A stretch of DNA of 64,000 nt from Hanleya hanleyi. Its lineage: Eukaryota; Mollusca; Polyplacophora; Lepidopleurida; Hanleyidae. The stretch spans positions 78,302 to 142,301 of the forward strand of contig JAVTVY010033707.1 in NCBI GenBank assembly GCA_036873755.1, read 5' to 3'. Positions 1 through 64,000 of this stretch are shown piece by piece. The translations under genes were made by a program, and so were the position numbers. Every line of letters starts with the position of its first letter. Positions within the stretch are counted from its first letter, which is position 1. The notes under the pieces are model-generated. The model was given only the letters and a program-made list of their open reading frames with translations, was not told the origin of the DNA and made no database searches.

Positions 1-1940
1 CTCATTATGGAACGACCTTCATGATCCCATAGCTGACCTGCGCTGTTCGAAGTTTGGGCGGGATACTGTACTTGAAAATAGTTCAACATGGCTGCCAACA
101 TGGAATCCTACCCGCGCGGGTCGAGTAAGTATATCCTGCATTATACGACGGGACCGTACCGAGTGACAAATCATCATCAGATGTGGTACGCCGGAAAAGC
201 CCATTCACTCACGCGGGTAAACAAATACTCTACACAAGCAGATATGAGATCGACGCTAGCATATCCTTAGCTATAGAACCTTTGCCGTGTAGGTGGGCGT
301 GGCTGTTCCTCCCTACACGGCTGTAGTTACTCCCCTTTACATTTCATACCACGAAGTTTTGTCTTCCGAAACGCAGGAGATTTAACGGCTGCACATACAC
401 AGTAGCTAGTGATAATAAAATGTACCTCGTTATTCTCTTTGTAGTATTTTGTCACTTCCCTCCAAGTTAGCATTCTCGGTATTTCCTCATCCTTAACCTA
501 TCATCAATTGTTCAAGATTCTCGGGGATTTGGATTTGGATAACAGCCGACGGCCATTCAACCGTCAGTCATGCAAATTGCCTTTGCACGGACTTTGCCGG
601 AGATGGTGGTGTCATTGAACACAAGCCGTGGGGCGCATGCGTGATTTTTCGGGCGAGTTCGATGACATGCGCGCATCGCTATCTTTGTTTTGCTGAGATT
701 CAAAATATGTCTGAAAAATCGGTGAAGGCGTGATTAAAAGATGATATCTCAAGAACGAGGAATTATTAAGTGTTGAGAGTTGGCAGGCGGCGAGAAGGAC
801 CAATGTAGAGGAAAATGAGGTATAGTTTATTACTATTCGCTGCCGTTTTAGTTCGTGTGCAGTTCGGATATTGGACAATGTCATACGAAGTTCTATGCAT
901 GAGATGTATTGTGTATAGGAATACCCTAGGCTGTAGTCGGTTACACAGCCATTCGAGACTACAGCCATTCCTGGGCTAGCATATCCTGGGTCGGCATTTG
1001 AAGAGTAGTCAACGAATTGTTCATCCTAAAAATCACAAACACATCAAATTTTGATCAAATTTATCGGAGAACATGTTGTCAGGGATAAATGTAATACTGA
1101 AGTGAAAGCGAATATCCCGAGAATTTGCGAATATTGCGTGTATATGTCAACGATAGGGTTACATGATTGAACCGCATGCCCCTTTAGTTGAAAATAATAT
1201 GGGATGAACTAGAACTTGATTCACACAGTAAGGTATCATATGTATGACTAGACGTATTACTATATACAGTACTTCACACTGTGTGATTAATAGTCTACAC
1301 AGTATAGCGATGGCTGGTTACTAATAACTCCAAGTTACAAGTATAAAATACATTTACACTGTAATGGAGTGGGGGGAGGGGAAGGGGGGAGTTTGGTTTA
1401 ATGTCACACTCAAGCTTATTTCGCTCATATATTGACAACCAGTTTTAGAGTTGGAGGAAGTCGGAGTACCCGTAGAGAACCACCGCCCGACGACAAGTAA
1501 CTGGCAAACTCCGAATATATAAAGGGAGGCCCAAACATACTTTCCTATAGTGTTGTTATCCATATATAACGTAATGGTAATTTGTACTTCGACTTTATCG
1601 AACAAAGTCGTTGCCTAAATTATATTATTGAGAATACCCTAAATGAGAGAAAAAACCGTCCTCCCGTTCCCCTGACAAAATAATTATTTTGACTTATCGG
1701 ATTCCAAAAATTGCAGCTGTGGTACTCGTTTTATCTAGTTCCTGCACCAGAACTCGTGTAAGATTTTCGGCACAGTCGGACTGATGTCCCCAACTTTGGT
1801 CTTACCCATAACTCCATATATGTTTCAGCATTCTCATGGCATCAGATTGTATTCCTCTTACTGTCAGATATACCGACAGTTTAAGTTACATATAGGAGGT
1901 ACAAACTCTGACAATGGGAGAATATTGTTTCAGTAGCGAG
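1..1940. other. Non-coding flank, no supported gene
   Basis: No convincing coding region or repeat array was seen here. The only hint of a host gene is at 88-124 on the plus strand: an ATG in a fair context opens a short frame that meets a consensus-like splice donor (GTAAGTAT) at about 125. This could be a first coding exon, but no partner exon was identified and the match may be chance. Short open frames on either strand have no recognisable domain. Confidence 0.5.
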
Positions 1941-1949
1941 ACCCAATGG

Positions 1950-2862
1950 TACGACATAGCTCGTTGGAGACTTGTTATCGTGGTTACGGCGCACCTCTTT
2001 AGTGATTCCATGGCAAGACAGTGGTTACCGTGGTTACGGCACAGCTCGTTAGTGAATCCGTGGTTATCGTAGTTACGGCGCAGCTCGTTGGTAACTCTGT
2101 GGTAAGACAGTGGTTACGGTGGTTACGGCACAGCTCATTAGTGAATCCGTGGTTATTGTATTTACGGCGCACCTCGTTAGTGATTCCGTGGTAAGACAGC
2201 AGTTACCGTGGTTATGGCGCAGCTCGTTAGTGAATACTTGATAAGACAGTGGTTACCGTAGTTACGGTGGAGCTCGTTAGTGATTCCGTGGTAAGACAGC
2301 AGTTACCGTTGTTATGGCGCAGCTCGTTTTAGAGAATACTTGGTAAGACAGTGGTTACCGTAGTTACGGCGCAGCTCGTTAATGAATCTGTGGTAAGAAA
2401 GTGGTTACCGTGATTACGACGCAGCTCGTTAGTGAATCCGCAGTAAGACAGTGGTTACCGTGGTTACGACGCAGCTCGTTAGTGAATCCGTGGTAAATAA
2501 TGGTGACCGTGGTTATGGCACAGTTCGTTAGTGAATTCATTGTGAGACAGTGGTTCCCGTGTGGTTACGGAACAGCACGTTAGAGTCTTTGTGGAAAGAC
2601 AGTGGTTACCGTGGTTACGGCACAGCTCCTTAGTGACTCCGTGGTAAGACGGTGGTACTGTGGTTACGGCACGGCTCGTTATTGACCTCGTGGTAAGACA
2701 GTTGTACCGTGGTTACGGAACAGCTCATTAGTCACTCCGTGGTAAGACGGTGGTACTGTGGTTACGGCACGGCTCGTTAGTGACCTCGTGGTAAGACAGT
2801 TGTATCGTGGTTACGGAACAGCTCATTAGAGACCCCGTGGCAAGACAGTGACTTCCATTATA
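1950..2862. repeat. Tandem array, ~50-bp unit
   Basis: About 17 degenerate head-to-tail copies of a unit built from the phrases GTGGTTACGGCGCAGCTCG, TTAGTGAATCCGTGG and TAAGACAGTGGTTACC. Most copies are spaced 50 bp apart; at least one (around 2131-2170) is a 39-bp variant that lacks the AAGACAGTGG block. Copies differ by many point changes, so the array is old. The frames crossing it carry no gene. Confidence 0.85.
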
Positions 2863-3317
2863 ACGAAAACAGCTTCTCATAAACACACTAGATATTCTTA
2901 TATTGTGCCGATATCCATAGAGGAAGTCCATCCTGAGCGAGAACAAAAGAATGGCTGTTTAACTTTCCCTCCCTCCGCTGACTGACTGGGGGCAAGATTT
3001 GTATGCTTTAACATTGCCGAAAGTTCGTTTTGGTGAATCTATTTGTTTGTGTCCTCTGAAACATTCTGAAACTTTCATATGTTTTATGAAAAGAATATCG
3101 TCACCATATACGTCAAAAACAGCGGCCAGGAGAATTTAGTTTTAGATTTACGGAAATTTTTCCGTATTTCTCAATGTTAACTTAATGGAAGCCTGCCCCC
3201 AGTGCGGAGGGGGAGCTGCTGTGACGAGGCGTGAACTTCCCGAATATAAGCTAAACCTTTAGTTCCTTGGGAAGAACCTGTATGACTCGACAATTAATAT
3301 TACAATGTCACTGACAC
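2863..3317. other. Intergenic, nothing recognised
   Basis: Low-complexity to unique sequence between the 50-bp array and the outer edge of the large inverted repeat. No coding region, RNA gene or repeat was recognised. Confidence 0.5.
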
Positions 3318-4300
3318 TGAAATGTCCGTCCGTATGTATGTCTGTCTGCCACAGATAGCGTTCATTGACACCCTTGCAAGTGGTTTAGCGTCAGATTCGA
3401 TATTCAGTAGCTTTCCGTTGTCCAAATTGCTTTTCCATATGTTGCGTCCGCAGACGCCCTTGCAAGTGTTTTAGAGCCACCACATATCCCAGTATTGTAT
3501 TCTTATACTAGTTAAATAGTAAGCATCAGATCCAACATTCAGTAGCTAGCCATGGGCATGGTCCATAAATAATTCCTGTGTCTATCTTCATACATATCGT
3601 GTTTTTAATTAATACATCGCATAGCGGAACAGTGTACAATATAAGATACAGCCTAAATAAAAAGCTTTTTATGGATATTTGGGCTACGATACCAACTGCT
3701 GGCGAAGCCCTTTCGAATGCCAATTCTCTTCATTTTTTGAAGCCAGGGTCTCCAAATTCATATAACATATGCAACTTGTGATTGACTAGAAGCCTATTCC
3801 AACTGACTGACCTTGACCTATTGTTTCAAGGTCATATGCTGTTTATTATGATATAACATGAAGAAATATAGCTAGGCTTTCCAAATTAATACTATGTATG
3901 CATCTGGCGATGGTCCAGAGGCGTGCTGAAAATGACTGACCTTGACTCTATCAAGGTCAGACTCTATTTAATACAATATTTCATGAAGGATTATATCTAC
4001 ATTGTCCAAATTTATACCACATATGCCTGTACCGAACGTCTATTGAATATCACTGACCTTGACCTATTTTCTAAAGGTAAAATTCTATATGTTAATGTAA
4101 GATCTCTGAATTCATGTTCCATGTGCAATTAAGTTAGAATAGACCAGAATATTATTGACCTTGATCTATATTTTCAAGATCAAATTACTTGATTTGATTA
4201 CGAACCATATAGAAGAGTATATTTAGCGCTACGAATTTGGTCATGCTCTATCAGAACCTCAGCGCATTTTTCCCCCATCAATTAAGGCCTTGACAAAAGT
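3318..4300 (+). repeat. Left arm of a large inverted repeat
   Basis: This ~1-kb stretch is found again in reverse complement at about 7528-8871. Anchor matches include the TTGACACCCTTGCAAGTGG block (3365 against 8345-8363), the stretch around 3565-3650 against 8455-8550, and the TCAATTAAGGCCTTG block (4277-4293 against 7533-7550). The right arm continues after the nested LTR retrotransposon, at 15495-15588, where GGACATTTC mirrors the outer edge of this arm. Divergence is high, with many indels. Small open frames inside the arm have no recognisable domain. It is probably a DNA-transposon or foldback remnant of unknown family. Confidence 0.7.
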
Positions 4301-5465
4301 TGACCTGGCTCACCTGGTTCTAAAATGAGAGAACTACAGTCAACCCTACTAGATCATATAACCTACTTGATGTTGTCAATGTTCTAAATATACATCTTAT
4401 GCAATGCATGACTGCTGAGTGTAGACAATAAGTGATAGCCGAGGGGTATTGAAGCCCATAGGGCTATATTTTGGTTTTTAGTTCTTGCACTCCTAAACGG
4501 CTTGACAGGTGTCTGTCCATTTGGGCAGATTCGTACGGCACAATTTTAGCATTTGGGGGAAGGGGTGTCATTAGTGGCAAACAAGAATGGATTTTCTGCA
4601 AATGTCTTTCCTGCTTTTTCCTGCTTTCACAAATAATCAAAGGTAGACTATGTAAGTGGATTAGAAACCGATGCCCTATATCCTTACTAGCGAAACCAGC
4701 CTATTATCTTACACTGAGTTGTTATACATGTCAGTAGAGTGGATGGCTGAATTAAGTCTCCAATGTCGATCGCTGTGGATTTAATCTGTAGGTCATATGG
4801 GAGAGTATCTGCCTGTATAGCGGGCAATTTCACCTATACATAGTTTAATTCTTAATTGTGATGTTAAGGCACACTTGATACTTTTTGAAGTCCTGGATTG
4901 TACCCAGGGCAGATTTCAGAGTTTCGGGACAGTAAACAAGGACAAATGGTCGTCTGAACCACGGGTTTTAATGCTAGTGTCCATAAATATCGCTACACTG
5001 AAATCCGATTTCACAATATCTGATCGTCGTTGAACAACCGAATGGGTCAGTCAGTTCTTTTCATAGGCCTCAAAGTTCTGTCCTCTGAGTAGCTATAATC
5101 TATTACTGACCCTTGGCAATCTATAGGTCTGTTCATGACTTTGACACTGTGTAGTCTACACATAACAGTGGAGGGGCTAAAGTATTTAATTTCTCAACGA
5201 TATGAATAGATTCATAAGGTCATTCAATAACTGTGCTCAATCTGTTATATTTGAGTTAGCACTGACTTGGCATGTGGAACAAACAACGGAATAAGAAACA
5301 CAAATGTCCATTATCGTCAGTGTTATCCACAAGTCATCATCGGCCTGTATATTAGCTATGTCGATCATTTGAAATAATGTAAACGTTCATGGCATAATTG
5401 CAACCGAAGATATAGACCCTATGGAAAATATGACGATTTAAATCAAAACTACAGAACATTATTGC
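4301..5465. other. Spacer inside the inverted-repeat element, no gene seen
   Basis: AT-rich sequence between the left arm and the minisatellite. An 88-codon frame at 4471-4737 has no recognisable domain and no supporting promoter or intron signals. No transposase motif was found that would explain the flanking arms. Confidence 0.45.
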
Positions 5466-6358
5466 AGGAAATTTTCAATCGAGTATTGAGCTGGAATTCA
5501 GTCGGGAAAGGGGTCAAAATAGCCAGTTTGCTATTCAGTTTGCTACTCAGTTTGCTATTCGCGTAGTTATTGGGAACAGCGCCCCCTGGCGTCAGATCGG
5601 GGAACTAATGATAGCATCGTGTTGGTGTTGGCCCATTGAGTTGCTGTGCCAAGTATTGAGGTGAAATTCGGTCGGGAAAGTGGTCAAAATAACCAGTTTG
5701 CTATTCTGTTTGCTATTCGCGTAGGTACTGGGAACAGCGCCCCCTGGCGTCAGATCGGGGAACTAGTGATATCATCGTGTTGATCTTGGCTCACTGAGTT
5801 GATGTGCCAAGTATTGATGTGAAATTCTGTCGGGAAAGGGGTCAAAATAGCCAGTTTGCTATTCAGTTTGCTATTCAGTTTGCTAATCACCTTGTTATTG
5901 GGAACAGCGCTCCCTGGCGTCAGATCGGGAAACTAATGATATCATCGTGTTGATGATGGCTTACGTAGTTAATGTGCCAAGTATTGAGGTGAAATTCGGT
6001 TGGGAAAGGGGTCAAAATAGCCAGTTTGCTATTCAGTTTGCTATTCAGTTTGCTATTCAGTTTGCTATTCACGTGGTTATTGGGAACAGCGCCCCCTGGC
6101 GGCAGATCGGGGAACTAATGATATCATCATGTTGATGTTGGCTCACTTAGTTGATGTGCCAAGTATTGAGGTGAAATTCGGTCGGGAAAGGGGTCAAAAT
6201 AGCCAGTTTGCTATTCAGTTTGCTATTCGCGTAGTTATTGGGAACAGCTCCCCCTGGCGTCAGATCGAGGACTGGTGATATCATCGTGTCGATCTTGGCT
6301 CACTGAGTTGATGTGCCAAGTATTGAGGTGAAATTCAGTGGGGAAAGGGGTTAAATTG
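5466..6358. repeat. Minisatellite, ~155-185-bp unit with internal 12-bp subrepeats
   Basis: About six copies. Each contains AAGTATTGAGGTGAAATTCGG, the phrase GGGAAAGGGGTCAAAATAGC, a run of one to four CAGTTTGCTATT subrepeats, then GGGAACAGCGCCCCCTGGCG and TCAGATCGGGGAACTAATGA. Unit length varies with the subrepeat count. The 62-codon frame across 5947-6135 is only a translation of the repeat. Confidence 0.9.
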
Positions 6359-6372
6359 ACTATTATTGTTTT

Positions 6373-6502
6373 CACTGCGTGAAATGACCAAGTTTCCAAT
6401 TATGGAAACCCGCCGGAAACCTATTGGAAACTGTTGCGAAACAATTTCCAATAGGTTTCCGGCGGGTTTCCGAAATTGGAAACTTAACCATTTCACGCAG
6501 TG
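6373..6502. repeat. Near-perfect 130-bp palindrome (miniature foldback element)
   Basis: Two ~60-bp arms begin and end with CACTGCGTGAAATG and its reverse complement CATTTCACGCAGTG. Within them, blocks such as GTTTCCAATAGGTTTCCGGC pair with their mirror. The loop is only a few bases around 6437. Such a clean hairpin suggests a recently mobile MITE-like foldback unit rather than a structural RNA. Confidence 0.8.
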
Positions 6503-6625
6503 TTTGATCATAAAATAACGACTGGTCCCCTTCGAATAGCGAACCGCTAACTGCGAACTGCCGACTAACTTATAATACCTGCCAAACAACTTCATTCTTT
6601 ATTAAATTATACTACGTCGCTGAAC

Positions 6626-7300
6626 TTATTTCCTTATTCCTTATTCCCGTTTCGATATTCTAAATCGCGTTATGTGAAAGTAGTAACCTTCATGAAAATC
6701 GACATATTTTGACAACCATTACGTCTTTCATAACACGAATGGGACCATGTTTTCTCCAATAAGTCGGTGTAAATTGACCATATCCAGATAATACCCATTT
6801 AGCGCTGTCTCGGAGGGTATGGCATCTCCACTTTAAACGCCCAAAAATGGATTAGAAAGATTACAAAGATATGTAGACCACTCTAAAAGTGGCGCAAATT
6901 CGATTTCTGTGTGATTGGGAGCAACAAATACAGTCGGTGTAAATTGATCATAGCCAGATAATACCCATTTAGCGCTGTCTCGGAGGGTATGGCAGCTCCG
7001 CTTTAAACGCCCAAAATGGGTCAGAAAGATAGATAAATGTATTAGGAAGATATGTAGACCACTCTAAAAGTGGCTAGCAAAATATTGTGGAATGTACACA
7101 GATTTTACTATGACCCTTTAGAAATGTTCTTAATAGCACACATTTTGAAGTATTGTTCTCAAATTTATTTCTCAAACATGGTCCCATTCGTGTCATGAAA
7201 GACGCAATGGTGGTCAAAATATGTCGATTTTCATGAAGGTTACTACTTTCACATAGCGCGATTTAGAATATCGAAACGAGAATAAGGAATAAGGAAATAA
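6626..7300. repeat. Foldback element with ~125-bp inverted ends and an internal duplication
   Basis: The left end, TTATTTCCTTATTCCTTATT through the CATGAAAATCGACATATTTTG block and the ACGAATGGGACCATG block, is repeated in reverse complement at about 7170-7300. Inside lie two direct copies of a ~170-bp segment carrying GATAATACCCATTTAGCGC and GTCTCGGAGGGTATGGCA (about 6762 and 6933). No coding capacity. A non-autonomous DNA-element structure is inferred. Confidence 0.75.
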
Positions 7301-7425
7301 CTTCCGTTCCCTAATTATACTAGCACATTACCAGCTTGAGATTTGTCAGCTTTCAGGCTGGTGTTTTTTATCAACAGCTTCAGGCCAGCCTGGCAGATTA
7401 GATTGTGAGGAAAAACAGAGATAAG

Positions 7426-7468
7426 CTAACAGCACAGAGAGAAATATTATTTTTCTCTGTGCTGTTAG
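7426..7468. repeat. Short perfect hairpin
   Basis: CTAACAGCACAGAG at 7426-7439 pairs with CTCTGTGCTGTTAG at 7455-7468 across a ~15-nt AT-rich loop. It has no obvious neighbouring gene to serve. Confidence 0.65.
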
Positions 7469-7527
7469 TTTATGTTAAAGTTTAAATTAAATTTTCCAGA
7501 AAGAAAGCACCACATTCATCAGGGCAG

Positions 7528-8871
7528 CTTTTGCCAAGGCCTTAATTGATAGGGGAAAAATTCGTGGAGGTGTTGGTAGGGCATGACCAAATTCTTAGCT
7601 CTAAATTTACTCTTCTATTCGCTCATAATCACATCAAGTAATTAGATCTTGGAAATATAGATCAAGGTCAATCATCTTCAACAATTTTCTGGCCTATTCT
7701 GACATGAATTCGGAGATCTTAGACTTGACATATAGGATTTGACCTTTACAAAATAGGTGAAGCTCAGTGATATTCAATAGACTTCAGGTCCAGCATATCT
7801 TGTGGTGTAAATTTGGACACTGTAGATATAATCCTTCATAAATCTGACCTGGATCAAATAGGTCAAAGTAAGTCATCTTCAGCATACCTCTGGCCCGTCA
7901 CCAGATATATACTTTGTATTAATTTGGCAAGTCTAGCCATTTTCCTTCCTATTATATCATAATAAACAGTATATGAACTTGAAAAATATAGGTCAAGGTC
8001 AGTTAACTGGGGTAGGCTTCTGTTCAATCCCCAATTGCATATGTAATATGTATTTGGAGACCCTAGCTTTAATCTATAACAATAAATAGCAAAATACTTG
8101 GTTATTCAGATGACAATTGCCTATTCGCCCCCTAGTGGTAGATCGCGGAACTAACGGTACCATCATTTAAAAGTTGCACCCTTTTGGGTACTGTCCAGTA
8201 CTGCCTGACAAACATTCACACATGGACCATCATGGTGTTTGATCGACCCCTAGTCGTCAGACAGTACTGGACAGTACCCAAAAAGGGTGCAAATTGACAA
8301 AAGTTTGTCAGTTATGTATGCGCACCAAATTTGGTAGCTCTAAACCACTTGCAAGGGTGTCAACATAAGCTATCCGTGAGAATTTGCACCCGAAAGGGCT
8401 TCGCAAGCAGTTGGTAAAATAGCCCAAATATCCACCAAGAGCTTTTCTATGTAGGCTATATCTTACATTGTGTACTGTACCGCTATGCCATTTATTAATA
8501 GAAACACGATATTCATGAAGATAGACACAGGAATTATTTATGGACAATGGCAAGCCACTAAATGTTGGATCTACTGCTTAGTATTTAGCTAATATGTATA
8601 TACTATGTACAGCCTCTATACATGTACACTATCCAATGATTCCATTTGATCAGTCCTAATTATATACTCAAAACAAAGGAAAAAACAGTTTTGGACGATG
8701 GCTAGCTACTGAATGTCGAATCTGACACTTATATCATGTAGGCATTGTCTCCTAGTATATGTGTACCAAGTTTGGTGGCTCTAAACCACTTGCAAAGGCA
8801 GAACTCAGGGAAAATAATTTGGACGATGGCTAGCTACTGAATCTCGAATTGTGACGCTTATATGGTACCAT
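7528..8871 (-). repeat. Right arm of the large inverted repeat (interrupted by the LTR element)
   Basis: Reverse complement of the 3318-4300 arm. It also contains two direct copies of a block running from GATGGCTAGCTACTGAAT through GTGTACCAAGTTTGGTGGCTC to CTAAACCACTTGCAA (about 8331-8370 and 8696-8870). The second copy breaks off at 8871, exactly where the LTR retrotransposon begins, and resumes at 15495. No coding region is supported here. Confidence 0.7.
8174..8292. repeat. Palindrome with 31-bp arms
   Basis: The block from TTGCACCCTTTTGGGTACTG to CCAGTACTG at 8174-8205 is mirrored at 8261-8292, leaving a loop of about 55 bp. It lies inside the right arm of the large inverted repeat and has no counterpart in the left arm, so it is probably a separate MITE-like insertion. 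Confidence 0.7.
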
Positions 8872-10777
8872 TGTAACGAAAATGCCCATGGCATGGAGAA
8901 TGTCATTTTCGTTCTACGCTGACGTTCTAAATAGCATTGTGAATGGACCGACAATGGTGGATATTCGACTTACCTGTATTAACTGTGCGCTGAAACTTTC
9001 CGCGAGGGACGTGTAAATATCCCTGACACGCATCTTGCATCGAAACCGGGCGAGAGATGTCGAACTCTGTTGATCTGACACGAAATCCAACACCGCCTGA
9101 GTCTATACTTTCGCTTTATGGGGGCTGCCATGTTTGGGCGCGTAATGGATTCTGGGAGCCAGAGCCTATATAAGACGGACAGAATGGACAATCGGCGGGT
9201 AAACATCGTGCGGGAGAGCACAGAGACAGGATCGCCGCAAATGCGCCGAATGGGCCGAATGGGCCGAAAGTGCCGAACCGATTGCCGAAACAGCGCCGAA
9301 CCATCCGCTGAAGGGTTGGAAAGCCGAGAGCTGAGCCATAGCTTGGGAATAATAGATACTAACACGCACAGTATCTGATGACGAGACGAACCGTCAGACG
9401 GGGATAGGATACTAACACGCACAGTGTCTGAAGACGAGGTGTCCATCAACGGGAAACACAGAGCACCAAATATCCTACACATACTTACTCACACACACCA
9501 GATCATCGGCCTCCGGGACGAGATCTGTACATACAGCTCACACTAGCTCGCACTTCAACGCAGACTAGCGTTCGAGGTTACGACCGAGAATTGCGTACGT
9601 CTTCCTCACTCACTCTCCTTACCTCCACGGGTCGTATACAGGCTTCGGCTAGATGCGATCAATAACATATACTTGCTTACATACAAGATCGTCGGCCTTA
9701 GGGACGAAATAGATCTAATCACACTGACTTACACCAGTTACCTACAGGCCTCGGCTAGAGGTGACAGATTACACAAGCTTACATCCACTGTACATATTTA
9801 CACTGGCAGGGCTCGAATTATGCTTTGCCGCAAGTCTTGAATGCTATTACAAATCATTGATATTAATTGACATTACACTGTAAGGTAATAATACGCTCCC
9901 GAGACCAGGGCATTAGTACCACATATATATGCAGACAATCTGAGCCTATCAACTCGCCCTTGGGTCCACGCCGTAGAGGGGCCGTTGCCGGAGACGGATC
10001 TCCGAAGTCGGGCCGCCGAAGACGTGAAGTCTGCCGAACCGAAGACGGGTCGCTGAAGACGGGCCGCCGAAGACGTGAAGTCTGCCGAGCCGAAAGGGAT
10101 CGCCGCCGAATTCGTGCCGCCGGAGACGCGAGGTCTACCGAGCCGAAAGGGGCTGCCGCCGAAGACGCGGTGGTGTGCCGTACGGGCCGATGCCGCCGAA
10201 GGGCTACTGCCAGGAGAGGCAGTGATACGGAGAGGATTCCAGGGACGATTAATAACGCTTAGATGAACTGGGCCGTGTAACCTTAGACACGGTAGATGTT
10301 CCATACAGTCCGGGGCTACGCCTACGACCGGAGAGGAACCAGAGACGCCGTACCATACCACGACGAAAGCCATTCTGGACGAGACTGGGCCGTGACGCGT
10401 CATAGATAGGGTCTCATGTATATATTGTATATAATCGTCTTTCTCTTTAAGATAAAGATAACACTTAACGATAACTACCTCTAGAGTAGGGATCTTTATT
10501 ACAGGTATTGTGCGCGTACAGAGCTGTGTATACCTACCAGAATACAATATTATTACTTTATTATTGCCTTGGTTGTTTCTACAGATCCCTCCCATCCTAC
10601 CTCCTCGATCCAGACAAGGTGACAGGTTGAATCGGACCTTCCTCGTTGGCCAATTCCAGTCATACGAGACTGCGTTCACATCAGCCTGACAATTTGTCAC
10701 AGGGGCCTGAGACCAGGCCGCCTCAAGTCTCGTGTACACCGCAAGGATAGACGTTTTCTGACTGCTCGAACGTCACA
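8872..10777 (+). repeat. 5' LTR (1.9 kb)
   Basis: Direct repeat of 14065-15494. It has a TATATAA box at 9167-9173. The region is rich in GCCGAA hexamers. Compared with the 3' LTR it holds an extra ~240 bp near 9330-9570 and an extra ~260-bp GC-rich stretch at about 9917-10170. The latter is built of tandem GCCGAAGACGTGAAGTCTGC-type units. The 3' LTR has a 21-bp block near 14380 that this copy lacks. The two LTRs are therefore structurally different although highly similar elsewhere. Confidence 0.9.
9917..10170 (+). repeat. GC-rich tandem repeat inside the 5' LTR
   Basis: Tandem ~54-bp units containing GACGTGAAGTCTGCCGA and GCCGAAGACG. The segment is missing from the 3' LTR, where the flanking bases ATATATGC and CGTACGGGCC are joined directly. 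Either the 3' LTR lost it or the 5' LTR gained it. Frames across it are open only because of the repeat. Confidence 0.75.
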
Positions 10778-10779
10778 AC

Positions 10780-10797
10780 TGGTGGCAGCGGTGGGAT
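10780..10797 (+). promoter_or_regulatory. Primer-binding site, tRNA-Leu type
   Basis: TGGTGGCAGCGGTGGGAT begins two bases after the 5' LTR. It is complementary over 18 nt to the 3' end (including CCA) expected for a tRNA-Leu of the AAG/UAG kind. The last two bases are the first two bases of the gag ATG, so there is almost no leader between the primer site and gag. Confidence 0.75.
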
Positions 10798-12262
10798 GGC
10801 CAACACAGGGAAACCGATGGAGAAGGGACCACCCTGGGAAGAAATCAGAAACCCAAGCATGATGACTATGGGAGATGTGGGCGCCGAACTACGTCCAGCG
10901 GACAGCGACTCGCTCTCATGGAGGACGAGAAGCCAGCGGCAGCTGTCCACAACGCCAACTCCAAGGGACCGAGAAGAGTCACGACGACGAGTGGGGACCG
11001 GACGATCAGCGTTTGAGGCACCGAAGAGAGTGGATTTGCTAGACATGTCCACAGTAGAACTAGACGCAGTGCTGTCGGTTCCCCCAGCTGACCTGTCGCC
11101 GATACCTTCGTGGCAGACGTTGCCGGACGAGAATGGACGTTATCGAGCCCCTAAAGACTCTGGTTCTGATAACCACGGTCTCGGGGGCCGATACGAACAC
11201 CGTGACGACGATTCGACAGTACAGATGATGGAAGAGATTGCCGAGCTACGACAAACCATGGGGTCTATGGCCAGGACTGTATCGGTGATAGCGATCCAGA
11301 TGTCCAGAATCAATGCCAGTCAGATTCAGGAAAGAGAGGCGATCAGACGACAGGACACTGAAAACGACGCCGCAGAGCTGAATGCGAGTTATGAGGCTGC
11401 CGAAACGGTTGATAATAAACGCCGGACTGAATCTAAGTCCGGGTCGCAGCTTGGTTGCGATCAGACGCCACCGCCGCCGGGGAGAGGACGAGATGAGCTC
11501 ATGAGTTGGAGGCAGCCATTACAGAAATCGACCCCTGCGGTTGAGGTGAGGCGACCGATGTTGACGGCGGCAAAAGCAGCTACCTATGATGGGACGACGC
11601 CATTGCGGGATTATCTCTCCCATTTCGACCACTGTGCTGCTATCAACGGGTGGACATACTCACAACAGGGTCAATATCTGGCCGTCGCCCTCCGAGGATC
11701 TGCCCAGCAGCTTTTGGCCAGCTTGAAATCAGAACCAGGGAGTGCTGACTATGGACGATTGAGGGATACCTTGGAGAAGCGGTTTGCCCCGCCGAATCAA
11801 CTAGATTTGTACAAAACGCAGTTAAAATCTAGATACCGAGAGAAGTCAGAAGATCTTCCGGGCCTAGCTCAGGCCTTATTACGGCTTGTACAACAGGCAT
11901 ATCCCGATGCCGGAGATGACGTACAGGATACCTTGGCAAAGGATCAGTTTTTGGCGGCTATTGGGGACGAGCTTAGATTTCTTGTATGGCAGACGCGGCC
12001 GAAGACCTTAGATGCAGCTGTACACTCTGCTGTAGAAGTAGAAGCATTCAAGTCCTCGCAACACCGTAAGACTTGGGCAACCGCGAAGTCCACGGTTCCT
12101 AGTAAAGATGAGGGATTAGCTGCAACCTCCGAGGATGACGAAGAATCTGAAGCTCGCCTGAGAAAACAGATCAAAGAATTGATGGAAGAAATAATGCGAA
12201 AGTCTCAGCCTCAACCACGGCGACAACCGGGTGGACTGTCCAGATGTGTCCAGAACAGATGA
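10796..12262 (+). CDS. gag: Retrotransposon Gag protein
   Basis: 488 codons. The N-terminal ~230 residues are charged and low in complexity, with a predicted helical segment near 140-190. Residues ~250-415 look like the Ty3/Gypsy-type capsid domain: the helical pattern around the phrases LRDYLSHFDHCAAINGW, LAVALRGSAQQLL and FLAAIGDELRFLVWQTRP is typical. No CCHC knuckle is visible at the C-terminus; an acidic and then basic tail ends the protein. Its role is to assemble the particle that packages the element RNA. The start codon overlaps the primer-binding site; the next in-frame ATG is at 10817. The last 32 bp overlap the next frame, which is shifted +1. Confidence 0.85.
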   Translation: MANTGKPMEKGPPWEEIRNPSMMTMGDVGAELRPADSDSLSWRTRSQRQLSTTPTPRDREESRRRVGTGRSAFEAPKRVDLLDMSTVELDAVLSVPPADLSPIPSWQTLPDENGRYRAPKDSGSDNHGLGGRYEHRDDDSTVQMMEEIAELRQTMGSMARTVSVIAIQMSRINASQIQEREAIRRQDTENDAAELNASYEAAETVDNKRRTESKSGSQLGCDQTPPPPGRGRDELMSWRQPLQKSTPAVEVRRPMLTAAKAATYDGTTPLRDYLSHFDHCAAINGWTYSQQGQYLAVALRGSAQQLLASLKSEPGSADYGRLRDTLEKRFAPPNQLDLYKTQLKSRYREKSEDLPGLAQALLRLVQQAYPDAGDDVQDTLAKDQFLAAIGDELRFLVWQTRPKTLDAAVHSAVEVEAFKSSQHRKTWATAKSTVPSKDEGLAATSEDDEESEARLRKQIKELMEEIMRKSQPQPRRQPGGLSRCVQNR

Positions 12263-13748
12263 CTCTAAACCGCCGAGATCGCCCAAGAGTCCTCCCAAAG
12301 TTAATACTTCCGGGGAAGTTGGACTCTATTTACCTGCCAAGATCGGGCCAGTGAAGATGTGGTGTTGTGTTGACACGGGGGCGTCGATTTCCCTCCTGAG
12401 CGAGAAAGTATACCAGCAGCTGAGTCCGCGGCTCAAACCAGCCTTGAGTAGCCCATCTTATGCTAATATTCGTATGGCTGACGGTACACTAATGCCCCTG
12501 AAAGGTGAAGCTGATTTTAAAATCACTATAGACGGTACCACACGAACACAGAAGATGATAGTCGGAGATCTGACAGTGGACGCTCTCCTGGGGTACGACT
12601 TCCTAGGCACCCACTGTACCCAGATCGACACGCAGCGGCACCGGGTCAAGTATGGCGGCTACTACGTCCAATGTGAGGTCGTGGTGAGTGCAGGCTGTTA
12701 CCGTGGAACCAAGGCCGAGACGAAACCGCAGCGGACAACCCGGAGGCGAGATATTAAGCGCCCCGCACGTTATCAGGATTATGCTCTAGCATGTCAACCG
12801 AAGATAGAGAAGATGAGTGAAAAGGAGAAGAGTCGACGTGACCGAAGCCGGAGTCCGCATGGGCGCAAGCAGAAGTCCAAGACGAATGGGTCTGCGGAGC
12901 GTGTGTGGTGTTCATTCTGTGACCGGAACTACAACTCCAGGAAGCACCTCCGGGAACACCTACGTCGAGTTCATGACTGGGAGACTGGGCGGCGATACCC
13001 GTCGCCAAGGGCCAAGGGGGACCCTGTGATCGGAATCCCCGCACGCATCTGGCAGCCTCGGGCGGGACCGTCCAGCATCGCTGCAACGCCCGCAGTTCGC
13101 CGCCTGTCAATGGTGAATGTGCCACCGGGAAAAGGGGCGGACGCCCCTGAGGTCAACCCCGAGATGGGAGCAACTGAGGTGGAAGTTGCGCTGGAGATCA
13201 GCGACGATGAGCCTCAACTCTCCGATCCACCACTGAACGAGGAGAAGGAGCGGGAATTTCTTGCTGGGAAAGACGCGGGCAATGATGGTCGCCTCAGCAT
13301 CCCCGGAGCCGTGAATGAGGAGGCCTGTCCTGACGAGTGTGTCCGGAGCAACGCAACGGCTGCGGAGAACCCGGATGCGATGGCGAAGACCACCGACGAT
13401 GAGGAGGGGCAAGGCAGCTCGTCTGCGTTCTTCAGGCCTTGGGGGACTGATGCTTCGGTGGAGCCAGTAGAGCCGAAGGAACCCGAAGTGATCCACCCAA
13501 CGGAGATGCCCGGAGCTGGTGTCCGTCCTGTGAGTACCCCAGCTGGAGAGGAAAGCAGGCCGGATGGCATGGAGACGGCGCCTCCTCAGAGAGTAGTGGT
13601 TCGCCGGACGAGGACCCACGTTGACACGGTCAGGAATCGCCGTGGGGTGGTAACCCGGGAAATATACGACGAGTGGGGGTGGAGTGAGGAGCACAACCTG
13701 CGGTGTGAGGCGTGGCCGCGTATTGCCACTCCCCAGGACAAGGAGTGA
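12231..13748 (+). CDS. Retropepsin-like protease with C2H2 zinc finger
   Basis: 505 codons in the +1 frame relative to gag, overlapping it by 32 bp, so expression may use ribosomal frameshifting or reinitiation. Residues ~30-145 form an aspartic protease: the catalytic DTG is at 48-50 followed by ASISLL, with a flap-like MADGTLMPLKGE and the ALLGYDFL segment near 118. A basic Arg/Ser/Lys stretch (about 165-220) precedes a single C2H2 finger with C227, C230, H243 and H248. The last ~230 residues are acidic and Pro-rich, without recognised domain. The usual reverse transcriptase, RNase H and integrase are absent. The finger may replace the missing Gag CCHC knuckle in RNA binding; that is inference. 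Confidence 0.8.
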   Translation: MDCPDVSRTDDSKPPRSPKSPPKVNTSGEVGLYLPAKIGPVKMWCCVDTGASISLLSEKVYQQLSPRLKPALSSPSYANIRMADGTLMPLKGEADFKITIDGTTRTQKMIVGDLTVDALLGYDFLGTHCTQIDTQRHRVKYGGYYVQCEVVVSAGCYRGTKAETKPQRTTRRRDIKRPARYQDYALACQPKIEKMSEKEKSRRDRSRSPHGRKQKSKTNGSAERVWCSFCDRNYNSRKHLREHLRRVHDWETGRRYPSPRAKGDPVIGIPARIWQPRAGPSSIAATPAVRRLSMVNVPPGKGADAPEVNPEMGATEVEVALEISDDEPQLSDPPLNEEKEREFLAGKDAGNDGRLSIPGAVNEEACPDECVRSNATAAENPDAMAKTTDDEEGQGSSSAFFRPWGTDASVEPVEPKEPEVIHPTEMPGAGVRPVSTPAGEESRPDGMETAPPQRVVVRRTRTHVDTVRNRRGVVTREIYDEWGWSEEHNLRCEAWPRIATPQDKE

Positions 13749-14064
13749 CGACTGTGTGTCGCCAGGGACCTGATGTTCCCTTTCCCGCCTCCTCGACGAC
13801 CCGGCAGACCGCCGGGAAGAGCGTCATCTGTAATTCGGCCGTGATTGGTCAGTGCCGTGAAGTAGGGACCTGATGTCTCCTCCTTCAGTGACGACCCTGG
13901 GAAGAACGTCTGATGTAATTCGGCCGTAATTGGAGCCTTTGTTATCATACTGTGGACCATCTACGCTTTCGGAGAAAGGACTGCGTGTTCATTCTACTCA
14001 CCTGTGATTGGTAGCTGTGCCGAGCTACAGGACGAGGGCTTCGTGTTTTCGAAGGCGTGGGTAG
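13749..14064 (+). other. Internal non-coding tail before the 3' LTR
   Basis: Contains two direct copies of a ~95-bp segment (AGGGACCTGATG..., near 13766 and 13864, both followed by CGGCCGT and ATTGG). No polymerase remnant is seen. A clear polypurine tract just before 14065 is not obvious; GAAGGCGTGGGTAG is the best candidate. Confidence 0.6.
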
Positions 14065-15494
14065 TGTAACGAAAATGCCCATGGCCTGGAGAATGTCATT
14101 TTCGTTCTACGCTGACGTTCTAAATAGCATTGTGAATGGACCGACAATGGTGGATATTCGACTTACCTGTATTAACTGTGCGCTGAAACTTTCCGCGAGG
14201 GACGTGTAAATATCCCTGACACGCATCTTGCATCGAAACCGGGCGAGAGATGTCGAACTCTGTTGATCTGACACGAAATCCAACACCGCCTGAGTCTATA
14301 CTTTCGCTTTATGGGGGCTGCCATGTTTGGGCGCGCAATGGATTCTGGGAGCCAGAGCCTATATAAGACGGACAGAATGGACGTTCGGCATTCTGTCTCA
14401 GACAATCGGCGGGTAAACATCGTGCGGGAGAGCACAGAGACAGGATCGCCGCAAATGGGCCGAATGGGCCGAAAGTGCCGAACCGATTGCCGAAACAGCG
14501 CCGAACCATCCGCTGAAGGGTTGGAAAGCCGAGAGCTGAGGTTACGACCGAGAATTGCGTACGTCTTACTCACTCACTCTCCTTACCTCCACGGGTCGTA
14601 TACAGGCTTCGGCTAGATGCGATCAATAACATATACTTGCTTACATACAAGATCGTCGGCCTTAGGGACGAAATAGATCTAATCACACTGACTTACACCA
14701 GTTACCTACAGGCCTCGGCTAGAGGTGACGGATTACACAAGCTTACATCCACTGTACATATTTACACTGGCAGGGCTCGAATTATGCTTTGCCGCAAGTC
14801 TTGAATGCTATTACAAATCATTGATATTAATTGACGTTACACTGTAAGGTAATAATACGCTCCCGAGACCAGGGCATTATTACCACATATATATGCCGTA
14901 CGGGCCGATGCCGCCGAAGGGCTACTGCCAGGAGAGGCAGTGATACGGAGAGGATTCCATGGACGATTAATAACGCTTAGATGAACTGGGCCGTGTAACC
15001 TTAGACACGGTAGATGTTCCATACAGTCCGGGGCTACGCCTACGACCGGAGAGGAACCAGAGACGCCGTACCATACCACGACGAAAGCCAGTCTGGACGA
15101 GACTGGGCCGTGACGCGTCATAGATAGGGTCTCATGTATATATTGTATATAATTCGTCTTTCTCTTTAAGATAAAGATAACACTTAACGATAACTACCTC
15201 TAGAGTAGGGATCTTTATTACAGATGTTGTGCGCGTACAGAGCTGTGTACCTAGCAGAATACAATATTACTCCTTTATTATTGCCTTGGTTGTTTCTACA
15301 GGTCCCTCCCATCCTACCTCCTCGATCCAGACAAGGTGACAGGTTGAATCGGACCTTCCTCGTTGGCCAATTCCAGTCATACGAGACTGCGTTCACATCA
15401 GCCTGACAATTTGTCACAGGGGCCTGAGACCAGGCCGCCTCAAGTCTCGTGTACACCGCAAGGATAGACGTTTTCTGACCGCTCGAACGTCACA
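14065..15494 (+). repeat. 3' LTR (1.43 kb)
   Basis: Direct repeat of 8872-10777, with a TATATAA box at 14360-14366. It is shorter through loss, or non-gain, of two blocks present in the 5' LTR. A 21-bp insertion follows GGACAGAATGGAC. It ends CGTCACA, followed by the CCAT target duplication. Confidence 0.9.
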
Positions 15495-15498
15495 CCAT

Positions 15499-16327
15499 TA
15501 TGTAGGTGTTGTATATGTGTACCAAGTTTGGTGGCTCTAAACCACTTGCAAGGGTGTCAACGGAAGCCATCTGTGAAAGACGGACATTTCTGGTCGGCTG
15601 TTTTAATAGTATAGATGATACGTATCGCACAGTAACGACAAACTAAGAGTGTACCGGTAGTATTTGTGACATACGGTACACAATCTCTGGGCCAACGTTT
15701 TGTAACTTGTGTCTAATTCCGCTTAACCGGGGCTAGGGGTCGATCGAACACCATGAGGTTTACTCTCTATGGTGTTAGGTTGAATATTCACAATCAAAGC
15801 GTGACGGAGATACGTTATGCTTCAAAAAACGACTGTAGATGACGAAGAATTATAGAGTGAAAACCAACTTCGAAGAAGAACGAACACACTGACGTTTGGC
15901 AAAAACTTCGAATGTTTTAAGCAGTCGCCCCTTGACTTTATTCGGAGTGTCTTTGCTTATGTATAATTATGCTGAATTCAGTGAATTAACATTGTTTTTA
16001 AACTGGTCATGTGGAAATATTTGTTGGCACTCCCGTTTCAATATTATATGATTGCTGACATATGAAGTAAGGTTGAGACATTGTTAGACGACCAATAGCT
16101 CTCCAGAGCTAATGTTTTATGTTAAACACTCCCTCGTCTTTAAATAAAATTTACTTGAACTTGAACTTGAGCTCTCAATCTTATTCCATTTCTTTTCCTA
16201 GATTTCACGCTACTCTTGTAGATGATCAAACTCGCGTTCCGTATTTTCTATGATTTAACTTTCTGATAACATTGTTCTAATGAACTATCGGTATATCAGA
16301 GATTAACATGACGGAAGCAAATTTATG
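15499..16327. other. Intergenic, dispersed-repeat fragments
   Basis: 15499-15588 resumes the inverted-repeat arm interrupted by the LTR element. About 15700-15800 (GTAACTTGTGTCTAATTCCG onward) matches 52938-53050 at moderate identity and is the 5' part of a dispersed repeat. The rest is AT-rich with no gene seen. Confidence 0.6.
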
Positions 16328-16826
16328 AGCTCTACCAACTCTTGATCTCGCGGACGGCAACGCGAAAAACGTTCGGAAATGGAAACGGCAGAAGGACGTA
16401 TACCTGCTGGTAAGTGTGACGACTCCCAAAGCCAAGAACATTCAGACAGCTATTATACAACATTGTGAAGGAGCCCAAATGGTGGAAGTGTTTGAACATT
16501 TCGATTTCGCTATGCCGGAGGGGAAAAAAGATAATGCGATTATGTTTAATACAATCGAAGAATACTGCACCCCACGGCAAAGTGCCGTAGACCAGTCCTT
16601 CCGATTTTGGAATGTAAGGTTTCAGGAACCATTTGACACATTCATGACGGAACTACGCACAAGAGCAGCCTGTTAGTTTCAAGAAAAGGACCGAATGACC
16701 AGAGACAGAATCGTTTTCAGTATAACTGGTAAGTTACACGAGTTATTGCTACGTGAAATGAACCTTGATCTGAGGTAGACTGTAGACATTTGTAGATAAT
16801 TCGCAGTGTCAACAAAGCAGGCTTAA
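16328..16826 (+). pseudogene. Decayed Gypsy-type gag fragment
   Basis: The plus-strand translation gives a capsid-like pattern: a KWKRQKDVYL segment, then IIQHCEGAQMVEVFEHFDF, FRFWNVRFQEPFDTFMTELR and, after an in-frame stop at about 16674, FQEKDRMTRDRIVFS and LLLREMNL. These phrases are typical of Gag from Ty3/Gypsy elements common in molluscs. At least three stops interrupt it. Neither LTRs nor pol are present. Polinton 1 inserted at its 3' edge, and the frame does not obviously resume after 34073. Confidence 0.7.
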
Positions 16827-17021
16827 CAATGAGAGTAGTAGTGTTAACGGGAATCGAGTCCCCTTTCACCCGGATGTAAAAATGACGTCACTTCCAGTTT
16901 GGGTGAATGGGGCGTGACCTTTGGACATGTCCAGACTTGTCTGTGTCTCTCCGTGTCTTTTGATGTACTGGGGTTTTTCCCGGCCGCCATTATGGGAAAA
17001 TGGCGGATAATGGCGGATAAT

Positions 17022-17205
17022 CCGGAAAGACCCGAAGGTGACCGCCATTGACCGCCATTTTCCAAAATGGCGGATAATGGCGGATATTGACCGGAAAGAC
17101 CCGAAGGTGACCGCCATTGGCCGCCATTTTCCAAAATGGCGGATAATGGCGGATATTGACCGGAAAGACCCGAAGGTGACCGCCATTGGCCGCCATTGTG
17201 GGGAA
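17022..17205 (+). promoter_or_regulatory. Array of YY1-type motifs in the left TIR
   Basis: Three 69-bp units carry CCAAAATGGCGGATAATGGC and GGCCGCCATTTTCC. These match the YY1 consensus (AANATGGCGGC) in both orientations, roughly four motifs per unit. The array sits immediately upstream of the polymerase TATA box. Use as promoter or enhancer is inferred from position. Confidence 0.5.
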
Positions 17206-17210
17206 AAACG

Positions 17211-17217
17211 TATAAAA
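17211..17217 (+). promoter_or_regulatory. TATA box of the DNA polymerase gene
   Basis: TATAAAA followed by GGGGCG, about 150 bp upstream of the polymerase ATG at 17364. The same box is mirrored in the right TIR at 33629-33635, so one TIR promoter serves both outermost genes of the element. Confidence 0.75.
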
Positions 17218-17363
17218 GGGGCGACTTTTAGTGGTTTGGTGTATTCATTGCACTACCCAACGGAGCTATCTCACCTACCTGCCTGCCTGCCAGCCTGCCT
17301 GCCTGACCAGCCTGCCTGCCTGCCTACCAGCTTGTTCTGACGAGAGGAGGGCCTCACTGCAGC

Positions 17364-20300
17364 ATGAGACGTGGAGAAGATTTTCCATGGGACCCAGCAG
17401 CACCTCCGGTTGAAGTCTTGCCCGAAGACGAGCGTGTGAGTGACATTTATCGACGTCACTGGGCTACCATACGCCATTGTTTTCACCGTGACCGTCGTCT
17501 ATTGGACTTGTATAACTTTCGGCTGCAGGACCTCACGTATCTGTCTACCTATGCCGAGAACATTTTCACAGACCAGCGTTCAAGTTGAATATGACATTCG
17601 GGTACATCTTACGGCACAAGGAGACGGACCAGGTGCGGTATTATTACCCCAGCAATAATACCTATGTGTTTGACCAGCCGTTCACGGTGACGGATGCGAT
17701 TTCTCTGGAGCCACTCATCGACCAACTGACTACGTTGGACCCATTGGAATGGGCCCGGTTGCAACGCCCCAATACCAAATGGCTTGTGGAAATGGTGACC
17801 AACGTCACATTTTTCGTCACGAAAATGAGAGATCATCCTATCGGTGCTCCTGTACTACTACCACCTTGGCTGCTTCATCGACCCGGACTGTATACATTAA
17901 CGGGAGGCAAAAAAGGACCCTACAAAGACCGGAAATGTCTGTTTCGGTGTTTGGCCGTGCATGTGGACGAGTGTGATCCCAAGGGTTGTGACAGAGTGGC
18001 CAATGGCTATTGGGAACAGTATTTAGAGGAGCGAGACTTGGATGAGCGGCAGTTCCGTGGAGTTCCGTTCAAGTATTTGGATGTCGTGGAAACTCTGTTC
18101 AACATCAATATCTTTGTATACCGATTACGATGCGAGGAGGATACATTTGTGGCTGAATTGGTTCGTCGTTCAACAGAACGGTATGCTTCTACCATGAAAG
18201 TCAATGTCTTCGACCACAATGGGGTGAGTCATTTTTCGCTGATCTACAATATGAGCCTGTACGCCCAGTCCTACAGTTGTGACCAATGCCATCGGGTGTT
18301 CAAAGAGTCTTACGACTTACATCGGCACGAGAAGATTTGTGACAACAGTGTGAAGCGAAAATTTCCTGGTGGTGTGTATCATAATACGCCTACTATTTTC
18401 GAGGAACTGGCCGATGAAGGTCTTATCATACCGGAAGAGCACCGTTATTTTCCCTACCGGGCGTGTTACGATTTTGAGGCCCTGTTGGAGCCCATGGACA
18501 TGTTCTCAGCGAAAACGCAGTGGACGCAGCGCCATATTCCCCTCAGTGTGAGCATTTCCAGCAACGTACCTGGCTATGACGCTGCACCGGTCTGTTTCGT
18601 GTCCACCGGGGATTCCCATGAGTTGATCACCCGCATGATGCAGTATTTAGAGGAAGTCAGTGCGGCCAGTACGGAATTGTTGGTGTCCAAGTTCCAGGAC
18701 GTACTGGACCAACTGGACGATCGGATTCCTATACCGGGTGTATCGTTTAGTGACGATGAAGAGTCAGAGTCCGAGTCGGAGTCGGAGTCGCAGCCGGAAC
18801 CCATGCAGTCGCAGGATGTCCCTTTACCTAAACCGTATGCGGAGAAATTGAAAGCGCGCTTCCTACAATACCTAGGCCAGTTACCGGTGCTCGGTTTCAA
18901 CTCGGGGCGATACGACTTGAACATGGTGAAGGAATTTCTCTACCCATACTTGGCCCAGGCTAATACCATCAAGTCCGTCATCAAGAAGATCAATAATCAT
19001 ATGGCCCTCACTACCACATCACTCCATTTCCTGGATGTACGGAACTACTTAGCTCCCAATTATAGCTATGATCAGTGGGTGAAGGCGTATGACTGTGCAC
19101 AAACCAAAGGCAGGTTCCCTTACACGTATATATCGACGCTCGACCGTTTGGAGGAAACACAGTTGCCACCCCGGGACGCGTTCTTTGACGATTTGAAGCA
19201 AGTGGAATGTCCGCAAGACACGTACCGGGAACTACAGCAGGTATGGAACGATCAACACATGCAGACCTTGCGAGATTTCCTGATATGGTATAATAACTTA
19301 GATGTGGTTCCTTTCCTGGAAGCGGCCGAGAAAATGGTTCAACTCTTTCGTCGTGAGATGCACGTCGACATCTTCAAGGAGTGCTTGAGTTTACCGGGTC
19401 TGGCGCTTCGCCATCTTTTTCAAGAGTGTCCTACCTACTTCTCGCTGATACAGCAAAAAGATGCGGACATGCATGATTGTCTAAAGCAGAACATTGTCGG
19501 CGGACCTAGTCTTATTTTTCACCGTTATCACGAGAAGGACGTCACTACTCTCCCCGGTGGGAAACCCTGTGCTAAGATCATCGGATTCGATGCCAATGCC
19601 TTGTACCTGTGGTCTCTGGCCCAACCTATGCCCAGTGGGCATTATACACGCTGGTTGGCAGAAGGCCAGCATTTCACACCGCAACGCACTCCCTACAAGC
19701 ATCTGGCTGACCAGTGGTTGGATTGGGAAGCCTATCGACGGGGAATTTATATACGCCATCAGGGAGAAGCGCCATATACGCCATCAGACCAACGCCACAG
19801 AGAAGCGCATAGGAGATCGTCGACTCCCCGTCGATGGGTTTGCCCTGGTGGGTAGAACACCGACCGTATTCCAATTTTACGGCTGCTATTGGCACGGCCA
19901 CGGATGCCATTTCAGCGCTGGACGCTTCAACGAACGACGTGGAAAAACACCGGAAGAATTACGCGAAGAAGTGCAGGAGAACGGCGATTACGTGAAAGAG
20001 AGAGGATACCATCTCATTGAAATGTGGGAGTGGGAATTTCACACCATGTGCCAGGCCCTCCCACATTTACGTCGTTTCCTAAAAGAGCGCGAGTATCCGC
20101 TCAGTCGTCGGCGACTCCTGAGTCTGCCACAGATGTTCGACGCCATTCGTTCCGGGGACCTCTACGGCTTTGTCGAATGTGATCTGCATGTTCCCGACAC
20201 TCTCAAGCCCCTCTTCGCCCAGTGCCCTCCCATCTTTAAGAACACGCTGGTGGGTCGGGATGATATTGGAGACACCATGGGGGCCTATGCTGAGCAACAC

Positions 20301-21208
20301 GAGTGTTTGCCTCGACCTCGACGGATGTTGATTGGGAGTATGTGGGCAGAGAAAATCTTGCTGGGCACTCCGCTACTACAGTGGTGCATGAGCCACGGTC
20401 TGGAAGTCACACGCGTATACCAAGTGATACAGCACGTACCCAACGCCTGTTTTGCGGAGAATGCCGACATCGTGACGTCTGCCCGTCGTCAAGGTGATCA
20501 AGATCCGAGTAAGGCCATCATCGGTGAATCGTGGAAATTGACGGGCAATGGCTATTATGGCAAAACGGTCACGAACCAGGATAAGCACGTGAACGTGAAC
20601 ATCTGTACTACTCCACAAGCCCGCAAAAAAGTGAATTCTCCTCTCGTTACAACCTGCCCCTGCAGATTGGATGTATGGTATACCAGGTGGCCAAGCTGAG
20701 GATGCTCCAGTTTCTATATGATTTCATGGGTGTGTATTTTAATCCATCAGACTGGCAACTCATGGAAATGGATACGGACTCGGCCTACATGGCCGTCTCT
20801 AATGCAGATTGGGAGTCCCTGGTCAAACCCGAGTTACGTGCACAGTATGAAGCGGAACAGGACCAGTGGCTACCTCGATGTGACAATTACGTGCGAGTGG
20901 GCCTCTTCAAGCTGGAGTGGAGTGGGGATGCCATGATTGCTCTCTCCTCGAAAACGTATTACTGTTACGGTGGAGACGAAAATAAGTTTAGCTGCAAAGG
21001 GGTGAACCGGCGCGATCCCAACATCGACAAAGCCTTGTACCTGAACGTGCTGCAAAGCCAGGCCAGTGCGAGTGGGACTAACAGAGGATTTCGCGTGGTG
21101 GACCACCAGATGCGGACGTACATCCAGCAACGAGACGCCTTTACTTTCTTTTACCCGAAACGGAAAGTCCTTCCCGATGGCATCAATACTACTTACCTGG
21201 ACTTGTGA
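17364..21208 (+). pseudogene. polB: Protein-primed family B DNA polymerase, frameshifted
   Basis: Replicates the element. The frame begins at the ATG at 17364 and runs to a normal stop at 21206-21208, but changes frame three times: near 17583 (one base short), at 19749-19787 (a 25-bp tandem duplication) and in or near the A6 run at 20625-20630. Visible in order: an N-terminal region with an OTU-like segment (about 17920-18240), a C2H2-type cluster (about 18270-18345), Exo I with DFEA at 18470, Exo II with NSGRYD near 18895, Exo III with NNLDVVPF near 19290, motif A FDANALYLWS near 19588, motif B GNGYYGKT near 20545, motif C DTDS near 20775, and a KTYYCYG motif near 20950. Spacing between motif B and the conserved block before motif C is shorter than usual, suggesting a small internal deletion. 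Confidence 0.93.
19749..19787 (+). repeat. 25-bp tandem duplication breaking polB
   Basis: ATATACGCCATCAG occurs at 19749-19762 and again at 19774-19787, so a 25-bp unit is present nearly twice. The length is not a multiple of three and accounts exactly for the change of polymerase frame at this point. Confidence 0.85.
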
Positions 21209-21255
21209 AAATTTCGAACTATATGACTTTTGATACACGAGTTAAAAACTGTAAA

Positions 21256-21341
21256 GTCAGGATGGCCGAGTGGTCTAAGGCGCCAGTTAACAGTGCTGGT
21301 CTGCGAAATGCAGAACGTAGGTTCGAATCCTACTCCTGACA
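21256..21341 (+). tRNA. Leu-type (class II) tRNA-like gene with atypical anticodon loop
   Basis: The acceptor stem GTCAGGA (21256-21262) pairs perfectly with TCCTGAC (21334-21340), followed by an A discriminator. The D arm, a long variable arm (TCTGC/GCAGA) and the T arm (GTAGG-TTCGAAT-CCTAC) are all present. The Pol III A box TGGCCGAGTGG and B box GGTTCGAATCC match consensus, and a TTTT terminator follows at 21343-21346. The anticodon stem is CCAGT/GCTGG with a 7-nt loop TAACAGT. This lacks U33 and puts ACA at positions 34-36, so no normal Leu anticodon can be read. It lies between the convergent polymerase and protease genes. It may be a degenerate captured host tRNA-Leu, or a Pol III transcript with another role. 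Confidence 0.75.
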
Positions 21342-21635
21342 GTTTTACATACCACCTGTATTCTATTGTACATACCACCTGTATTCTATTGTACATAGTC
21401 TAACCCTTCTTGTTCACTTACATAAAAAAAAGTCAAAACCATCATTTTGTGTTTTCATGAATCTTTTTTTATTGAACATCAATGAACATCAATGAACGTC
21501 AGAACAACAACGTCATAACAAAAAAACAATAGTACTGCGCAGTGCATTGAATCAATTAAGTTAACCAGAGAAATGGGGCATGCACATTAAAACGAGAGGC
21601 AGTCCATCATAGACGAGTACATCACGGTCTTCGGC
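21342..21635. other. Convergent intergenic region with short repeats and minus-strand poly(A) signal
   Basis: Two direct copies of GTACATACCACCTGTATTCT lie just after the tRNA (about 21345-21395). A minus-strand AATAAA (TTTATT near 21468) is well placed to end the minus-strand transcripts. No coding region was seen. Confidence 0.6.
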
Positions 21636-22031
21636 TTAAGAATAATCATCAAACATTTGTACGATCGTTTGCATAGAATGTCCTCTACTCCGGTGAGTGA
21701 GATAAAACACACAGTATTGTCCGCAGACACTACTCAAGGGTCCTTGTAATCTTTTAGTATTCCAACGCCACACTGTAGTAGATACGTCCATGAACTTCAC
21801 CAAATCAGAATGCAGGGGTGCAAGTCCGTAGGAATCAAAGTATTCGCCTTGGCCTAGGGTGTCCACGTACACAGCCACCCAATGTTCACCGGGTCGAGTA
21901 CCAGGGTCTGTATTCAGGATGTAGGCTGCTGGGGTAGTGGGGGTGGTGGGAAACACATTGCGTGGAAACACACCTCGAAAGGGTACCCGAGGATCTCGCT
22001 GGAGTATGTCCATCAGCTGCTCTGTATCCAT
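21636..22031 (-). CDS. Adenain-like cysteine protease
   Basis: 131 residues from the ATG at 22031 (MDTEQLMDIL). An upstream in-frame extension overlaps the capsid gene and is probably untranslated. It is a maturation protease of the adenovirus/ULP1 clan: the catalytic set reads His50 in GEHWVAVYVD, Asp66 in YFDSYG, Gln96, and Cys103 in SSVCGQYC. In related viruses it cleaves virion precursors after Gly-Gly-type sites, and a candidate site is present in the neighbouring basic protein. The ATG lies five bases past the stop codon of the capsid gene, consistent with a compact late gene block. Confidence 0.88.
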   Translation of the reverse strand: MDTEQLMDILQRDPRVPFRGVFPRNVFPTTPTTPAAYILNTDPGTRPGEHWVAVYVDTLGQGEYFDSYGLAPLHSDLVKFMDVSTTVWRWNTKRLQGPLSSVCGQYCVFYLTHRSRGHSMQTIVQMFDDYS

Positions 22032-22035
22032 GACT

Positions 22036-23343
22036 CTAGCTGGCGTAGTCACACAGGACGTTTCTTTGCTGATCCACGCTGATGACGTTATCAAACTCGG
22101 CGTAGCAAATCACGTTAATAGTGTGGGCTAGAGCGACCGAGAAACGCAGTTCCAACCGTAAGTTTCCTTTCTTGAGCAAGGCCAGTTGATGATCGTGTTC
22201 CAAGGTGGGGGTGAGGTCGAAGGCGAACAAAGTGTACCCACGGTTAAAGTCTCGTCGAGTGATGGTATTTCCTTCGTCCTGGTTGTTTTGTCCTGTGGCT
22301 GTAAACAGGTTCAGGTAGCTCCGCACATAGTGATGGTTACCAAAATCGGGTTGTAATGGGCGGGCTGGGATTTGATGGCCGGCCACGTGCAGTGCCACAA
22401 AGTTGATGTTGAAATGTTGAAAGTTGAACGGATTCTCATCCCACTGCCCATTGAAAGCGGTGTTGGTCACACACGCCAGGGTAAGACGTTTAGGCAGATC
22501 CCCTAGAAATAAATTTTCACGATTGGCCATCATCGTACCTGCTGGCACAGAGAACACCTTGGTCTGTACGCGTCGGATGGGGTACAGGGCTGGTTTTTTC
22601 GATAAGGCTTCCATGTGACTCAGCAACACGCCCTGTTGCAAATCTACCGTACGGACAAACAGGGCTGCATCTTCTATGACGATCTTGAAATTGGGAGCAT
22701 CTCCACCGGCCATCAAGGCGAACGTAGGTGGGGAACGGATCAACTTGATCTTGATGGATACACCGTTCAGCAAGTAGCGGTCTTGCAGGAACAGATCGGC
22801 GTGCAGTCGTCCCATCATATCAACGGACTTGCTAGTGGCTGTAAACTGCCTGCGATGGCCGAGCCCACCATTGGCAATGGTCAAGGCATCCATGCCTCCG
22901 GGTGTATCCCTGTAGTACAGCGAGGCTTGCAAGTGTGATTTTTTGGCATCTTCGCCGTACGACAACAGCGTCTCGATGTAGGCTCGGTACGGGTACGTAT
23001 TGGTGGACGTACTGATGAGTTTATCGTTCAGACTGATATCCACCTGTTGGAACAAGGAGTGCAGCCAAAGATTCACCGTGCCTACCACCGCATCGTCCGC
23101 CATGGGCGTCCCGTCGTTGTCCATTATTTTGGCTTTCACGTACAAGTACGTGTGGGATAAATCCAGGTAGGCCGTATCTTTGTTTTCAATGGTAAATTCC
23201 AGGGGTCCCGTACCCGTCAGGCTAGCCAGGGGTCGATGTTCTACCCAACGTCCTTCGGCCACACTGGTCTGTGTGGATGGAATAGTCCACAAATCCAATT
23301 CACTGTTGGTAGACGGACACGACTCGGAGTGAATGAATGCCAT
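22036..23343 (-). CDS. Major capsid protein candidate (F54H12.2-like)
   Basis: 435 residues, intact, starting MAFIHSESCPSTNSELDLW. It belongs to the family annotated in many invertebrates as uncharacterised protein F54H12.2-like, which co-occurs with Polinton integrases. It lies at the position and strand of the hexon-like major capsid gene in adintoviruses. Features include the early motif TVNLWLHSLFQQVDISLNDK, the phrase NTYPYRAYIETLLSYG, and a beta-rich remainder with no membrane segment. A double jelly-roll fold is expected from the family, not read from sequence. The ATG overlaps the stop of the basic core protein gene. A homologous but broken copy is in Polinton 2 at 39575-40887. Confidence 0.85.
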   Translation of the reverse strand: MAFIHSESCPSTNSELDLWTIPSTQTSVAEGRWVEHRPLASLTGTGPLEFTIENKDTAYLDLSHTYLYVKAKIMDNDGTPMADDAVVGTVNLWLHSLFQQVDISLNDKLISTSTNTYPYRAYIETLLSYGEDAKKSHLQASLYYRDTPGGMDALTIANGGLGHRRQFTATSKSVDMMGRLHADLFLQDRYLLNGVSIKIKLIRSPPTFALMAGGDAPNFKIVIEDAALFVRTVDLQQGVLLSHMEALSKKPALYPIRRVQTKVFSVPAGTMMANRENLFLGDLPKRLTLACVTNTAFNGQWDENPFNFQHFNINFVALHVAGHQIPARPLQPDFGNHHYVRSYLNLFTATGQNNQDEGNTITRRDFNRGYTLFAFDLTPTLEHDHQLALLKKGNLRLELRFSVALAHTINVICYAEFDNVISVDQQRNVLCDYAS

Positions 23344-23747
23344 TATGCGAAGATGTCTCTCCTACTCTTCTTCTTCTTCCGGGGTGTGCGTCGTCGGTAT
23401 GTCTGTCGTCGAATGACTCTTCGCTGTGCCCGTGGTTGTCTTTTAAGGGCTTTGGCGATCAAGACGCTGCCTGCTTCTCGGGTCCGTCGTTTCAAGGCTT
23501 GTCGGGGTGCCGTGCCTCCCAAGACATCACCGGCCACGTGCAGTCCACTGCGTACCGCTTGTTTAACCACCGCTTTGACACCCCGTGTCACCAAGGGCAA
23601 GAACGTTTTGACGATGCTGCCCAGTATGTTACCCAATCCGTGGCCTCGTTGCATGCGTGCACCGCTAAAGATGGGCAAGCTACCTCCAGTTTGTTTCTTG
23701 TAGTAGTCGGCATAGTTAGCCGTATGGCACTGGTAAGGCACGTACAT
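23343..23747 (-). CDS. Basic virion core / membrane-active protein (pX/pVI-like)
   Basis: 134 residues. The N-terminal ~20 residues end in QTGGS, similar to an adenain cleavage site. Then follow a conserved LPIFSGARMQRGHGLGNILG segment, an amphipathic stretch to about residue 75, and a C-terminal half with many Arg and Lys (RRQTYRRRTPRKKKKSRR). This layout recalls adenovirus precursor proteins that are cut by the viral protease, with a membrane-active peptide and a DNA-condensing tail. That role is inferred from layout and neighbourhood. It sits between the major and minor capsid genes. Confidence 0.7.
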   Translation of the reverse strand: MYVPYQCHTANYADYYKKQTGGSLPIFSGARMQRGHGLGNILGSIVKTFLPLVTRGVKAVVKQAVRSGLHVAGDVLGGTAPRQALKRRTREAGSVLIAKALKRQPRAQRRVIRRQTYRRRTPRKKKKSRRDIFA

Positions 23748-24534
23748 TATACGAAGTGAGGAGAACGTGCTTGTCGGAAATGAAGTGTCAGCACCACTTT
23801 CCCTCGTTCGAATGCGACCGGGTGTCCCGTGTCATCTCTTATATCCACCGTGATCGTGTTGATATCGGTGTGTCGTACGGGTAGGTAGAGTATGTGGTTG
23901 AAACTCTGGGTGACTTGATCGCCATACTTCTTTCTAATGGGTACCACCCGTAACAGAGGCGTGTTCACATCGCCCACAATATGGCTGTCCACTGCGTCCG
24001 AGTAGACGTAGAGTCCGTACATACCTACTTTCATATCCATCACAACGTCACCGTTGTCGGTGGTGGGCCCCGTGTAGACGCTGTAAGGCAGACCTAACAT
24101 TTGCTGTAGCTTAGAACTGAGTTTCACACCCACGTTGGGGCTGAGCAGGATACAGGCCTTGTCGTTGTGTGCGTTGACATCAAGATCACGTGATTCTTGA
24201 AGGGATAGGCTTTCAGGGGTCTTGAACTATTCGTCACCTTCCATAGAGACTTGTAATTCAACAAGGTGAGCAGACCCTCTATGAACGTCTTGGGCGTATC
24301 GTATTGGCCTTCGGGGAGAGTCAGTCGGTTTATTTTGCCTTCGTAGGTCACTTCGTACCATACTTCTTGGTCTCGCACGTTGTACCACGAGTAAGGGTAT
24401 TGGATATCCACCAGTCCACATTCCCACCGTCCAGGTAAATGCAACGGTTGCGGTAATTGAGTCACGTACTTGGCCAAGGTGTTGTCAGGAAACACATCGA
24501 GCGAACTGTTACTGGGCAACGTGAGGTAAAACAT
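23747..24534 (-). pseudogene. Minor capsid (penton-like) protein, one frameshift
   Basis: The true start is the ATG at 24534 (MFYLTLPSNSSLDVF). The frame runs through PLHLPGRWECGLVDIQYPYSW to about 24180, where one base is missing relative to Polinton 2. The rest (SSKLQQMLGL, then GMYGLYVYSDAVDSHIVGDV and FERGKVVLTLHF) continues in another frame to the stop at 23747. The combined order of motifs is that of the conserved invertebrate Polinton/adintovirus minor capsid candidate. The last codons overlap the start of the basic protein gene. Confidence 0.8.
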
Positions 24535-24729
24535 GATGACTGAACTTTCTGGCTTCTGCACCTGGCTTTAATAGGGCTCCCAGGCCTTGGGCGGCTGACC
24601 TCGGCGTCGTGATCGTCGCGGTGACTTAGATCTGGGGGGTTGCAGGGGATGGCGTGGTAAAAGGGGTGACGAAGTAGGTGCCCGTCGTTGTGGTGTTTTG
24701 GGAGGTGATATCGGTGCCCAAGAAGAGGG

Positions 24730-24762
24730 TGGTGGTGGTGGTGGTGGTGGTGGTGGTCTACT
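24730..24762 (-). repeat. GGT trinucleotide run (poly-Pro tract)
   Basis: A run of GTGGTG repeats that encodes ten consecutive prolines in the minus-strand gene. A similar but shorter run is present in the Polinton 2 copy near 42690-42705. Confidence 0.7.
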
Positions 24763-25029
24763 CGTCGATGTCCGCTGCATAAAGGCCCAACGGTTAGGAT
24801 TCCCTACCAATTCTTGAGGGGTGTGTGTGTCTTTTAACCCCTGAGCAAAGGCTTCCCAGCCCGGTGGATTAGAGTGTTTGCGAGAGCGCACCGTATCGTT
24901 GATCAAATCGGTGATATGAGACCCCGGCACCACTCGGTTTCGAATAAGCAGTTCCCCCTGATCGCTCCAACTCATATCGGGATTCTGTTTCACCCGGTCC
25001 AACAATAAACAGTCATGTGACGCAGTCAG

Positions 25030-25071
25030 TATGTCGGCACCTCTTCCCACTTCCCTTATATGTGTTGTAAT
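25030..25071 (-). repeat. 42-bp segment shared with 51279-51320
   Basis: ATTACAACACATATAAGGGA followed by AGTGGGAAGAGGTGCCGACATA is identical at both places, in opposite orientation. Here it interrupts a conserved gene; at 51 kb it lies in non-coding DNA. Confidence 0.85.
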
Positions 25072-25380
25072 TGAATGCCTTAGGGACACTGGCCAACATC
25101 TTCCAGCTGAGGTGAAGATGGCGGTGTTGGTGATTGCGCTGCTGGTAGTGGTGCTGGTGGTGTACTACCCCTATATTGATCCATAAACGTCTTGTACCGG
25201 TTCAGCGTGTGATGGTAGAGTTGAATTTTCTCGTGATCGGGTAGTCGACGTTGGAGTATACTATTCATCTCTTCGTCCAGAGACTGGAGTTGTTGCACCG
25301 TGGCAGGCACGGGATAGGGTGATTGCAAACTCTGTAACAGTCGAGGTTCGACCAGCATCATTTTTTTCGTATGTTCCATG

Positions 25381-25719
25381 TTAGCGTCCCAAGATGGCCC
25401 CTACTAACGGTCCCAGTACGGTGGCGGCTAAGGGTGCGAGGAGTGCTCCGAGAAATCCACCTCGCTGTAACACCTGTTTCTTTTTCTTTAAACTGCCCGT
25501 CTTCTTCACCAGCGTTCGGAGGCCCGTCTTGTGCCGTTGCAATTTCCCTTTCTGCAGGGGACTGAGAGGAACATTCCCTTTTAACACATTATGAGCGACT
25601 TCACACAAACACCGTACCAATTCTGCGCCCGCGCCGCGCACCAGGGCCCGGCCCACCTCCGGTGGCGCGCTGCGTAAAACGCGGAGGGCCGGCGCGTGCT
25701 TCCGTATCCGTGCAGACAT
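25381..25719 (-). CDS. Small basic-hydrophobic virion protein (conserved in Polintons)
   Basis: 112 residues, intact. A central conserved block LVRCLCEVAHNVLKGNVPLS is followed by a Lys/Arg-rich helix and a C-terminal hydrophobic Gly/Ala/Leu stretch (GGFLGALLAPLAATVLGPL). A closely related protein is intact in Polinton 2 (42927-43271), which makes it one of the best-preserved genes. The basic plus membrane-active layout suggests a pVI-like or core role; this is inference. It starts at an ATG about 40 bp downstream of the ATPase stop codon. Confidence 0.75.
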   Translation of the reverse strand: MSARIRKHAPALRVLRSAPPEVGRALVRGAGAELVRCLCEVAHNVLKGNVPLSPLQKGKLQRHKTGLRTLVKKTGSLKKKKQVLQRGGFLGALLAPLAATVLGPLVGAILGR

Positions 25720-25759
25720 GATGAGGAAGTGAATGCTAGAGGGGTTGTGTCTTCTTCTT

Positions 25760-26374
25760 TTATTTGGGTGTGTACACCGTCTGGAACTCGCCGGGAAAAA
25801 TGTGGGTGCGCAATCGAAGTGCCGAGGGTGTCTCTTGTTTCAAGTCGATGAGTAGATACCCGTGAGCCCCTTGGGTGGCATCTTCAAAGGCTTCCCGCAC
25901 AAAGGCCGTGTTTTTAGGGTACATCTGTTTCGCCAGGTGCATAATTTGTGATGCGTCTCTGGGGTTTTTGAATAAGACCACATACTGAGCATTCAAACTA
26001 ATGTTCCTGTGCTCTTTGTTCTTACTGAAGAGATTCTGCACGATGTAGATGATGCTCAACCGACGATGATGGCTTCCTTTGGTAAAAAGCCGGGTGACTC
26101 GACTGTCCGTTTCGGTCATCAGATCGTCTGCCACGACCAACGTGTCTTCTGGGGTGTCCTCTGGGGGTAATCCTTCCACCAAGGTGAGTCCAGGGATGCG
26201 TGCCAGTTCCTCGTACGCAGGTTGCCAAGCTCCATAACACCACAGGATGTGAGCCACGGGAGGTGAAATGAGGGCTGACCCGTGTTGGATGAGCCGTTGA
26301 ACGAAGTGTGTTTTTCCCGACCCCGTCGGTCCAGCGATGAGACACGTGAAAGGATGCTGCCACCGAGGATCCAT
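25760..26374 (-). CDS. A32-type genome-packaging ATPase
   Basis: 204 residues, intact. The Walker A motif GPTGSGKT is at 15-22 and a Walker B-like LVVADDLM has Asp at 83-84. A sensor-type region, SIIYIVQNLFSKNKEHRNIS, is typical of FtsK/HerA-superfamily packaging ATPases of adintoviruses, Polintons and poxviruses. It would pump element DNA into capsids. It lies between the membrane protein gene and the small virion protein gene, the same order as in Polinton 2, where it has one frameshift. Confidence 0.88.
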   Translation of the reverse strand: MDPRWQHPFTCLIAGPTGSGKTHFVQRLIQHGSALISPPVAHILWCYGAWQPAYEELARIPGLTLVEGLPPEDTPEDTLVVADDLMTETDSRVTRLFTKGSHHRRLSIIYIVQNLFSKNKEHRNISLNAQYVVLFKNPRDASQIMHLAKQMYPKNTAFVREAFEDATQGAHGYLLIDLKQETPSALRLRTHIFPGEFQTVYTPK

Positions 26375-26378
26375 AGAG

Positions 26379-26918
26379 TTATGTTTGTCGGCGATCGTAG
26401 TCGTGCGGGTACCGTTGCCGTGGTAAACGTGGTACTCGTCCCACTCTAGGTGTTAGCGTGGTGGTGGTGGTGGAGGTGGTGGTGAGATGTTGCCGTGGTC
26501 TGGTGGAAGGTTCGCTTCTGAGGGTAGATACGGGGGAGGCTGGCGGGGTGAAAAGAGGACTAGACCGCGTAGTGGGCTGGGTGTGTGGTGATAGGGTCCG
26601 CCTTCCGCTTCTGAGGGTAGATACGGGAGGCTGGCGGGTGAAAAGAGGAGTAGACCGCGTAGTGGACTGGGTGTATGGTGATCTGGTCCGCAGCGTCGTA
26701 GGAGAGAGAGTGGTGGTGGTGGTGTTGGGTGATTGCACTTGACGTTGAGGTGGGGCAGCACTTGGACGAATGGCGGGTAGGTTGAAACAGGATATCAGGT
26801 ACGCCAAATCGTAGAAGACTCCTCCAAATAAGGTACCCAGAAGCACTACTACACACACCACGGTACCGACTTGTCCTTTTCGAGTCCGTAGCAGTAAGGG
26901 CAGATGTGCACTATCCAT
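26379..26918 (-). CDS. Ser/Thr/Pro-rich single-pass membrane protein
   Basis: 179 residues. A short charged N-terminus (RTRKGQ) precedes one strong membrane segment at about 16-40 (GTVVCVVVLLGTLFGGVFY), then a long Ser/Thr/Pro-rich region. This contains two direct copies of a ~34-residue unit (TTRSTPLF / TTRSSPLF with STLRS), and a basic tail follows. The orientation suggests a type II protein with a mucin-like outer domain. The Polinton 2 homologue keeps the membrane segment and phrase GGVFYD but has an unrelated repeat unit, so the outer part evolves fast. Attachment or membrane function is plausible but unproven. The stop lies four bases before the ATPase ATG. Confidence 0.65.
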   Translation of the reverse strand: MDSAHLPLLLRTRKGQVGTVVCVVVLLGTLFGGVFYDLAYLISCFNLPAIRPSAAPPQRQVQSPNTTTTTLSPTTLRTRSPYTQSTTRSTPLFTRQPPVSTLRSGRRTLSPHTQPTTRSSPLFTPPASPVSTLRSEPSTRPRQHLTTTSTTTTTLTPRVGRVPRLPRQRYPHDYDRRQT

Positions 26919-26962
26919 GGTACAACCCTACACTGAAGGTTGTAGGCGATGTGAGGTAGAAT

Positions 26963-28123
26963 TTATAGCCGTTTCATGTCACGGGCTGAGACCCAGGAAT
27001 TAAACGAACTGGGCCAACCTTGCCATTTGACGAAATGATAGGGGATGCCACGTCGACGTTCCGTTTTCAAAATCTTTTCCACCGTGTAGTAATCTTTCCG
27101 TGTTTTCACCACCGGTTGTAATTCTGCCTCGTAAAACGTGCCTTGCAGTGTTTCTCCTTGTAGATCTTCCAGTTGATAGACGTGTGGATGTCGAGGCTTA
27201 TGGCGAACGATGACAAAGTGCTCGTCACTCCAGTTGGGCAAGTAACTTTTCTCAAATTGCCCTTTGACTTTACTGATCCGTACCACATCTCCGCGTTTGT
27301 AACGGGGTGACGTGAGTGGACTGGGGTCTATCGAGTACAGCGTACGGCGCACTTGATGTTCGTTGCGTTCTGTCACATCGAGGGGAGCTCGCTGGATACT
27401 GCGATGATAGGCTCGATTGTACCCTTGGACCAGTTTAGGTAGCACATCGATGTACCGTCGGGTGTTTTTGGCGGTAAAATACTTGTACATTCGTCCTTTG
27501 AAGGTGCGATTGAATCGTTCCACCACAGAGGCTTTGGTCTCGTTGTACGTATGGAAGAAAAACACCTTCTGTTTCTTAAGAAAGGCTTGAAAGTGATGGT
27601 TGAGAAATTCTGTGCCTTCATCCGTTTGCAAATAGAGGGGTTTGCGTCCCGTCTTGAAAATCTGCTGGAACGCACGTACCAGATTCTCTCCTGTTTTGGT
27701 CCGGATGGGCAGTACCCATGCGTACTTGGATAAAATATCGATACAGGTCAACATGTACCGATGTCCATCATTGTGGGGTGCAAATCGACTCATATCGACC
27801 AAATCAGCCTGCCATTGTGCGCCTACGCCTCCTACGATGACTCGGTTACGGCGAAAATGTCGTCGGGCTGCTCGATGTAAGCTATAAGTGTCTTGGGTTT
27901 TTAACCATTCTCGAACTTCAGTTCGACTGATGCCTTGGGAATGTGCAGCTCGAGCGAGCGCTCCCACAGCGCTATAAGCGGCTGGACTGGTAGGGTTGTA
28001 ATACAAATCTGTTAACACCTTGTTCACAGTGGTACGCCACGTGGATTCCTGCCGCCCAGCTTTTCGGATTCCCTTTCGGGTCCCCCTCTGCGTCTTCCTT
28101 GCGCTGTTGTGTGTTCGCTTCAT
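26963..28123 (-). CDS. Polinton integrase with chromodomain
   Basis: 386 residues, intact. An N-terminal basic and helical region leads into a retroviral-type rve core with the catalytic triad at about D107 (WQADLVDM), D168 (LQTDEGTEF) and E202 (VVERFNRTF). A C-terminal chromodomain follows (about 345-386: YYTVEKILKTERRRG, VKWQGWPSSFNSW). This is the F54H12.3-like integrase family. It joins element ends to target DNA with a 6-bp stagger, consistent with the AATGAG duplication. The chromodomain may steer integration to marked chromatin. The gene lies between the PC4-like repeat protein and the membrane protein gene. Confidence 0.92.
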   Translation of the reverse strand: MKRTHNSARKTQRGTRKGIRKAGRQESTWRTTVNKVLTDLYYNPTSPAAYSAVGALARAAHSQGISRTEVREWLKTQDTYSLHRAARRHFRRNRVIVGGVGAQWQADLVDMSRFAPHNDGHRYMLTCIDILSKYAWVLPIRTKTGENLVRAFQQIFKTGRKPLYLQTDEGTEFLNHHFQAFLKKQKVFFFHTYNETKASVVERFNRTFKGRMYKYFTAKNTRRYIDVLPKLVQGYNRAYHRSIQRAPLDVTERNEHQVRRTLYSIDPSPLTSPRYKRGDVVRISKVKGQFEKSYLPNWSDEHFVIVRHKPRHPHVYQLEDLQGETLQGTFYEAELQPVVKTRKDYYTVEKILKTERRRGIPYHFVKWQGWPSSFNSWVSARDMKRL

Positions 28124-28156
28124 GAGTAGACACTGACACTCTAGCCTGTGTGCACC

Positions 28157-28843
28157 CTATAGATATAGTACTTCATCGACAATGGGGAGTACTTTTTCCA
28201 AGGCTGTCCATAGATCAGGGTCCAGAGTAAAACCACCTCGCTTCAGACAGAGGAGTCGAGCAAAATAGGGACAGCGGAAAATGTAGACGTCGTCACACAG
28301 GTGAATGCTATCACCGTCCAGGTCACCCAACAACACCCGTTTCAAGGTAGTCCAGCCTTCTGGTGACAAAGAGACACGCGCTTGGGGTTCAGACGCACAC
28401 CAACACCTACTGTCGTCATCGATGAGCTCCACTCGTTTGGGGTACAACAATAGGGTGCAGCCAGGTGTAAGAGTGCGGGTAGCCACAGAGTTCGCGTCGG
28501 GGTACAGTAAGTCGTGGACGTCGGTGATAATAGCTTTCAGCGCCTGCCATAATGCCGGACGGAGTATGATAGGGGGACCACCACGCTCTTCTAACCGGGG
28601 AAAAAAAGAATCATCTCTACCACTTCGTAGGTAGACACCTACTCCCACGTGCATGAAATCGACTTCGGGCTCTTTTCCCTGTAACAACCGTGTCAATAGA
28701 GTCCATCCTGCTAGGGTTAAACATAGCTTCACCTCTCGGGGTTGTTCTTCGATGAGCTGCAGTTGATGGTCATAGACGATCAGGGTGACGTGGGTAGTGA
28801 GTTGGAACAAGGCAAGCTCCCCAAGTGCTCCGTGCGCTGCCAT
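28157..28843 (-). CDS. Protein with two PC4-like repeat units
   Basis: 228 residues from the ATG at 28843, which has a strong Kozak context (ACCACCATGG). Two ~100-residue units follow each other. Each has two strands, an LxxxGWxxLxRLL motif (residues ~50 and ~157), a DDVYI or GVGVYL strand, then a final LxPxLWxALxxVxxxVDEVL motif. The strand-strand-GxxLxxxxWxxL pattern resembles the PC4/p15 single-stranded-DNA-binding coactivator fold. The same unit occurs once in the CARD gene of this element and once in each of two Polinton 2 genes. A role in element transcription or replication is inferred; the fold assignment is tentative. Confidence 0.55.
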   Translation of the reverse strand: MAAHGALGELALFQLTTHVTLIVYDHQLQLIEEQPREVKLCLTLAGWTLLTRLLQGKEPEVDFMHVGVGVYLRSGRDDSFFPRLEERGGPPIILRPALWQALKAIITDVHDLLYPDANSVATRTLTPGCTLLLYPKRVELIDDDSRCWCASEPQARVSLSPEGWTTLKRVLLGDLDGDSIHLCDDVYIFRCPYFARLLCLKRGGFTLDPDLWTALEKVLPIVDEVLYL

Positions 28844-29088
28844 GGTGGTGAATGACAAAACACCGACTAGGGAGGCCTATATATATCGAATGGTCCACGT
28901 TGTGGTTTTTATTTTTCCATCACCCTTCGTGAAAGTCCGTGATCACTCGGTAGTGTCTATTAAACCCCTAGTCCGTAGCCGTACACGTTATAGTTTTTTT
29001 TTCATGCCTCTCTCTCTATCCGTACCCGTATACGTTATAGTTTTTTATTTTCCTCCACCTTCGTGAAAGTCCGTGATCATTCGGGCTG
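28844..29088. other. Intergenic, short duplicated motifs
   Basis: Contains two copies of CACGTTATAGTTTTTTT-like sequence (about 28985 and 29031). It also has repeated TTCGTGAAAGTCCGTGATCA (about 28926 and 29060; a third copy is near 29190). No gene. It separates the minus-strand virion block from the plus-strand accessory genes, so promoters for both directions are expected here. Confidence 0.55.
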
Positions 29089-29620
29089 TAATGTTATAGA
29101 GATACGAATGGATTTAACCTGGGAATTTGCCATACCCAATTTTGTGCAAAATGAGAGGATTGTGAGTTGACCCAGGATGCATCACTCGCGCCATCGTGAA
29201 AGTCCGTGATCATTCGGGGTGTAATGTTATAGAGATACGAATCGATTTAACCTGGGAATTTGCCATACCCATTTTTGCGCAAAATGAGAGGATTGTGAGG
29301 TGACCCAGGATGCATCAGTCGCGCCTAAAATTGGACCAATCAGCGACGCGTAGTTCAACCCTAATGTTATAGAGATATGCATTGATTTAACCTGGGGAAT
29401 TTGCTATACTAATTTTGTGCAAAATGAGAGGATTCTGACGTGACCCAGCAGGCATCAGTCGCGCCTAAATTGGGCCAATCAGCGACGCGTAGTTCAACTC
29501 TAATGTTATAGAGATACGAATGGATTTAACATGGGAATTTGCTATATCAATTTTGTGCAAAAAGCGAGGATTGAAAATTAACCCAGGGAGGTATGCTGCT
29601 CGTGTTATTGGGCCAATCAG
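29089..29620 (+). repeat. Four ~135-140-bp tandem repeats carrying CCAAT boxes
   Basis: Copies begin TAATGTTATAGAGATACGAA near 29089, 29222, 29361 and 29501 and include GGATTTAACCTGGGAATTTG, GTGCAAAATGAGAGGATT and TGACCCAGGATGCATC. Later copies end in GGGCCAATCAGCGACG, an NF-Y-type CCAAT box. The array leads straight into the promoter of the Gln-rich protein gene. Confidence 0.85.
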
Positions 29621-29724
29621 CGACGTTTATATCAACCAATGGCGAGGCCGGAGACAGAACCAATGAACGAGGATCACCCCCGTTGAAACAGCCAATGAAA
29701 ATCTACTCTAGTTTCAGTATAAAA
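29613..29724 (+). promoter_or_regulatory. CCAAT/TATA promoter of the Gln-rich protein gene
   Basis: CCAAT boxes at 29613, 29636, 29660 and 29692 are followed by TATAAAA at 29718-29724, 73 bp before the ATG at 29797. Clustered CCAAT boxes with a TATA box are typical of strong, cell-cycle-linked metazoan promoters such as histone genes. That parallel fits the histone-type 3' end of the same gene. Confidence 0.7.
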
Positions 29725-29796
29725 CCAGGGGTCGCGTGGGGAGAAGCTTCATTCAAACCACTTTTCTCATACGCTGAACACGTATACATCACAATC

Positions 29797-30252
29797 ATGA
29801 GCCGTGTTGCCAAGATGTCGACCACCAAAGGTGCAGCGAAAGAGGGGCGGGAGACAGATGAATTGGCGAGGGCCGTGAGAGAATATTGGCTGGGTGAAAT
29901 AAAGAAGTTGACACGGGACAACACGAACATCACACCGCTCGCCTGGGCCGATTTATATGATCTAGTGACAAGGGCGCCGGCCGATTTGCTGGGGCGAGAC
30001 TGGTTAGACTGCCTGCCAGATGTGTTGGACGAACACCAACAACAACAACAACAAGAGTTCGTCGACATTGACGAATTGCCACGAATCCCACCAGCGCGCT
30101 TTCTGGACGATCTACCGGCAGATTCCTCCTCCTCTGATGACGATGCGGAGCGAGAGCCTGGCCAACAACAACAAGAACAACAACAACAACAACAACAGGC
30201 TGGCCGATACGTTTTGCAGCCTGGCCGGTACTTTTCCGCCAGTTTGGAGTAG
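29797..30252 (+). CDS. Gln-rich acidic accessory protein
   Basis: 151 residues from the ATG after the TATA box (MSRVAKMSTTKGAAKEG). A helical N-terminal half contains WLGEIKKLTRDN, DLYDLVTRAP and RDWLDCLPDVLDEH. It is followed by a poly-Gln run, an acidic casein-kinase-like cluster (SSSSDDDAERE), a second Gln run and a C-terminal pair of AGRYVLQPGRYF-type phrases. No known domain. The layout of a short Cys-containing motif before an acidic serine cluster recalls small DNA-virus cell-cycle regulators, but the Rb-binding LxCxE motif is not complete (LDCLP). The gene ends with a histone-type stem-loop 50 bp downstream. Confidence 0.65.
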   Translation: MSRVAKMSTTKGAAKEGRETDELARAVREYWLGEIKKLTRDNTNITPLAWADLYDLVTRAPADLLGRDWLDCLPDVLDEHQQQQQQEFVDIDELPRIPPARFLDDLPADSSSSDDDAEREPGQQQQEQQQQQQQAGRYVLQPGRYFSASLE

Positions 30253-30301
30253 ACAGGCAAACTCCTCCTGAATAAAACAGGGTAAACAAATTGACCTTAA
30301 C

Positions 30302-30317
30302 GGCCCTTTTCAGGGCC
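30302..30317 (+). terminator. Histone-type mRNA 3' stem-loop (Gln-rich gene)
   Basis: GGCCCTTTTCAGGGCC forms a 6-bp stem with the UUUC tetraloop and fits the metazoan histone 3' stem-loop consensus at every position. It is followed by ACCCC, as in histone mRNAs, and by a purine-rich ACGAAAGGGGAAC 10-15 nt further, where U7 snRNA would bind. It starts 50 nt after the stop codon. An AATAAA also lies at 30270-30275, so both kinds of 3' end are possible. Confidence 0.8.
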
Positions 30318-30850
30318 ACCCCAATCTTACGAAAGGGGAACTTCTAACTTGGCACATTCAATTCAAATCAGGTCCTACATGGTGAATCTCCTCTCCTCTA
30401 TATTCTATGATTACCAATCTCCAACCCCCCAAAAAAATCCCTGCCCTCAACGGTCCTTTTCAGCGCCAACCCCTAGCCTTCCAAAACACAGTAGACCCTT
30501 TTTTGCAGTGTTCAGGGCCAACCCATGCAAAATCCCCTCTACCCATCTCCCACACCTCACAAACAATTTTTTTTTACACTCGGCTTTTTCCGGGCCACCT
30601 CGGTAGTGCTCAATCTCCTCACCTCTCTCATTACCAATCTCCCACAACGAAAAATTTTTTTTTACACTCGGCTTTTTCCGGCACTATTCGGTTACCGTAC
30701 ATTCATACTAATACCTGGGCGCTGTTAGTAGGAAGTTTCCATTTACTAAGTGTTATTTACCTATTGTTACCTAGGTGTGTGCATGTGCAGGAGTTGGTGT
30801 TTTTTTTTAGTGCTTTTAATTAGAAGCTTCCTCTTTCGAAAGATTGGGGT
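30318..30850. other. Intergenic with decayed copies of the stem-loop region
   Basis: Degenerate relatives of the 3' stem-loop segment recur: GGTCCTTTTCAGCGCCAACC at about 30459, and CGGCTTTTTCCGGGCCACC and CGGCTTTTTCCGGCAC near 30584 and 30670. They lie among tandem ~75-90-bp units with poly-T runs and ACCAATCTCC phrases. This may be what remains of tandem gene duplications. No intact coding frame was accepted. Confidence 0.6.
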
Positions 30851-30866
30851 GGCCCTGAAAAGGGCC
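30851..30866 (-). terminator. Histone-type mRNA 3' stem-loop (minus-strand RING gene)
   Basis: Read on the minus strand this is GGCCCTTTTCAGGGCC, a perfect consensus match, followed by ACCCC and then TTTCGAAAGAGGAAGC (AAAGAG is the core of the histone downstream element). It begins 20 nt after the stop codon of the RING gene at 30886. Confidence 0.82.
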
Positions 30867-30885
30867 GTTAGGAAGATGTAAGGGG

Positions 30886-31248
30886 TTACATCGTTCGGGT
30901 CAGATTTTCTCTCCTCTGGGCACACACAGGGCATTCGAGGGCGATGAGTTTACACTCTATGGGGTTGTCAGTGGACGTAGGCTGTGGTGTTCGTGCATGT
31001 CTGTGAATACAGGAAATACACAAGGCTTGGTGTCCACATGGAAATATAGCGTATTTGGCGAAGCGACTACAGCATTCGACACAGCGTAAATACTGTGGCG
31101 CTTTCCATATTGTGTCTGGCCCCAGTCTTCTTCTTATTGCGGTAGAGTAGTACTCCATCTCTTGCTGCTGTAAAATAGCCATCTCTTCTTCTTCTTCTTC
31201 TTCTTCTTGTTCTTTTTTTTCTCTTTCTGTTTCTTGGTCTTCTCCCAA
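30886..31248 (-). CDS. RING-finger protein with LxCxE motif
   Basis: 120 residues. A strongly acidic Glu-rich helix (about 8-30) leads to a C3HC4-type RING at 56-109: C56, C59, C71, H73, C77, C80, C106, C109. The sequence LRCVE at 54-58 fits the retinoblastoma-binding LxCxE motif, but its Cys is also the first zinc ligand, so both functions together are doubtful. A likely E3 ubiquitin ligase acting on a host or element target. It is divergent from the plus-strand RING gene starting at 31282, with only 33 bp between start codons, and both have histone-type 3' stem-loops. Confidence 0.72.
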   Translation of the reverse strand: MGEDQETEREKKEQEEEEEEEEMAILQQQEMEYYSTAIRRRLGPDTIWKAPQYLRCVECCSRFAKYAIFPCGHQALCISCIHRHARTPQPTSTDNPIECKLIALECPVCAQRRENLTRTM

Positions 31249-31281
31249 CCCATCTTGTAATGGCGGCTGTAAAATGACAAA
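31249..31281. promoter_or_regulatory. 33-bp divergent promoter between the two RING genes
   Basis: The whole interval between the two start codons is 33 bp and includes TAATGGCGGCTG, a YY1-type motif like those in the TIRs. No TATA box is visible. Transcription start sites probably lie within or just inside the opposite coding regions, so the two transcripts may overlap at their 5' ends. Inferred from position only. Confidence 0.45.
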
Positions 31282-31605
31282 ATGACAACACCACCACCAT
31301 CACCTCTAGCAGAGATCGGCCGCCTGAACGCACAGGTTGATCAGTTAGAAGAGGACAAGTGTAAACTACGTGTACAACTGACTAAGGAAGAGAATAAATC
31401 CACCTGTACCGTGTGTAACATCGAAGAGACCATGTACGCCTTCTTCCCGTGCGGTCACCTATGCCTATGTCCCGTATGCTTGGTATCCCTAACATGTATA
31501 GGGGGGACGTGCCAGTGCAGTGAGACGGAGGAACTGCATTTGAAAATACGATGCCCTGTGTGTAGGACGTGGGTGGCAGGCGTGAAATTTTTTTTCCGCC
31601 CGTAA
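31282..31605 (+). CDS. Coiled-coil RING-finger protein
   Basis: 107 residues from an ATG (MTTPPPSPLAEIGRLNAQ). A short coiled coil lies at about 10-40, then a RING with C42, C45, C57, H59, C63, C66, C91 and C94 (CTVCNIEETMYAFFPCGH, RCPVCRTW). The spacing of CxxC-CxH resembles the RINGs of IAP and MDM2-type E3 ligases. A Cys-rich loop (TCIGGTCQCSE) between the third and fourth pairs is longer than usual. It shares its promoter region with the minus-strand RING gene and is probably a paralogue of it. Confidence 0.72.
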   Translation: MTTPPPSPLAEIGRLNAQVDQLEEDKCKLRVQLTKEENKSTCTVCNIEETMYAFFPCGHLCLCPVCLVSLTCIGGTCQCSETEELHLKIRCPVCRTWVAGVKFFFRP

Positions 31606-31627
31606 CAGTGTGATGACACTTTCCAAA

Positions 31628-31643
31628 GTCCCTTTTCAGGGCC
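31628..31643 (+). terminator. Histone-type mRNA 3' stem-loop (plus-strand RING gene)
   Basis: CCAAA precedes GTCCCTTTTCAGGGCC, then ACCCCAATCTTTCGAAAGAG. The 5' and 3' flanks are those of histone mRNAs, and the AAAGAG downstream element is present. One stem pair (second position) is a mismatch. It starts 23 nt after the stop codon. The segment is an inverted copy (over 43 bp) of the one after the minus-strand RING gene. Confidence 0.75.
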
Positions 31644-31832
31644 ACCCCAATCTTTCGAAAGAGGAAGCTTCTAACTCAAAGCACAAAAAACACCAGCTCC
31701 CATCACCAATATGAAAACCTAAGGTCGTCACCACAGTAGACTCTTAGTGTTGAATTTTTTTAATACAATTATCTTTGCAAAGAATGAACACTAACACACA
31801 TTTTGAATTTCTACTATTTTTATTAACACAAT

Positions 31833-32242
31833 AGAATGAACGTCTTCACCACAGTAGACTCTTGGTATTGAATTTTTTTAATACAATTATACGCTATCAA
31901 GGCGCTTAAATGAACGTAGAATGAACATAGAATGAACATAGAATGTAGGAATACGGTAATGTCTGAATGTTCAATGCAATAAGACTTGTGTGAAATGTTC
32001 AATATTTATGCAACAAGACTATTTTTATTAACACAGTAGAATGAACGTCTTCACCACAGTAGACTCTTGGTATTGAATTTTTTTAATACAATTATACGCT
32101 ATCAAGGCGCTTAAATGAACGTAGAATGAACATAGAATGAACATAGAATGTAGGAATACGGTAATGTCTGAATGTTCAATGCAACAAGACTTGTGTGAAA
32201 TGTTCAATATTAATGCAACAAGACTTGTTTGAACTCGTCATC
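31833..32242. repeat. Two ~205-bp tandem repeats
   Basis: AGAATGAACGTCTTCACCAC opens a unit at 31833 and again at 32038. Each contains AATTTTTTTAATACAATTAT, CGCTATCAAGGCGCTTAAAT and a run of GAACATAGAATGAACATAGA. A partial third copy precedes them (31720-31800). The last unit runs into the 3' end of the CARD-PC4 gene. Minus-strand AATAAA signals (TTTTTATTAAC) are included. Confidence 0.85.
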
Positions 32243-33455
32243 GTCTTTCCGCCCCTGGTGCACGTAGATGAAGGTGGCAATCTGTTCACGTGGAATTCTG
32301 GGTGGACAGGCAGCTTCCAATGCCTGGGCAATTTGCACCTCGTTCACGTCCTGTAGTGACTCAGTGATGAGCGCGTCTGATGGTATGCTATTGTCCACAC
32401 ACGTATGCGTGTTGAAGAGCCCGTTCTTGTTCACACAGCCTGCACATTGCTGGATACGCAAGTGTCGAATGCGGGGTCTGAGATCATCCAGGAATGTGTC
32501 GATGTACTTCTTATAAATATACTGAGACACCTGGTCAGACAGGACTTCATGAATTACAGCTGTGAGACTCTGCAGCTTCCGCCACGCAGGTATTTTCAGG
32601 GTGACGCCCTGAGAACAAGGAATACGCTTTTGCGTATCTGACCTCATTTTCCATTTCCGAATATGCACGAGGAGCATGTTGTTGAATGTAGAACAGGTGA
32701 CAAAGATGTCGTCACCCACATAAAATTTCGCTTCGTCACTCCCCTGGTGGTCAATGACCGCATCGACGGCGTAATCAATGGCCTGTACTCTTATCCAGGT
32801 GTCCAACGTCAAGGCGATATGCTTAGGTGGTTTGTCGTCCCAGGCCGGTGCGTTAAAATGCACTTCCTCTTCTTTCACACTCACAGTTAAATAGGGAGAG
32901 AGCTCCCAAGTGTTCGTGTGGGCCGCCTGGTAGGCCTGCTGGATAATGTCATTGATCTCCTGCACAGACATAGGAAGTAGCACCTCTTCTTTCGCTTGCT
33001 CAGGCACTTGCTGGGGCACTGGCTGAAGCACTTGCTGAGGTATTTCTAAAAGTGTTAGTCGGGGCCGTTTGGGTAGTAGCACCGGGTTTGGCAGGTAGAC
33101 CGGACTCTTGGTGCTTACGTTTGGTAGCTGTACACTCTTCGGCGATGTCCATGTCCATGACTAAGATATTATCTTCTGAATCCTGGGCTTGAAGTAGATC
33201 TGCTAGTTCTTCATTTCCCGTCTTCTTCAGCGCCTCCACGAAGGCTAGAAATGCATAGGGGCCACGGCGCAGTAGATCGTCGATTAGGGCTCTGTTTTGT
33301 CGTGAAGTGGTCTTCTGCGCCATGATATCTTCGACACCGTGTTTAAGGATTATGTTTTCCACCATAAGCAGATCACATAGTTCGGCCACATGCTGCATCT
33401 CATCAATGAGGCGAACACGATACTGTTGAAGCTTAGCTCGCTGGGATGACTCCAT
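32210..33455 (-). CDS. CARD-PC4 protein, probably spliced (exons 33119-33455 and 32210-33045)
   Basis: Exon 1, from the ATG at 33455, encodes a caspase-recruitment domain at residues ~7-88. It has a six-helix pattern with the signature DLLRRGPYAFLAFVEALKK near 62-80. A charged Ser/Thr linker follows. The downstream frame (32210-33082) has no ATG until 32971. It contains a PC4-like unit: LTLDTWIRV, then KFYVGDDIFVTCS, IRKWKM and GVTLKIPAWRKL, with a Cys-rich C-terminus. A 73-nt intron (33046-33118) with GTAAGC donor, CTAAC branch-like site and TTTTAG acceptor would join the two frames exactly. CARDs mediate apoptotic and inflammasome assembly, so modulation of host death or immune signalling is a reasonable inference. 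It is driven from the right TIR promoter. Confidence 0.75.
33046..33118 (-). other. Predicted 73-nt intron in the CARD-PC4 gene
   Basis: On the minus strand the segment starts GTAAGCACC, holds CGACTAACAC (branch-point-like CTAAC) and ends CACTTTTAG. Both flanking frames are open, and removing the segment brings them into register. Without splicing the CARD frame runs on to 33000 and ends in a low-complexity Ser/Ala tail. Evidence is from sequence only. Confidence 0.6.
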
Positions 33456-33520
33456 GACTGTGGGCTCAGGCTGGTCAGTAGCTGCTAGGGTGAGATAGGC
33501 TGGTGAAGTTGCACTGGTAA

Positions 33521-34067
33521 GGTCAGGTAGGCAGGCTGGTCAGGCAGGCAGGCTGGCAGGCAGGCAGGTAGGTGAGATAGCTCCGTTGGGTAGTGCAATG
33601 AATACACCAAACCACTAGAAATCGCCCCTTTTATACGTTTTTTCCCACAATGGCGGCCAATGGCCGCCACCTTCGGGTCTTTCCGGTCAATATCCGCCAT
33701 TTTGGAAAATGGCGGCCAATGGCGGTCACCTTCGGGTCTTTCCGGTAAATCCGCCATTATCCGCCATTTTGGAAAATGGCGGCCAATGGCGGTCACCTTC
33801 GGATCTTTCCGGTAAATCCGCCATTATCCGCCATTTTGGAAAATGGCGGTCAATGGCGGTCACCTTCGGGTCTTTCCGGATTATCCGCCATTATCCGCCA
33901 TTTTCCCATAATGGCGGCCGGGAAAAACCCCAGTACATAAAAAGACACGGAGAGACACAGACAAGTCTGGACATGTCCAAAGGTCACGCCCCATTCACCC
34001 AAATCGGAAGTGACGTCATTTTTACATCTGGGTGAAAGGGGACTCGATTCCCGTTAACACTACTACT
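33521..34067 (-). repeat. Right terminal inverted repeat of Polinton 1
   Basis: Reverse complement of 16834-17327, with four rather than three copies of the YY1-motif repeat (the TCTTTCCGG phrase recurs near 33675, 33735, 33806 and 33877). It carries the mirrored TATA box at 33629-33635, about 175 bp upstream of the CARD gene start, and the CRE-type TGACGTCA near 34011. It ends CTACTACT at 34067. Confidence 0.9.
33629..33635 (-). promoter_or_regulatory. TATA box of the CARD-PC4 gene
   Basis: TATAAAA on the minus strand within the right TIR, identical in context to the polymerase TATA box in the left TIR. The CARD gene ATG is at 33455. Confidence 0.7.
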
Positions 34068-34073
34068 AATGAG

Positions 34074-34375
34074 CACATACCCCTCCTCGTACAGCAACAT
34101 ATACAACACGCCCACAAAACAACTTTTGGAAGATGAATGAAAATATAAAACAGTAGAACATCCCAGCAAACACCAGGATAGCAAATTGTGTGGGCAAATA
34201 CATGAAATGGACAAAACTATATAGTTTGAAGGAATTATATGTATATAGTTTGAAGGGATTAAATCAATGTTTGCAGAGGGAGGGAAAAACTTACCTTCTG
34301 ATAGTATAGTCCACATTTGATAGAAAACTCAAATGCCATAGAGGGGAGAAAACTCTACATTAATAAAGCTTTACC
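34074..34375. other. Flank of Polinton 1, nothing recognised
   Basis: AT-rich sequence after the target duplication. It does not obviously continue the Gypsy gag fragment seen before 16828. No coding region was accepted. Confidence 0.5.
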
Positions 34376-35740
34376 TTAATATATACTGTGAAGAGATCGC
34401 GGAGAGAAAAAAAACTACCTTTTGAGAGTACGACAGTCCGACAGATGAAATGTGATAAAATGGAGAAAACTCTACTATAATTTATATTGCGACGGTATGG
34501 AGGAGGGAAAACTTACCTCATGACAGTCCGACAATGCGACAGTCCGAGTCATCGAACTTTCTTGAGGAGAGAAAACTCTACCTTAATACCGCGAAGAGAT
34601 CGCAGTTAGAGAAAGTTACCTTTTGACAGTACTAAATTCCGACAGATCAAATTTGATAGAGGAGAGAAAACTCTACTCTAATTGCAAAGGTATGGAGCAG
34701 AGAAAACGTAGCTCATGACAGTCCGGCAGTGCGACAGTCTGAGTGATCGAACTTTACAGAAGGGAGGAGTGTCTACCTTTATTTATACTGTGAGGAGATC
34801 GTGGAGAGAAAATCTTGCCTTTCTCAACACTACGACAGTCCGACAGATCAAATTTGATAGAGGGGAGAAAACTCTAATGTATATTACGAAGAATGGATGA
34901 GGGTAAACTTACATCATGACGGTTCGAAAGTGCGACAGTCCGAGTCATCGAACTTTATAGAGGGGAGGAAACTCTACATTATTTTATGCCATGAAGAGAT
35001 CGCTGAGAGAAAAACTTACCTTTTGACAGTCCGACAGATCGAATTTGATAGACGAGAGAATATTTTACTCTAATGTATATTGCGAAGGTATGGAGGAGAG
35101 AAAACTTACCTCACGACAGACCGACAGTGCGCCAGTTCGAGTCATCGAACTTTATAAAGGGGAGAAAAAGCAACCTTAATTTATACCGAGAAGAGAACGC
35201 AGAGAGAAAAACCTTACCGTTTGACAGTCCGACAGATCGAACTTGATGGAGAGGGGAAACCTCTGATGTATATTGTAAAAGTATGAAGGGGGGGGGGGAA
35301 TCTTGCCTCACGACAGTCCGACAGTCTGAGAGATAGAAGGAGGGGAGAAATCTCTACTTTAGTATGGAGAAGAGAAAACTTAGCTCACGACAGTCCAACA
35401 CTGCGACTGTCTGAGTGATCGAACTTTACAGAGTGGAGGAAACTCTACCTCTAATTTATACCATGAAGAGATCGCAGTTAAGAAAACTTACCTTTTGACA
35501 GTACTAAATTCCGACAGATCAAAGATAGAGGAGAGAAAACTCTACTGTAATGTATATTGCGAAGGTATGGAGGAGAGAAATCTTACCCCAAGTAGAGAAA
35601 AACTTACCTTTTGACAGTACGACAGTTCGACAGATTGATTTTTGATAGAGGGGAGAAAACTCTAGTATATGTTGCGAAGATATGGAGGAGAGAAAACTTA
35701 GCTCATGACAGCGCGACAGTGCGACATGCAGTCAATATGT
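34376..35740. repeat. Degenerate tandem array, ~190-205-bp unit
   Basis: About seven copies. Each contains GAGAGAAAACTCTACT-type sequence, GCGAAGGTATGGAGGAGAG, CTCATGACAGTCCGACAG, GAGTCATCGAACTTTA and CTTTTGACAGTACGACAG. Copies vary widely. A short inverted piece of the same repeat lies at 36515-36555, next to Polinton 2. Non-coding. Confidence 0.8.
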
Positions 35741-36592
35741 GTATAGTGCACCAGATTGACAAACAATGAAGTCTATATTTCATTATACACATGTAACACT
35801 AGCTGCAATCACGCTCTAACTCTATAGAATTTCTTGGTTGAACAAATGCTTAACCAGTTTAGCGAGAGAGTGAGTGAGCGAGTGAGTGAATATGATTTAA
35901 CGTCGCTTTCAACTATATTTCAGTCATATCACCAGTTTATCGATATGTCTATAGTCCATTAGATTAACTGTACATGTAACACTAACGGCAATCACTCTAA
36001 CTCTATACAGTATTTCTTGGTTAAACAAATATTGAATAAATTACGAATGCAGGTACAAGTCAATTTGAAAGAAAAACCTAAGGGTTGAAGTCCCCCGACA
36101 TTAAAAAAGTGATATGGATGGAAGCATAACGTCCAGTACTTCCTATCTAACTCTATAGTATTTCTTAGGTAAACAACTGTTGGACAACACAGTTTAGCCA
36201 TATGTGTATAGTGCATTAGCCGGAGAAACAATTAAGTTCATATCTCACTACACATTAACTCTATAGTATTTCTTGGTTGAACAAATGTTGAACAATGTTT
36301 TTTACCGATATGTCTATAGTCCCTTAGGCTAACTGTGCAATTAACTACTAACTGCAATCTCTCTCGAACTCTATAGTCTCAAGCAAGATCCCGTGGCAAG
36401 GTACCCTCATACTAAATTTATCCTAGAAAGAAAGCTGATCTTGGTGCCACTTACAGGAGGTTCAATCTAGGTAAACCAAGATAATAAATCAAGGAAATAC
36501 CATCTGCATTATAGGAGTTTTCTCCCTTTTATCAAATTTGATCTGTCGGACTGTCGTACGTAAGTAGTATATAACGTGGATCTCGAGCAAGG
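35741..36592. repeat. Dispersed tandem copies of a TATAGTATTTCTTGGTTGAAC repeat
   Basis: Four imperfect copies of ACTCTATAGTATTTCTTGG followed by TTGAACAAATGTTGAAC occur near 35818, 36000, 36152 and 36256, each followed by a CGATATGTCTATAGTCC-like block in some copies. No gene. The stretch ends at the Polinton 2 boundary. Confidence 0.65.
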
Positions 36593-38476
36593 TTTTCCAG
36601 GGAGGTAACTCTTGGTCCCAATTTTTCCGCCAGGGGGTGCCACCAGTCCCGTATGACGTCACTTCCGGTCTGGGTGAATGGAGCGTGACCTTGCCGTATG
36701 ACGTCACTTCCGGTCTGGGTGAATGGGGCGTGACCTGTGAACATGATAGGATATGTACTGACCTGTCTGTGGGGCCTCAATGTCGTTCATCTCCGTGTCT
36801 TTTCGGTGAGCGGAACATGTACTGGGGTTTTTCCCACAATGTCGTTCACCTCCGTGTTTCTTCGGTCAGGTCCGTGTCTTTTCGGTGAGGTCCGTGGGAA
36901 CATGATAGGAGATTGCAAAATTGTTGCACGTTCGCTACAATGTTGCGAAGATGTCACGGAGATCACCGAAGAGACACGGAGGTGCCCGAAGAGACACGGA
37001 GATCCCCGAAGGGGGCGAGAGGGGTCCCTAGTGTACCGATGGGGTCGTATGAGGTATCAATGTGAAGCATTCGTGAAGGGGCATCTGATGGGGTGGGTGC
37101 GGGGTTGAAATATCGTCATTCTGCGCATGCGCGGTAGACCAAGGGTATGGAAATAGACGTTTTGGGGTCTAGGGGAGCCCCTAGTGGTCCGATGGAGTCC
37201 AGTGTGGTATCAATGTGAAGCCTATGTGAGGGGGCATCCGATGGGCTGCGTGTGGGGTTGGAATATGGTTATTCTGCGCATGCGCGGTAGACCAAGGGTA
37301 TGGAAATAGCCGTTTTGGGATCTAGGGGAGCCACTAATGGACCGATGGGGTCGAGTGAGGTATCAATGTGAAGTCTATGTGAGGGGGCATCCGATGGGCT
37401 GGGTGTGGGGTTGGAATATGGTCATTCTGCGCATGCGCGGTAGACCAAGGGTATGGAAATAGACGTTTTGGGGTCTAGGTGGGTCCCTAATAGACCGATG
37501 GGGTCGAGTGAGGTATCAATGTGAAGCCTATGTGAGGGGGCATCCCACTGGATGGATGTGGGGTCGGAATATCGTCATTCTGCGCATGCGCAATAGAGAA
37601 AGGGTATGAAAATAGACGTTTTGGGATGTAGGTGAGCCCCTAATGAGCCGATGGAGTTGAGTGAGGTATCAATGTGAAGCCTATGTGAGCGGGCATCCGA
37701 TTGGACTAGGGTCTCGGCCGTTGTCCACATTCTGCGCATGCGCAGACAGGGAATTCTGGGAAAGGGTGTGGAAATAGACGTTTCAGGGTTTAGGTGAGCC
37801 CCTAATGATCCTATGGTGTCGTATGGGGTCTTATTTTGAAGCTGTCGTGAGGGAGCATCCGCCTGGGCTAGTGTGTCGTTCGTTGTCAATAGTCTGCGCA
37901 TGCGCAGTCTGGCCGTAGTATAGAAAAAGACGTGTTGGGATTTAGGTAGGCCCCTAATGGTCTGATGGGATCGAGTGAGGTATCGATGTAAAGCAGTCGT
38001 GAGGGAGTATCCGGCGGGGTGGGTGTGACGTGGAACTGACGTCATTCTGCGCATGCGCAGTAGAGAAAGTGTATGGAAACTATGGGTCCGATGGAGTCGT
38101 ATGAGGTCTTATGTTTAAGCTCCTGTGAAGCAGCATCCGATTGGACTCAGGGTTCGTCCGTGTTCAAGGGTCTGCGCATGCGCAGTCTGGTCGTAGTATA
38201 GAAAGCAGGCATGTTGGGGGATGCGTGGGTGTGTGTGACCCATCACTAGGGGTCCATGGTTGGGGTTGGGTGGTGGTGTGGGTTCTGCGCACAGACGTCA
38301 CTTCCGGGTTTCACTAAAACTAACTTCGAACACAGAAGAGTTCCAATGTTCCCCTTAGACGTAGGGTCCGGATGTTCAACCTCCGGGGGTTTTTCCGGCC
38401 CGGCCCGGCCCGGCCCCGCCGCGCCCCGGCCGCAGCGCGCGCGGGTTACTCCGGCCGCAGCGCGCGCGCGCGCGCG
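36593..38476 (+). repeat. Left TIR of Polinton 2
   Basis: Reverse complement of about 47716-49631. In order: GGGAGGTAACTCTTGG; two copies of a ~42-bp block with TGACGTCACTTCCGG (CRE plus ETS-type motif) and GGTGAATGGGGCGTGACC, as in Polinton 1; TCCGTGTCTTTTCGGTGAGG repeats (36795-36900); eight ~152-bp NRF1-motif repeats (37070-38200); then a block with CCAATGTTCCCCTTAGACG and a GC-rich CCCGGCCCGGCCC/GCGCGCGC inner end. Confidence 0.85.
37070..38200 (+). promoter_or_regulatory. Array of eight NRF1-type palindromes spaced ~152 bp
   Basis: CTGCGCATGCGC(A/G) occurs at about 37121, 37273, 37427, 37579, 37732, 37893, 38046 and 38171, i.e. at 152, 154, 152, 153, 161, 153 and 125 bp. The core TGCGCATGCGCA is the NRF1 consensus. 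Each repeat also carries GAGGTATCAATGTGAAGCC, GGTATGGAAATAGACGTTTT and GGGGTCTAGG. Some units have GGGAATTCTGGGAAAGGG, similar to ZNF143-type promoter sites. Regulatory function is inferred. Confidence 0.6.
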
Positions 38477-38704
38477 CCTTATCCGGCCGCACGCCTGCGC
38501 GGGTGAATTTCGGATTATCCTAGGCCACTGATGGGCTACTTTCTCCACGGTGTTCGAAGCTAGTTTCGCTGAATCCCCACATGTCTGTTATAGCCTTCAT
38601 GCATTATGCTCATATAGAAAACACACAAGACAGGGTTTTTTGGGTGAGATCTCATTTTGTTTTTTTATTCAACAACAACAACGTGAGAACAACCACGTGA
38701 AAAC
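38477..38704. other. Inner flank of the Polinton 2 left TIR
   Basis: No gene. A minus-strand AATAAA (TTTTTTATTC near 38659) could serve the protease-capsid transcripts. A polymerase B gene would be expected around here by analogy with Polinton 1, but none is present. Confidence 0.5.
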
Positions 38705-38852
38705 TGAAGCCCAGAACAGGGGGCTTGTACATTGAAATCGATAAAACTTAGCCCAGAACAGGGGGGCTTGAACATTGAAAGAACTTAAGCCCAGAACAGG
38801 GGGGCTTGTACAGTGAAAGAACTTAAGCCCAGAACGGGGCTTGTACATTGAA
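38705..38852. repeat. Tandem ~37-bp repeat (four copies)
   Basis: TTAAGCCCAGAACAGGGGGG followed by CTTGTACATTGAAA recurs four times, with GAAC or ATCGATAAA spacers. It is located just after the 3' end of the protease pseudogene. Non-coding. Confidence 0.85.
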
Positions 38853-38889
38853 ATGATGGGCGGCCCAGTCATATACGAGTACATCTCGG

Positions 38890-39573
38890 TCCTCGGCCTT
38901 GGGGTACTCGTCAAACATCTGTACGATGGTAGATAACGGTCTTCGCCGGCATCGATGGTACAGGTAAAACAAGCAATATTGTCCTCACACGCTACTGGTC
39001 AGGCTGACGACTCTATAACGAATATTATGGATTAAGAATACTGATCAGCGATACGGATTTGATATTTTTGGAACATCATGATGTCTTGCCGTCATCATTG
39101 AAAACTGTTGACCGCTTCTCTCTTGCAGGAAACAAGCCTATGTTTATGTATACTATGATTGTCTTTTTGAATTTGGTGCTAATACTGTTATGTGGAAAAT
39201 GGAATAGGTCTTTGGATTATGGACGCGGATATTCTGTAATGGACGACGGCTGGATTATGAATGACGGACTAGACGCTTGCAATTTGCAACGTTTGACTGT
39301 TCCAACACCACGTCTCTGTGCCTTGATCCATGAAGTCTGTTAAATCGGGATGGAGGGGTGGCAGGCCGTAAGGGTCAAAGTATTCGCCCTGCTGTTCTGT
39401 CAAGTACACGCCCACCCAATGTTCACCGGGCCGATCCATCGGTCCGTGTTGAGAACGTAAGCAGCAGGATACATACGGTCTAATGGGAACACATCTCGGG
39501 CGAACACCCCTTGAAAGACCATACGTGTCTCTGGGTCATTCTCCAGCACCGTGGTTATCTGGTCTGTATTCAT
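38890..39573 (-). pseudogene. Adenain-like protease of Polinton 2, split by an insertion
   Basis: The 5' part (start MNTDQITTVL at 39573) matches the Polinton 1 protease, with GVFARDVFPL and AAYVLNTD. A frameshift lies near 39435, and the following EYFDPYG-type segment is in another frame. Homology stops near 39297 and resumes at about 39010, with the Cys-containing C-terminus and the tail downstream of it. The intervening ~285 bp is a dispersed repeat. Confidence 0.75.
39012..39297 (+). repeat. Dispersed repeat inserted in the protease pseudogene
   Basis: AGCGATACGGATT, TTGGAACATCATGATGTCT, TTTGGATTATGGACGCGGAT and TGGATTATGAATGACGGAC are shared with 53093-53285 in the same orientation. At 53 kb the repeat continues upstream into a segment (52938-53050) that is also present at 15700-15800. 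No coding capacity or clear target duplication was found. Confidence 0.7.
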
Positions 39574-39574
39574 G

Positions 39575-40887
39575 TTAGGTGGAGAAGTCACACAGGACGT
39601 TGCGCGCTTTGTCCACTTGAATGATGTTGTCAAACTCGGCGTAGCAGATCACATTGACGGTGCTCCGGAGGGTTCGTGCAAAGTGGATTTCCAACCGTAA
39701 ATTGCCTTGCTTGGCGAGGGCCAGCTGATGGTCGTTCTCTAAGGTGGGGGTCAAATCGAAACAGAACAGCGTGTATCCGTTCGCGTAGTCCTCCCGACTG
39801 ATCATATTCCCTTCGTCCTGGTTGATTTGACCGGTGGCTGTAAACAGGCTCTGATAGGCTCGAATGAAATTCGCGCGCCCAAAGTTCGGTGTTAAGGCCG
39901 TGGCTGGCACCTGTTGTCCATCCACATGCAGGGCCACAAAAATTGATGCCGAAATGTTGAAAGTCAAACGGATTCTCTGGGTAGGCTCCGCTGAAACTGG
40001 TATTTTCCACACAGGCCAGGATCAATCGCTTGGGTAGTTCCCCCAGGAACAGGTTTTCTTTGTTGGCGCTCATATTTCCAGCAGACACAGAGAACACTTT
40101 GGTTTGCACACGTCGGATAGGGCACTGGGCTGGTTTTGTTTCCAAGGCTTTGAGGTGTCCCAATTAAACGGCTGGATTCGGTTTCACTTTTCGGGCATAC
40201 AGGACTGCGTCTTGGATGAATCTTATAGTCAGCTGCATGCCCGTCTACGTTAGTGGCCATCAAGGCGAAGGTCGGAGGCGCCCGTATCAGTCGGATTTTG
40301 ATGGGGATCTTGTTCAAGAGGTATCGGTCTTGCATGAACATGTCTGCGTGCAGTCGACCCATGAGATCCACCGCGACGCCGTTCGCGGTCAAAGCCTTCC
40401 GTTTGTTATATCCCACACTGTCGTTCTCTACGCCCATGTGCTGGGCTGTGTCCTGGTAGAATAAAGCGGTTGTCAGTTGAGATTTTTTGGCCTCTCGCCC
40501 ATGCGACAACAGCGTCTCGATGTAGGCTCGATAGGGGTACGTGTTGGTCGAGTCACTGATGAGTTTGTCGCTGAGAAATATATCCACCTGTTGAAACATC
40601 GAGTGCAGCCAGAGATTCGTCGGGCCCACCGTTGCTTGGTCGACGATTCTGGAGCCATCTCCATTGACGATGTTGGCTTTCACATACAAGTATGTATGGG
40701 CTAAATCCACATAGGCCGTATCCGCATTACTAATGGTGAACTCGATGGGCCCTGTTGCGTTGATGCTGGAGAGCGGGAGATGCTCCACCCATAATCCTTG
40801 TTCGGCACTGGTCTGTGTGGGCGGAACGGTCCACAAATCGAATTCACTGTTGGTGGAGGGGCAGGACTCTGCGTGGATCAAGGACAT
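39575..40887 (-). pseudogene. Major capsid protein candidate of Polinton 2, frameshifted
   Basis: Starts MSLIHAESCPSTNSEFDLW at 40887 and is homologous throughout to the Polinton 1 gene at 22036-23343, including TNLWLHSMFQQVDIFLSDK and NTYPYRAYIETLLSHG. At least two frame changes occur, near 40170-40230 and near 39940. The C-terminus ends just before the protease start, as in Polinton 1. Confidence 0.85.
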
Positions 40888-40889
40888 GT

Positions 40890-41294
40890 TTTAAGAAAAG
40901 ATATCCTGGGTCTTCGATGTGCGTCGTCGCTGGGTCGGTCGTCGACTGGAACGTGGTCTCGGTGGTGCAGGTCTTTTATTCCCTACGGTGCGTTGTGCTT
41001 TGGCCACCAAGACGCCTCCTGCTTCTTTGGCCCACCGTTTCAAGGCTTCTTTGGGTGCCGTACCCCCAAGACATCACCGGCGACTTGCAGTCCACTGCGT
41101 ACCGCTTGTTTGCCGATTGCTTTCACCCCACGCGTCACCAAGGGCAGGAACGTTATGACGATGCTCCCGAGTATGTTCCCCAGTCCATGTCCTCGTTGCA
41201 TGCGTGCACCACTAAAGACCGGAAGGCCACCGCCGGCCTGTTGGGCATAATAGTCCATATAGCTGCGTGCATCGCACTCGTAAGGCACCTTCAT
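40890..41294 (-). pseudogene. Basic virion core protein of Polinton 2, frameshifted
   Basis: Starts MKVPYECDARSYMDYY at 41294, with the conserved LPVFSGARMQRGHGLGNILG block. One frameshift near 41060 moves the Arg-rich C-terminus to another frame, which ends at the capsid gene start. The AGGGLP site is comparable to QTGGSLP in Polinton 1. Confidence 0.75.
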
Positions 41295-41296
41295 TA

Positions 41297-42061
41297 TACA
41301 AAGTGGGGAGCACGTGCTTGTCGAAAATGAAGTGTCAGCACCACTTCCCGCGTTCGAATGCCACCAGTCGTCCCGTGTCATCTCTTATATCCACCGTGAG
41401 TGTTGATGTCGGTTTGTCGTACGGGTAGGTAGAGCATGTGGGTGAAACTGTGGGTGACTTGATCTCCATACGTCTTTTTAATGGGCACTACCCGTAACAG
41501 AGGTGTGTTGATATCGCCCACGATGTGGTTGTCCACCACGTCCGAGTAGACGTAGAGTCCGTACATACCCGACTTCATATCCATCGAGATCTCGCCTTGG
41601 TGGGCGGTGGGACCAGCGAACGTCCGTAGATCGAAACCCAGCATTTGCTGTAGGATAGGACTCAGCACGACACTCGCGTTGGCGGGGACGATAAGCTGTG
41701 CCTTGTCGTTGTGTGCGTTGTAATCGAAGTCCACGTGATTCTTGAAGGGAAAGGATATGATGGGTTTTGAAGTATTCGTGACCTAAGGAAGTCTTGACAG
41801 CCCACCCATGAACTCCTTGGGGGTATCGTATTGGCCTTCGGGGAGGGTGAGTCGGGTGTCTTTTCCTTCGTAGGTCACCTCGTACCACACTTCATTGGCT
41901 CGCACGTTGTACCACGAGTAAGGCTGTTGGATATCCACGAGGCCACATTCCCAGCGCCCAGGTAAATGCAACGGTTGCGGTAACTGGGTCACGTACTTGG
42001 CCAAGGTGTTGTCAGGGAACACATCCAGCGAACTGTTACTGGGTAGGATGAGGTAAAACAT
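41297..42061 (-). pseudogene. Minor capsid (penton-like) protein of Polinton 2, frameshifted
   Basis: ATG at 42061 (MFYLILPSNSSLDVF), followed by PLHLPGRWECGLVDIQQPYSW. Frame changes lie near 41790 and 41395. The middle part (ILQQMLGFDL, GMYGLYVYSDVVDNHIVGDI) is open at 41378-41734. The breaks are at different places from those in Polinton 1, so the two copies decayed independently. Confidence 0.8.
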
Positions 42062-42094
42062 GGCGACTGAGCTGCCCTGCTGCTGCTGTTGGTT

Positions 42095-42912
42095 TTAATA
42101 GGTGTTCCAGGCCTTGGGCGATTGTGTCCGGCGTCGTGTTCGTCGCGTTGACTTGCTACGTGTCACGGCTCTGGAGATGTGGGGTGTCCTGATCAAGGAT
42201 GGTTTTTTAAATGTCTGAAAAGAAGGTGCCCGTTGTGGTGGTGATGTTTTGGGGGGTGACTCCGATTCCCATTCGGATTCCCAAGAAGGTAGTGGGCCAC
42301 TCGGCGATTGCTGGGTTCGCTGCATAAAGGCCCAGCGGTGGGAGTTCCCCACCAATTCCTGTGGTACATGCATGTCTTTCAAGCCTTGAGCGAAGACCTC
42401 CCATCCTCGAGGATCCGTGTTCGACCTGCGTTGACGCATCAGGTCATTCACTAAATCCGTCATTTGGGTACCGGCACCACCTGATTCTGTACCAGGAGTT
42501 CGCCTTTATCATTCCAAGTCATGTTAGGATTCTGTTTCATCCGTTGTAATACCAGGCCAGCTTGTTTCTTGAGCGATGCAGGTACACTCTTCAGCACTTC
42601 GTCTTCCACCCACTGTGGGGCTGTGGGTGGTACCCCTGGTAATGGCGGCTGTTGTAGCGGTGCTGAGGTCGGCGGTGTGTCACGTGGTGGTGGTGGTGGT
42701 GGTGGGGTAGAGAAGGTTTTGTATTTGTCCATGAACGTCATGTACCGTTGAAGCGTCTCATTGTACCGTTGTATTTTCTCACTGTCGCTTAACCCCGGTC
42801 TCTGTAAGATCTGTTGCATCTCTCCATCGAGGGTGTTTATGGTCTTCACCGTAGGTGGAACAGGGTAGGGCGATTGGAGGTTTTGAAGGAACCGTGGTTC
42901 GACGCGGACCAT
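42095..42912 (-). pseudogene. Conserved Polinton protein of unknown role, Polinton 2 copy, one frameshift
   Basis: From the ATG at 42912 (MVRVEPRFLQNLQSPYPV), through a Pro run and VEDEVLKSVPASLKKQ, NPNMTWNDKGELLVQN. A frameshift near 42465 then leads into MTDLVNDLMRQRR, GWEVFAQGLKDMHVPQELVG and a basic Ser/Arg tail ending KAWNTY. It is more complete than the Polinton 1 copy and shows what was lost there. Confidence 0.75.
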
Positions 42913-42926
42913 TTTTTTCGTGTGGT

Positions 42927-43271
42927 TCAGTGTCGGCCGAAGAGTCCACCCAATACTGGACCCAACACGGTAGCGGCCAACGGTGCTAAGGTGGCCCCGA
43001 GAAAGCCGCCTTTCTGTAACACCTTTTTCTTTTGTGTTTGAGGGACCCGCTTCTGGACTAGGGTTCGAAGACCTGTCTTATGCTTGGCCAACTTGGTCTT
43101 CTGAGCCGGAGTCAGTGGTACGTTGCCTTTTAACAGGTTGTACCCGATCTCGCACAGACAGCGTACAAGGTCAGGGTCCGCACCGCGTACAATGGTTCGG
43201 ACCAACTCGGGTGGGGCCGTCTTCAATACACGGAGCGTCGGAGCGTGCTTCCGTACTCGCGCAGACATCAT
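42927..43271 (-). CDS. Small basic-hydrophobic virion protein, Polinton 2 copy
   Basis: About 114 residues and open throughout. It shares LVRCLCEIGYNLLKGNVPLT, the Lys-rich helix and the GGFLGATLAPLAATVLGPV tail with 25381-25719. One of the few undamaged frames of this element. Intactness may simply reflect its short length. Confidence 0.7.
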   Translation of the reverse strand: MMSARVRKHAPTLRVLKTAPPELVRTIVRGADPDLVRCLCEIGYNLLKGNVPLTPAQKTKLAKHKTGLRTLVQKRVPQTQKKKVLQKGGFLGATLAPLAATVLGPVLGGLFGRH

Positions 43272-43425
43272 GTACAACTAATGCTAGAACCCACAACTCT
43301 GCTCTTTTTATCTACTTCAGAGAACAGAGACAAAGTCAACCATGCTGTGGTATTAATTCTTTTTATTATCCCCATCATCAAACACAAACACCCCAGCTGA
43401 GGGCGCCACTGTGGATGTGTTTACA

Positions 43426-44032
43426 TTATTTTTGCATGTACACGTGGTGGGTCTCTCCGGGAAAGATGCCGGTCCGTAGTCGAAGGTGGTCGGGGATGGC
43501 TTGCTTGAGGTCGAAGAGCATATACCGGTGCTGAGGGGTTGTGGCATCTTTAAAGGCTTCCAACGCAAACGATGTGCGGCCGGGATACATCTGTCTCGCC
43601 AGGTGCAGCAGTTGAGTGGTATCTCTCGGGTTTTTGAAGACCACCAGGTAGTGGGCATTTAAGCTGATGTTCCGATGTTCTTTGTTTTTACTGAACAGAT
43701 TCTGCACAATGTAGATGATGCTGAGCCGTCGATGATGGCTGCCTTTGGTAAAGAGTTGGGTGACCCGTGTCCGTCTCCGCCATGAGATCATCCAGAACCA
43801 CCAAGGTGTCGGGTTCCAAATCGGCCAGGTTGGGTAGGCCTTCCACGAACGTGATGTGGGGCATTGCTGCATACGCTGCCTGCCATTCTCCGTAACACCA
43901 CACGACTCGGGCAATGGGTGGGGTGATCATGCTGTCGGCGTGTTGAAGGAGCTTCCTGACGAAGTGCGTTTTGCCGGAACCCGTCGGTCCTGCGATGACG
44001 CAAGTGAAGGGATGCTGCCACCGAGGGTCCAT
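43426..44032 (-). pseudogene. Packaging ATPase of Polinton 2, one frameshift
   Basis: ATG at 44032, Walker A GPTGSGKT, Walker B-like LVVLDDLM, then a frame change near 43765. The second frame carries FTKGSHHRRLSIIYIVQNLF and FPGETHHVY to the stop at 43426. Gene order and spacing match Polinton 1. Confidence 0.82.
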
Positions 44033-44520
44033 GGCTCGAGATGTATCCGTTGTCGTGGTAACCCGCTCTTGTAAATTTGGTACGAGTGAACTGGAGTGGT
44101 GGTGGTGGGTACAACGTCGGTCGTCGTTGTCTGTTCACTGTGAGGGATGATGGTGGTGGGTACAACGTCGGTCGTCGTTGTCTGTTCACTGTGAGGGATG
44201 AAATCCGGTGGGTTTTCAGACGTAGTGGGTGTACTTGGTGTAGGTGTGGAGCTTGGTGTGGAGCTCGACGTGGCTTGTACACGGGGTGTGGTGGTGACTG
44301 GGCTCGATACGGGGTTGACTGGTGCTATCTGTAGACCGGTTTCACTGGTGGCTGGTGTTCTCAGTTGGTTAAGTAACGTGCTGACATAGGCTACGTCGTA
44401 AAACACACCTCCGTACAACACACTCAGCAGGGTTAGCAGTATCACCACAAAGCCCACTTGCGCTTGCGCGTTTTGGGAGACGCTGTGTTCAGAGGCAGCT
44501 GCTGTTTGTCCATAGCACTG
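43927..44520 (-). pseudogene. Ser/Thr-rich membrane protein of Polinton 2
   Basis: A start like that of Polinton 1 (MDKQQLPLNT) lies near 44513 in another frame; the frame from 44457 gives the membrane segment VVILLTLLSVLYGGVFYDVA and a long Ser/Thr/Pro-rich stretch. Two direct copies of a 54-bp unit (HSEQTTTTDVVPTT) lie at 44097-44210. The frame overlaps the ATPase start because the stop has been lost by an indel. The outer domain is unlike that of Polinton 1 apart from composition. Confidence 0.65.
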
Positions 44521-44563
44521 TGGTCGGACGTGGAATGAAGGATGACGGCAGTGGTGTCTGGCT

Positions 44564-45636
44564 TTATAGTCGTTTCACCTGGTTGGCAGCGACCCAGGAA
44601 TTGAAGGAACTGGGCCAGCCTTGCCATTTGACGAAATGAAACAGTTTGCCACGTCGACGTTCCGTTTTCAAAATCTGCTCCACCGTGTAGTAGTCTTGCT
44701 GTGTTTTTACGACAGGCTGTAATTCCGTCTCGTAAAACGTCCCTAGCAACGGCTCCCCTTGAAGATCTTCCAGTTCATAGACTCGCTGCTGTCGGGGTAG
44801 CGCCGTTTAATCAGGAAGTGCTCATCGCTCCAGTTGGGCAAGTAACTTTTCTCAAATTGACCTTTGACTTTACTGATCCGTACAGGGTCCCCGACCTTGA
44901 ACACCGCCTTCGTCGTTCGCTGCGATTACCTGGGGTACAAGACACGGCGGACTCGGGCTTCATTGCGTTGGGTCACGGTAATGGGGGCTCTCTCTATACT
45001 CCGGTGATAGGCTCGATTGTAACCACTCACAAGTTTCGGGAGAACATCGAGGTACCGCCTTGTATTCTTATAGGTGAAATATTTATACACACGGCCTTTG
45101 AATGTCCTGTTGAACCTTTCCATCACGGAAGCCTTGGTCTCGTTGTACGTATGGAAGAAAAACACCTTCTGGGCTTTCAGAAACTGTTAGAACGATCTGT
45201 TGAGGAATTCCGTGCCTTCGTCGATTTGCAAATACAAAAGTTTGCGCCCGGTCTTGAAGATGTCTTTGAACGCCGCTATGAGATTCGCCTCCGTTTTCGT
45301 CCGGATGGGTACCACCCACGCATATTTCGATAGGATATCGATGCACGTCAAGATATACCGATTCCCATCGTTGTGTTTGGCAAAGGCGCTCATATCGACC
45401 AAATCCGCTTGCCACTGGGGATCTATTCCTCCCACGATGACCCGGTCCCGTAGAAAATGGCGACGGACAGATCGATGTAAGGTATAGGTGTCTTGTTTTC
45501 TTAACCAATCTCGGACTTGGGCACGTTGTATCCCCTGGGGTTTGGCCGCTCGATAGAGAGCCGACAATGCACTATAGGCCGCCGGACTGTCGGGGCTGTA
45601 GTATAAGTTATCCAACACCTTCTCCCAGCGCTTCAT
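44564..45636 (-). pseudogene. Integrase of Polinton 2, multiple frameshifts
   Basis: The N-terminal half (45187-45636) includes WQADLVDMSAF and LQIDEGTEF with two catalytic Asp residues. The Glu segment (SVMERFNRTF) and following region lie in another frame (44926-45165). The chromodomain (YYTVEQILKTERRRG, VKWQGWPSSFNSW) ends at 44564 in a third. At least three indels; not functional as read. Confidence 0.85.
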
Positions 45637-45663
45637 GGTGACTAATGATGATGGACCCTGGCT

Positions 45664-46110
45664 CTAGCGTTTATTTATAACGGGTATATCTTGGGCCGGA
45701 GATTCTTTCTGATTTTCTTCGTTGGCTTCCACAGTGTCCATGGTAAATGACCAGTCCAACTCGTCTGATGACCGCTTGATAAGCACTTGATCCACATCTA
45801 CCACGGCATCTTCCAATGCAGACCATAGATCAGGGTGAAGGGTAAAATGCACTGTACCCCCATCTAGCCGAGCCAATTGAGCAAAGAAAGGGCGGCGTCG
45901 GATGTACACATCGTGACACAAGTGGATGAGGTCGCCGTCCAGTTCACCAGACAACACCCGTTTGAATTTGGTCCAGCCCTCTCGGGACAGACGAATGTGA
46001 GCCGGGCACGGTTGTGTAAGGTCCGCATCACAGATGTCTCCCACCTCCTCCATGATATCGACCGTATCCGCATAAACGTGCAGGAAGACCTCGGGGGTCA
46101 AGCTGAGATA
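45664..46110 (-). CDS. Single-unit PC4-like protein, Polinton 2 (start uncertain)
   Basis: An open frame encoding one copy of the ~100-residue unit found twice in 28157-28843: IRLSREGWTKFKRVLSGELD, then DLIHLCHDVYIRRRPFFAQL and FTLHPDLWSALEDAVVDVDQ. An acidic C-terminus ends near 45664. No ATG in good position is seen at the 5' end, where the frame stays open without Met to beyond 46110, so the start may have been destroyed or lie in an upstream exon. Confidence 0.5.
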   Translation of the reverse strand, partial: YLSLTPEVFLHVYADTVDIMEEVGDICDADLTQPCPAHIRLSREGWTKFKRVLSGELDGDLIHLCHDVYIRRRPFFAQLARLDGGTVHFTLHPDLWSALEDAVVDVDQVLIKRSSDELDWSFTMDTVEANEENQKESPAQDIPVINKR

Positions 46111-46214
46111 CGCCCGTATTATATGCTCCGTGATGGTCAGTACGTGAATGGTACAAGATTTGACTGTCTCTCGTATTTATAGGGAGAACCCCGTGAGTTC
46201 AAAGGATCGGGTGG

Positions 46215-46694
46215 TCAAAGTCTAGCCGGGTAATCAATGGTATCGTCGTCTGGTTCATTGCTAGACATTTGTTCATTGGGTTCTGCCGCCGCTTCTCTCA
46301 GGGCACGAGCCCACTCCAACTCGTCTGATGACCGCTCGTCCGGTGTAAACAGCTGGTCCACGATAGGCACCACTTTCTCGAAGGCTGTCCACAGATCAGG
46401 GTCTAGGGTGAAGCCCCGCGTAGGGTCTTGGTAGCGGCCCAGGCGTGGGAAGAAGTGTCCACGGTGTACGTAGATGGCATTGTCTATGTGGATGAGGTGT
46501 CCGTCGAGCTCGCCGCTCAACACCCGTTTAAATTTGGTCCAGCCGTCACGGTGTAGCGTAACCGTATTCGATACGGTCTCAGCGCGCGACCAGCAAACAT
46601 CTCCACGGTCTTCCACGAGGGTGACTTTATCTTCATATACGTGTAACCCCACCCGGGGTGTAAGGGGAAAGATGGCTCGTAGAACTGGTGACAT
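46215..46694 (-). CDS. Single-unit PC4-like protein, Polinton 2
   Basis: 159 residues from the ATG at 46694 (MSPVLRAIFPLTPRVGLHVY). It holds one unit: VTLHRDGWTKFKRVLSGELD, then HLIHIDNAIYVHRGHFFPRL and FTLDPDLWTAFEKVVPIVDQ, followed by an acidic tail. It is strongly similar to the neighbouring 45664-46110 frame, so the pair arose by duplication or by fission of a two-unit gene like that of Polinton 1. The PC4-like fold is a tentative reading. Confidence 0.6.
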   Translation of the reverse strand: MSPVLRAIFPLTPRVGLHVYEDKVTLVEDRGDVCWSRAETVSNTVTLHRDGWTKFKRVLSGELDGHLIHIDNAIYVHRGHFFPRLGRYQDPTRGFTLDPDLWTAFEKVVPIVDQLFTPDERSSDELEWARALREAAAEPNEQMSSNEPDDDTIDYPARL

Positions 46695-46766
46695 GGTTGA
46701 CCCAATGACGAGCGTTGAATGACTCACACTGTGTCTGACCCTCGGATTTATAGTCAGGTCCCACTG

Positions 46767-47093
46767 TCAACGCCACAGCGCCAGGGTCAATAGGGCACAG
46801 ACCATGACTAGGCCAACCAGCCGTCGCTGATTCCGGCGTGAGCGCTCGTGGTCCATAGCCCGAGCATCAAGGTTGGCTGTCATAGTCCAGTAGTGGTGAG
46901 TGATGGCACACCTCTCCATCGAGTGCACTCTGTCGAGGACCGCTTCTGTGAACTCGTTCAGGATCTGGCGTCGCCCCTCGTTGTCGTTTCCATCTGAAAA
47001 CATGGACCGAATCACTGCTCGGTAACCCGTGAGCGAATTAACCACGGTCGCATGCTGTAAAATGCGAGTCGCATAGGGACGGGTGTCCGTCAT
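46767..47093 (-). CDS. Tail-anchored small protein of unknown role
   Basis: 108 residues from ATG at 47093 (MTDTRPYATRILQHATVV). It is predicted largely helical, with a basic stretch (RSRRNQRR) immediately before a C-terminal hydrophobic anchor (LVGLVMVCALLTLALW). The layout is that of tail-anchored proteins of mitochondria or ER. No BH, CARD or other domain could be recognised. It occupies the accessory position near the right TIR, where Polinton 1 has its RING and CARD genes. Confidence 0.55.
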   Translation of the reverse strand: MTDTRPYATRILQHATVVNSLTGYRAVIRSMFSDGNDNEGRRQILNEFTEAVLDRVHSMERCAITHHYWTMTANLDARAMDHERSRRNQRRLVGLVMVCALLTLALWR

Positions 47094-47715
47094 GGCTCTG
47101 AAACCGTAGGAATGAAGGTGTAGGATCCAGAGAGACGTGTTTTATAGACCATGTCACACATGCGCGCCTAGACGTAGCTCTACGGGTATAGTCCGTGATA
47201 CGTACTATTCTGATGGGTTAGTCCAAAAAGGTTGGAGAGCAACAACAACAACAACAAAGATTACAGCGCCGGAGGATCCCCTGGAAAATCTTCTCCACGT
47301 CTCATGGTATAGCTCCGGTGAGGCAGGCTCAGGCTGGTCAGGTCAAGCAGGCCAATGAATGCAGCATTGCACTAAACATTCCCACTTTTATACACCTACA
47401 TAGAAGTACCCGGATATAGGCGCGGACGTAGGCGAGAGCATCCCAGTACCCGGATGGAGGCGCAGACGTGAGCGAAATTCTAGTACCCGTCCATTGGTTC
47501 TTTTATCGATCGCTCATTGGCTCTTTTTCTCGACCGCTGATTGGTCCAAATGGACCTGCCCATCCTTCCCAGGTTAATTTACAATCCCCTTTTTGGGTTC
47601 AAGCTCTGTATATCGATGCCGCAACATTGTTGCCGAACCTTGCCGAAAGGGAGACCTTTTGACCTGGATGTAACCTTTGACCTTTTGACCCGACATTCAT
47701 CCGCACACTGCCGGT
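47094..47715. other. Right inner region of Polinton 2 with a TIR-type promoter and polB relic
   Basis: On the minus strand a TATAAAAG box (about 47384) is followed by TAGTGCAATG and CCTGACCAGCCTG-type sequence like the TIR of Polinton 1, then a 14-codon frame (MRRGEDFPGDPPAL) that ends in a stop near 47265. Its first eight residues are those of the Polinton 1 polymerase. Between 47396 and 47500 a ~55-bp unit with AGTACCCGGAT recurs, and ATTGG (inverted CCAAT) boxes occur at about 47503, 47517 and 47540. Confidence 0.6.
47265..47310 (-). pseudogene. Polymerase B N-terminal relic
   Basis: The ATG and next seven codons are identical in product (MRRGEDFP) to the start of the polymerase at 17364, followed by a few more codons and a stop. 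It sits at the opposite end and orientation from the place where polymerase B lies relative to the virion block in Polinton 1. This implies that the start codon region once lay inside a duplicated TIR, or that the end was rearranged. Confidence 0.6.
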
Positions 47716-49631
47716 GATGACGCGCGCGCGCTGCGGCCGGGGCGGGGCGGGGCGGGGCCGGGCCGGGCCGGAAAAAACCCCGGAGTTTGAACATCCGGAC
47801 CCTACGTCTAAGGGGAACATTGGAACTCTTCTGTGTTCGAAGGTAGTTTTAGTGAAACCCGGAAGTGACGCCTGTGCGCAGACACACACTCCCTCATGCA
47901 TCCCCCAACATGCCTGCTTTCTATACTACGACCAGACTGTGCATGCGCAGACCATTGAACACGGACGAACCCTGAGTCCAGTCGGATGCTGCTTCACAAG
48001 AGCTTCAACATAAGACCTCATACGACTCCATCGGACCCATAGTGACCCCTGTCGGTGCCAAAATGTCTATTTCCATACACGTTCTCTACTGCGCATGCGC
48101 AGAATGACGTCAGTTCCACGTCACACCCACCCTGTTGGATACTCCCTTACGACAGCTTCAAAATAAGACCTCATACGACACCATAGGATCATTAGGGGCT
48201 CACCTAAACTCTAACACGTCTATGTCCACACCCTTTTCCCAGAATTCCCTGTCTGCGCATGCGCAGAATGTGGACAACGGCCGAGATCCTAGTCCAATCG
48301 GATGCCCCCTCACATAGGCTTCACATTGATACCTCACTCAACTCCATCGGATCATTAGTGGTTCACCTAGATCCACAAACGTCTATTTTCATACCCTTTG
48401 TCTATTGCGCATGCGCAGAATGACGATATTCCGACCCACATCCACCCAGTGGGATGCCCCCTCACATAGGCTTCACATTGATACCTCATACGACCCCATC
48501 GGTCCATTAGGGACCCACCTAGACCCCAAAACGTCTATTTCCATACACTTGGTCTACCGTGCATGCGCAGAATGACGATATTTCAACTCCACACCCACCC
48601 CATCTGATGCCCCTTCCCGAATGCTTCACATTGATACCTCATACGACTCCATCGGTACACTAGGGACCCCTCTCGCCCCTGATGACATCTTCGGGCACCT
48701 CCGTGTCTCTTCGGTGATCTCCGTGACATCTTCGCAACATTGTAGCGAACGTGCAACAATGTTGCAATTCGGGAAGCCAGGTGTTCGGCACGTGACAACC
48801 CCCAACGGACCTGACCGAAGAGACGCGGAGGTGAACGATATTGTGGGAAAACCCCACAGACAAGTCAGTACATCTCCTATCATGTTCCCACGGACCCCAC
48901 CGAAAAGACACGGACCTGACCGAAGAGACACGGATCGACACACTCGACACAATCTCGGACAATGTAGGACATTAGAACCTCGATCAGCACTGGTAAGAAT
49001 CCATATTGGCATCCATGTTGAAAGAATAATATCACGCGGAAACTCCAGCAGCGCATGTCAGCTGTATGACTTCCGTTACCATGGACACTGATGGAGATTA
49101 GCTCAAGAAGAAAAACCGAGAGAAACACCTCAAATTAGAAGAGATTCTTCCCGTGTAGAATCAAGGGAATGTCCATTTCATTTGGATATATATTTTATCT
49201 CTCGATAAGAGAGAAATACAACGAGGACTATGTGAGGGGAAACACATCCTACAGCATGTGATGTGCCTCACGTGCGGCGGATCACGGTTTACAGCTGAGA
49301 GCTGTAAAATCCTTACACCGTTAATACGCGAGGTATTATGACTTCACGGAATAAGCCGAGCAGTCGCGAATGGGATCGACATTGTGGGGAAAACCCCAGT
49401 ACATGCGCCTCTCACCGAAAAGACATGGAGATGAACGACATTGAGTCCCCACAGACAGGTCAGTACATATCCTATCATGTTCACAGGTCACGCCCCATTC
49501 ACCCAGACCGGAAGTGACGTCATACAGTTCACAGGTCACGCTCCATTCACCCAGGCCGGAAATGACGTCATACGGGACTGGTGGCACCCCCTGGCGGAAA
49601 AAGGGGAACCAAGAGTTACCTCCCTGGAAAA
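47716..49631 (-). repeat. Right TIR of Polinton 2
   Basis: Mirror of 36593-38476. It holds a GC-rich inner end with GGGGCGGGGCGGGGC (Sp1-type) near 47739, about five NRF1-type GCGCATGCGC repeats between 47940 and 48570 (some with a base change, e.g. GTGCATGCGC), the TCTTCGGTGATCTCCGTG block, and the paired CRE/ETS blocks at about 49485-49570. Around 48980-49370 is a ~400-bp segment with no counterpart in the left TIR, probably an insertion. Confidence 0.82.
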
Positions 49632-52410
49632 GTGGCCTCGAAAAGGGTAGACCCTACTACTAGCCGGACTACGGGGCCCCGGCTACTCTATTGTGAATAA
49701 AAGCAAGTGTTGAAATGATAAATAATTTGTGTTCGTTTGAGTAGAACGAATTAGAACATAAATATATTTGTTATTGGTACAGGCGCTTTTTCACTGCGAG
49801 CAGGTGTGCGTAGTATAAGAAAGGTAGTGGCGTATGGTAATACGGTTATTCTAATGAGTGATGCTTTAGACTGGCAGTCGTTTGAATAGTGTATGGTATG
49901 GCAGCTTGGGCTATTTGCATGACAGTAGTGTCAATTAGTCTGATCCAGTTTATACTGGTTATCCGGGTCGGTAGCGGAGAAGGTTTGAATTGGTTGCGTA
50001 ATACAATGGGTTTATAAGGACTGGCAGTCCAGTAGATTTCATCGAAATTCTGGCCTAGCTTGGCCGCCGGTACACGCATTTTGCCAGCTACTCTATTGTG
50101 AATAAAAGCAAGTGTTGAAATGATAAATAATTTGTGTTCGTTTGAGTAGAACGAATTAGAACATAAATAAAATCAGCTGGCGCTCTGGGTGAAAACAGGG
50201 AGAAAAGATACAGTCTTGGGATGGCATAGAAGTTGATATTGGAGAACTTTCCCAGGGAATAATCAGCAGGTAGGCTTTGCTCACTGTATTGGTTTAACCT
50301 CTGTAGACGTGTAGTTGCATTTTTTTAACTAACCCTCTGATTAATATTCACGACTCTTTTCTTCTGCTACACGAAAACTAAGCAGATTGAATCGATTGAT
50401 ATGTTATGTAGGTGAAATATTGAAATCAGCAGAAAGTGATTTTTAACTTATATACTAGAAATCTGTAATGTTAGGGAAGTTCTCGTTTATATTGATTGGA
50501 TTTTAGAAGTAAATTTAGTGAAATTATTGAAGTCATCGGCAGGTGAAAATTACACGTGAGAACAGGTAGACCTAGAATTGCATTAGTCAAACGAATAATT
50601 AAGTTTGTAACATTATGTCTCAATGTTATTTCAATTGGTGACAGGAGGACCTGTGTAGACATGTTCAAGCTAACACTTTATTGTAATCTAATTGAATATA
50701 CATAGACCCAAACCTGTTGAAAGTCAAGCTAGGATAAAATGTTGTTTTAGTCGTTCAATAGAATTGCGATTTAATTACGGGAAAGGGGTTAGGGGAGTCT
50801 GTCACATTTTTAGATGCGATGTTTATGTATTGTTTTTTTTTTCAGACTATATAAGTCATATACTTGTGTATGGGGCATCCAGAGATTCGCAGACCCGATC
50901 TTTATCAGACAAAGTTGTGGTATTTCTCCCAACTGGACTTCGTATGTTTTATGTGCAAGTTACTGTTTGCTGCATGTTATCCGTTTTAATACAAGTGTCG
51001 ACCAAAACTTTGACTTTGTCATCATTCAACGCTTTCCAGTTTTACCGTTTTAATAGATATATATAAACCAGTATTATACTGTTTGTTATTTGGTGTCATA
51101 TCGTAATCTTGAGGACGAGGGCTGAAATCCCACACCAGATTGTGCATCCAGCAGAAATTTTCATCCTAAACTTAAATGGATATAATATTATGCGGCTCTG
51201 AACATGAAATGTTCTACCCGCTAATTTTTATCTCAGACATTCAAACATTCGTACCCTAAAAGTTAGGTTTCAGGATGAATTACAACACATATAAGGGAAG
51301 TGGGAAGAGGTGCCGACATACAGAGCCACATGGATTCACAGTATAGTCTTCTGGTTAACCTATTCTAAAGCACATACCAAGAATCTAACGATTCGTGATA
51401 TGTGTTGTATCTCACGTACGCTTTTATTGTACCTGTTCATGTGGCAACTTGGATGAAATCATAACCCAAGCAACAGTGCATCGTTGGCGTTTATACTGTA
51501 AACTCCCACAGTCAAAATGAAATTCAATAATTTATGCTATACCCTCATACAATCGAATGAAGAGAAAAGAGACGATAATAGTCGCAGCGTGACATTTATT
51601 GGAATCTTTGTCCGAACAAAAGACGAGAAAATAATAATTTTGCTTTAACATAGATGGAAATAAACTGTGGAGAATTAAACAGACAATTGGAAAGGATTGA
51701 ATCATTAAATAGTATAGCAAAATATAACCACAGAAACTGATTTCCACAGCCGCCCACTTCTGAGAAGGTCTCCTTTATTAGTACCCATTTCAAACGAAGA
51801 CTGGGTTTTGAGCCGATATTGGACATATTATTAAAGCAATTTGTGGTGGCTACTTCAATTGAGTTTTTAATGGTGAAGACGGGTCGTGTTTATCTGAGAT
51901 ATGTTTTCTCTCGTCTTCTACTTGTATATGCAGGCATTAAAGAAATAATTCACTCATTCAAAATATAATTGTTGAAGCCGTATTTACCACACCTAATTGA
52001 TTGGTGAGATATATAAGAGGTGAGAAAAATTGACGACGTCTGAAAACTCAAAAGTGCACTTTGATTATCGTCTATCCATTAATTCTTGCCTAACGCTGGT
52101 TTTTCATCGTGAACATGGAGAAAACAAGTTTACTATATCATTTTTGATAGCTGAAATGACCATAAACTTGATAGTAAATGAGGATACGTCATTTACTCCT
52201 ATCTTTTCAGCGAAATATACTTGCATTCCTCCCTAACACCGCTTTGACACTCGACCACACGCTCATTGTTTACTAATCCTCATTGTTGCTGACGTAGATA
52301 GTTCTTTGCACTAGATATACATTCCTCCCGAAACCTGCTTCGCGACTCGACTACAATTACATTCCTCTCTAGCCCTGCTTCTACATATATATGTACGTGC
52401 TTGAATTTCT
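49632..52410. other. Non-coding region with a short direct repeat
   Basis: An ~80-bp sequence beginning GCTACTCTATTGTGAATAAA occurs at 49682-49761 and again at 50091-50170, bracketing ~330 bp. 51279-51320 is the 42-bp piece shared with a Polinton 1 gene. Open frames at 49846-50079, 50471-50668, 50692-51066, 51532-51826 and 52030-52236 have no recognisable domain or promoter and are not reported as genes. Confidence 0.55.
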
Positions 52411-52413
52411 CAT

Positions 52414-52935
52414 TAAAAAATCTATGTGAAATTTGGCAACACAACATATCAACAGCATATATGTATTCCAATGGGTACTAATTGCGACCGACCAATTCAA
52501 AGCCCTTCCTTCTCATTCACCAAACGCTATATGGACGATCTTCGCGCTGTGGATAATCGTTATATAAATGAAGCAACGAAAGATATATATATCCACCCTC
52601 ACTGGATTTGAAGGAAACTACAGATAGCCCTAACGGCACATCAAATTTAGACCTATATCTCTATAAAAATGAAGCGGGCCTTCTCTCGTCGAATTTATGA
52701 GAAAAAAGATGATTACAATTTCAACATCGTAAACTATTCCTTTCTGGACAGTAATATTTCAGTAGGACCTGCATATGGCGTATACATATCTCGCCTAGTA
52801 TAGCATTTGCTAGATCTTTATAAAACAGGGCTATACCACTAAGCGCTTCCACTCGAAGTTTCTCAAATTTGACGATTCATCTCGCATGCTGATAGCACAA
52901 TACGAGCGTAGCATGCAAGATCTATGGTGTTACGT
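52414..52935 (+). pseudogene. Reverse-transcriptase remnant (YMDD motif)
   Basis: The plus-strand translation gives QHICIPMGTNCDRP, then FTKRYMDDLRAVDN with the catalytic YMDD box. After frame changes, KKDDYNFNIVNY and GPAYGVYISRLV follow. The order matches a reverse-transcriptase palm and thumb from a non-LTR or Penelope-like retroelement; the family is not certain. A middle part between MGTNC and the YMDD box is missing, and several stops interrupt it. Confidence 0.65.
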
Positions 52936-52937
52936 TT

Positions 52938-53285
52938 CGTAACTTGTGTCTAATTCCGTTAACCCGTGGTTAGGGGCCGTATGAACCTATGAACGTCAAG
53001 ATCATCATGGTGTTCATATAAACAGTCACAATCAAAGTGTGACTGAGATACATCATTCTCTAGATGACCACTTTACAACTTATATCATATGGGTGAAGAA
53101 TACTAGCGATACGGATTAGATATATTTGGAACATCATGATGTCTGCTCGGCATCTATGATTGTGTTATTGAATTTGGTGCTAAAGCTGATATATGGAACA
53201 TGGAATAGATTTTTGGATTATGGACGCGGATATTCTTCAATGGACGACGACTGAATTATGAATGACGGACCACAGGCTTGCAATT
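52938..53285 (+). repeat. Fuller copy of the dispersed repeat
   Basis: Its first part (GTAACTTGTGTCTAATTCCG to ATCAAAGTGTGACTGAGATA) matches 15700-15800, and its second part (from AGCGATACGGATT to TGAATGACGGAC) matches 39025-39290. It appears to be the longest copy in the window, about 350 bp, without coding capacity. Confidence 0.7.
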
Positions 53286-53433
53286 CCTTTCTAACCCCTC
53301 TTTCACACTCGACCAAACATACATAACCCAGCTTTGACATTCGACTGCACGTACAATCTTCCATAATCCTGGTTTGGTCAAGAGTTCAGTTTAAGTATGC
53401 ATTACGTGTTTGTCGGAATAACAAATCTAAAAT

Positions 53434-54050
53434 AATGGCTGAGAGACTGGCATCTAAACTTGCAGACAATGACTATAATTCGTTTTGGCAGGCTGTGAAT
53501 AGGGAAGCTAACAAACGCAACCCTCTAGTTTCTACTGTTGGTTGAACCTCTGGGCTACTGATGTTGCTACTATGTGGCACTTCTTATTTCTGTCTATAAT
53601 GCACATCATAGTCTGTTGAGGAGCAAAAATGATTTCGTCTCAGTATGCGAGGTCACGAATACTATTATGAATATGAAGTGTGGCAGGTCTAGAGGGGCAG
53701 ATCATCTTTCTTTAGAGCATCTTAAATATGCTAATGCTCAGATATCTCGTCTTTCCCTTTTGATAAATGCTATGTTTTTCCATGGCCAGATTCCACACGA
53801 TCTTGCAACGGTTATCCTTATACCCTTATTGAAAAATAAGACCAGAGATCTCTCTAGTGAATACAATTACCCTCCAATTGCTCTCCCCACAATGATCTCC
53901 AAGGTACTTGGGTGTGTTTTACCTGTTAGATGTGAGGGCGTAGATATTTGTGACATTCAGTTTGATTTTCGTAAAAGATGTTCCACTGATTTAGCTTTGT
54001 ATGTATTCAAGGAAGTCGAATTCCATACATTCCTTCCTGTTCGGCTTTGA
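53434..54050 (+). pseudogene. LINE-type reverse-transcriptase fragment
   Basis: A linker-like ERLASKLADNDYNSFWQAVN segment with a stop near 53543 is followed in another frame (53574-54050) by GADHLSLEHLKYAN, FFHGQIPHDLATVILIPLLK and FDFRKRCSTDLALYVFKEV. These phrases are characteristic of the fingers and palm of Jockey/CR1-like non-LTR reverse transcriptases (GxSTxxA-type motif near the end). The upstream endonuclease and the catalytic FADD segment are missing. Confidence 0.75.
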
Positions 54051-57000
54051 CACGGGATCACATGTATTTACTCCGTAGCCCCGCGTTTAGACTGGACTTC
54101 ACATATAGTCCGCTCTAACTCCATTTTGACACTTACATTGATTCTTAACCCCGCTTTCTCACCGAAGTACACAAACATTCCTTCTAATATTGCTTTAATT
54201 ACAAGCGTCTGATGGAACGAACTTTGAAATTATCAGTTATTGAAAACGCCTGCATATAGTCGTATTCATAAGAGACAGATAAATGCCAAATTTTAAATGG
54301 ATATTTCATATAGAGAGCTTTCAATTGCCAATCCATTGTCACACCGGTACGTACGTACACCAGGTCATCATCACTAAATTGCTGTAACTCCTCGTCGATG
54401 CTCTCGCAATCGTCTTTATGCAAGTCCACTAACTCAGTCGCCAGCTAAGAGCTCACAGTCGGATGGGAAGGTGTGGTCATCCCACTCTCGATGATCAAGT
54501 AGTTCTGGTAGGCCCTTTCATGATATTGTCTTCCTGCGACTGCAGCTATCACGGCTACAATACGCTCGCCGTAACCCAGTCCAAATATACGCTCGCCGTA
54601 ACCCAGTCCAAATATACGCTCGATGGACCTTTTCCGCCGTCTTTTATAGTCCGTGGACTTCACCTGTGTGACGGTAGTGGTTCTCCCGCAGTATCGTCTG
54701 TTTTAGTGGATGTGGTGCCGCCCTCGTCTGCCACTGATTCGATGAACCTGGAGGTCGTGTAGAAGTGTTGTAGACTCTCCAAAAGCAGTTGCTCACTTTG
54801 CTATAATGGTGCAACTCATCTCAGTTTGATCGTGTCCCTGTCTTCCCCCATGCGATTACCGGGCGCAAATAAGGATCCGTGACTTGGGCGACCGCAAATT
54901 CCCTCGTTCGTGGGCATCAGGAGAACTAGCAACATAATTATGCACTAAACATGGGCTACTTTCAAGCCGGTCATCACGCGCATGGGTACATTAAATCGTT
55001 AATGTTTGGCCTGTCCCATCGCCTCATAGTCATGCATCTTCCAGTCACCAAAGAGCACCCAGTTTTGCCGATCACATGCAGATTGACACATATGCATATT
55101 TTGTTTTTTCTTTGGTGGCGTGAATAACCGGTCTTGTGCGTGGAGGTGACTTCGGTGGAGCAGGCAGGGATAGTGCTCATTTCGGGCAGGCCACCCTAAC
55201 GTGAGAAGCTATATCGGCTCAGCGTTCGTGGCGTCTAAATAGTCTGGTGGTGTATCGTCCTTTCGGTGAAGGGCGCTGCCTCACCTCTTACACAAGGGCG
55301 GCGATTTTAGCCCCCAAGCGAGCCTGGAGGGACGCCTTTTCATACAGCTGATCTAGCTGTTGGCAATGGGCGCCGACGTTGAGTGTCTTGAAAGGCGTCC
55401 ACCCTCATTCGCATTGAAGCTTATTCCAGGATGATCGTGATCCTCTTCGTAGTCTGTGTAAGCTTTGTGGTTGAGGGGTTCATGAGCCTAGCCCAGTTCT
55501 TCAAGAACATATCCTAACTGACGTTGACGGGAATTCAGTTGTGATTTATAGAATTCGGTCTGATTTGGCGGGACAAGATCGCGTGCATTCTGGTTCGCTT
55601 CGTTTCGTCTTTAGAGTGCAGACTATTCACTCTGTTTTGTCCATCTTACTGTGTTATGCTTAATCCATCCATTCATATTGCACCCTGTTCACGTCCACTT
55701 CTCTCTTCTCAACTTCTTCACTAGAACTCGACTGCGGGAAAGTCCTGACTCAATTACGGCGAAGACATCTCACCAAACATATAACGGGTATGTCGTAGGA
55801 CTTCCACTTTTTTCACACTTTCAAGTTGGCCCCGGCACGTGCCAAAATTTTTATTGAGATCGATGTCGGAGATTTTTTTTTTAATTTGGCCGAATTTGAT
55901 CATTTTTTCATCTTAAAAAGGTTTTCTAGGAAAAATGAAGCAATCTTGGATCGGAATGTTCGAGTGTCAATTTTCTATACCATATCAGTGCTGTGTCTTA
56001 AAATATTGGTTCAATCATTCTCTTTGAGGAAATATGTAAGCTTATATATCAGCAATTTGGGTTGAAGATTTTACGACAATTGGTGGCGGAAAAGCGGACT
56101 CATTTATTCCCTGTCGAATAGAAGAATCACTGGAAAGCATCTTAGCGCTAGCGCATTTTCTGTAACATCTTATCCGGGGTATGATGTGTTCGCTAACACA
56201 GTAAGAGTCGGTGGATCCCATTTATCGACCCATGGGGTACGGTCCTCTGTAATTGTTGCACTGACTATTTACGCCCGTAATTAATGTGCAGGTAAGTGTA
56301 GCACGTCTGTATGGTGACGGTCTGTACTGACTTTACCTATATCTCGACACCTGATTACTGCTTGGGGCTAGAATTGGAACTAGGATTGTTAATTTCGTCC
56401 CATTTGCGTTACCAGTGCGTTTCATCCTTTGTTCACCATGGTAGGCTGGGAGCTCGGGCATATCCGTCATGTAAGACAACTTGAAATGAAAAACTTAAGG
56501 GTACGCGGAACCTTTCCTATATCTTTGGGTGGAACATAAACCAATGTAACTGTGAAAACCCCTTGCGTTGGTGTTCCGGTTAAAGTGGGTTAGCTTTGGA
56601 GCTATCACCATTTCCGTCATCATTTGACGAAGGTTCAGTCGTAATAAATTAATGTCTTATCAAAGCTCTCCATTTTTGTTATTGTTGCCCTAAGATCGTA
56701 TCGTCTTCCACTAGCGTCCGCCAATAATGACATTCCTTTCGCCTCGATGGGAGACAACGAGATTTTTCGTTTGCTTAGCCGAATACGCAGACGGTGATGT
56801 GGTCGAATATCTTTTGATGTCAGCATTGTGCAAACAGTGTGGTCAAGCCTTGTTCCATAACACGGTGCATGTTTTGGGGCTGCTATCTACCTCCAAATTT
56901 TGGGAAACTGGAGAAGGTCATGCTCTCTCCTTCTCGACAACAGGTCCAAGTGCACAGACATAATAACCGCATGACATACAGCTATTCAATATTCCTGCGA

Positions 57001-58149
57001 TGGGGTTAATGATGCCGGGCAAAAGTCGACTGATGGAAGTAAAATCATATAGCGACATATACAGATTAAGGAGCGATGATGGGATATTAATTTATTAAGC
57101 GCGGTGATTGTCATGTTGTTGTTGTTGTTGTTGCTTTTTTTATTGTTTTTTTCTTTCTTTTTATTCTTTTATGATGAACCCGCTTATTGCCCATCACCAT
57201 ATCTTCTGTCATGGTCAAATAACCGTGATGACCAGACATCATCACCCATACAAGGTGGTCAACCATTTACCTTCTTTCCAGCATGTGTGCTTCTTTATAC
57301 TAACCAGACAACGACAGTCCACTGGTCTTTCTTTACCTTCAACCACATTCAATACTCAGGCTTTACAGTATACCAATCTTATAGCGAATCTTGTTATAAA
57401 TTTCCACAAACATTAACATTTTTTTTAAAACAGATATCATGAAAGGAAATCACCAAAATGAATAAATTCGCAAAATAATTATGTGGTTTAGTACTAGTAT
57501 TATTATCTGAGTTTATTTAAAACACCTGGTCACATGCATCCGCTACTGCATAATTTACAACCCGAGCTATATATATACGTACAGATGTTAGACATACATA
57601 GAACAAATCGATTGAGATACGCCGCTATACTCTACATGACCCGAGAACTTTCTCATTCCTGCTACAAACGCACTGTTCAATACAGCGTTAGTGCAGTATA
57701 CAGTCTGTAGGATCGATAATCAAGTAGAAGTGATCTCGGGGAATATAACATGGCTGCCGCAGTAACAATGGATCAGTTTAGTCTGTACGATACGTCTCTG
57801 GAATATTCACACACTGAGGGTACATGAAGATGCGTTAATCCCCACAGTATGTGAGTACGCAATATTCACGATATAATTTCATCGCTACATTCTTAAACCA
57901 AATTCTATTTATGCTAAACCTTCTGATTCTAATTGTTTAATTCAGAAAGATAACAAGACTGTAGCGCGTTAGTATGCTCATTGATGGTTCGGAATCCGAT
58001 TGTCTGCATGCAGTGTAAAGGGTCAACAACATCAGAAATCACGTAAAGTGTGGATGACTGAACATCAATATCTGATTGGCTCCCAGGTCGTACACGGGTC
58101 ATACGTGCATGCACAACATGTTCAGTTTATTTCAGTGCATATCCCCTAT
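54051..58149. other. Non-coding region, no supported gene
   Basis: Loose repeats of CATTCCT...GCTTTGACACTCGAC-type sequence recur at 52229, 52322, 53290 and 54035-54190. A 25-bp tandem (ACGCTCGCCGTAACCCAGTCC) lies at 54570-54618. Microsatellite-like TTG runs are at 57110-57130. Frames at 54199-54429, 54445-54663, 55651-55857 and 57104-57442 were examined and not accepted as genes. Confidence 0.5.
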
Positions 58150-58575
58150 ATGATTTATTTTGACTAGTGTGAAATGTAATCACTGGTATATCGTGACTAG
58201 TGTGTAATGTAATCACTGGTATATTGTGACTAGTGTGTAATGTAATCACTGGTATATTGTGACTAGGGTGTGTAATGTAATCACTGGTATATTGTGACTA
58301 GTGTGTAATGTAATCACTGGTATATTGTGACTAGTGTGTAATGTAATCACTGGTATATTGTGACTAGTGTGTAATGTAATCACTGGTATATTGTGACTAG
58401 TGTGTAATGTAATCACTGGTATATTGTGACTAGTGTGTAATGTAATCACTGGTATATTGTGACTTTCAGTGTGTAATGTGTAATCACTGGTATATTGTGA
58501 CTAGTGTGTAATGTAATCACTGGTATATTGTGACTAGTGTGAAATGTAATCACTGGTATATCGTGACTATCTATG
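58150..58575. repeat. 33-bp satellite
   Basis: About 13 copies of GTGTAATGTAATCACTGGTA followed by TATTGTGACTAGT, most of them identical. The high identity indicates recent expansion or ongoing homogenisation. Two copies carry small insertions (near 58265 and 58468). Confidence 0.93.
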
Positions 58576-59730
58576 TGATATGCGTTACTCCTGACGTCAT
58601 ATTCTACCACAGGCGATATCAAATCGTTGGTGTCGTTTGTTAGAAGGGATATGGGAAATACATCTTGTACCGGTAACCAGTAGAAAAAATCGTTTATTTC
58701 CAATGAACCCCACTAAACGTTGCCTAGCTATATCCCATAGTAATCACACTATGACAGTCCATCTTGCCGAAGTATGTGGTTTCGTGCCTTGGCGTTTATA
58801 AAGCTATTAAGCATTACCACGTGAGGCAAGTTATAATTTGAACAACTCCAATCCTAACAATTTCCTCTCTCTACCGCTCTTTAAATAACTGTACCGGTCC
58901 ATACAACTATATGGCTTAGGAAACAGATTTAACCAATCGTGCATGGTATATGATCCGCCCTGGTTAAACATGGGTTGTTCTAACAATATATAACTAAACT
59001 TCTTCGTCAAAAGAATTTTCCAATCATTGAAGGAAACGAATAGAGTTAAAAGGGAATTCATTTAATTGTTTAATTTTTTCTCGCATCTTTATGGCGTTCA
59101 GACTCCAGTGGAGATGCGGCAATCAAACACAGCTATGACTTGTGTCATATGTTAGACTGTGCAGCGGAACGTCACAAAACCATGAAGCTGGCTGTGTCAA
59201 ATTATCTCATTTTGAATGCAGTGGTTCAGCTTGACATCAGTAATCCTCACCGATATCAGGCTTATTTATATCAGCCTTTAAAACAGAAAGAAACCAGGGC
59301 AGTGTCAGACAAGAGAAGATGAATTAGTTTTAATGGGCGATATGACATGAACTGATGTTACGTCAGCATGCTTACACGTGTATCACGCGCAAGCGATTTG
59401 ACGGTGAATTGGCGACATGAGCCAATGAAGGATCCGCCATCTTCCGCGTACATTTCCCGCCTAGAGGGAGGAGGAACCTAAAGCTCGACACCAAATTTTG
59501 GAGGAAAGAACAAGGATGCCGTATTTACGGTTAAATGATTTTGTACCATGGTATATATTGGTTATAGGCAGCTTTAAATACGAATTATGGCAGGCTTGGC
59601 GATTTTATACCGTGGTACAAATTGATTATAAACCTCCTTATATAAATATATAAATATACTATTCACTGGCATCCCGCAAAGATAATTTTGGCGGGTTCGG
59701 CGATTTATTCCATGGTGGGCCTACAAAATA
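58576..59730. other. Non-coding, nothing recognised
   Basis: AT-rich sequence between two satellites. A 60-codon frame at 59140-59322 has no recognised domain. No RNA gene seen. Confidence 0.5.
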
Positions 59731-60280
59731 TTTATAAAATAGGCATACAATAAATATGTTTTCAGCATGGTATAAAATAGGCATACAATAAATATGTTTT
59801 CAGCATGGTATAAAATAGGCATACAATAAATATGTTTTCAGCATGGTATAAAATAGGCATACAATAAATATGTTTTCAGCATGGTATAAAATAGGCATAC
59901 AATAAATAATATGTTTTCAGCATGGTATAAAATAGGCATACAATAAATATGTTTTCAGCATGGTATAAAATAGGCATACAATAAATATGTTTTCAGCATG
60001 GTATAAAATAGGCATACAATAAATATGTTTTCAGCATGGTATAAAATAGGCATACAATAAATATGTTTTCAGCATGGTATAAAATAGGCATACAATAAAT
60101 ATGTTTTCAGCATGGTATAAAATGGGCATACAATAAATATGTTTTCAGCATGGTATAAAATAGGCATACAATAAATGTGTTTTCAGCATGGTATAAAATA
60201 GGCATACAATAAATATGTTTTCAGCATGGTATAAAATAGGCATACAATAAATATGTTTTCAGCATGGTATAAAATGACGA
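59731..60280. repeat. 38-bp satellite
   Basis: About 14 copies of AGGCATACAATAAATATGTT followed by TTCAGCATGGTATAAAAT, almost identical apart from a 3-bp insertion near 59905 and single changes near 60123 and 60175. Each unit contains a TATAAAA and an AATAAA-like string, simply as a result of its base composition. Confidence 0.95.
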
Positions 60281-61419
60281 ATTATGGCAAGGATGGCCAA
60301 CCATATGTTTGCTTACTGTATACGTACCGTATAAATTATGCCCTATATATTTACAATAAATTGTCAATAATGTACTGCCAACTCGATCGCCTGACCTTTG
60401 AATGCAAAGATTATAAATTACAGGTACAAATCTCCAAGCAACCATATATCGCATTGAGTGTTGTATTGATACCCATGCACAGCTTGTGATGTGAACCGTT
60501 ACATATTCACTGAGAGAATTCGATAAGATCGGTGTCCCATAACAAATGCATGTGCCGTACTACAACGAGCGGTCAACAAAGTGTGATCGAGTCACGCACA
60601 TGTGAACCCCCTATAACACACGGGACGGTGGTCTAATCAGATAGACATATACCTGTTGACAGGACTATCTCTTTCATTCTCAAGGTAGGATTTCTCATTA
60701 CCAATTTTGCACCTTGACAGACTAAAGGGTGCTTCATGCGTTGAGAGGGGAGAAAACAAAAAATATTGACTATTGCTATTTGTCCAGCCTACATGTTTAC
60801 CTCTTAAATCACAAAACAGAAATATAAACAGAAGTGGTGTAACATATGGAAACCCTAATGTGACTACTCTCCTCCTCGTGAGATTTTGACGAGATTCATA
60901 CCCCATAATCCCCACGGAATCTCGCAATGTCGTGAATGTTGTGCGAGAGTGCAGGAGATCAATCTCTCACTTTCACCATGCGAAGTGAACAGGTCGAAAA
61001 CGCAAGGACGAGAGTGGCCCCATTGTTCTTCAATTGTAAAGGGTTCCAAGATTTTGGCAAGCATGCATCGTTTCATCCTCGCGAGCCAGTGTATCGATCG
61101 ATCTGCCAGTGTATCGATCGATCTGTTAGGATCGATGCACTGGCTTGGTTAGTTATTTGTGCAAGTTATGGATATAAATAGATCAAGGGGTATCCTCTAA
61201 ATCAAACCAATCAGTGAACGCGCTAATGCAGCTGAAATCGACATCGGTGGTCAACGCAAAAACCGCATGCTAATTCAAAACAAGCGCGGGGAATGAAATG
61301 TACAAGATTGTATAATAGAGGCATCAGTAGTAGTATAAGGTGATTTAAAGTCTTATTGACCTACTTGTTTGTTCCCCCGGGTAAAATTTAAGGGGGTACT
61401 TGGTCGATGGGGAGGAAAA
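60281..61419. other. Non-coding, small duplication and palindrome
   Basis: Two direct copies of GCCAGTGTATCGATCGATCT at 61084-61123 are followed by AGGATCGATGCACTGGC, an imperfect inverted partner. No gene was accepted. Confidence 0.5.
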
Positions 61420-63125
61420 CTACCTCCAACACAGAAGAGTTCCAATGGGGAGGTAACTCTTGATGCACTTTTGTGATTTTTGGCAAATGCCGGGTTATCT
61501 TCCCTGATTCGAACATTTGCATATTAAATCTATACAGGAAAATGCATGTATGGGGTATGGATGGTCCGATGGGGTCGTATGAGGTATCAATGTAAAGGAT
61601 TCGTGAAGGGGCATCCGATGGGCTGGATGTGGGTTGAAATATCGGCATTCTGCGCATGCGCAGTAGACCAAGGGTATGGAAATAGACGTTTTCGGATCGT
61701 TGTGGGTCACTCGTGGTCCGATGGAGTCGTATGAGGTATCAATGTGAAGCACACATGAGGGGGCATCTGACTGGACTAGCGGCTCGGGCGTTGTCACCAT
61801 TCTGCGCATGCGCAGACAGGGAATTGTGGGAAAAGGGTATGGAAATAGACGTTTTGAGATCTAGGGGAGCCCCTAATGGGCCGATAGAGTCGTATGAGGT
61901 ATCACTGTGAAGCATTCGTAAAGGGGCATCCGCCTGGACTAGTGGCTCAGGCGTTGTCAACACTCTGCGCATGCGCAAACAGAGAATTGTGGGAAAAGGG
62001 TATGGAAATAGACGTTTTGGGGTCTAGGGGAGCCACTAATGGTCCAACTGGGTCATATGAGGTATCAATGTGAAGCATTCGTAAAGGGGCATCTGATGGG
62101 CTGGGTGCGGGGTTGAAATATCGGCATTCTGCGCATGCGCGGTGGACCAAGGGTATGGAAATGGTATGGACTAGCGGCTCGGGCGTTGTCACCATTCTGC
62201 GCATGCGCAGACAGGGAATTGTGGGAAAAGGGTATGGAAATAGACGTTTTGGGATCTAAGGGAGCCCCTAATGGGCCGATAGAGTCGTATGAGATATCAC
62301 TGTGAAGCATTCGTAAAGGGGCATCCGCCTGGACTAGTGGCTCAGGCGTTGTCAACACTCTGCGCATGCGCAGACAGGGAATTGTGGGAAAAGGGTATGG
62401 AAATAGACGTTTTGGGATCTAGGGGAGCCCCTAATGGGCCTATGGAGTCGCATGAGGTATCAATGTGAAGCCTATGTGAGGGGGCATCCCCCTGGACTAG
62501 TGTCTCGGCCGTTGTCAACATTCTGCGCATGCGCAGACAGGGAATTTTGGGAAAAGAGTATGGAGATAGACGTTTTTGGATCTAGGGGAGCCCCTAATGG
62601 GCCGATAGAGTCGTATGAGGTATCAATGTGAAGCATTCGTAAAGGGGCATCCGCCTGGACTAGTGGCTCGGGCGTTGTCAACACTCTGCGCATGCGCAAA
62701 CAGGGAATTGTGAGAAAAGGGTATGGAAATAGACGTTTTGGGGTCTGGGTGGGCCACTATTGGTCCTATAGAGTCGTATGAGGTATCAATGTGAAGCATT
62801 CGCAAAGGAGTATCCACCTGGACTACTGTATCGGCCGTTGTCAACATTCTGCGCATGCGCAGACAGGGAATTGTGGGAAAAGGGCCTTGGAATGGACATT
62901 TTGGGATCTATTTGGGCCCCTGGTCGCCCGATGGGGTCGAGTGAGGTATCGTTGTAAAGGATACGTGAGGGGGCATCCGCCTGGACTAGTATGACGTGGA
63001 ACTGACGTCATTCTGCGCATGCGCAGTAGACAAAGGGTATGGAAATAGACGTTTTAGGGTCTAGGTGGGTCCCTAGTGGTCCGATGGAGTTGAGTGAGGT
63101 ATCAATGTAAAGCAGTCGTGAAGGA
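61420..63125 (+). repeat. Third NRF1-motif repeat array (ten copies)
   Basis: CTGCGCATGCGCA-type palindromes lie near 61650, 61802, 61964, 62129, 62198, 62359, 62522, 62686, 62849 and 63012, most spaced 150-165 bp. The repeats share GTATGAGGTATCAATGTGAA, GGGAATTGTGGGAAAAGGG and TAGACGTTTTGGGATCTAGG with the Polinton 2 TIRs. The array is preceded by GGGGAGGTAACTCTTG (61446), the same as the outer end of the Polinton 2 TIR. It is therefore probably the left TIR of a third related element that continues beyond the window. Confidence 0.8.
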
Positions 63126-63400
63126 GCATCCAGTCATGGGTGGGTGCATGTAAAATTAGGATTTTTCCCGAAAATATAAAAGCGGAACACGGACCTTACC
63201 CCTAAAATAGTGGAAAACACCTATCAACCTTAGCCAAAAGGGCTAATATCGGTCCCCGGGCTTATTGGGACCTGCCTATCAAGTCACTGGGGTGGGTGCA
63301 TGTAAAATTAGGATTTTGCCCCGAAAATATAAAAAGCGGAACGCGGACTTTACCCGTAAAATAGGGGAAAACACCTATCAACCCTATCCCAATTTCGGAG
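63126..63400 (+). repeat. Two ~154-bp direct repeats
   Basis: GGGTGGGTGCATGTAAAATT, then AGGATTTT and CCCGAAAATATAAAAAGCGG-type sequence, starting near 63137 and 63291. Non-coding. Confidence 0.85.
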
Positions 63401-63500
63401 CTCCAAGAGCTCCGGAGCTCCGAGTTCCAAGAGCTCCGGAGATCCGAGTTCCAAGAGCTCCGGCGCTTCGAGTTCCAAGAGCTCCGGAGCTCCGACGCCA
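63401..63500 (+). repeat. 27-bp GC-rich tandem repeat
   Basis: About four copies of GAGCTCCGAGTTCCAAGAGC-based units. The frames through it are repeat translations. Confidence 0.85.
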
Positions 63501-63515
63501 CCACCGGGCGTTGAC

Positions 63516-63690
63516 GGGTGAGTGAGTGAGTGAGTGAGTGAGGTGAGTGAGTGTGAGTGAGTGAGTGAGTGAGTGAGGCGTGCACAACGCCCGTGAGGCG
63601 TTCCCAACGCCCGTCTTAACGCATGGACGCACTAACGACGGTGAATGAGTGAGTGAGTGAGTGAGTGAGTGAGTGAGTGAGTGAGTGAGT
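63516..63690 (+). repeat. GAGT microsatellite
   Basis: Long runs of GAGT/GTGA at 63516-63575 and 63644-63690, separated by a short unique segment with two GAGGCGT...CAACGCCCGT phrases. Confidence 0.95.
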
Positions 63691-64000
63691 ACGTGGGATC
63701 TGACTGGACTAATGTATCGTCTGTTTTCATCATTTTGCGCTTGCGCAGTCTGGTCGTCGTATAGAAAGCAGGCATTTGGGGGATTCGTGGAGGTTTGTTG
63801 AGTGGTTGACCATCCCGGGTCAAATGGACCGTGTAGGGTATCAGTGTGAAGCTCTCGTAGGAAAAGTGGAAATTGCCTCTCATTTGTGGGGCGCTCACTT
63901 CCGGATGCGTGGGGCGCTGCCCTCAGCCAATCAGAAGTGAGTATTTTGACCCGGTGCATTATGGGACATATCCAAGATGGCGGCGTCTGCCTTCTGGTTC
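63691..64000 (+). other. Continuation of the TIR-like region to the window edge
   Basis: GTCTGGTCGTCGTATAGAAA and GCAGGCATTTGGGGGAT (63735-63785) match the last NRF1-unit flank of the Polinton 2 left TIR (about 38187-38225). Near the end, AAGATGGCGGCG (63974) is a full YY1-type motif and TGCATTATGGGA resembles a ZNF143-type site. No coding frame was accepted. Confidence 0.6.

Follow-up and report, generated by a model that had tools for sequence, protein, structure and literature searches.

The RING genes of a large Polinton population in the genome of Hanleya hanleyi, and with them a Gln-rich gene, very probably end in histone-type 3′ signals that have been kept across that population and serve SLBP/U7 processing. 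Each signal consists of a 6-bp stem with a loop of UUUC or UUUU, flanks of the SLBP type and a purine element 13–14 nt on. In metazoan histone mRNAs, according to the available text of PMC5706932 and PMC12775136, SLBP binds the stem-loop and recruits cleavage factors together with U7 snRNP; replication-dependent histone genes are intronless and their mRNAs lose stability as S phase ends. The Polinton genes resemble these mRNAs in stem, loop, flanks, spacing and purine element, and the RING genes also in having no poly(A) hexamer downstream. They differ in that the signals follow genes that do not encode histones and belong to a mobile, virus-like element, where processing is predicted. Pfam finds no histone domain in the RING or Gln-rich proteins, so the genes themselves are not histone genes, yet by their sequence they appear to behave like histone genes at the 3′ end.

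A Polinton with three histone-type stem-loops

The window, that is the whole stretch of DNA that we analysed, is 64,000 nt long (assembly GCA_036873755.1, contig JAVTVY010033707.1, positions 78,302–142,301 of the forward strand). Element 1, of 17,234 bp (~17.2 kb; 16834–34067, unstranded), was delimited by terminal inverted repeats (16834–17322 and 33524–34067; 252 nt at 98% and 205 nt at 91% identity), by the termini AGTAGTAGT...ACTACTACT and by a 6-bp target site duplication, AATGAG, on its left (16828–16833) and right (34068–34073). These repeats, the AG..CT ends, the duplication, an integrase and an adenain-type protease identify it as a Polinton/Maverick, and the three genes discussed here are Polinton genes, as a sequence-only reading had supposed. 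It shares with other (adintovirus-like) members repeats that end in AGTAGT/ACTACT, a duplication of 6 bp, a chromo-integrase, a protease and an accessory region, with a putative ATPase besides; the difference is that accessory genes here carry histone-type 3′ signals. The available text of PMC8097293 describes accessory regions and a vertebrate Maverick end motif (AGT twice, ACT twice), which the ends of element 1 fit.

The integrase with its chromodomain (26963–28123, minus strand; PF00665 4.9e-11, PF00385 1.3e-6) and the adenain-like protease (21636–22031, minus; PF00770, 22.2 bits, cut-off 21.3) were recognised by Pfam, and a putative A32-type packaging ATPase (25760–26374, minus; PF04665, E 3.8e-4) scored 20.4 bits, below the cut-off of 22.8. 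The nearest named integrases come from a chiton and from lancelets. Candidate ORFs for the major and minor capsid proteins (22036–23343 and 24124–24534) gave no Pfam match over cut-off. The DNA polymerase B-like region (17591–21208, plus), a candidate for the protein-primed polymerase, was assigned by motif reading, with no Pfam polymerase hit; it is split over three frames (17591–19855, 19590–20699 and 20675–21208), and this copy of element 1 is therefore broken. The window's own copy is decaying, as is also seen in the mismatch of its third stem-loop at the SLBP-read position and in an AATAAA behind its Gln-rich gene. A second, more decayed Polinton copy lies at ~36.6–49.6 kb; it contains no stem-loop and no tblastn match to the Gln-rich, RING, PC4, CARD or polymerase ORFs.

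In the accessory region, the Gln-rich gene (longest ORF 29593–30252, plus) is followed by a RING gene of 98 aa (30886–31182, minus; PF13920 1.3e-5, below its cut-off) and one of 107 aa (31282–31605, plus; PF13920 4.4e-7), all three being single open frames without introns. Both RING ORFs are shorter at the N-terminus than their relatives, which reach 289 aa (minus-strand gene) and 311 aa (plus-strand gene). Judged from the domain, the RING proteins are probable E3 ligases; a protein search with the plus-strand one returned no homologs at E 0.001. Beyond them lie a PC4-domain gene (32210–32971, minus; PF02229 5.6e-8) and a CARD-domain gene (33000–33455, minus; PF00619 1.8e-15), neither with a stem-loop (no RF00032 match). 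Cell-cycle promoter motifs, looked for in 28844–29770, were set aside: CCAAT occurs 10 times against 3.2 expected, mostly inside tandem repeats, and there is no E2F site.

Three stem-loops were found exactly where the earlier reading had placed them: T1 (30302–30317, plus) after the Gln-rich gene, T2 (30851–30866, minus) after the minus-strand RING gene and T3 (31628–31643, plus) after the plus-strand RING gene. Each is oriented in the sense of the preceding gene, 49, 19 and 22 nt from its stop codon; distances of 50, 20 and 23 nt had been given, which is a matter of counting convention. Behind each stem stand ACCCC and, 13 nt past the stem, a purine element: GAAAGGGG at 30331–30338 (plus) for T1, and GAAAGAGG at 30830–30837 (minus) for T2 and 31657–31664 (plus) for T3.

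All three match the Rfam Histone3 model (RF00032), with 33.7, 33.6 and 23.5 bits for T1, T2 and T3. The model match that the earlier reading expected was thus obtained, short of the gathering score of 34 bits by 0.3–0.4 bits at T1 and T2 and by 10.5 bits at T3, and a default scan lists none of them. The E-values, in 2.7 kb against 4227 families, are 2.5e-7, 2.9e-7 and 0.0017 (5.9e-6, 7e-6 and 0.041 for RF00032 over the whole window, where no further match appears up to E 5), and we therefore regard the agreement with the model as one of substance. T1 and T2 contain the full 6-bp stem and 4-nt loop of the consensus, T3 one mismatched pair; when folded with their flanks, 1, 11 and 154 of 200 shuffles were as good for T1, T2 and T3. 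The E-values and the recurrence of the stem-loop among relatives rule out a chance origin of T1–T3. Their 3′ ends are copies related to one another (T2/T3, 72 nt at 90%; T1/T2, 43 nt at 95%). Such kinship, like the decay of the window element, would also suit a captured histone 3′ end that spread with the elements and went unused, its likeness being due to amplification; we return to this relic below.

Not every copy of the signal is perfect. We take position 7 of the usual numbering to be the second base of the stem. The pair at this SLBP-read position is mismatched in T3 and in 6 of 38 protein-chosen relatives, and fully paired copies exist. SLBP binding requires guanine at position 7 according to the available text of PMC10388802, and T3 is predicted to be weak. 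The purine core of T1 contains a G, and an AATAAA (30271–30276, plus) lies between the Gln-rich stop and T1, 18 nt past the stop; both are common to relatives, the hexamer at the same position. Because the AATAAA is conserved there, the Gln-rich mRNA may be polyadenylated, and the gene may have two alternative endings. An ATTAAA lies at 30820 (minus), 3′ of T2. Within the window, only the minus-strand RING gene (T2) has both an unblemished stem and an unblemished purine core. T4 (30452–30467, plus), with 1 mismatch to the consensus, is a stem-loop remnant without a downstream element.

RING genes across the host genome

A genome-wide RF00032 search gave at least 74 matches (75 of 360901 candidates scored), 72 of them over the gathering score. 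We examined 68 of the 74 listed and found 29 after plus-type and 7 after minus-type RING genes, all 36 assignments being confirmed by tblastn; RING genes thus precede about half of the listed matches. Thirty others follow a 106-aa coiled-coil gene (18 with a nearly full-length ORF, 12 recognised by ORF remnants and flanks), one a histone H1 gene (PF00538 6.4e-21) and one a DDE-transposase ORF. The 82-nt T2 cassette was found at least 40 times, window included, at 93–100% identity (40 scored of 1763 first-look candidates). In 30 such loci, one of them the window, a minus-type RING match was present every time (tblastn), a T1-like stem-loop in 27 and a T4-like one in 27, window counted. Other Polinton genes were shown for a minority only of the 36 RING loci: at L009 and L010 a PC4 gene (72% identity) adjoins the RING gene in the window's gene order, and at L099 an integrase lies 3.5 kb away. 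An integrase was found within 5 kb of 14 of the 39 other listed T2-cassette matches, as judged against 107 listed integrase copies. Pattern scans of IMG/VR returned 0 and 2 stretches; RF00032 matched neither stretch at E-values up to 1 (in one, L001, the site sits between two long ORFs), and IMG/VR integrase scans returned no relatives.

Since the loci of the RF00032 search had been chosen by stem-loop score, we also picked RING copies by protein alone, again within this one 2.48-Gb genome, from which all relatives stem. A search with the window plus-strand RING protein scored 150 of 6593 candidates (78–100% identical). From the 150 listed plus-type matches, we read the 170 nt 3′ of 40, picked manually over the length of the ranking; each of the 40 matches extends to the last residue (two contain an inner stop), and 38 have the stop codon at the expected place. 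An RF00032 match (E up to 0.1) followed on the coding strand in 37 of the 40, above 34 bits in 16, and was missing at L139, L141 and L157; our own stem-loop scorer, at one threshold, accepted 38 of the 40 flanks and 5 of 10000 shuffles. A diverged protein, that of L009, has a RING region 53–57% identical to the window's; it was found via the stem-loop search, and its 20 sampled copies were chosen by protein from 151 matches (147 of 8510 candidates scored). Here 19 of the 20 flanks matched, 17 above 34 bits, with L189 as the miss. Altogether, 56 of 60 protein-chosen flanks match RF00032 and 33 pass the gathering score, leaving 27 below it, including the 4 without any match. The stem stands 20–27 nt from the protein end in the matching flanks. 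Thus, the stem-loop that the earlier reading wished to see in related elements recurs after protein-chosen RING copies of the host genome, and its interpretation as a complete histone-type 3′ signal on Polinton genes is supported at the level of sequence.

Neither AATAAA nor ATTAAA occurs within 170 nt of the RING genes in any of the 60 flanks (0/40 window-type, 0/20 diverged), which fits genes that are intronless and lack a poly(A) signal; the exceptions are in the window, AATAAA at 30271 behind the Gln-rich gene and ATTAAA behind T2. As a control, RF00032 matched after none of 20 integrase copies (the best-ranked full-length, stop-free ones among 107 listed), and our scorer gave 15–17 for integrase flanks vs 21–24 for RING flanks. 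A simple dispersed hairpin repeat is ruled out, the relatives having been found by protein instead of by repeat. Weak CTV_rep_sig matches on the opposite strand of diverged-type flanks were taken as chance.

A second hairpin was observed 5–9 nt (mostly 7) upstream of the stem-loop in plus-type and minus-type RING genes and in host H2B and H1 genes. Its sequence differs among these four; it has 5–8 bp in plus-type RING genes and 7 bp in the minus type, where the left arm holds the stop codon. The hairpin before T2 (30875–30892, minus) lies 8 nt from the stem, its left arm overlapping the stop codon, and the one before T3 (31607–31620, plus) lies 7 nt from the stem and is weak, being equalled by 47 of 300 shuffles. 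Elsewhere, the number of shuffles per 300 that folded as well was 2–11 for diverged plus-type copies, 3–21 for two window-type copies, 0–1 for the minus type, 5–6 for H2B and 7 for H1; the two host H3 genes tested have no such hairpin (170/300 and 300/300).

Could the stem-loops act as general terminator or insulator hairpins between convergent genes, independently of SLBP and U7? T1/T2 and T3/PC4 do lie at convergent gene ends, and the second hairpin a few nucleotides upstream makes for a tandem-hairpin structure. Against this, single-stranded flanks and a U7-complementary element are kept besides the hairpin, the RF00032 matches in the 60 protein-chosen flanks lie on the coding strand without exception, and integrase genes do without the stem-loop. 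We give this explanation hardly any credence.

Host histone ends, a U7 candidate and conservation

We compared the Polinton signals with the 3′ ends of host H3 (L107–L110, C-terminus RIRGERA) and H2B genes (L113–L115, C-terminus AVTKYTSSK). Their stem, GGCCCTTTTCAGGGCC, is identical to the Polinton stem, and their GAAAGAGAACTTC...GCAC block resembles the Polinton one; the Polinton purine element is like that of host H1 genes as well. After the stem, the host genes read AACCA vs ACCCC in the Polinton genes. Of 12 histone flanks, 7 fit a strict pattern, L111, L112, L117 and L118 are variants recognised by eye, and L116 has none. The Polinton cassettes are 52–82% identical to host ends (H1, H3, H2B, one H2A-like and the 106-aa gene), and none of these host 3′ ends stands out clearly as the single donor. 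Capture from a host histone gene, before the Polinton families diverged, is the probable origin of the cassette.

A search for U7 snRNA returned two candidates, identical over 240 nt, at 27.1 bits (E 0.89), below the gathering score of 34. The candidate carries CUCUUUC upstream of AAUUUGUCGAG, which we take to resemble a U7 Sm site. For its 5′ end, the pairing energies with the elements of T1–T3, diverged RING genes and the host H1, H3 and H2B genes are −10.8 to −13.1 kcal/mol, equalled by 3–28 of 1000 shuffles; for T4, which has no element, the value is −3.3 kcal/mol, equalled by 965 of 1000. Base pairing between the downstream element and this putative host U7 snRNA is thus possible.

Is the signal maintained, or is it the unused relic introduced above? 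Between the window plus-strand RING gene and seven relatives chosen by stem-loop score, amino acids are 48–57% and third codon positions 45–64% identical, and a 59-nt 3′ block starting 7 nt before the stem is 78–89% identical. Among these seven diverged relatives themselves, the block (69–93%) shows no clear advantage in conservation over third positions (57–91%), and the likeness of the cassettes continues beyond the purine element; part of the likeness is thus common descent, as a relic would have it. However, several features argue against a relic: (i) relative to the window RING gene, stem, flanks and element persist where third positions have drifted to the identity given above; (ii) one stem pair has changed in a compensatory manner, pair 4 among 74 Polinton-type stems being C-G 62 times, U-A 10 times, U-G once and broken once, and among the 19 stems from diverged copies chosen by protein U-A 14 times and C-G 5 times, there with no intermediate, a C-G to U-A covariation confined to this one pair; (iii) no ordinary poly(A) hexamer follows in any of the 60 flanks; and (iv) the stem keeps to 20–27 nt from the protein end in matching flanks. 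We consider an unused relic quite improbable.

Proposed use of the signal and its meaning

How would the signal work? Since by sequence the RING genes have the cis elements required, intact copies are likely to make SLBP/U7-processed mRNAs. SLBP and the U7 snRNP would bind the pre-mRNAs of the intronless RING and Gln-rich genes, and cleavage would occur just past the ACCCC flank, leaving an mRNA without poly(A). RING mRNAs might then be made, translated and destroyed alongside histone mRNAs, so that the RING proteins would be timed to DNA replication or to histone-mRNA stockpiling in the embryo and germ line; the integrase and like genes would not share the histone-type ending. From this we infer a possible S-phase coupling of the RING genes, and we lean towards a selected link of their mRNAs with either DNA synthesis or histone-rich cells. 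Alternatively, histone-type processing could serve expression in the germ line, oocyte and early embryo instead of S phase. Heritable transposition must happen in germ cells, and in oocytes the stabilisation of histone mRNA does not depend on the cell cycle (as stated in the available text of PMC12803260). This variant fits the processing part of our explanation, and we hold it tentatively as a live alternative.

A bolder reading is that a Polinton lineage adopted the histone 3′-end code for host-manipulating accessory genes and that the code has been selected across diverged families. Expression would then fall into two classes, an ordinary one for the integrase and presumably the virion genes and a histone one for the RING genes, the latter keeping step with host DNA synthesis or with a germ line and embryo rich in histones; on balance, we find this probable. 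In the main text of PMC8097293, as available, none of "histone", "stem-loop", "polyadenylation" and "RING" appears as a whole word. We found no report of Polintons together with a histone stem-loop and, among the titles listed, none of transposons or DNA viruses with histone-type 3′ ends, in literature mostly outside subscription journals, a coverage that makes this weak evidence of novelty. SLBP binds the SARS-CoV-2 frameshift RNA (available text of PMC12166091), which is likewise a case of a virus-type genome exploiting SLBP. That case concerns an RNA virus and a frameshift element, whereas the Polinton case would concern DNA elements and mRNA 3′-end formation.

On the bolder reading, there would be in animals a class of non-histone mRNAs that uses the histone ending by design. 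A mobile element family with this ending on genes other than those for histones would show that the code is portable, and its more than 100 copies would form a natural set for studying SLBP/U7 recognition. It would also suggest how Polinton-like elements time their genes to DNA replication.

Stem-loop variants and an upstream hairpin

Across differing cassette backgrounds, the second pair of the stem, which is where the histone stem-loop-binding protein SLBP reads it, was repeatedly mismatched. This mismatch was found in the window after the plus-strand RING gene (31628–31643), at six other loci of the same genome (L120, L132, L143, L147, L149 and L158), after the Gln-rich gene of L031 and after the minus-strand RING genes of L032 and L035. 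Among RING-gene copies chosen by protein similarity alone, this was the most frequent stem variant (6/38). The window also carries an extra stem-loop that lacks the downstream purine element (30452–30467), and a similar one was present in 27 of 30 loci, the window counted.

An additional hairpin lies 5′ of the histone stem-loop, mostly 7 nt away, in Polinton RING genes (window 31607–31620, plus strand; 30875–30892, minus strand) and in host H2B (L113, L115) and H1 (L004); it was absent from the two host H3 genes compared.

Other features of the window

Between the Gln-rich gene and the virion gene cluster, four tandem repeats of ~135 nt bear CCAAT boxes, paired in three of them (29058–29586), a region that is possibly a two-way promoter. 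A tRNA match above the gathering score (48.9 bits; 21256–21341, plus strand) falls within the polymerase/protease gene interval of the Polinton. A second, decayed Polinton copy occupies 36593–49631, in which polymerase and accessory genes were not recognisable. Two long ORFs at 10796–13748 probably belong to a retroelement, as suggested by a retroelement aspartyl-protease match in the second (PF13975, 7.9e-6, slightly under the cut-off).

Histone-type ends on other genes

At locus L088, a DDE_Tnp_4 transposase ORF is followed 33 nt downstream by a perfect histone stem-loop, with no clear purine element.

Among the listed genome matches to the Rfam histone stem-loop model RF00032, 30 of the 68 examined were perfect stem-loops on a gene for a 106-aa coiled-coil protein (L003, L005, L007, L008, L050–L058, L065, L067–L072, L075–L078, L083–L087 and L106), some copies of which form a tandem array of ~4.4-kb units on contig C35382. 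The protein had no Pfam match, and its 10 homologs in public data are all unnamed. Judged from sequence, the 106-aa gene is a non-histone family having histone-type ends.
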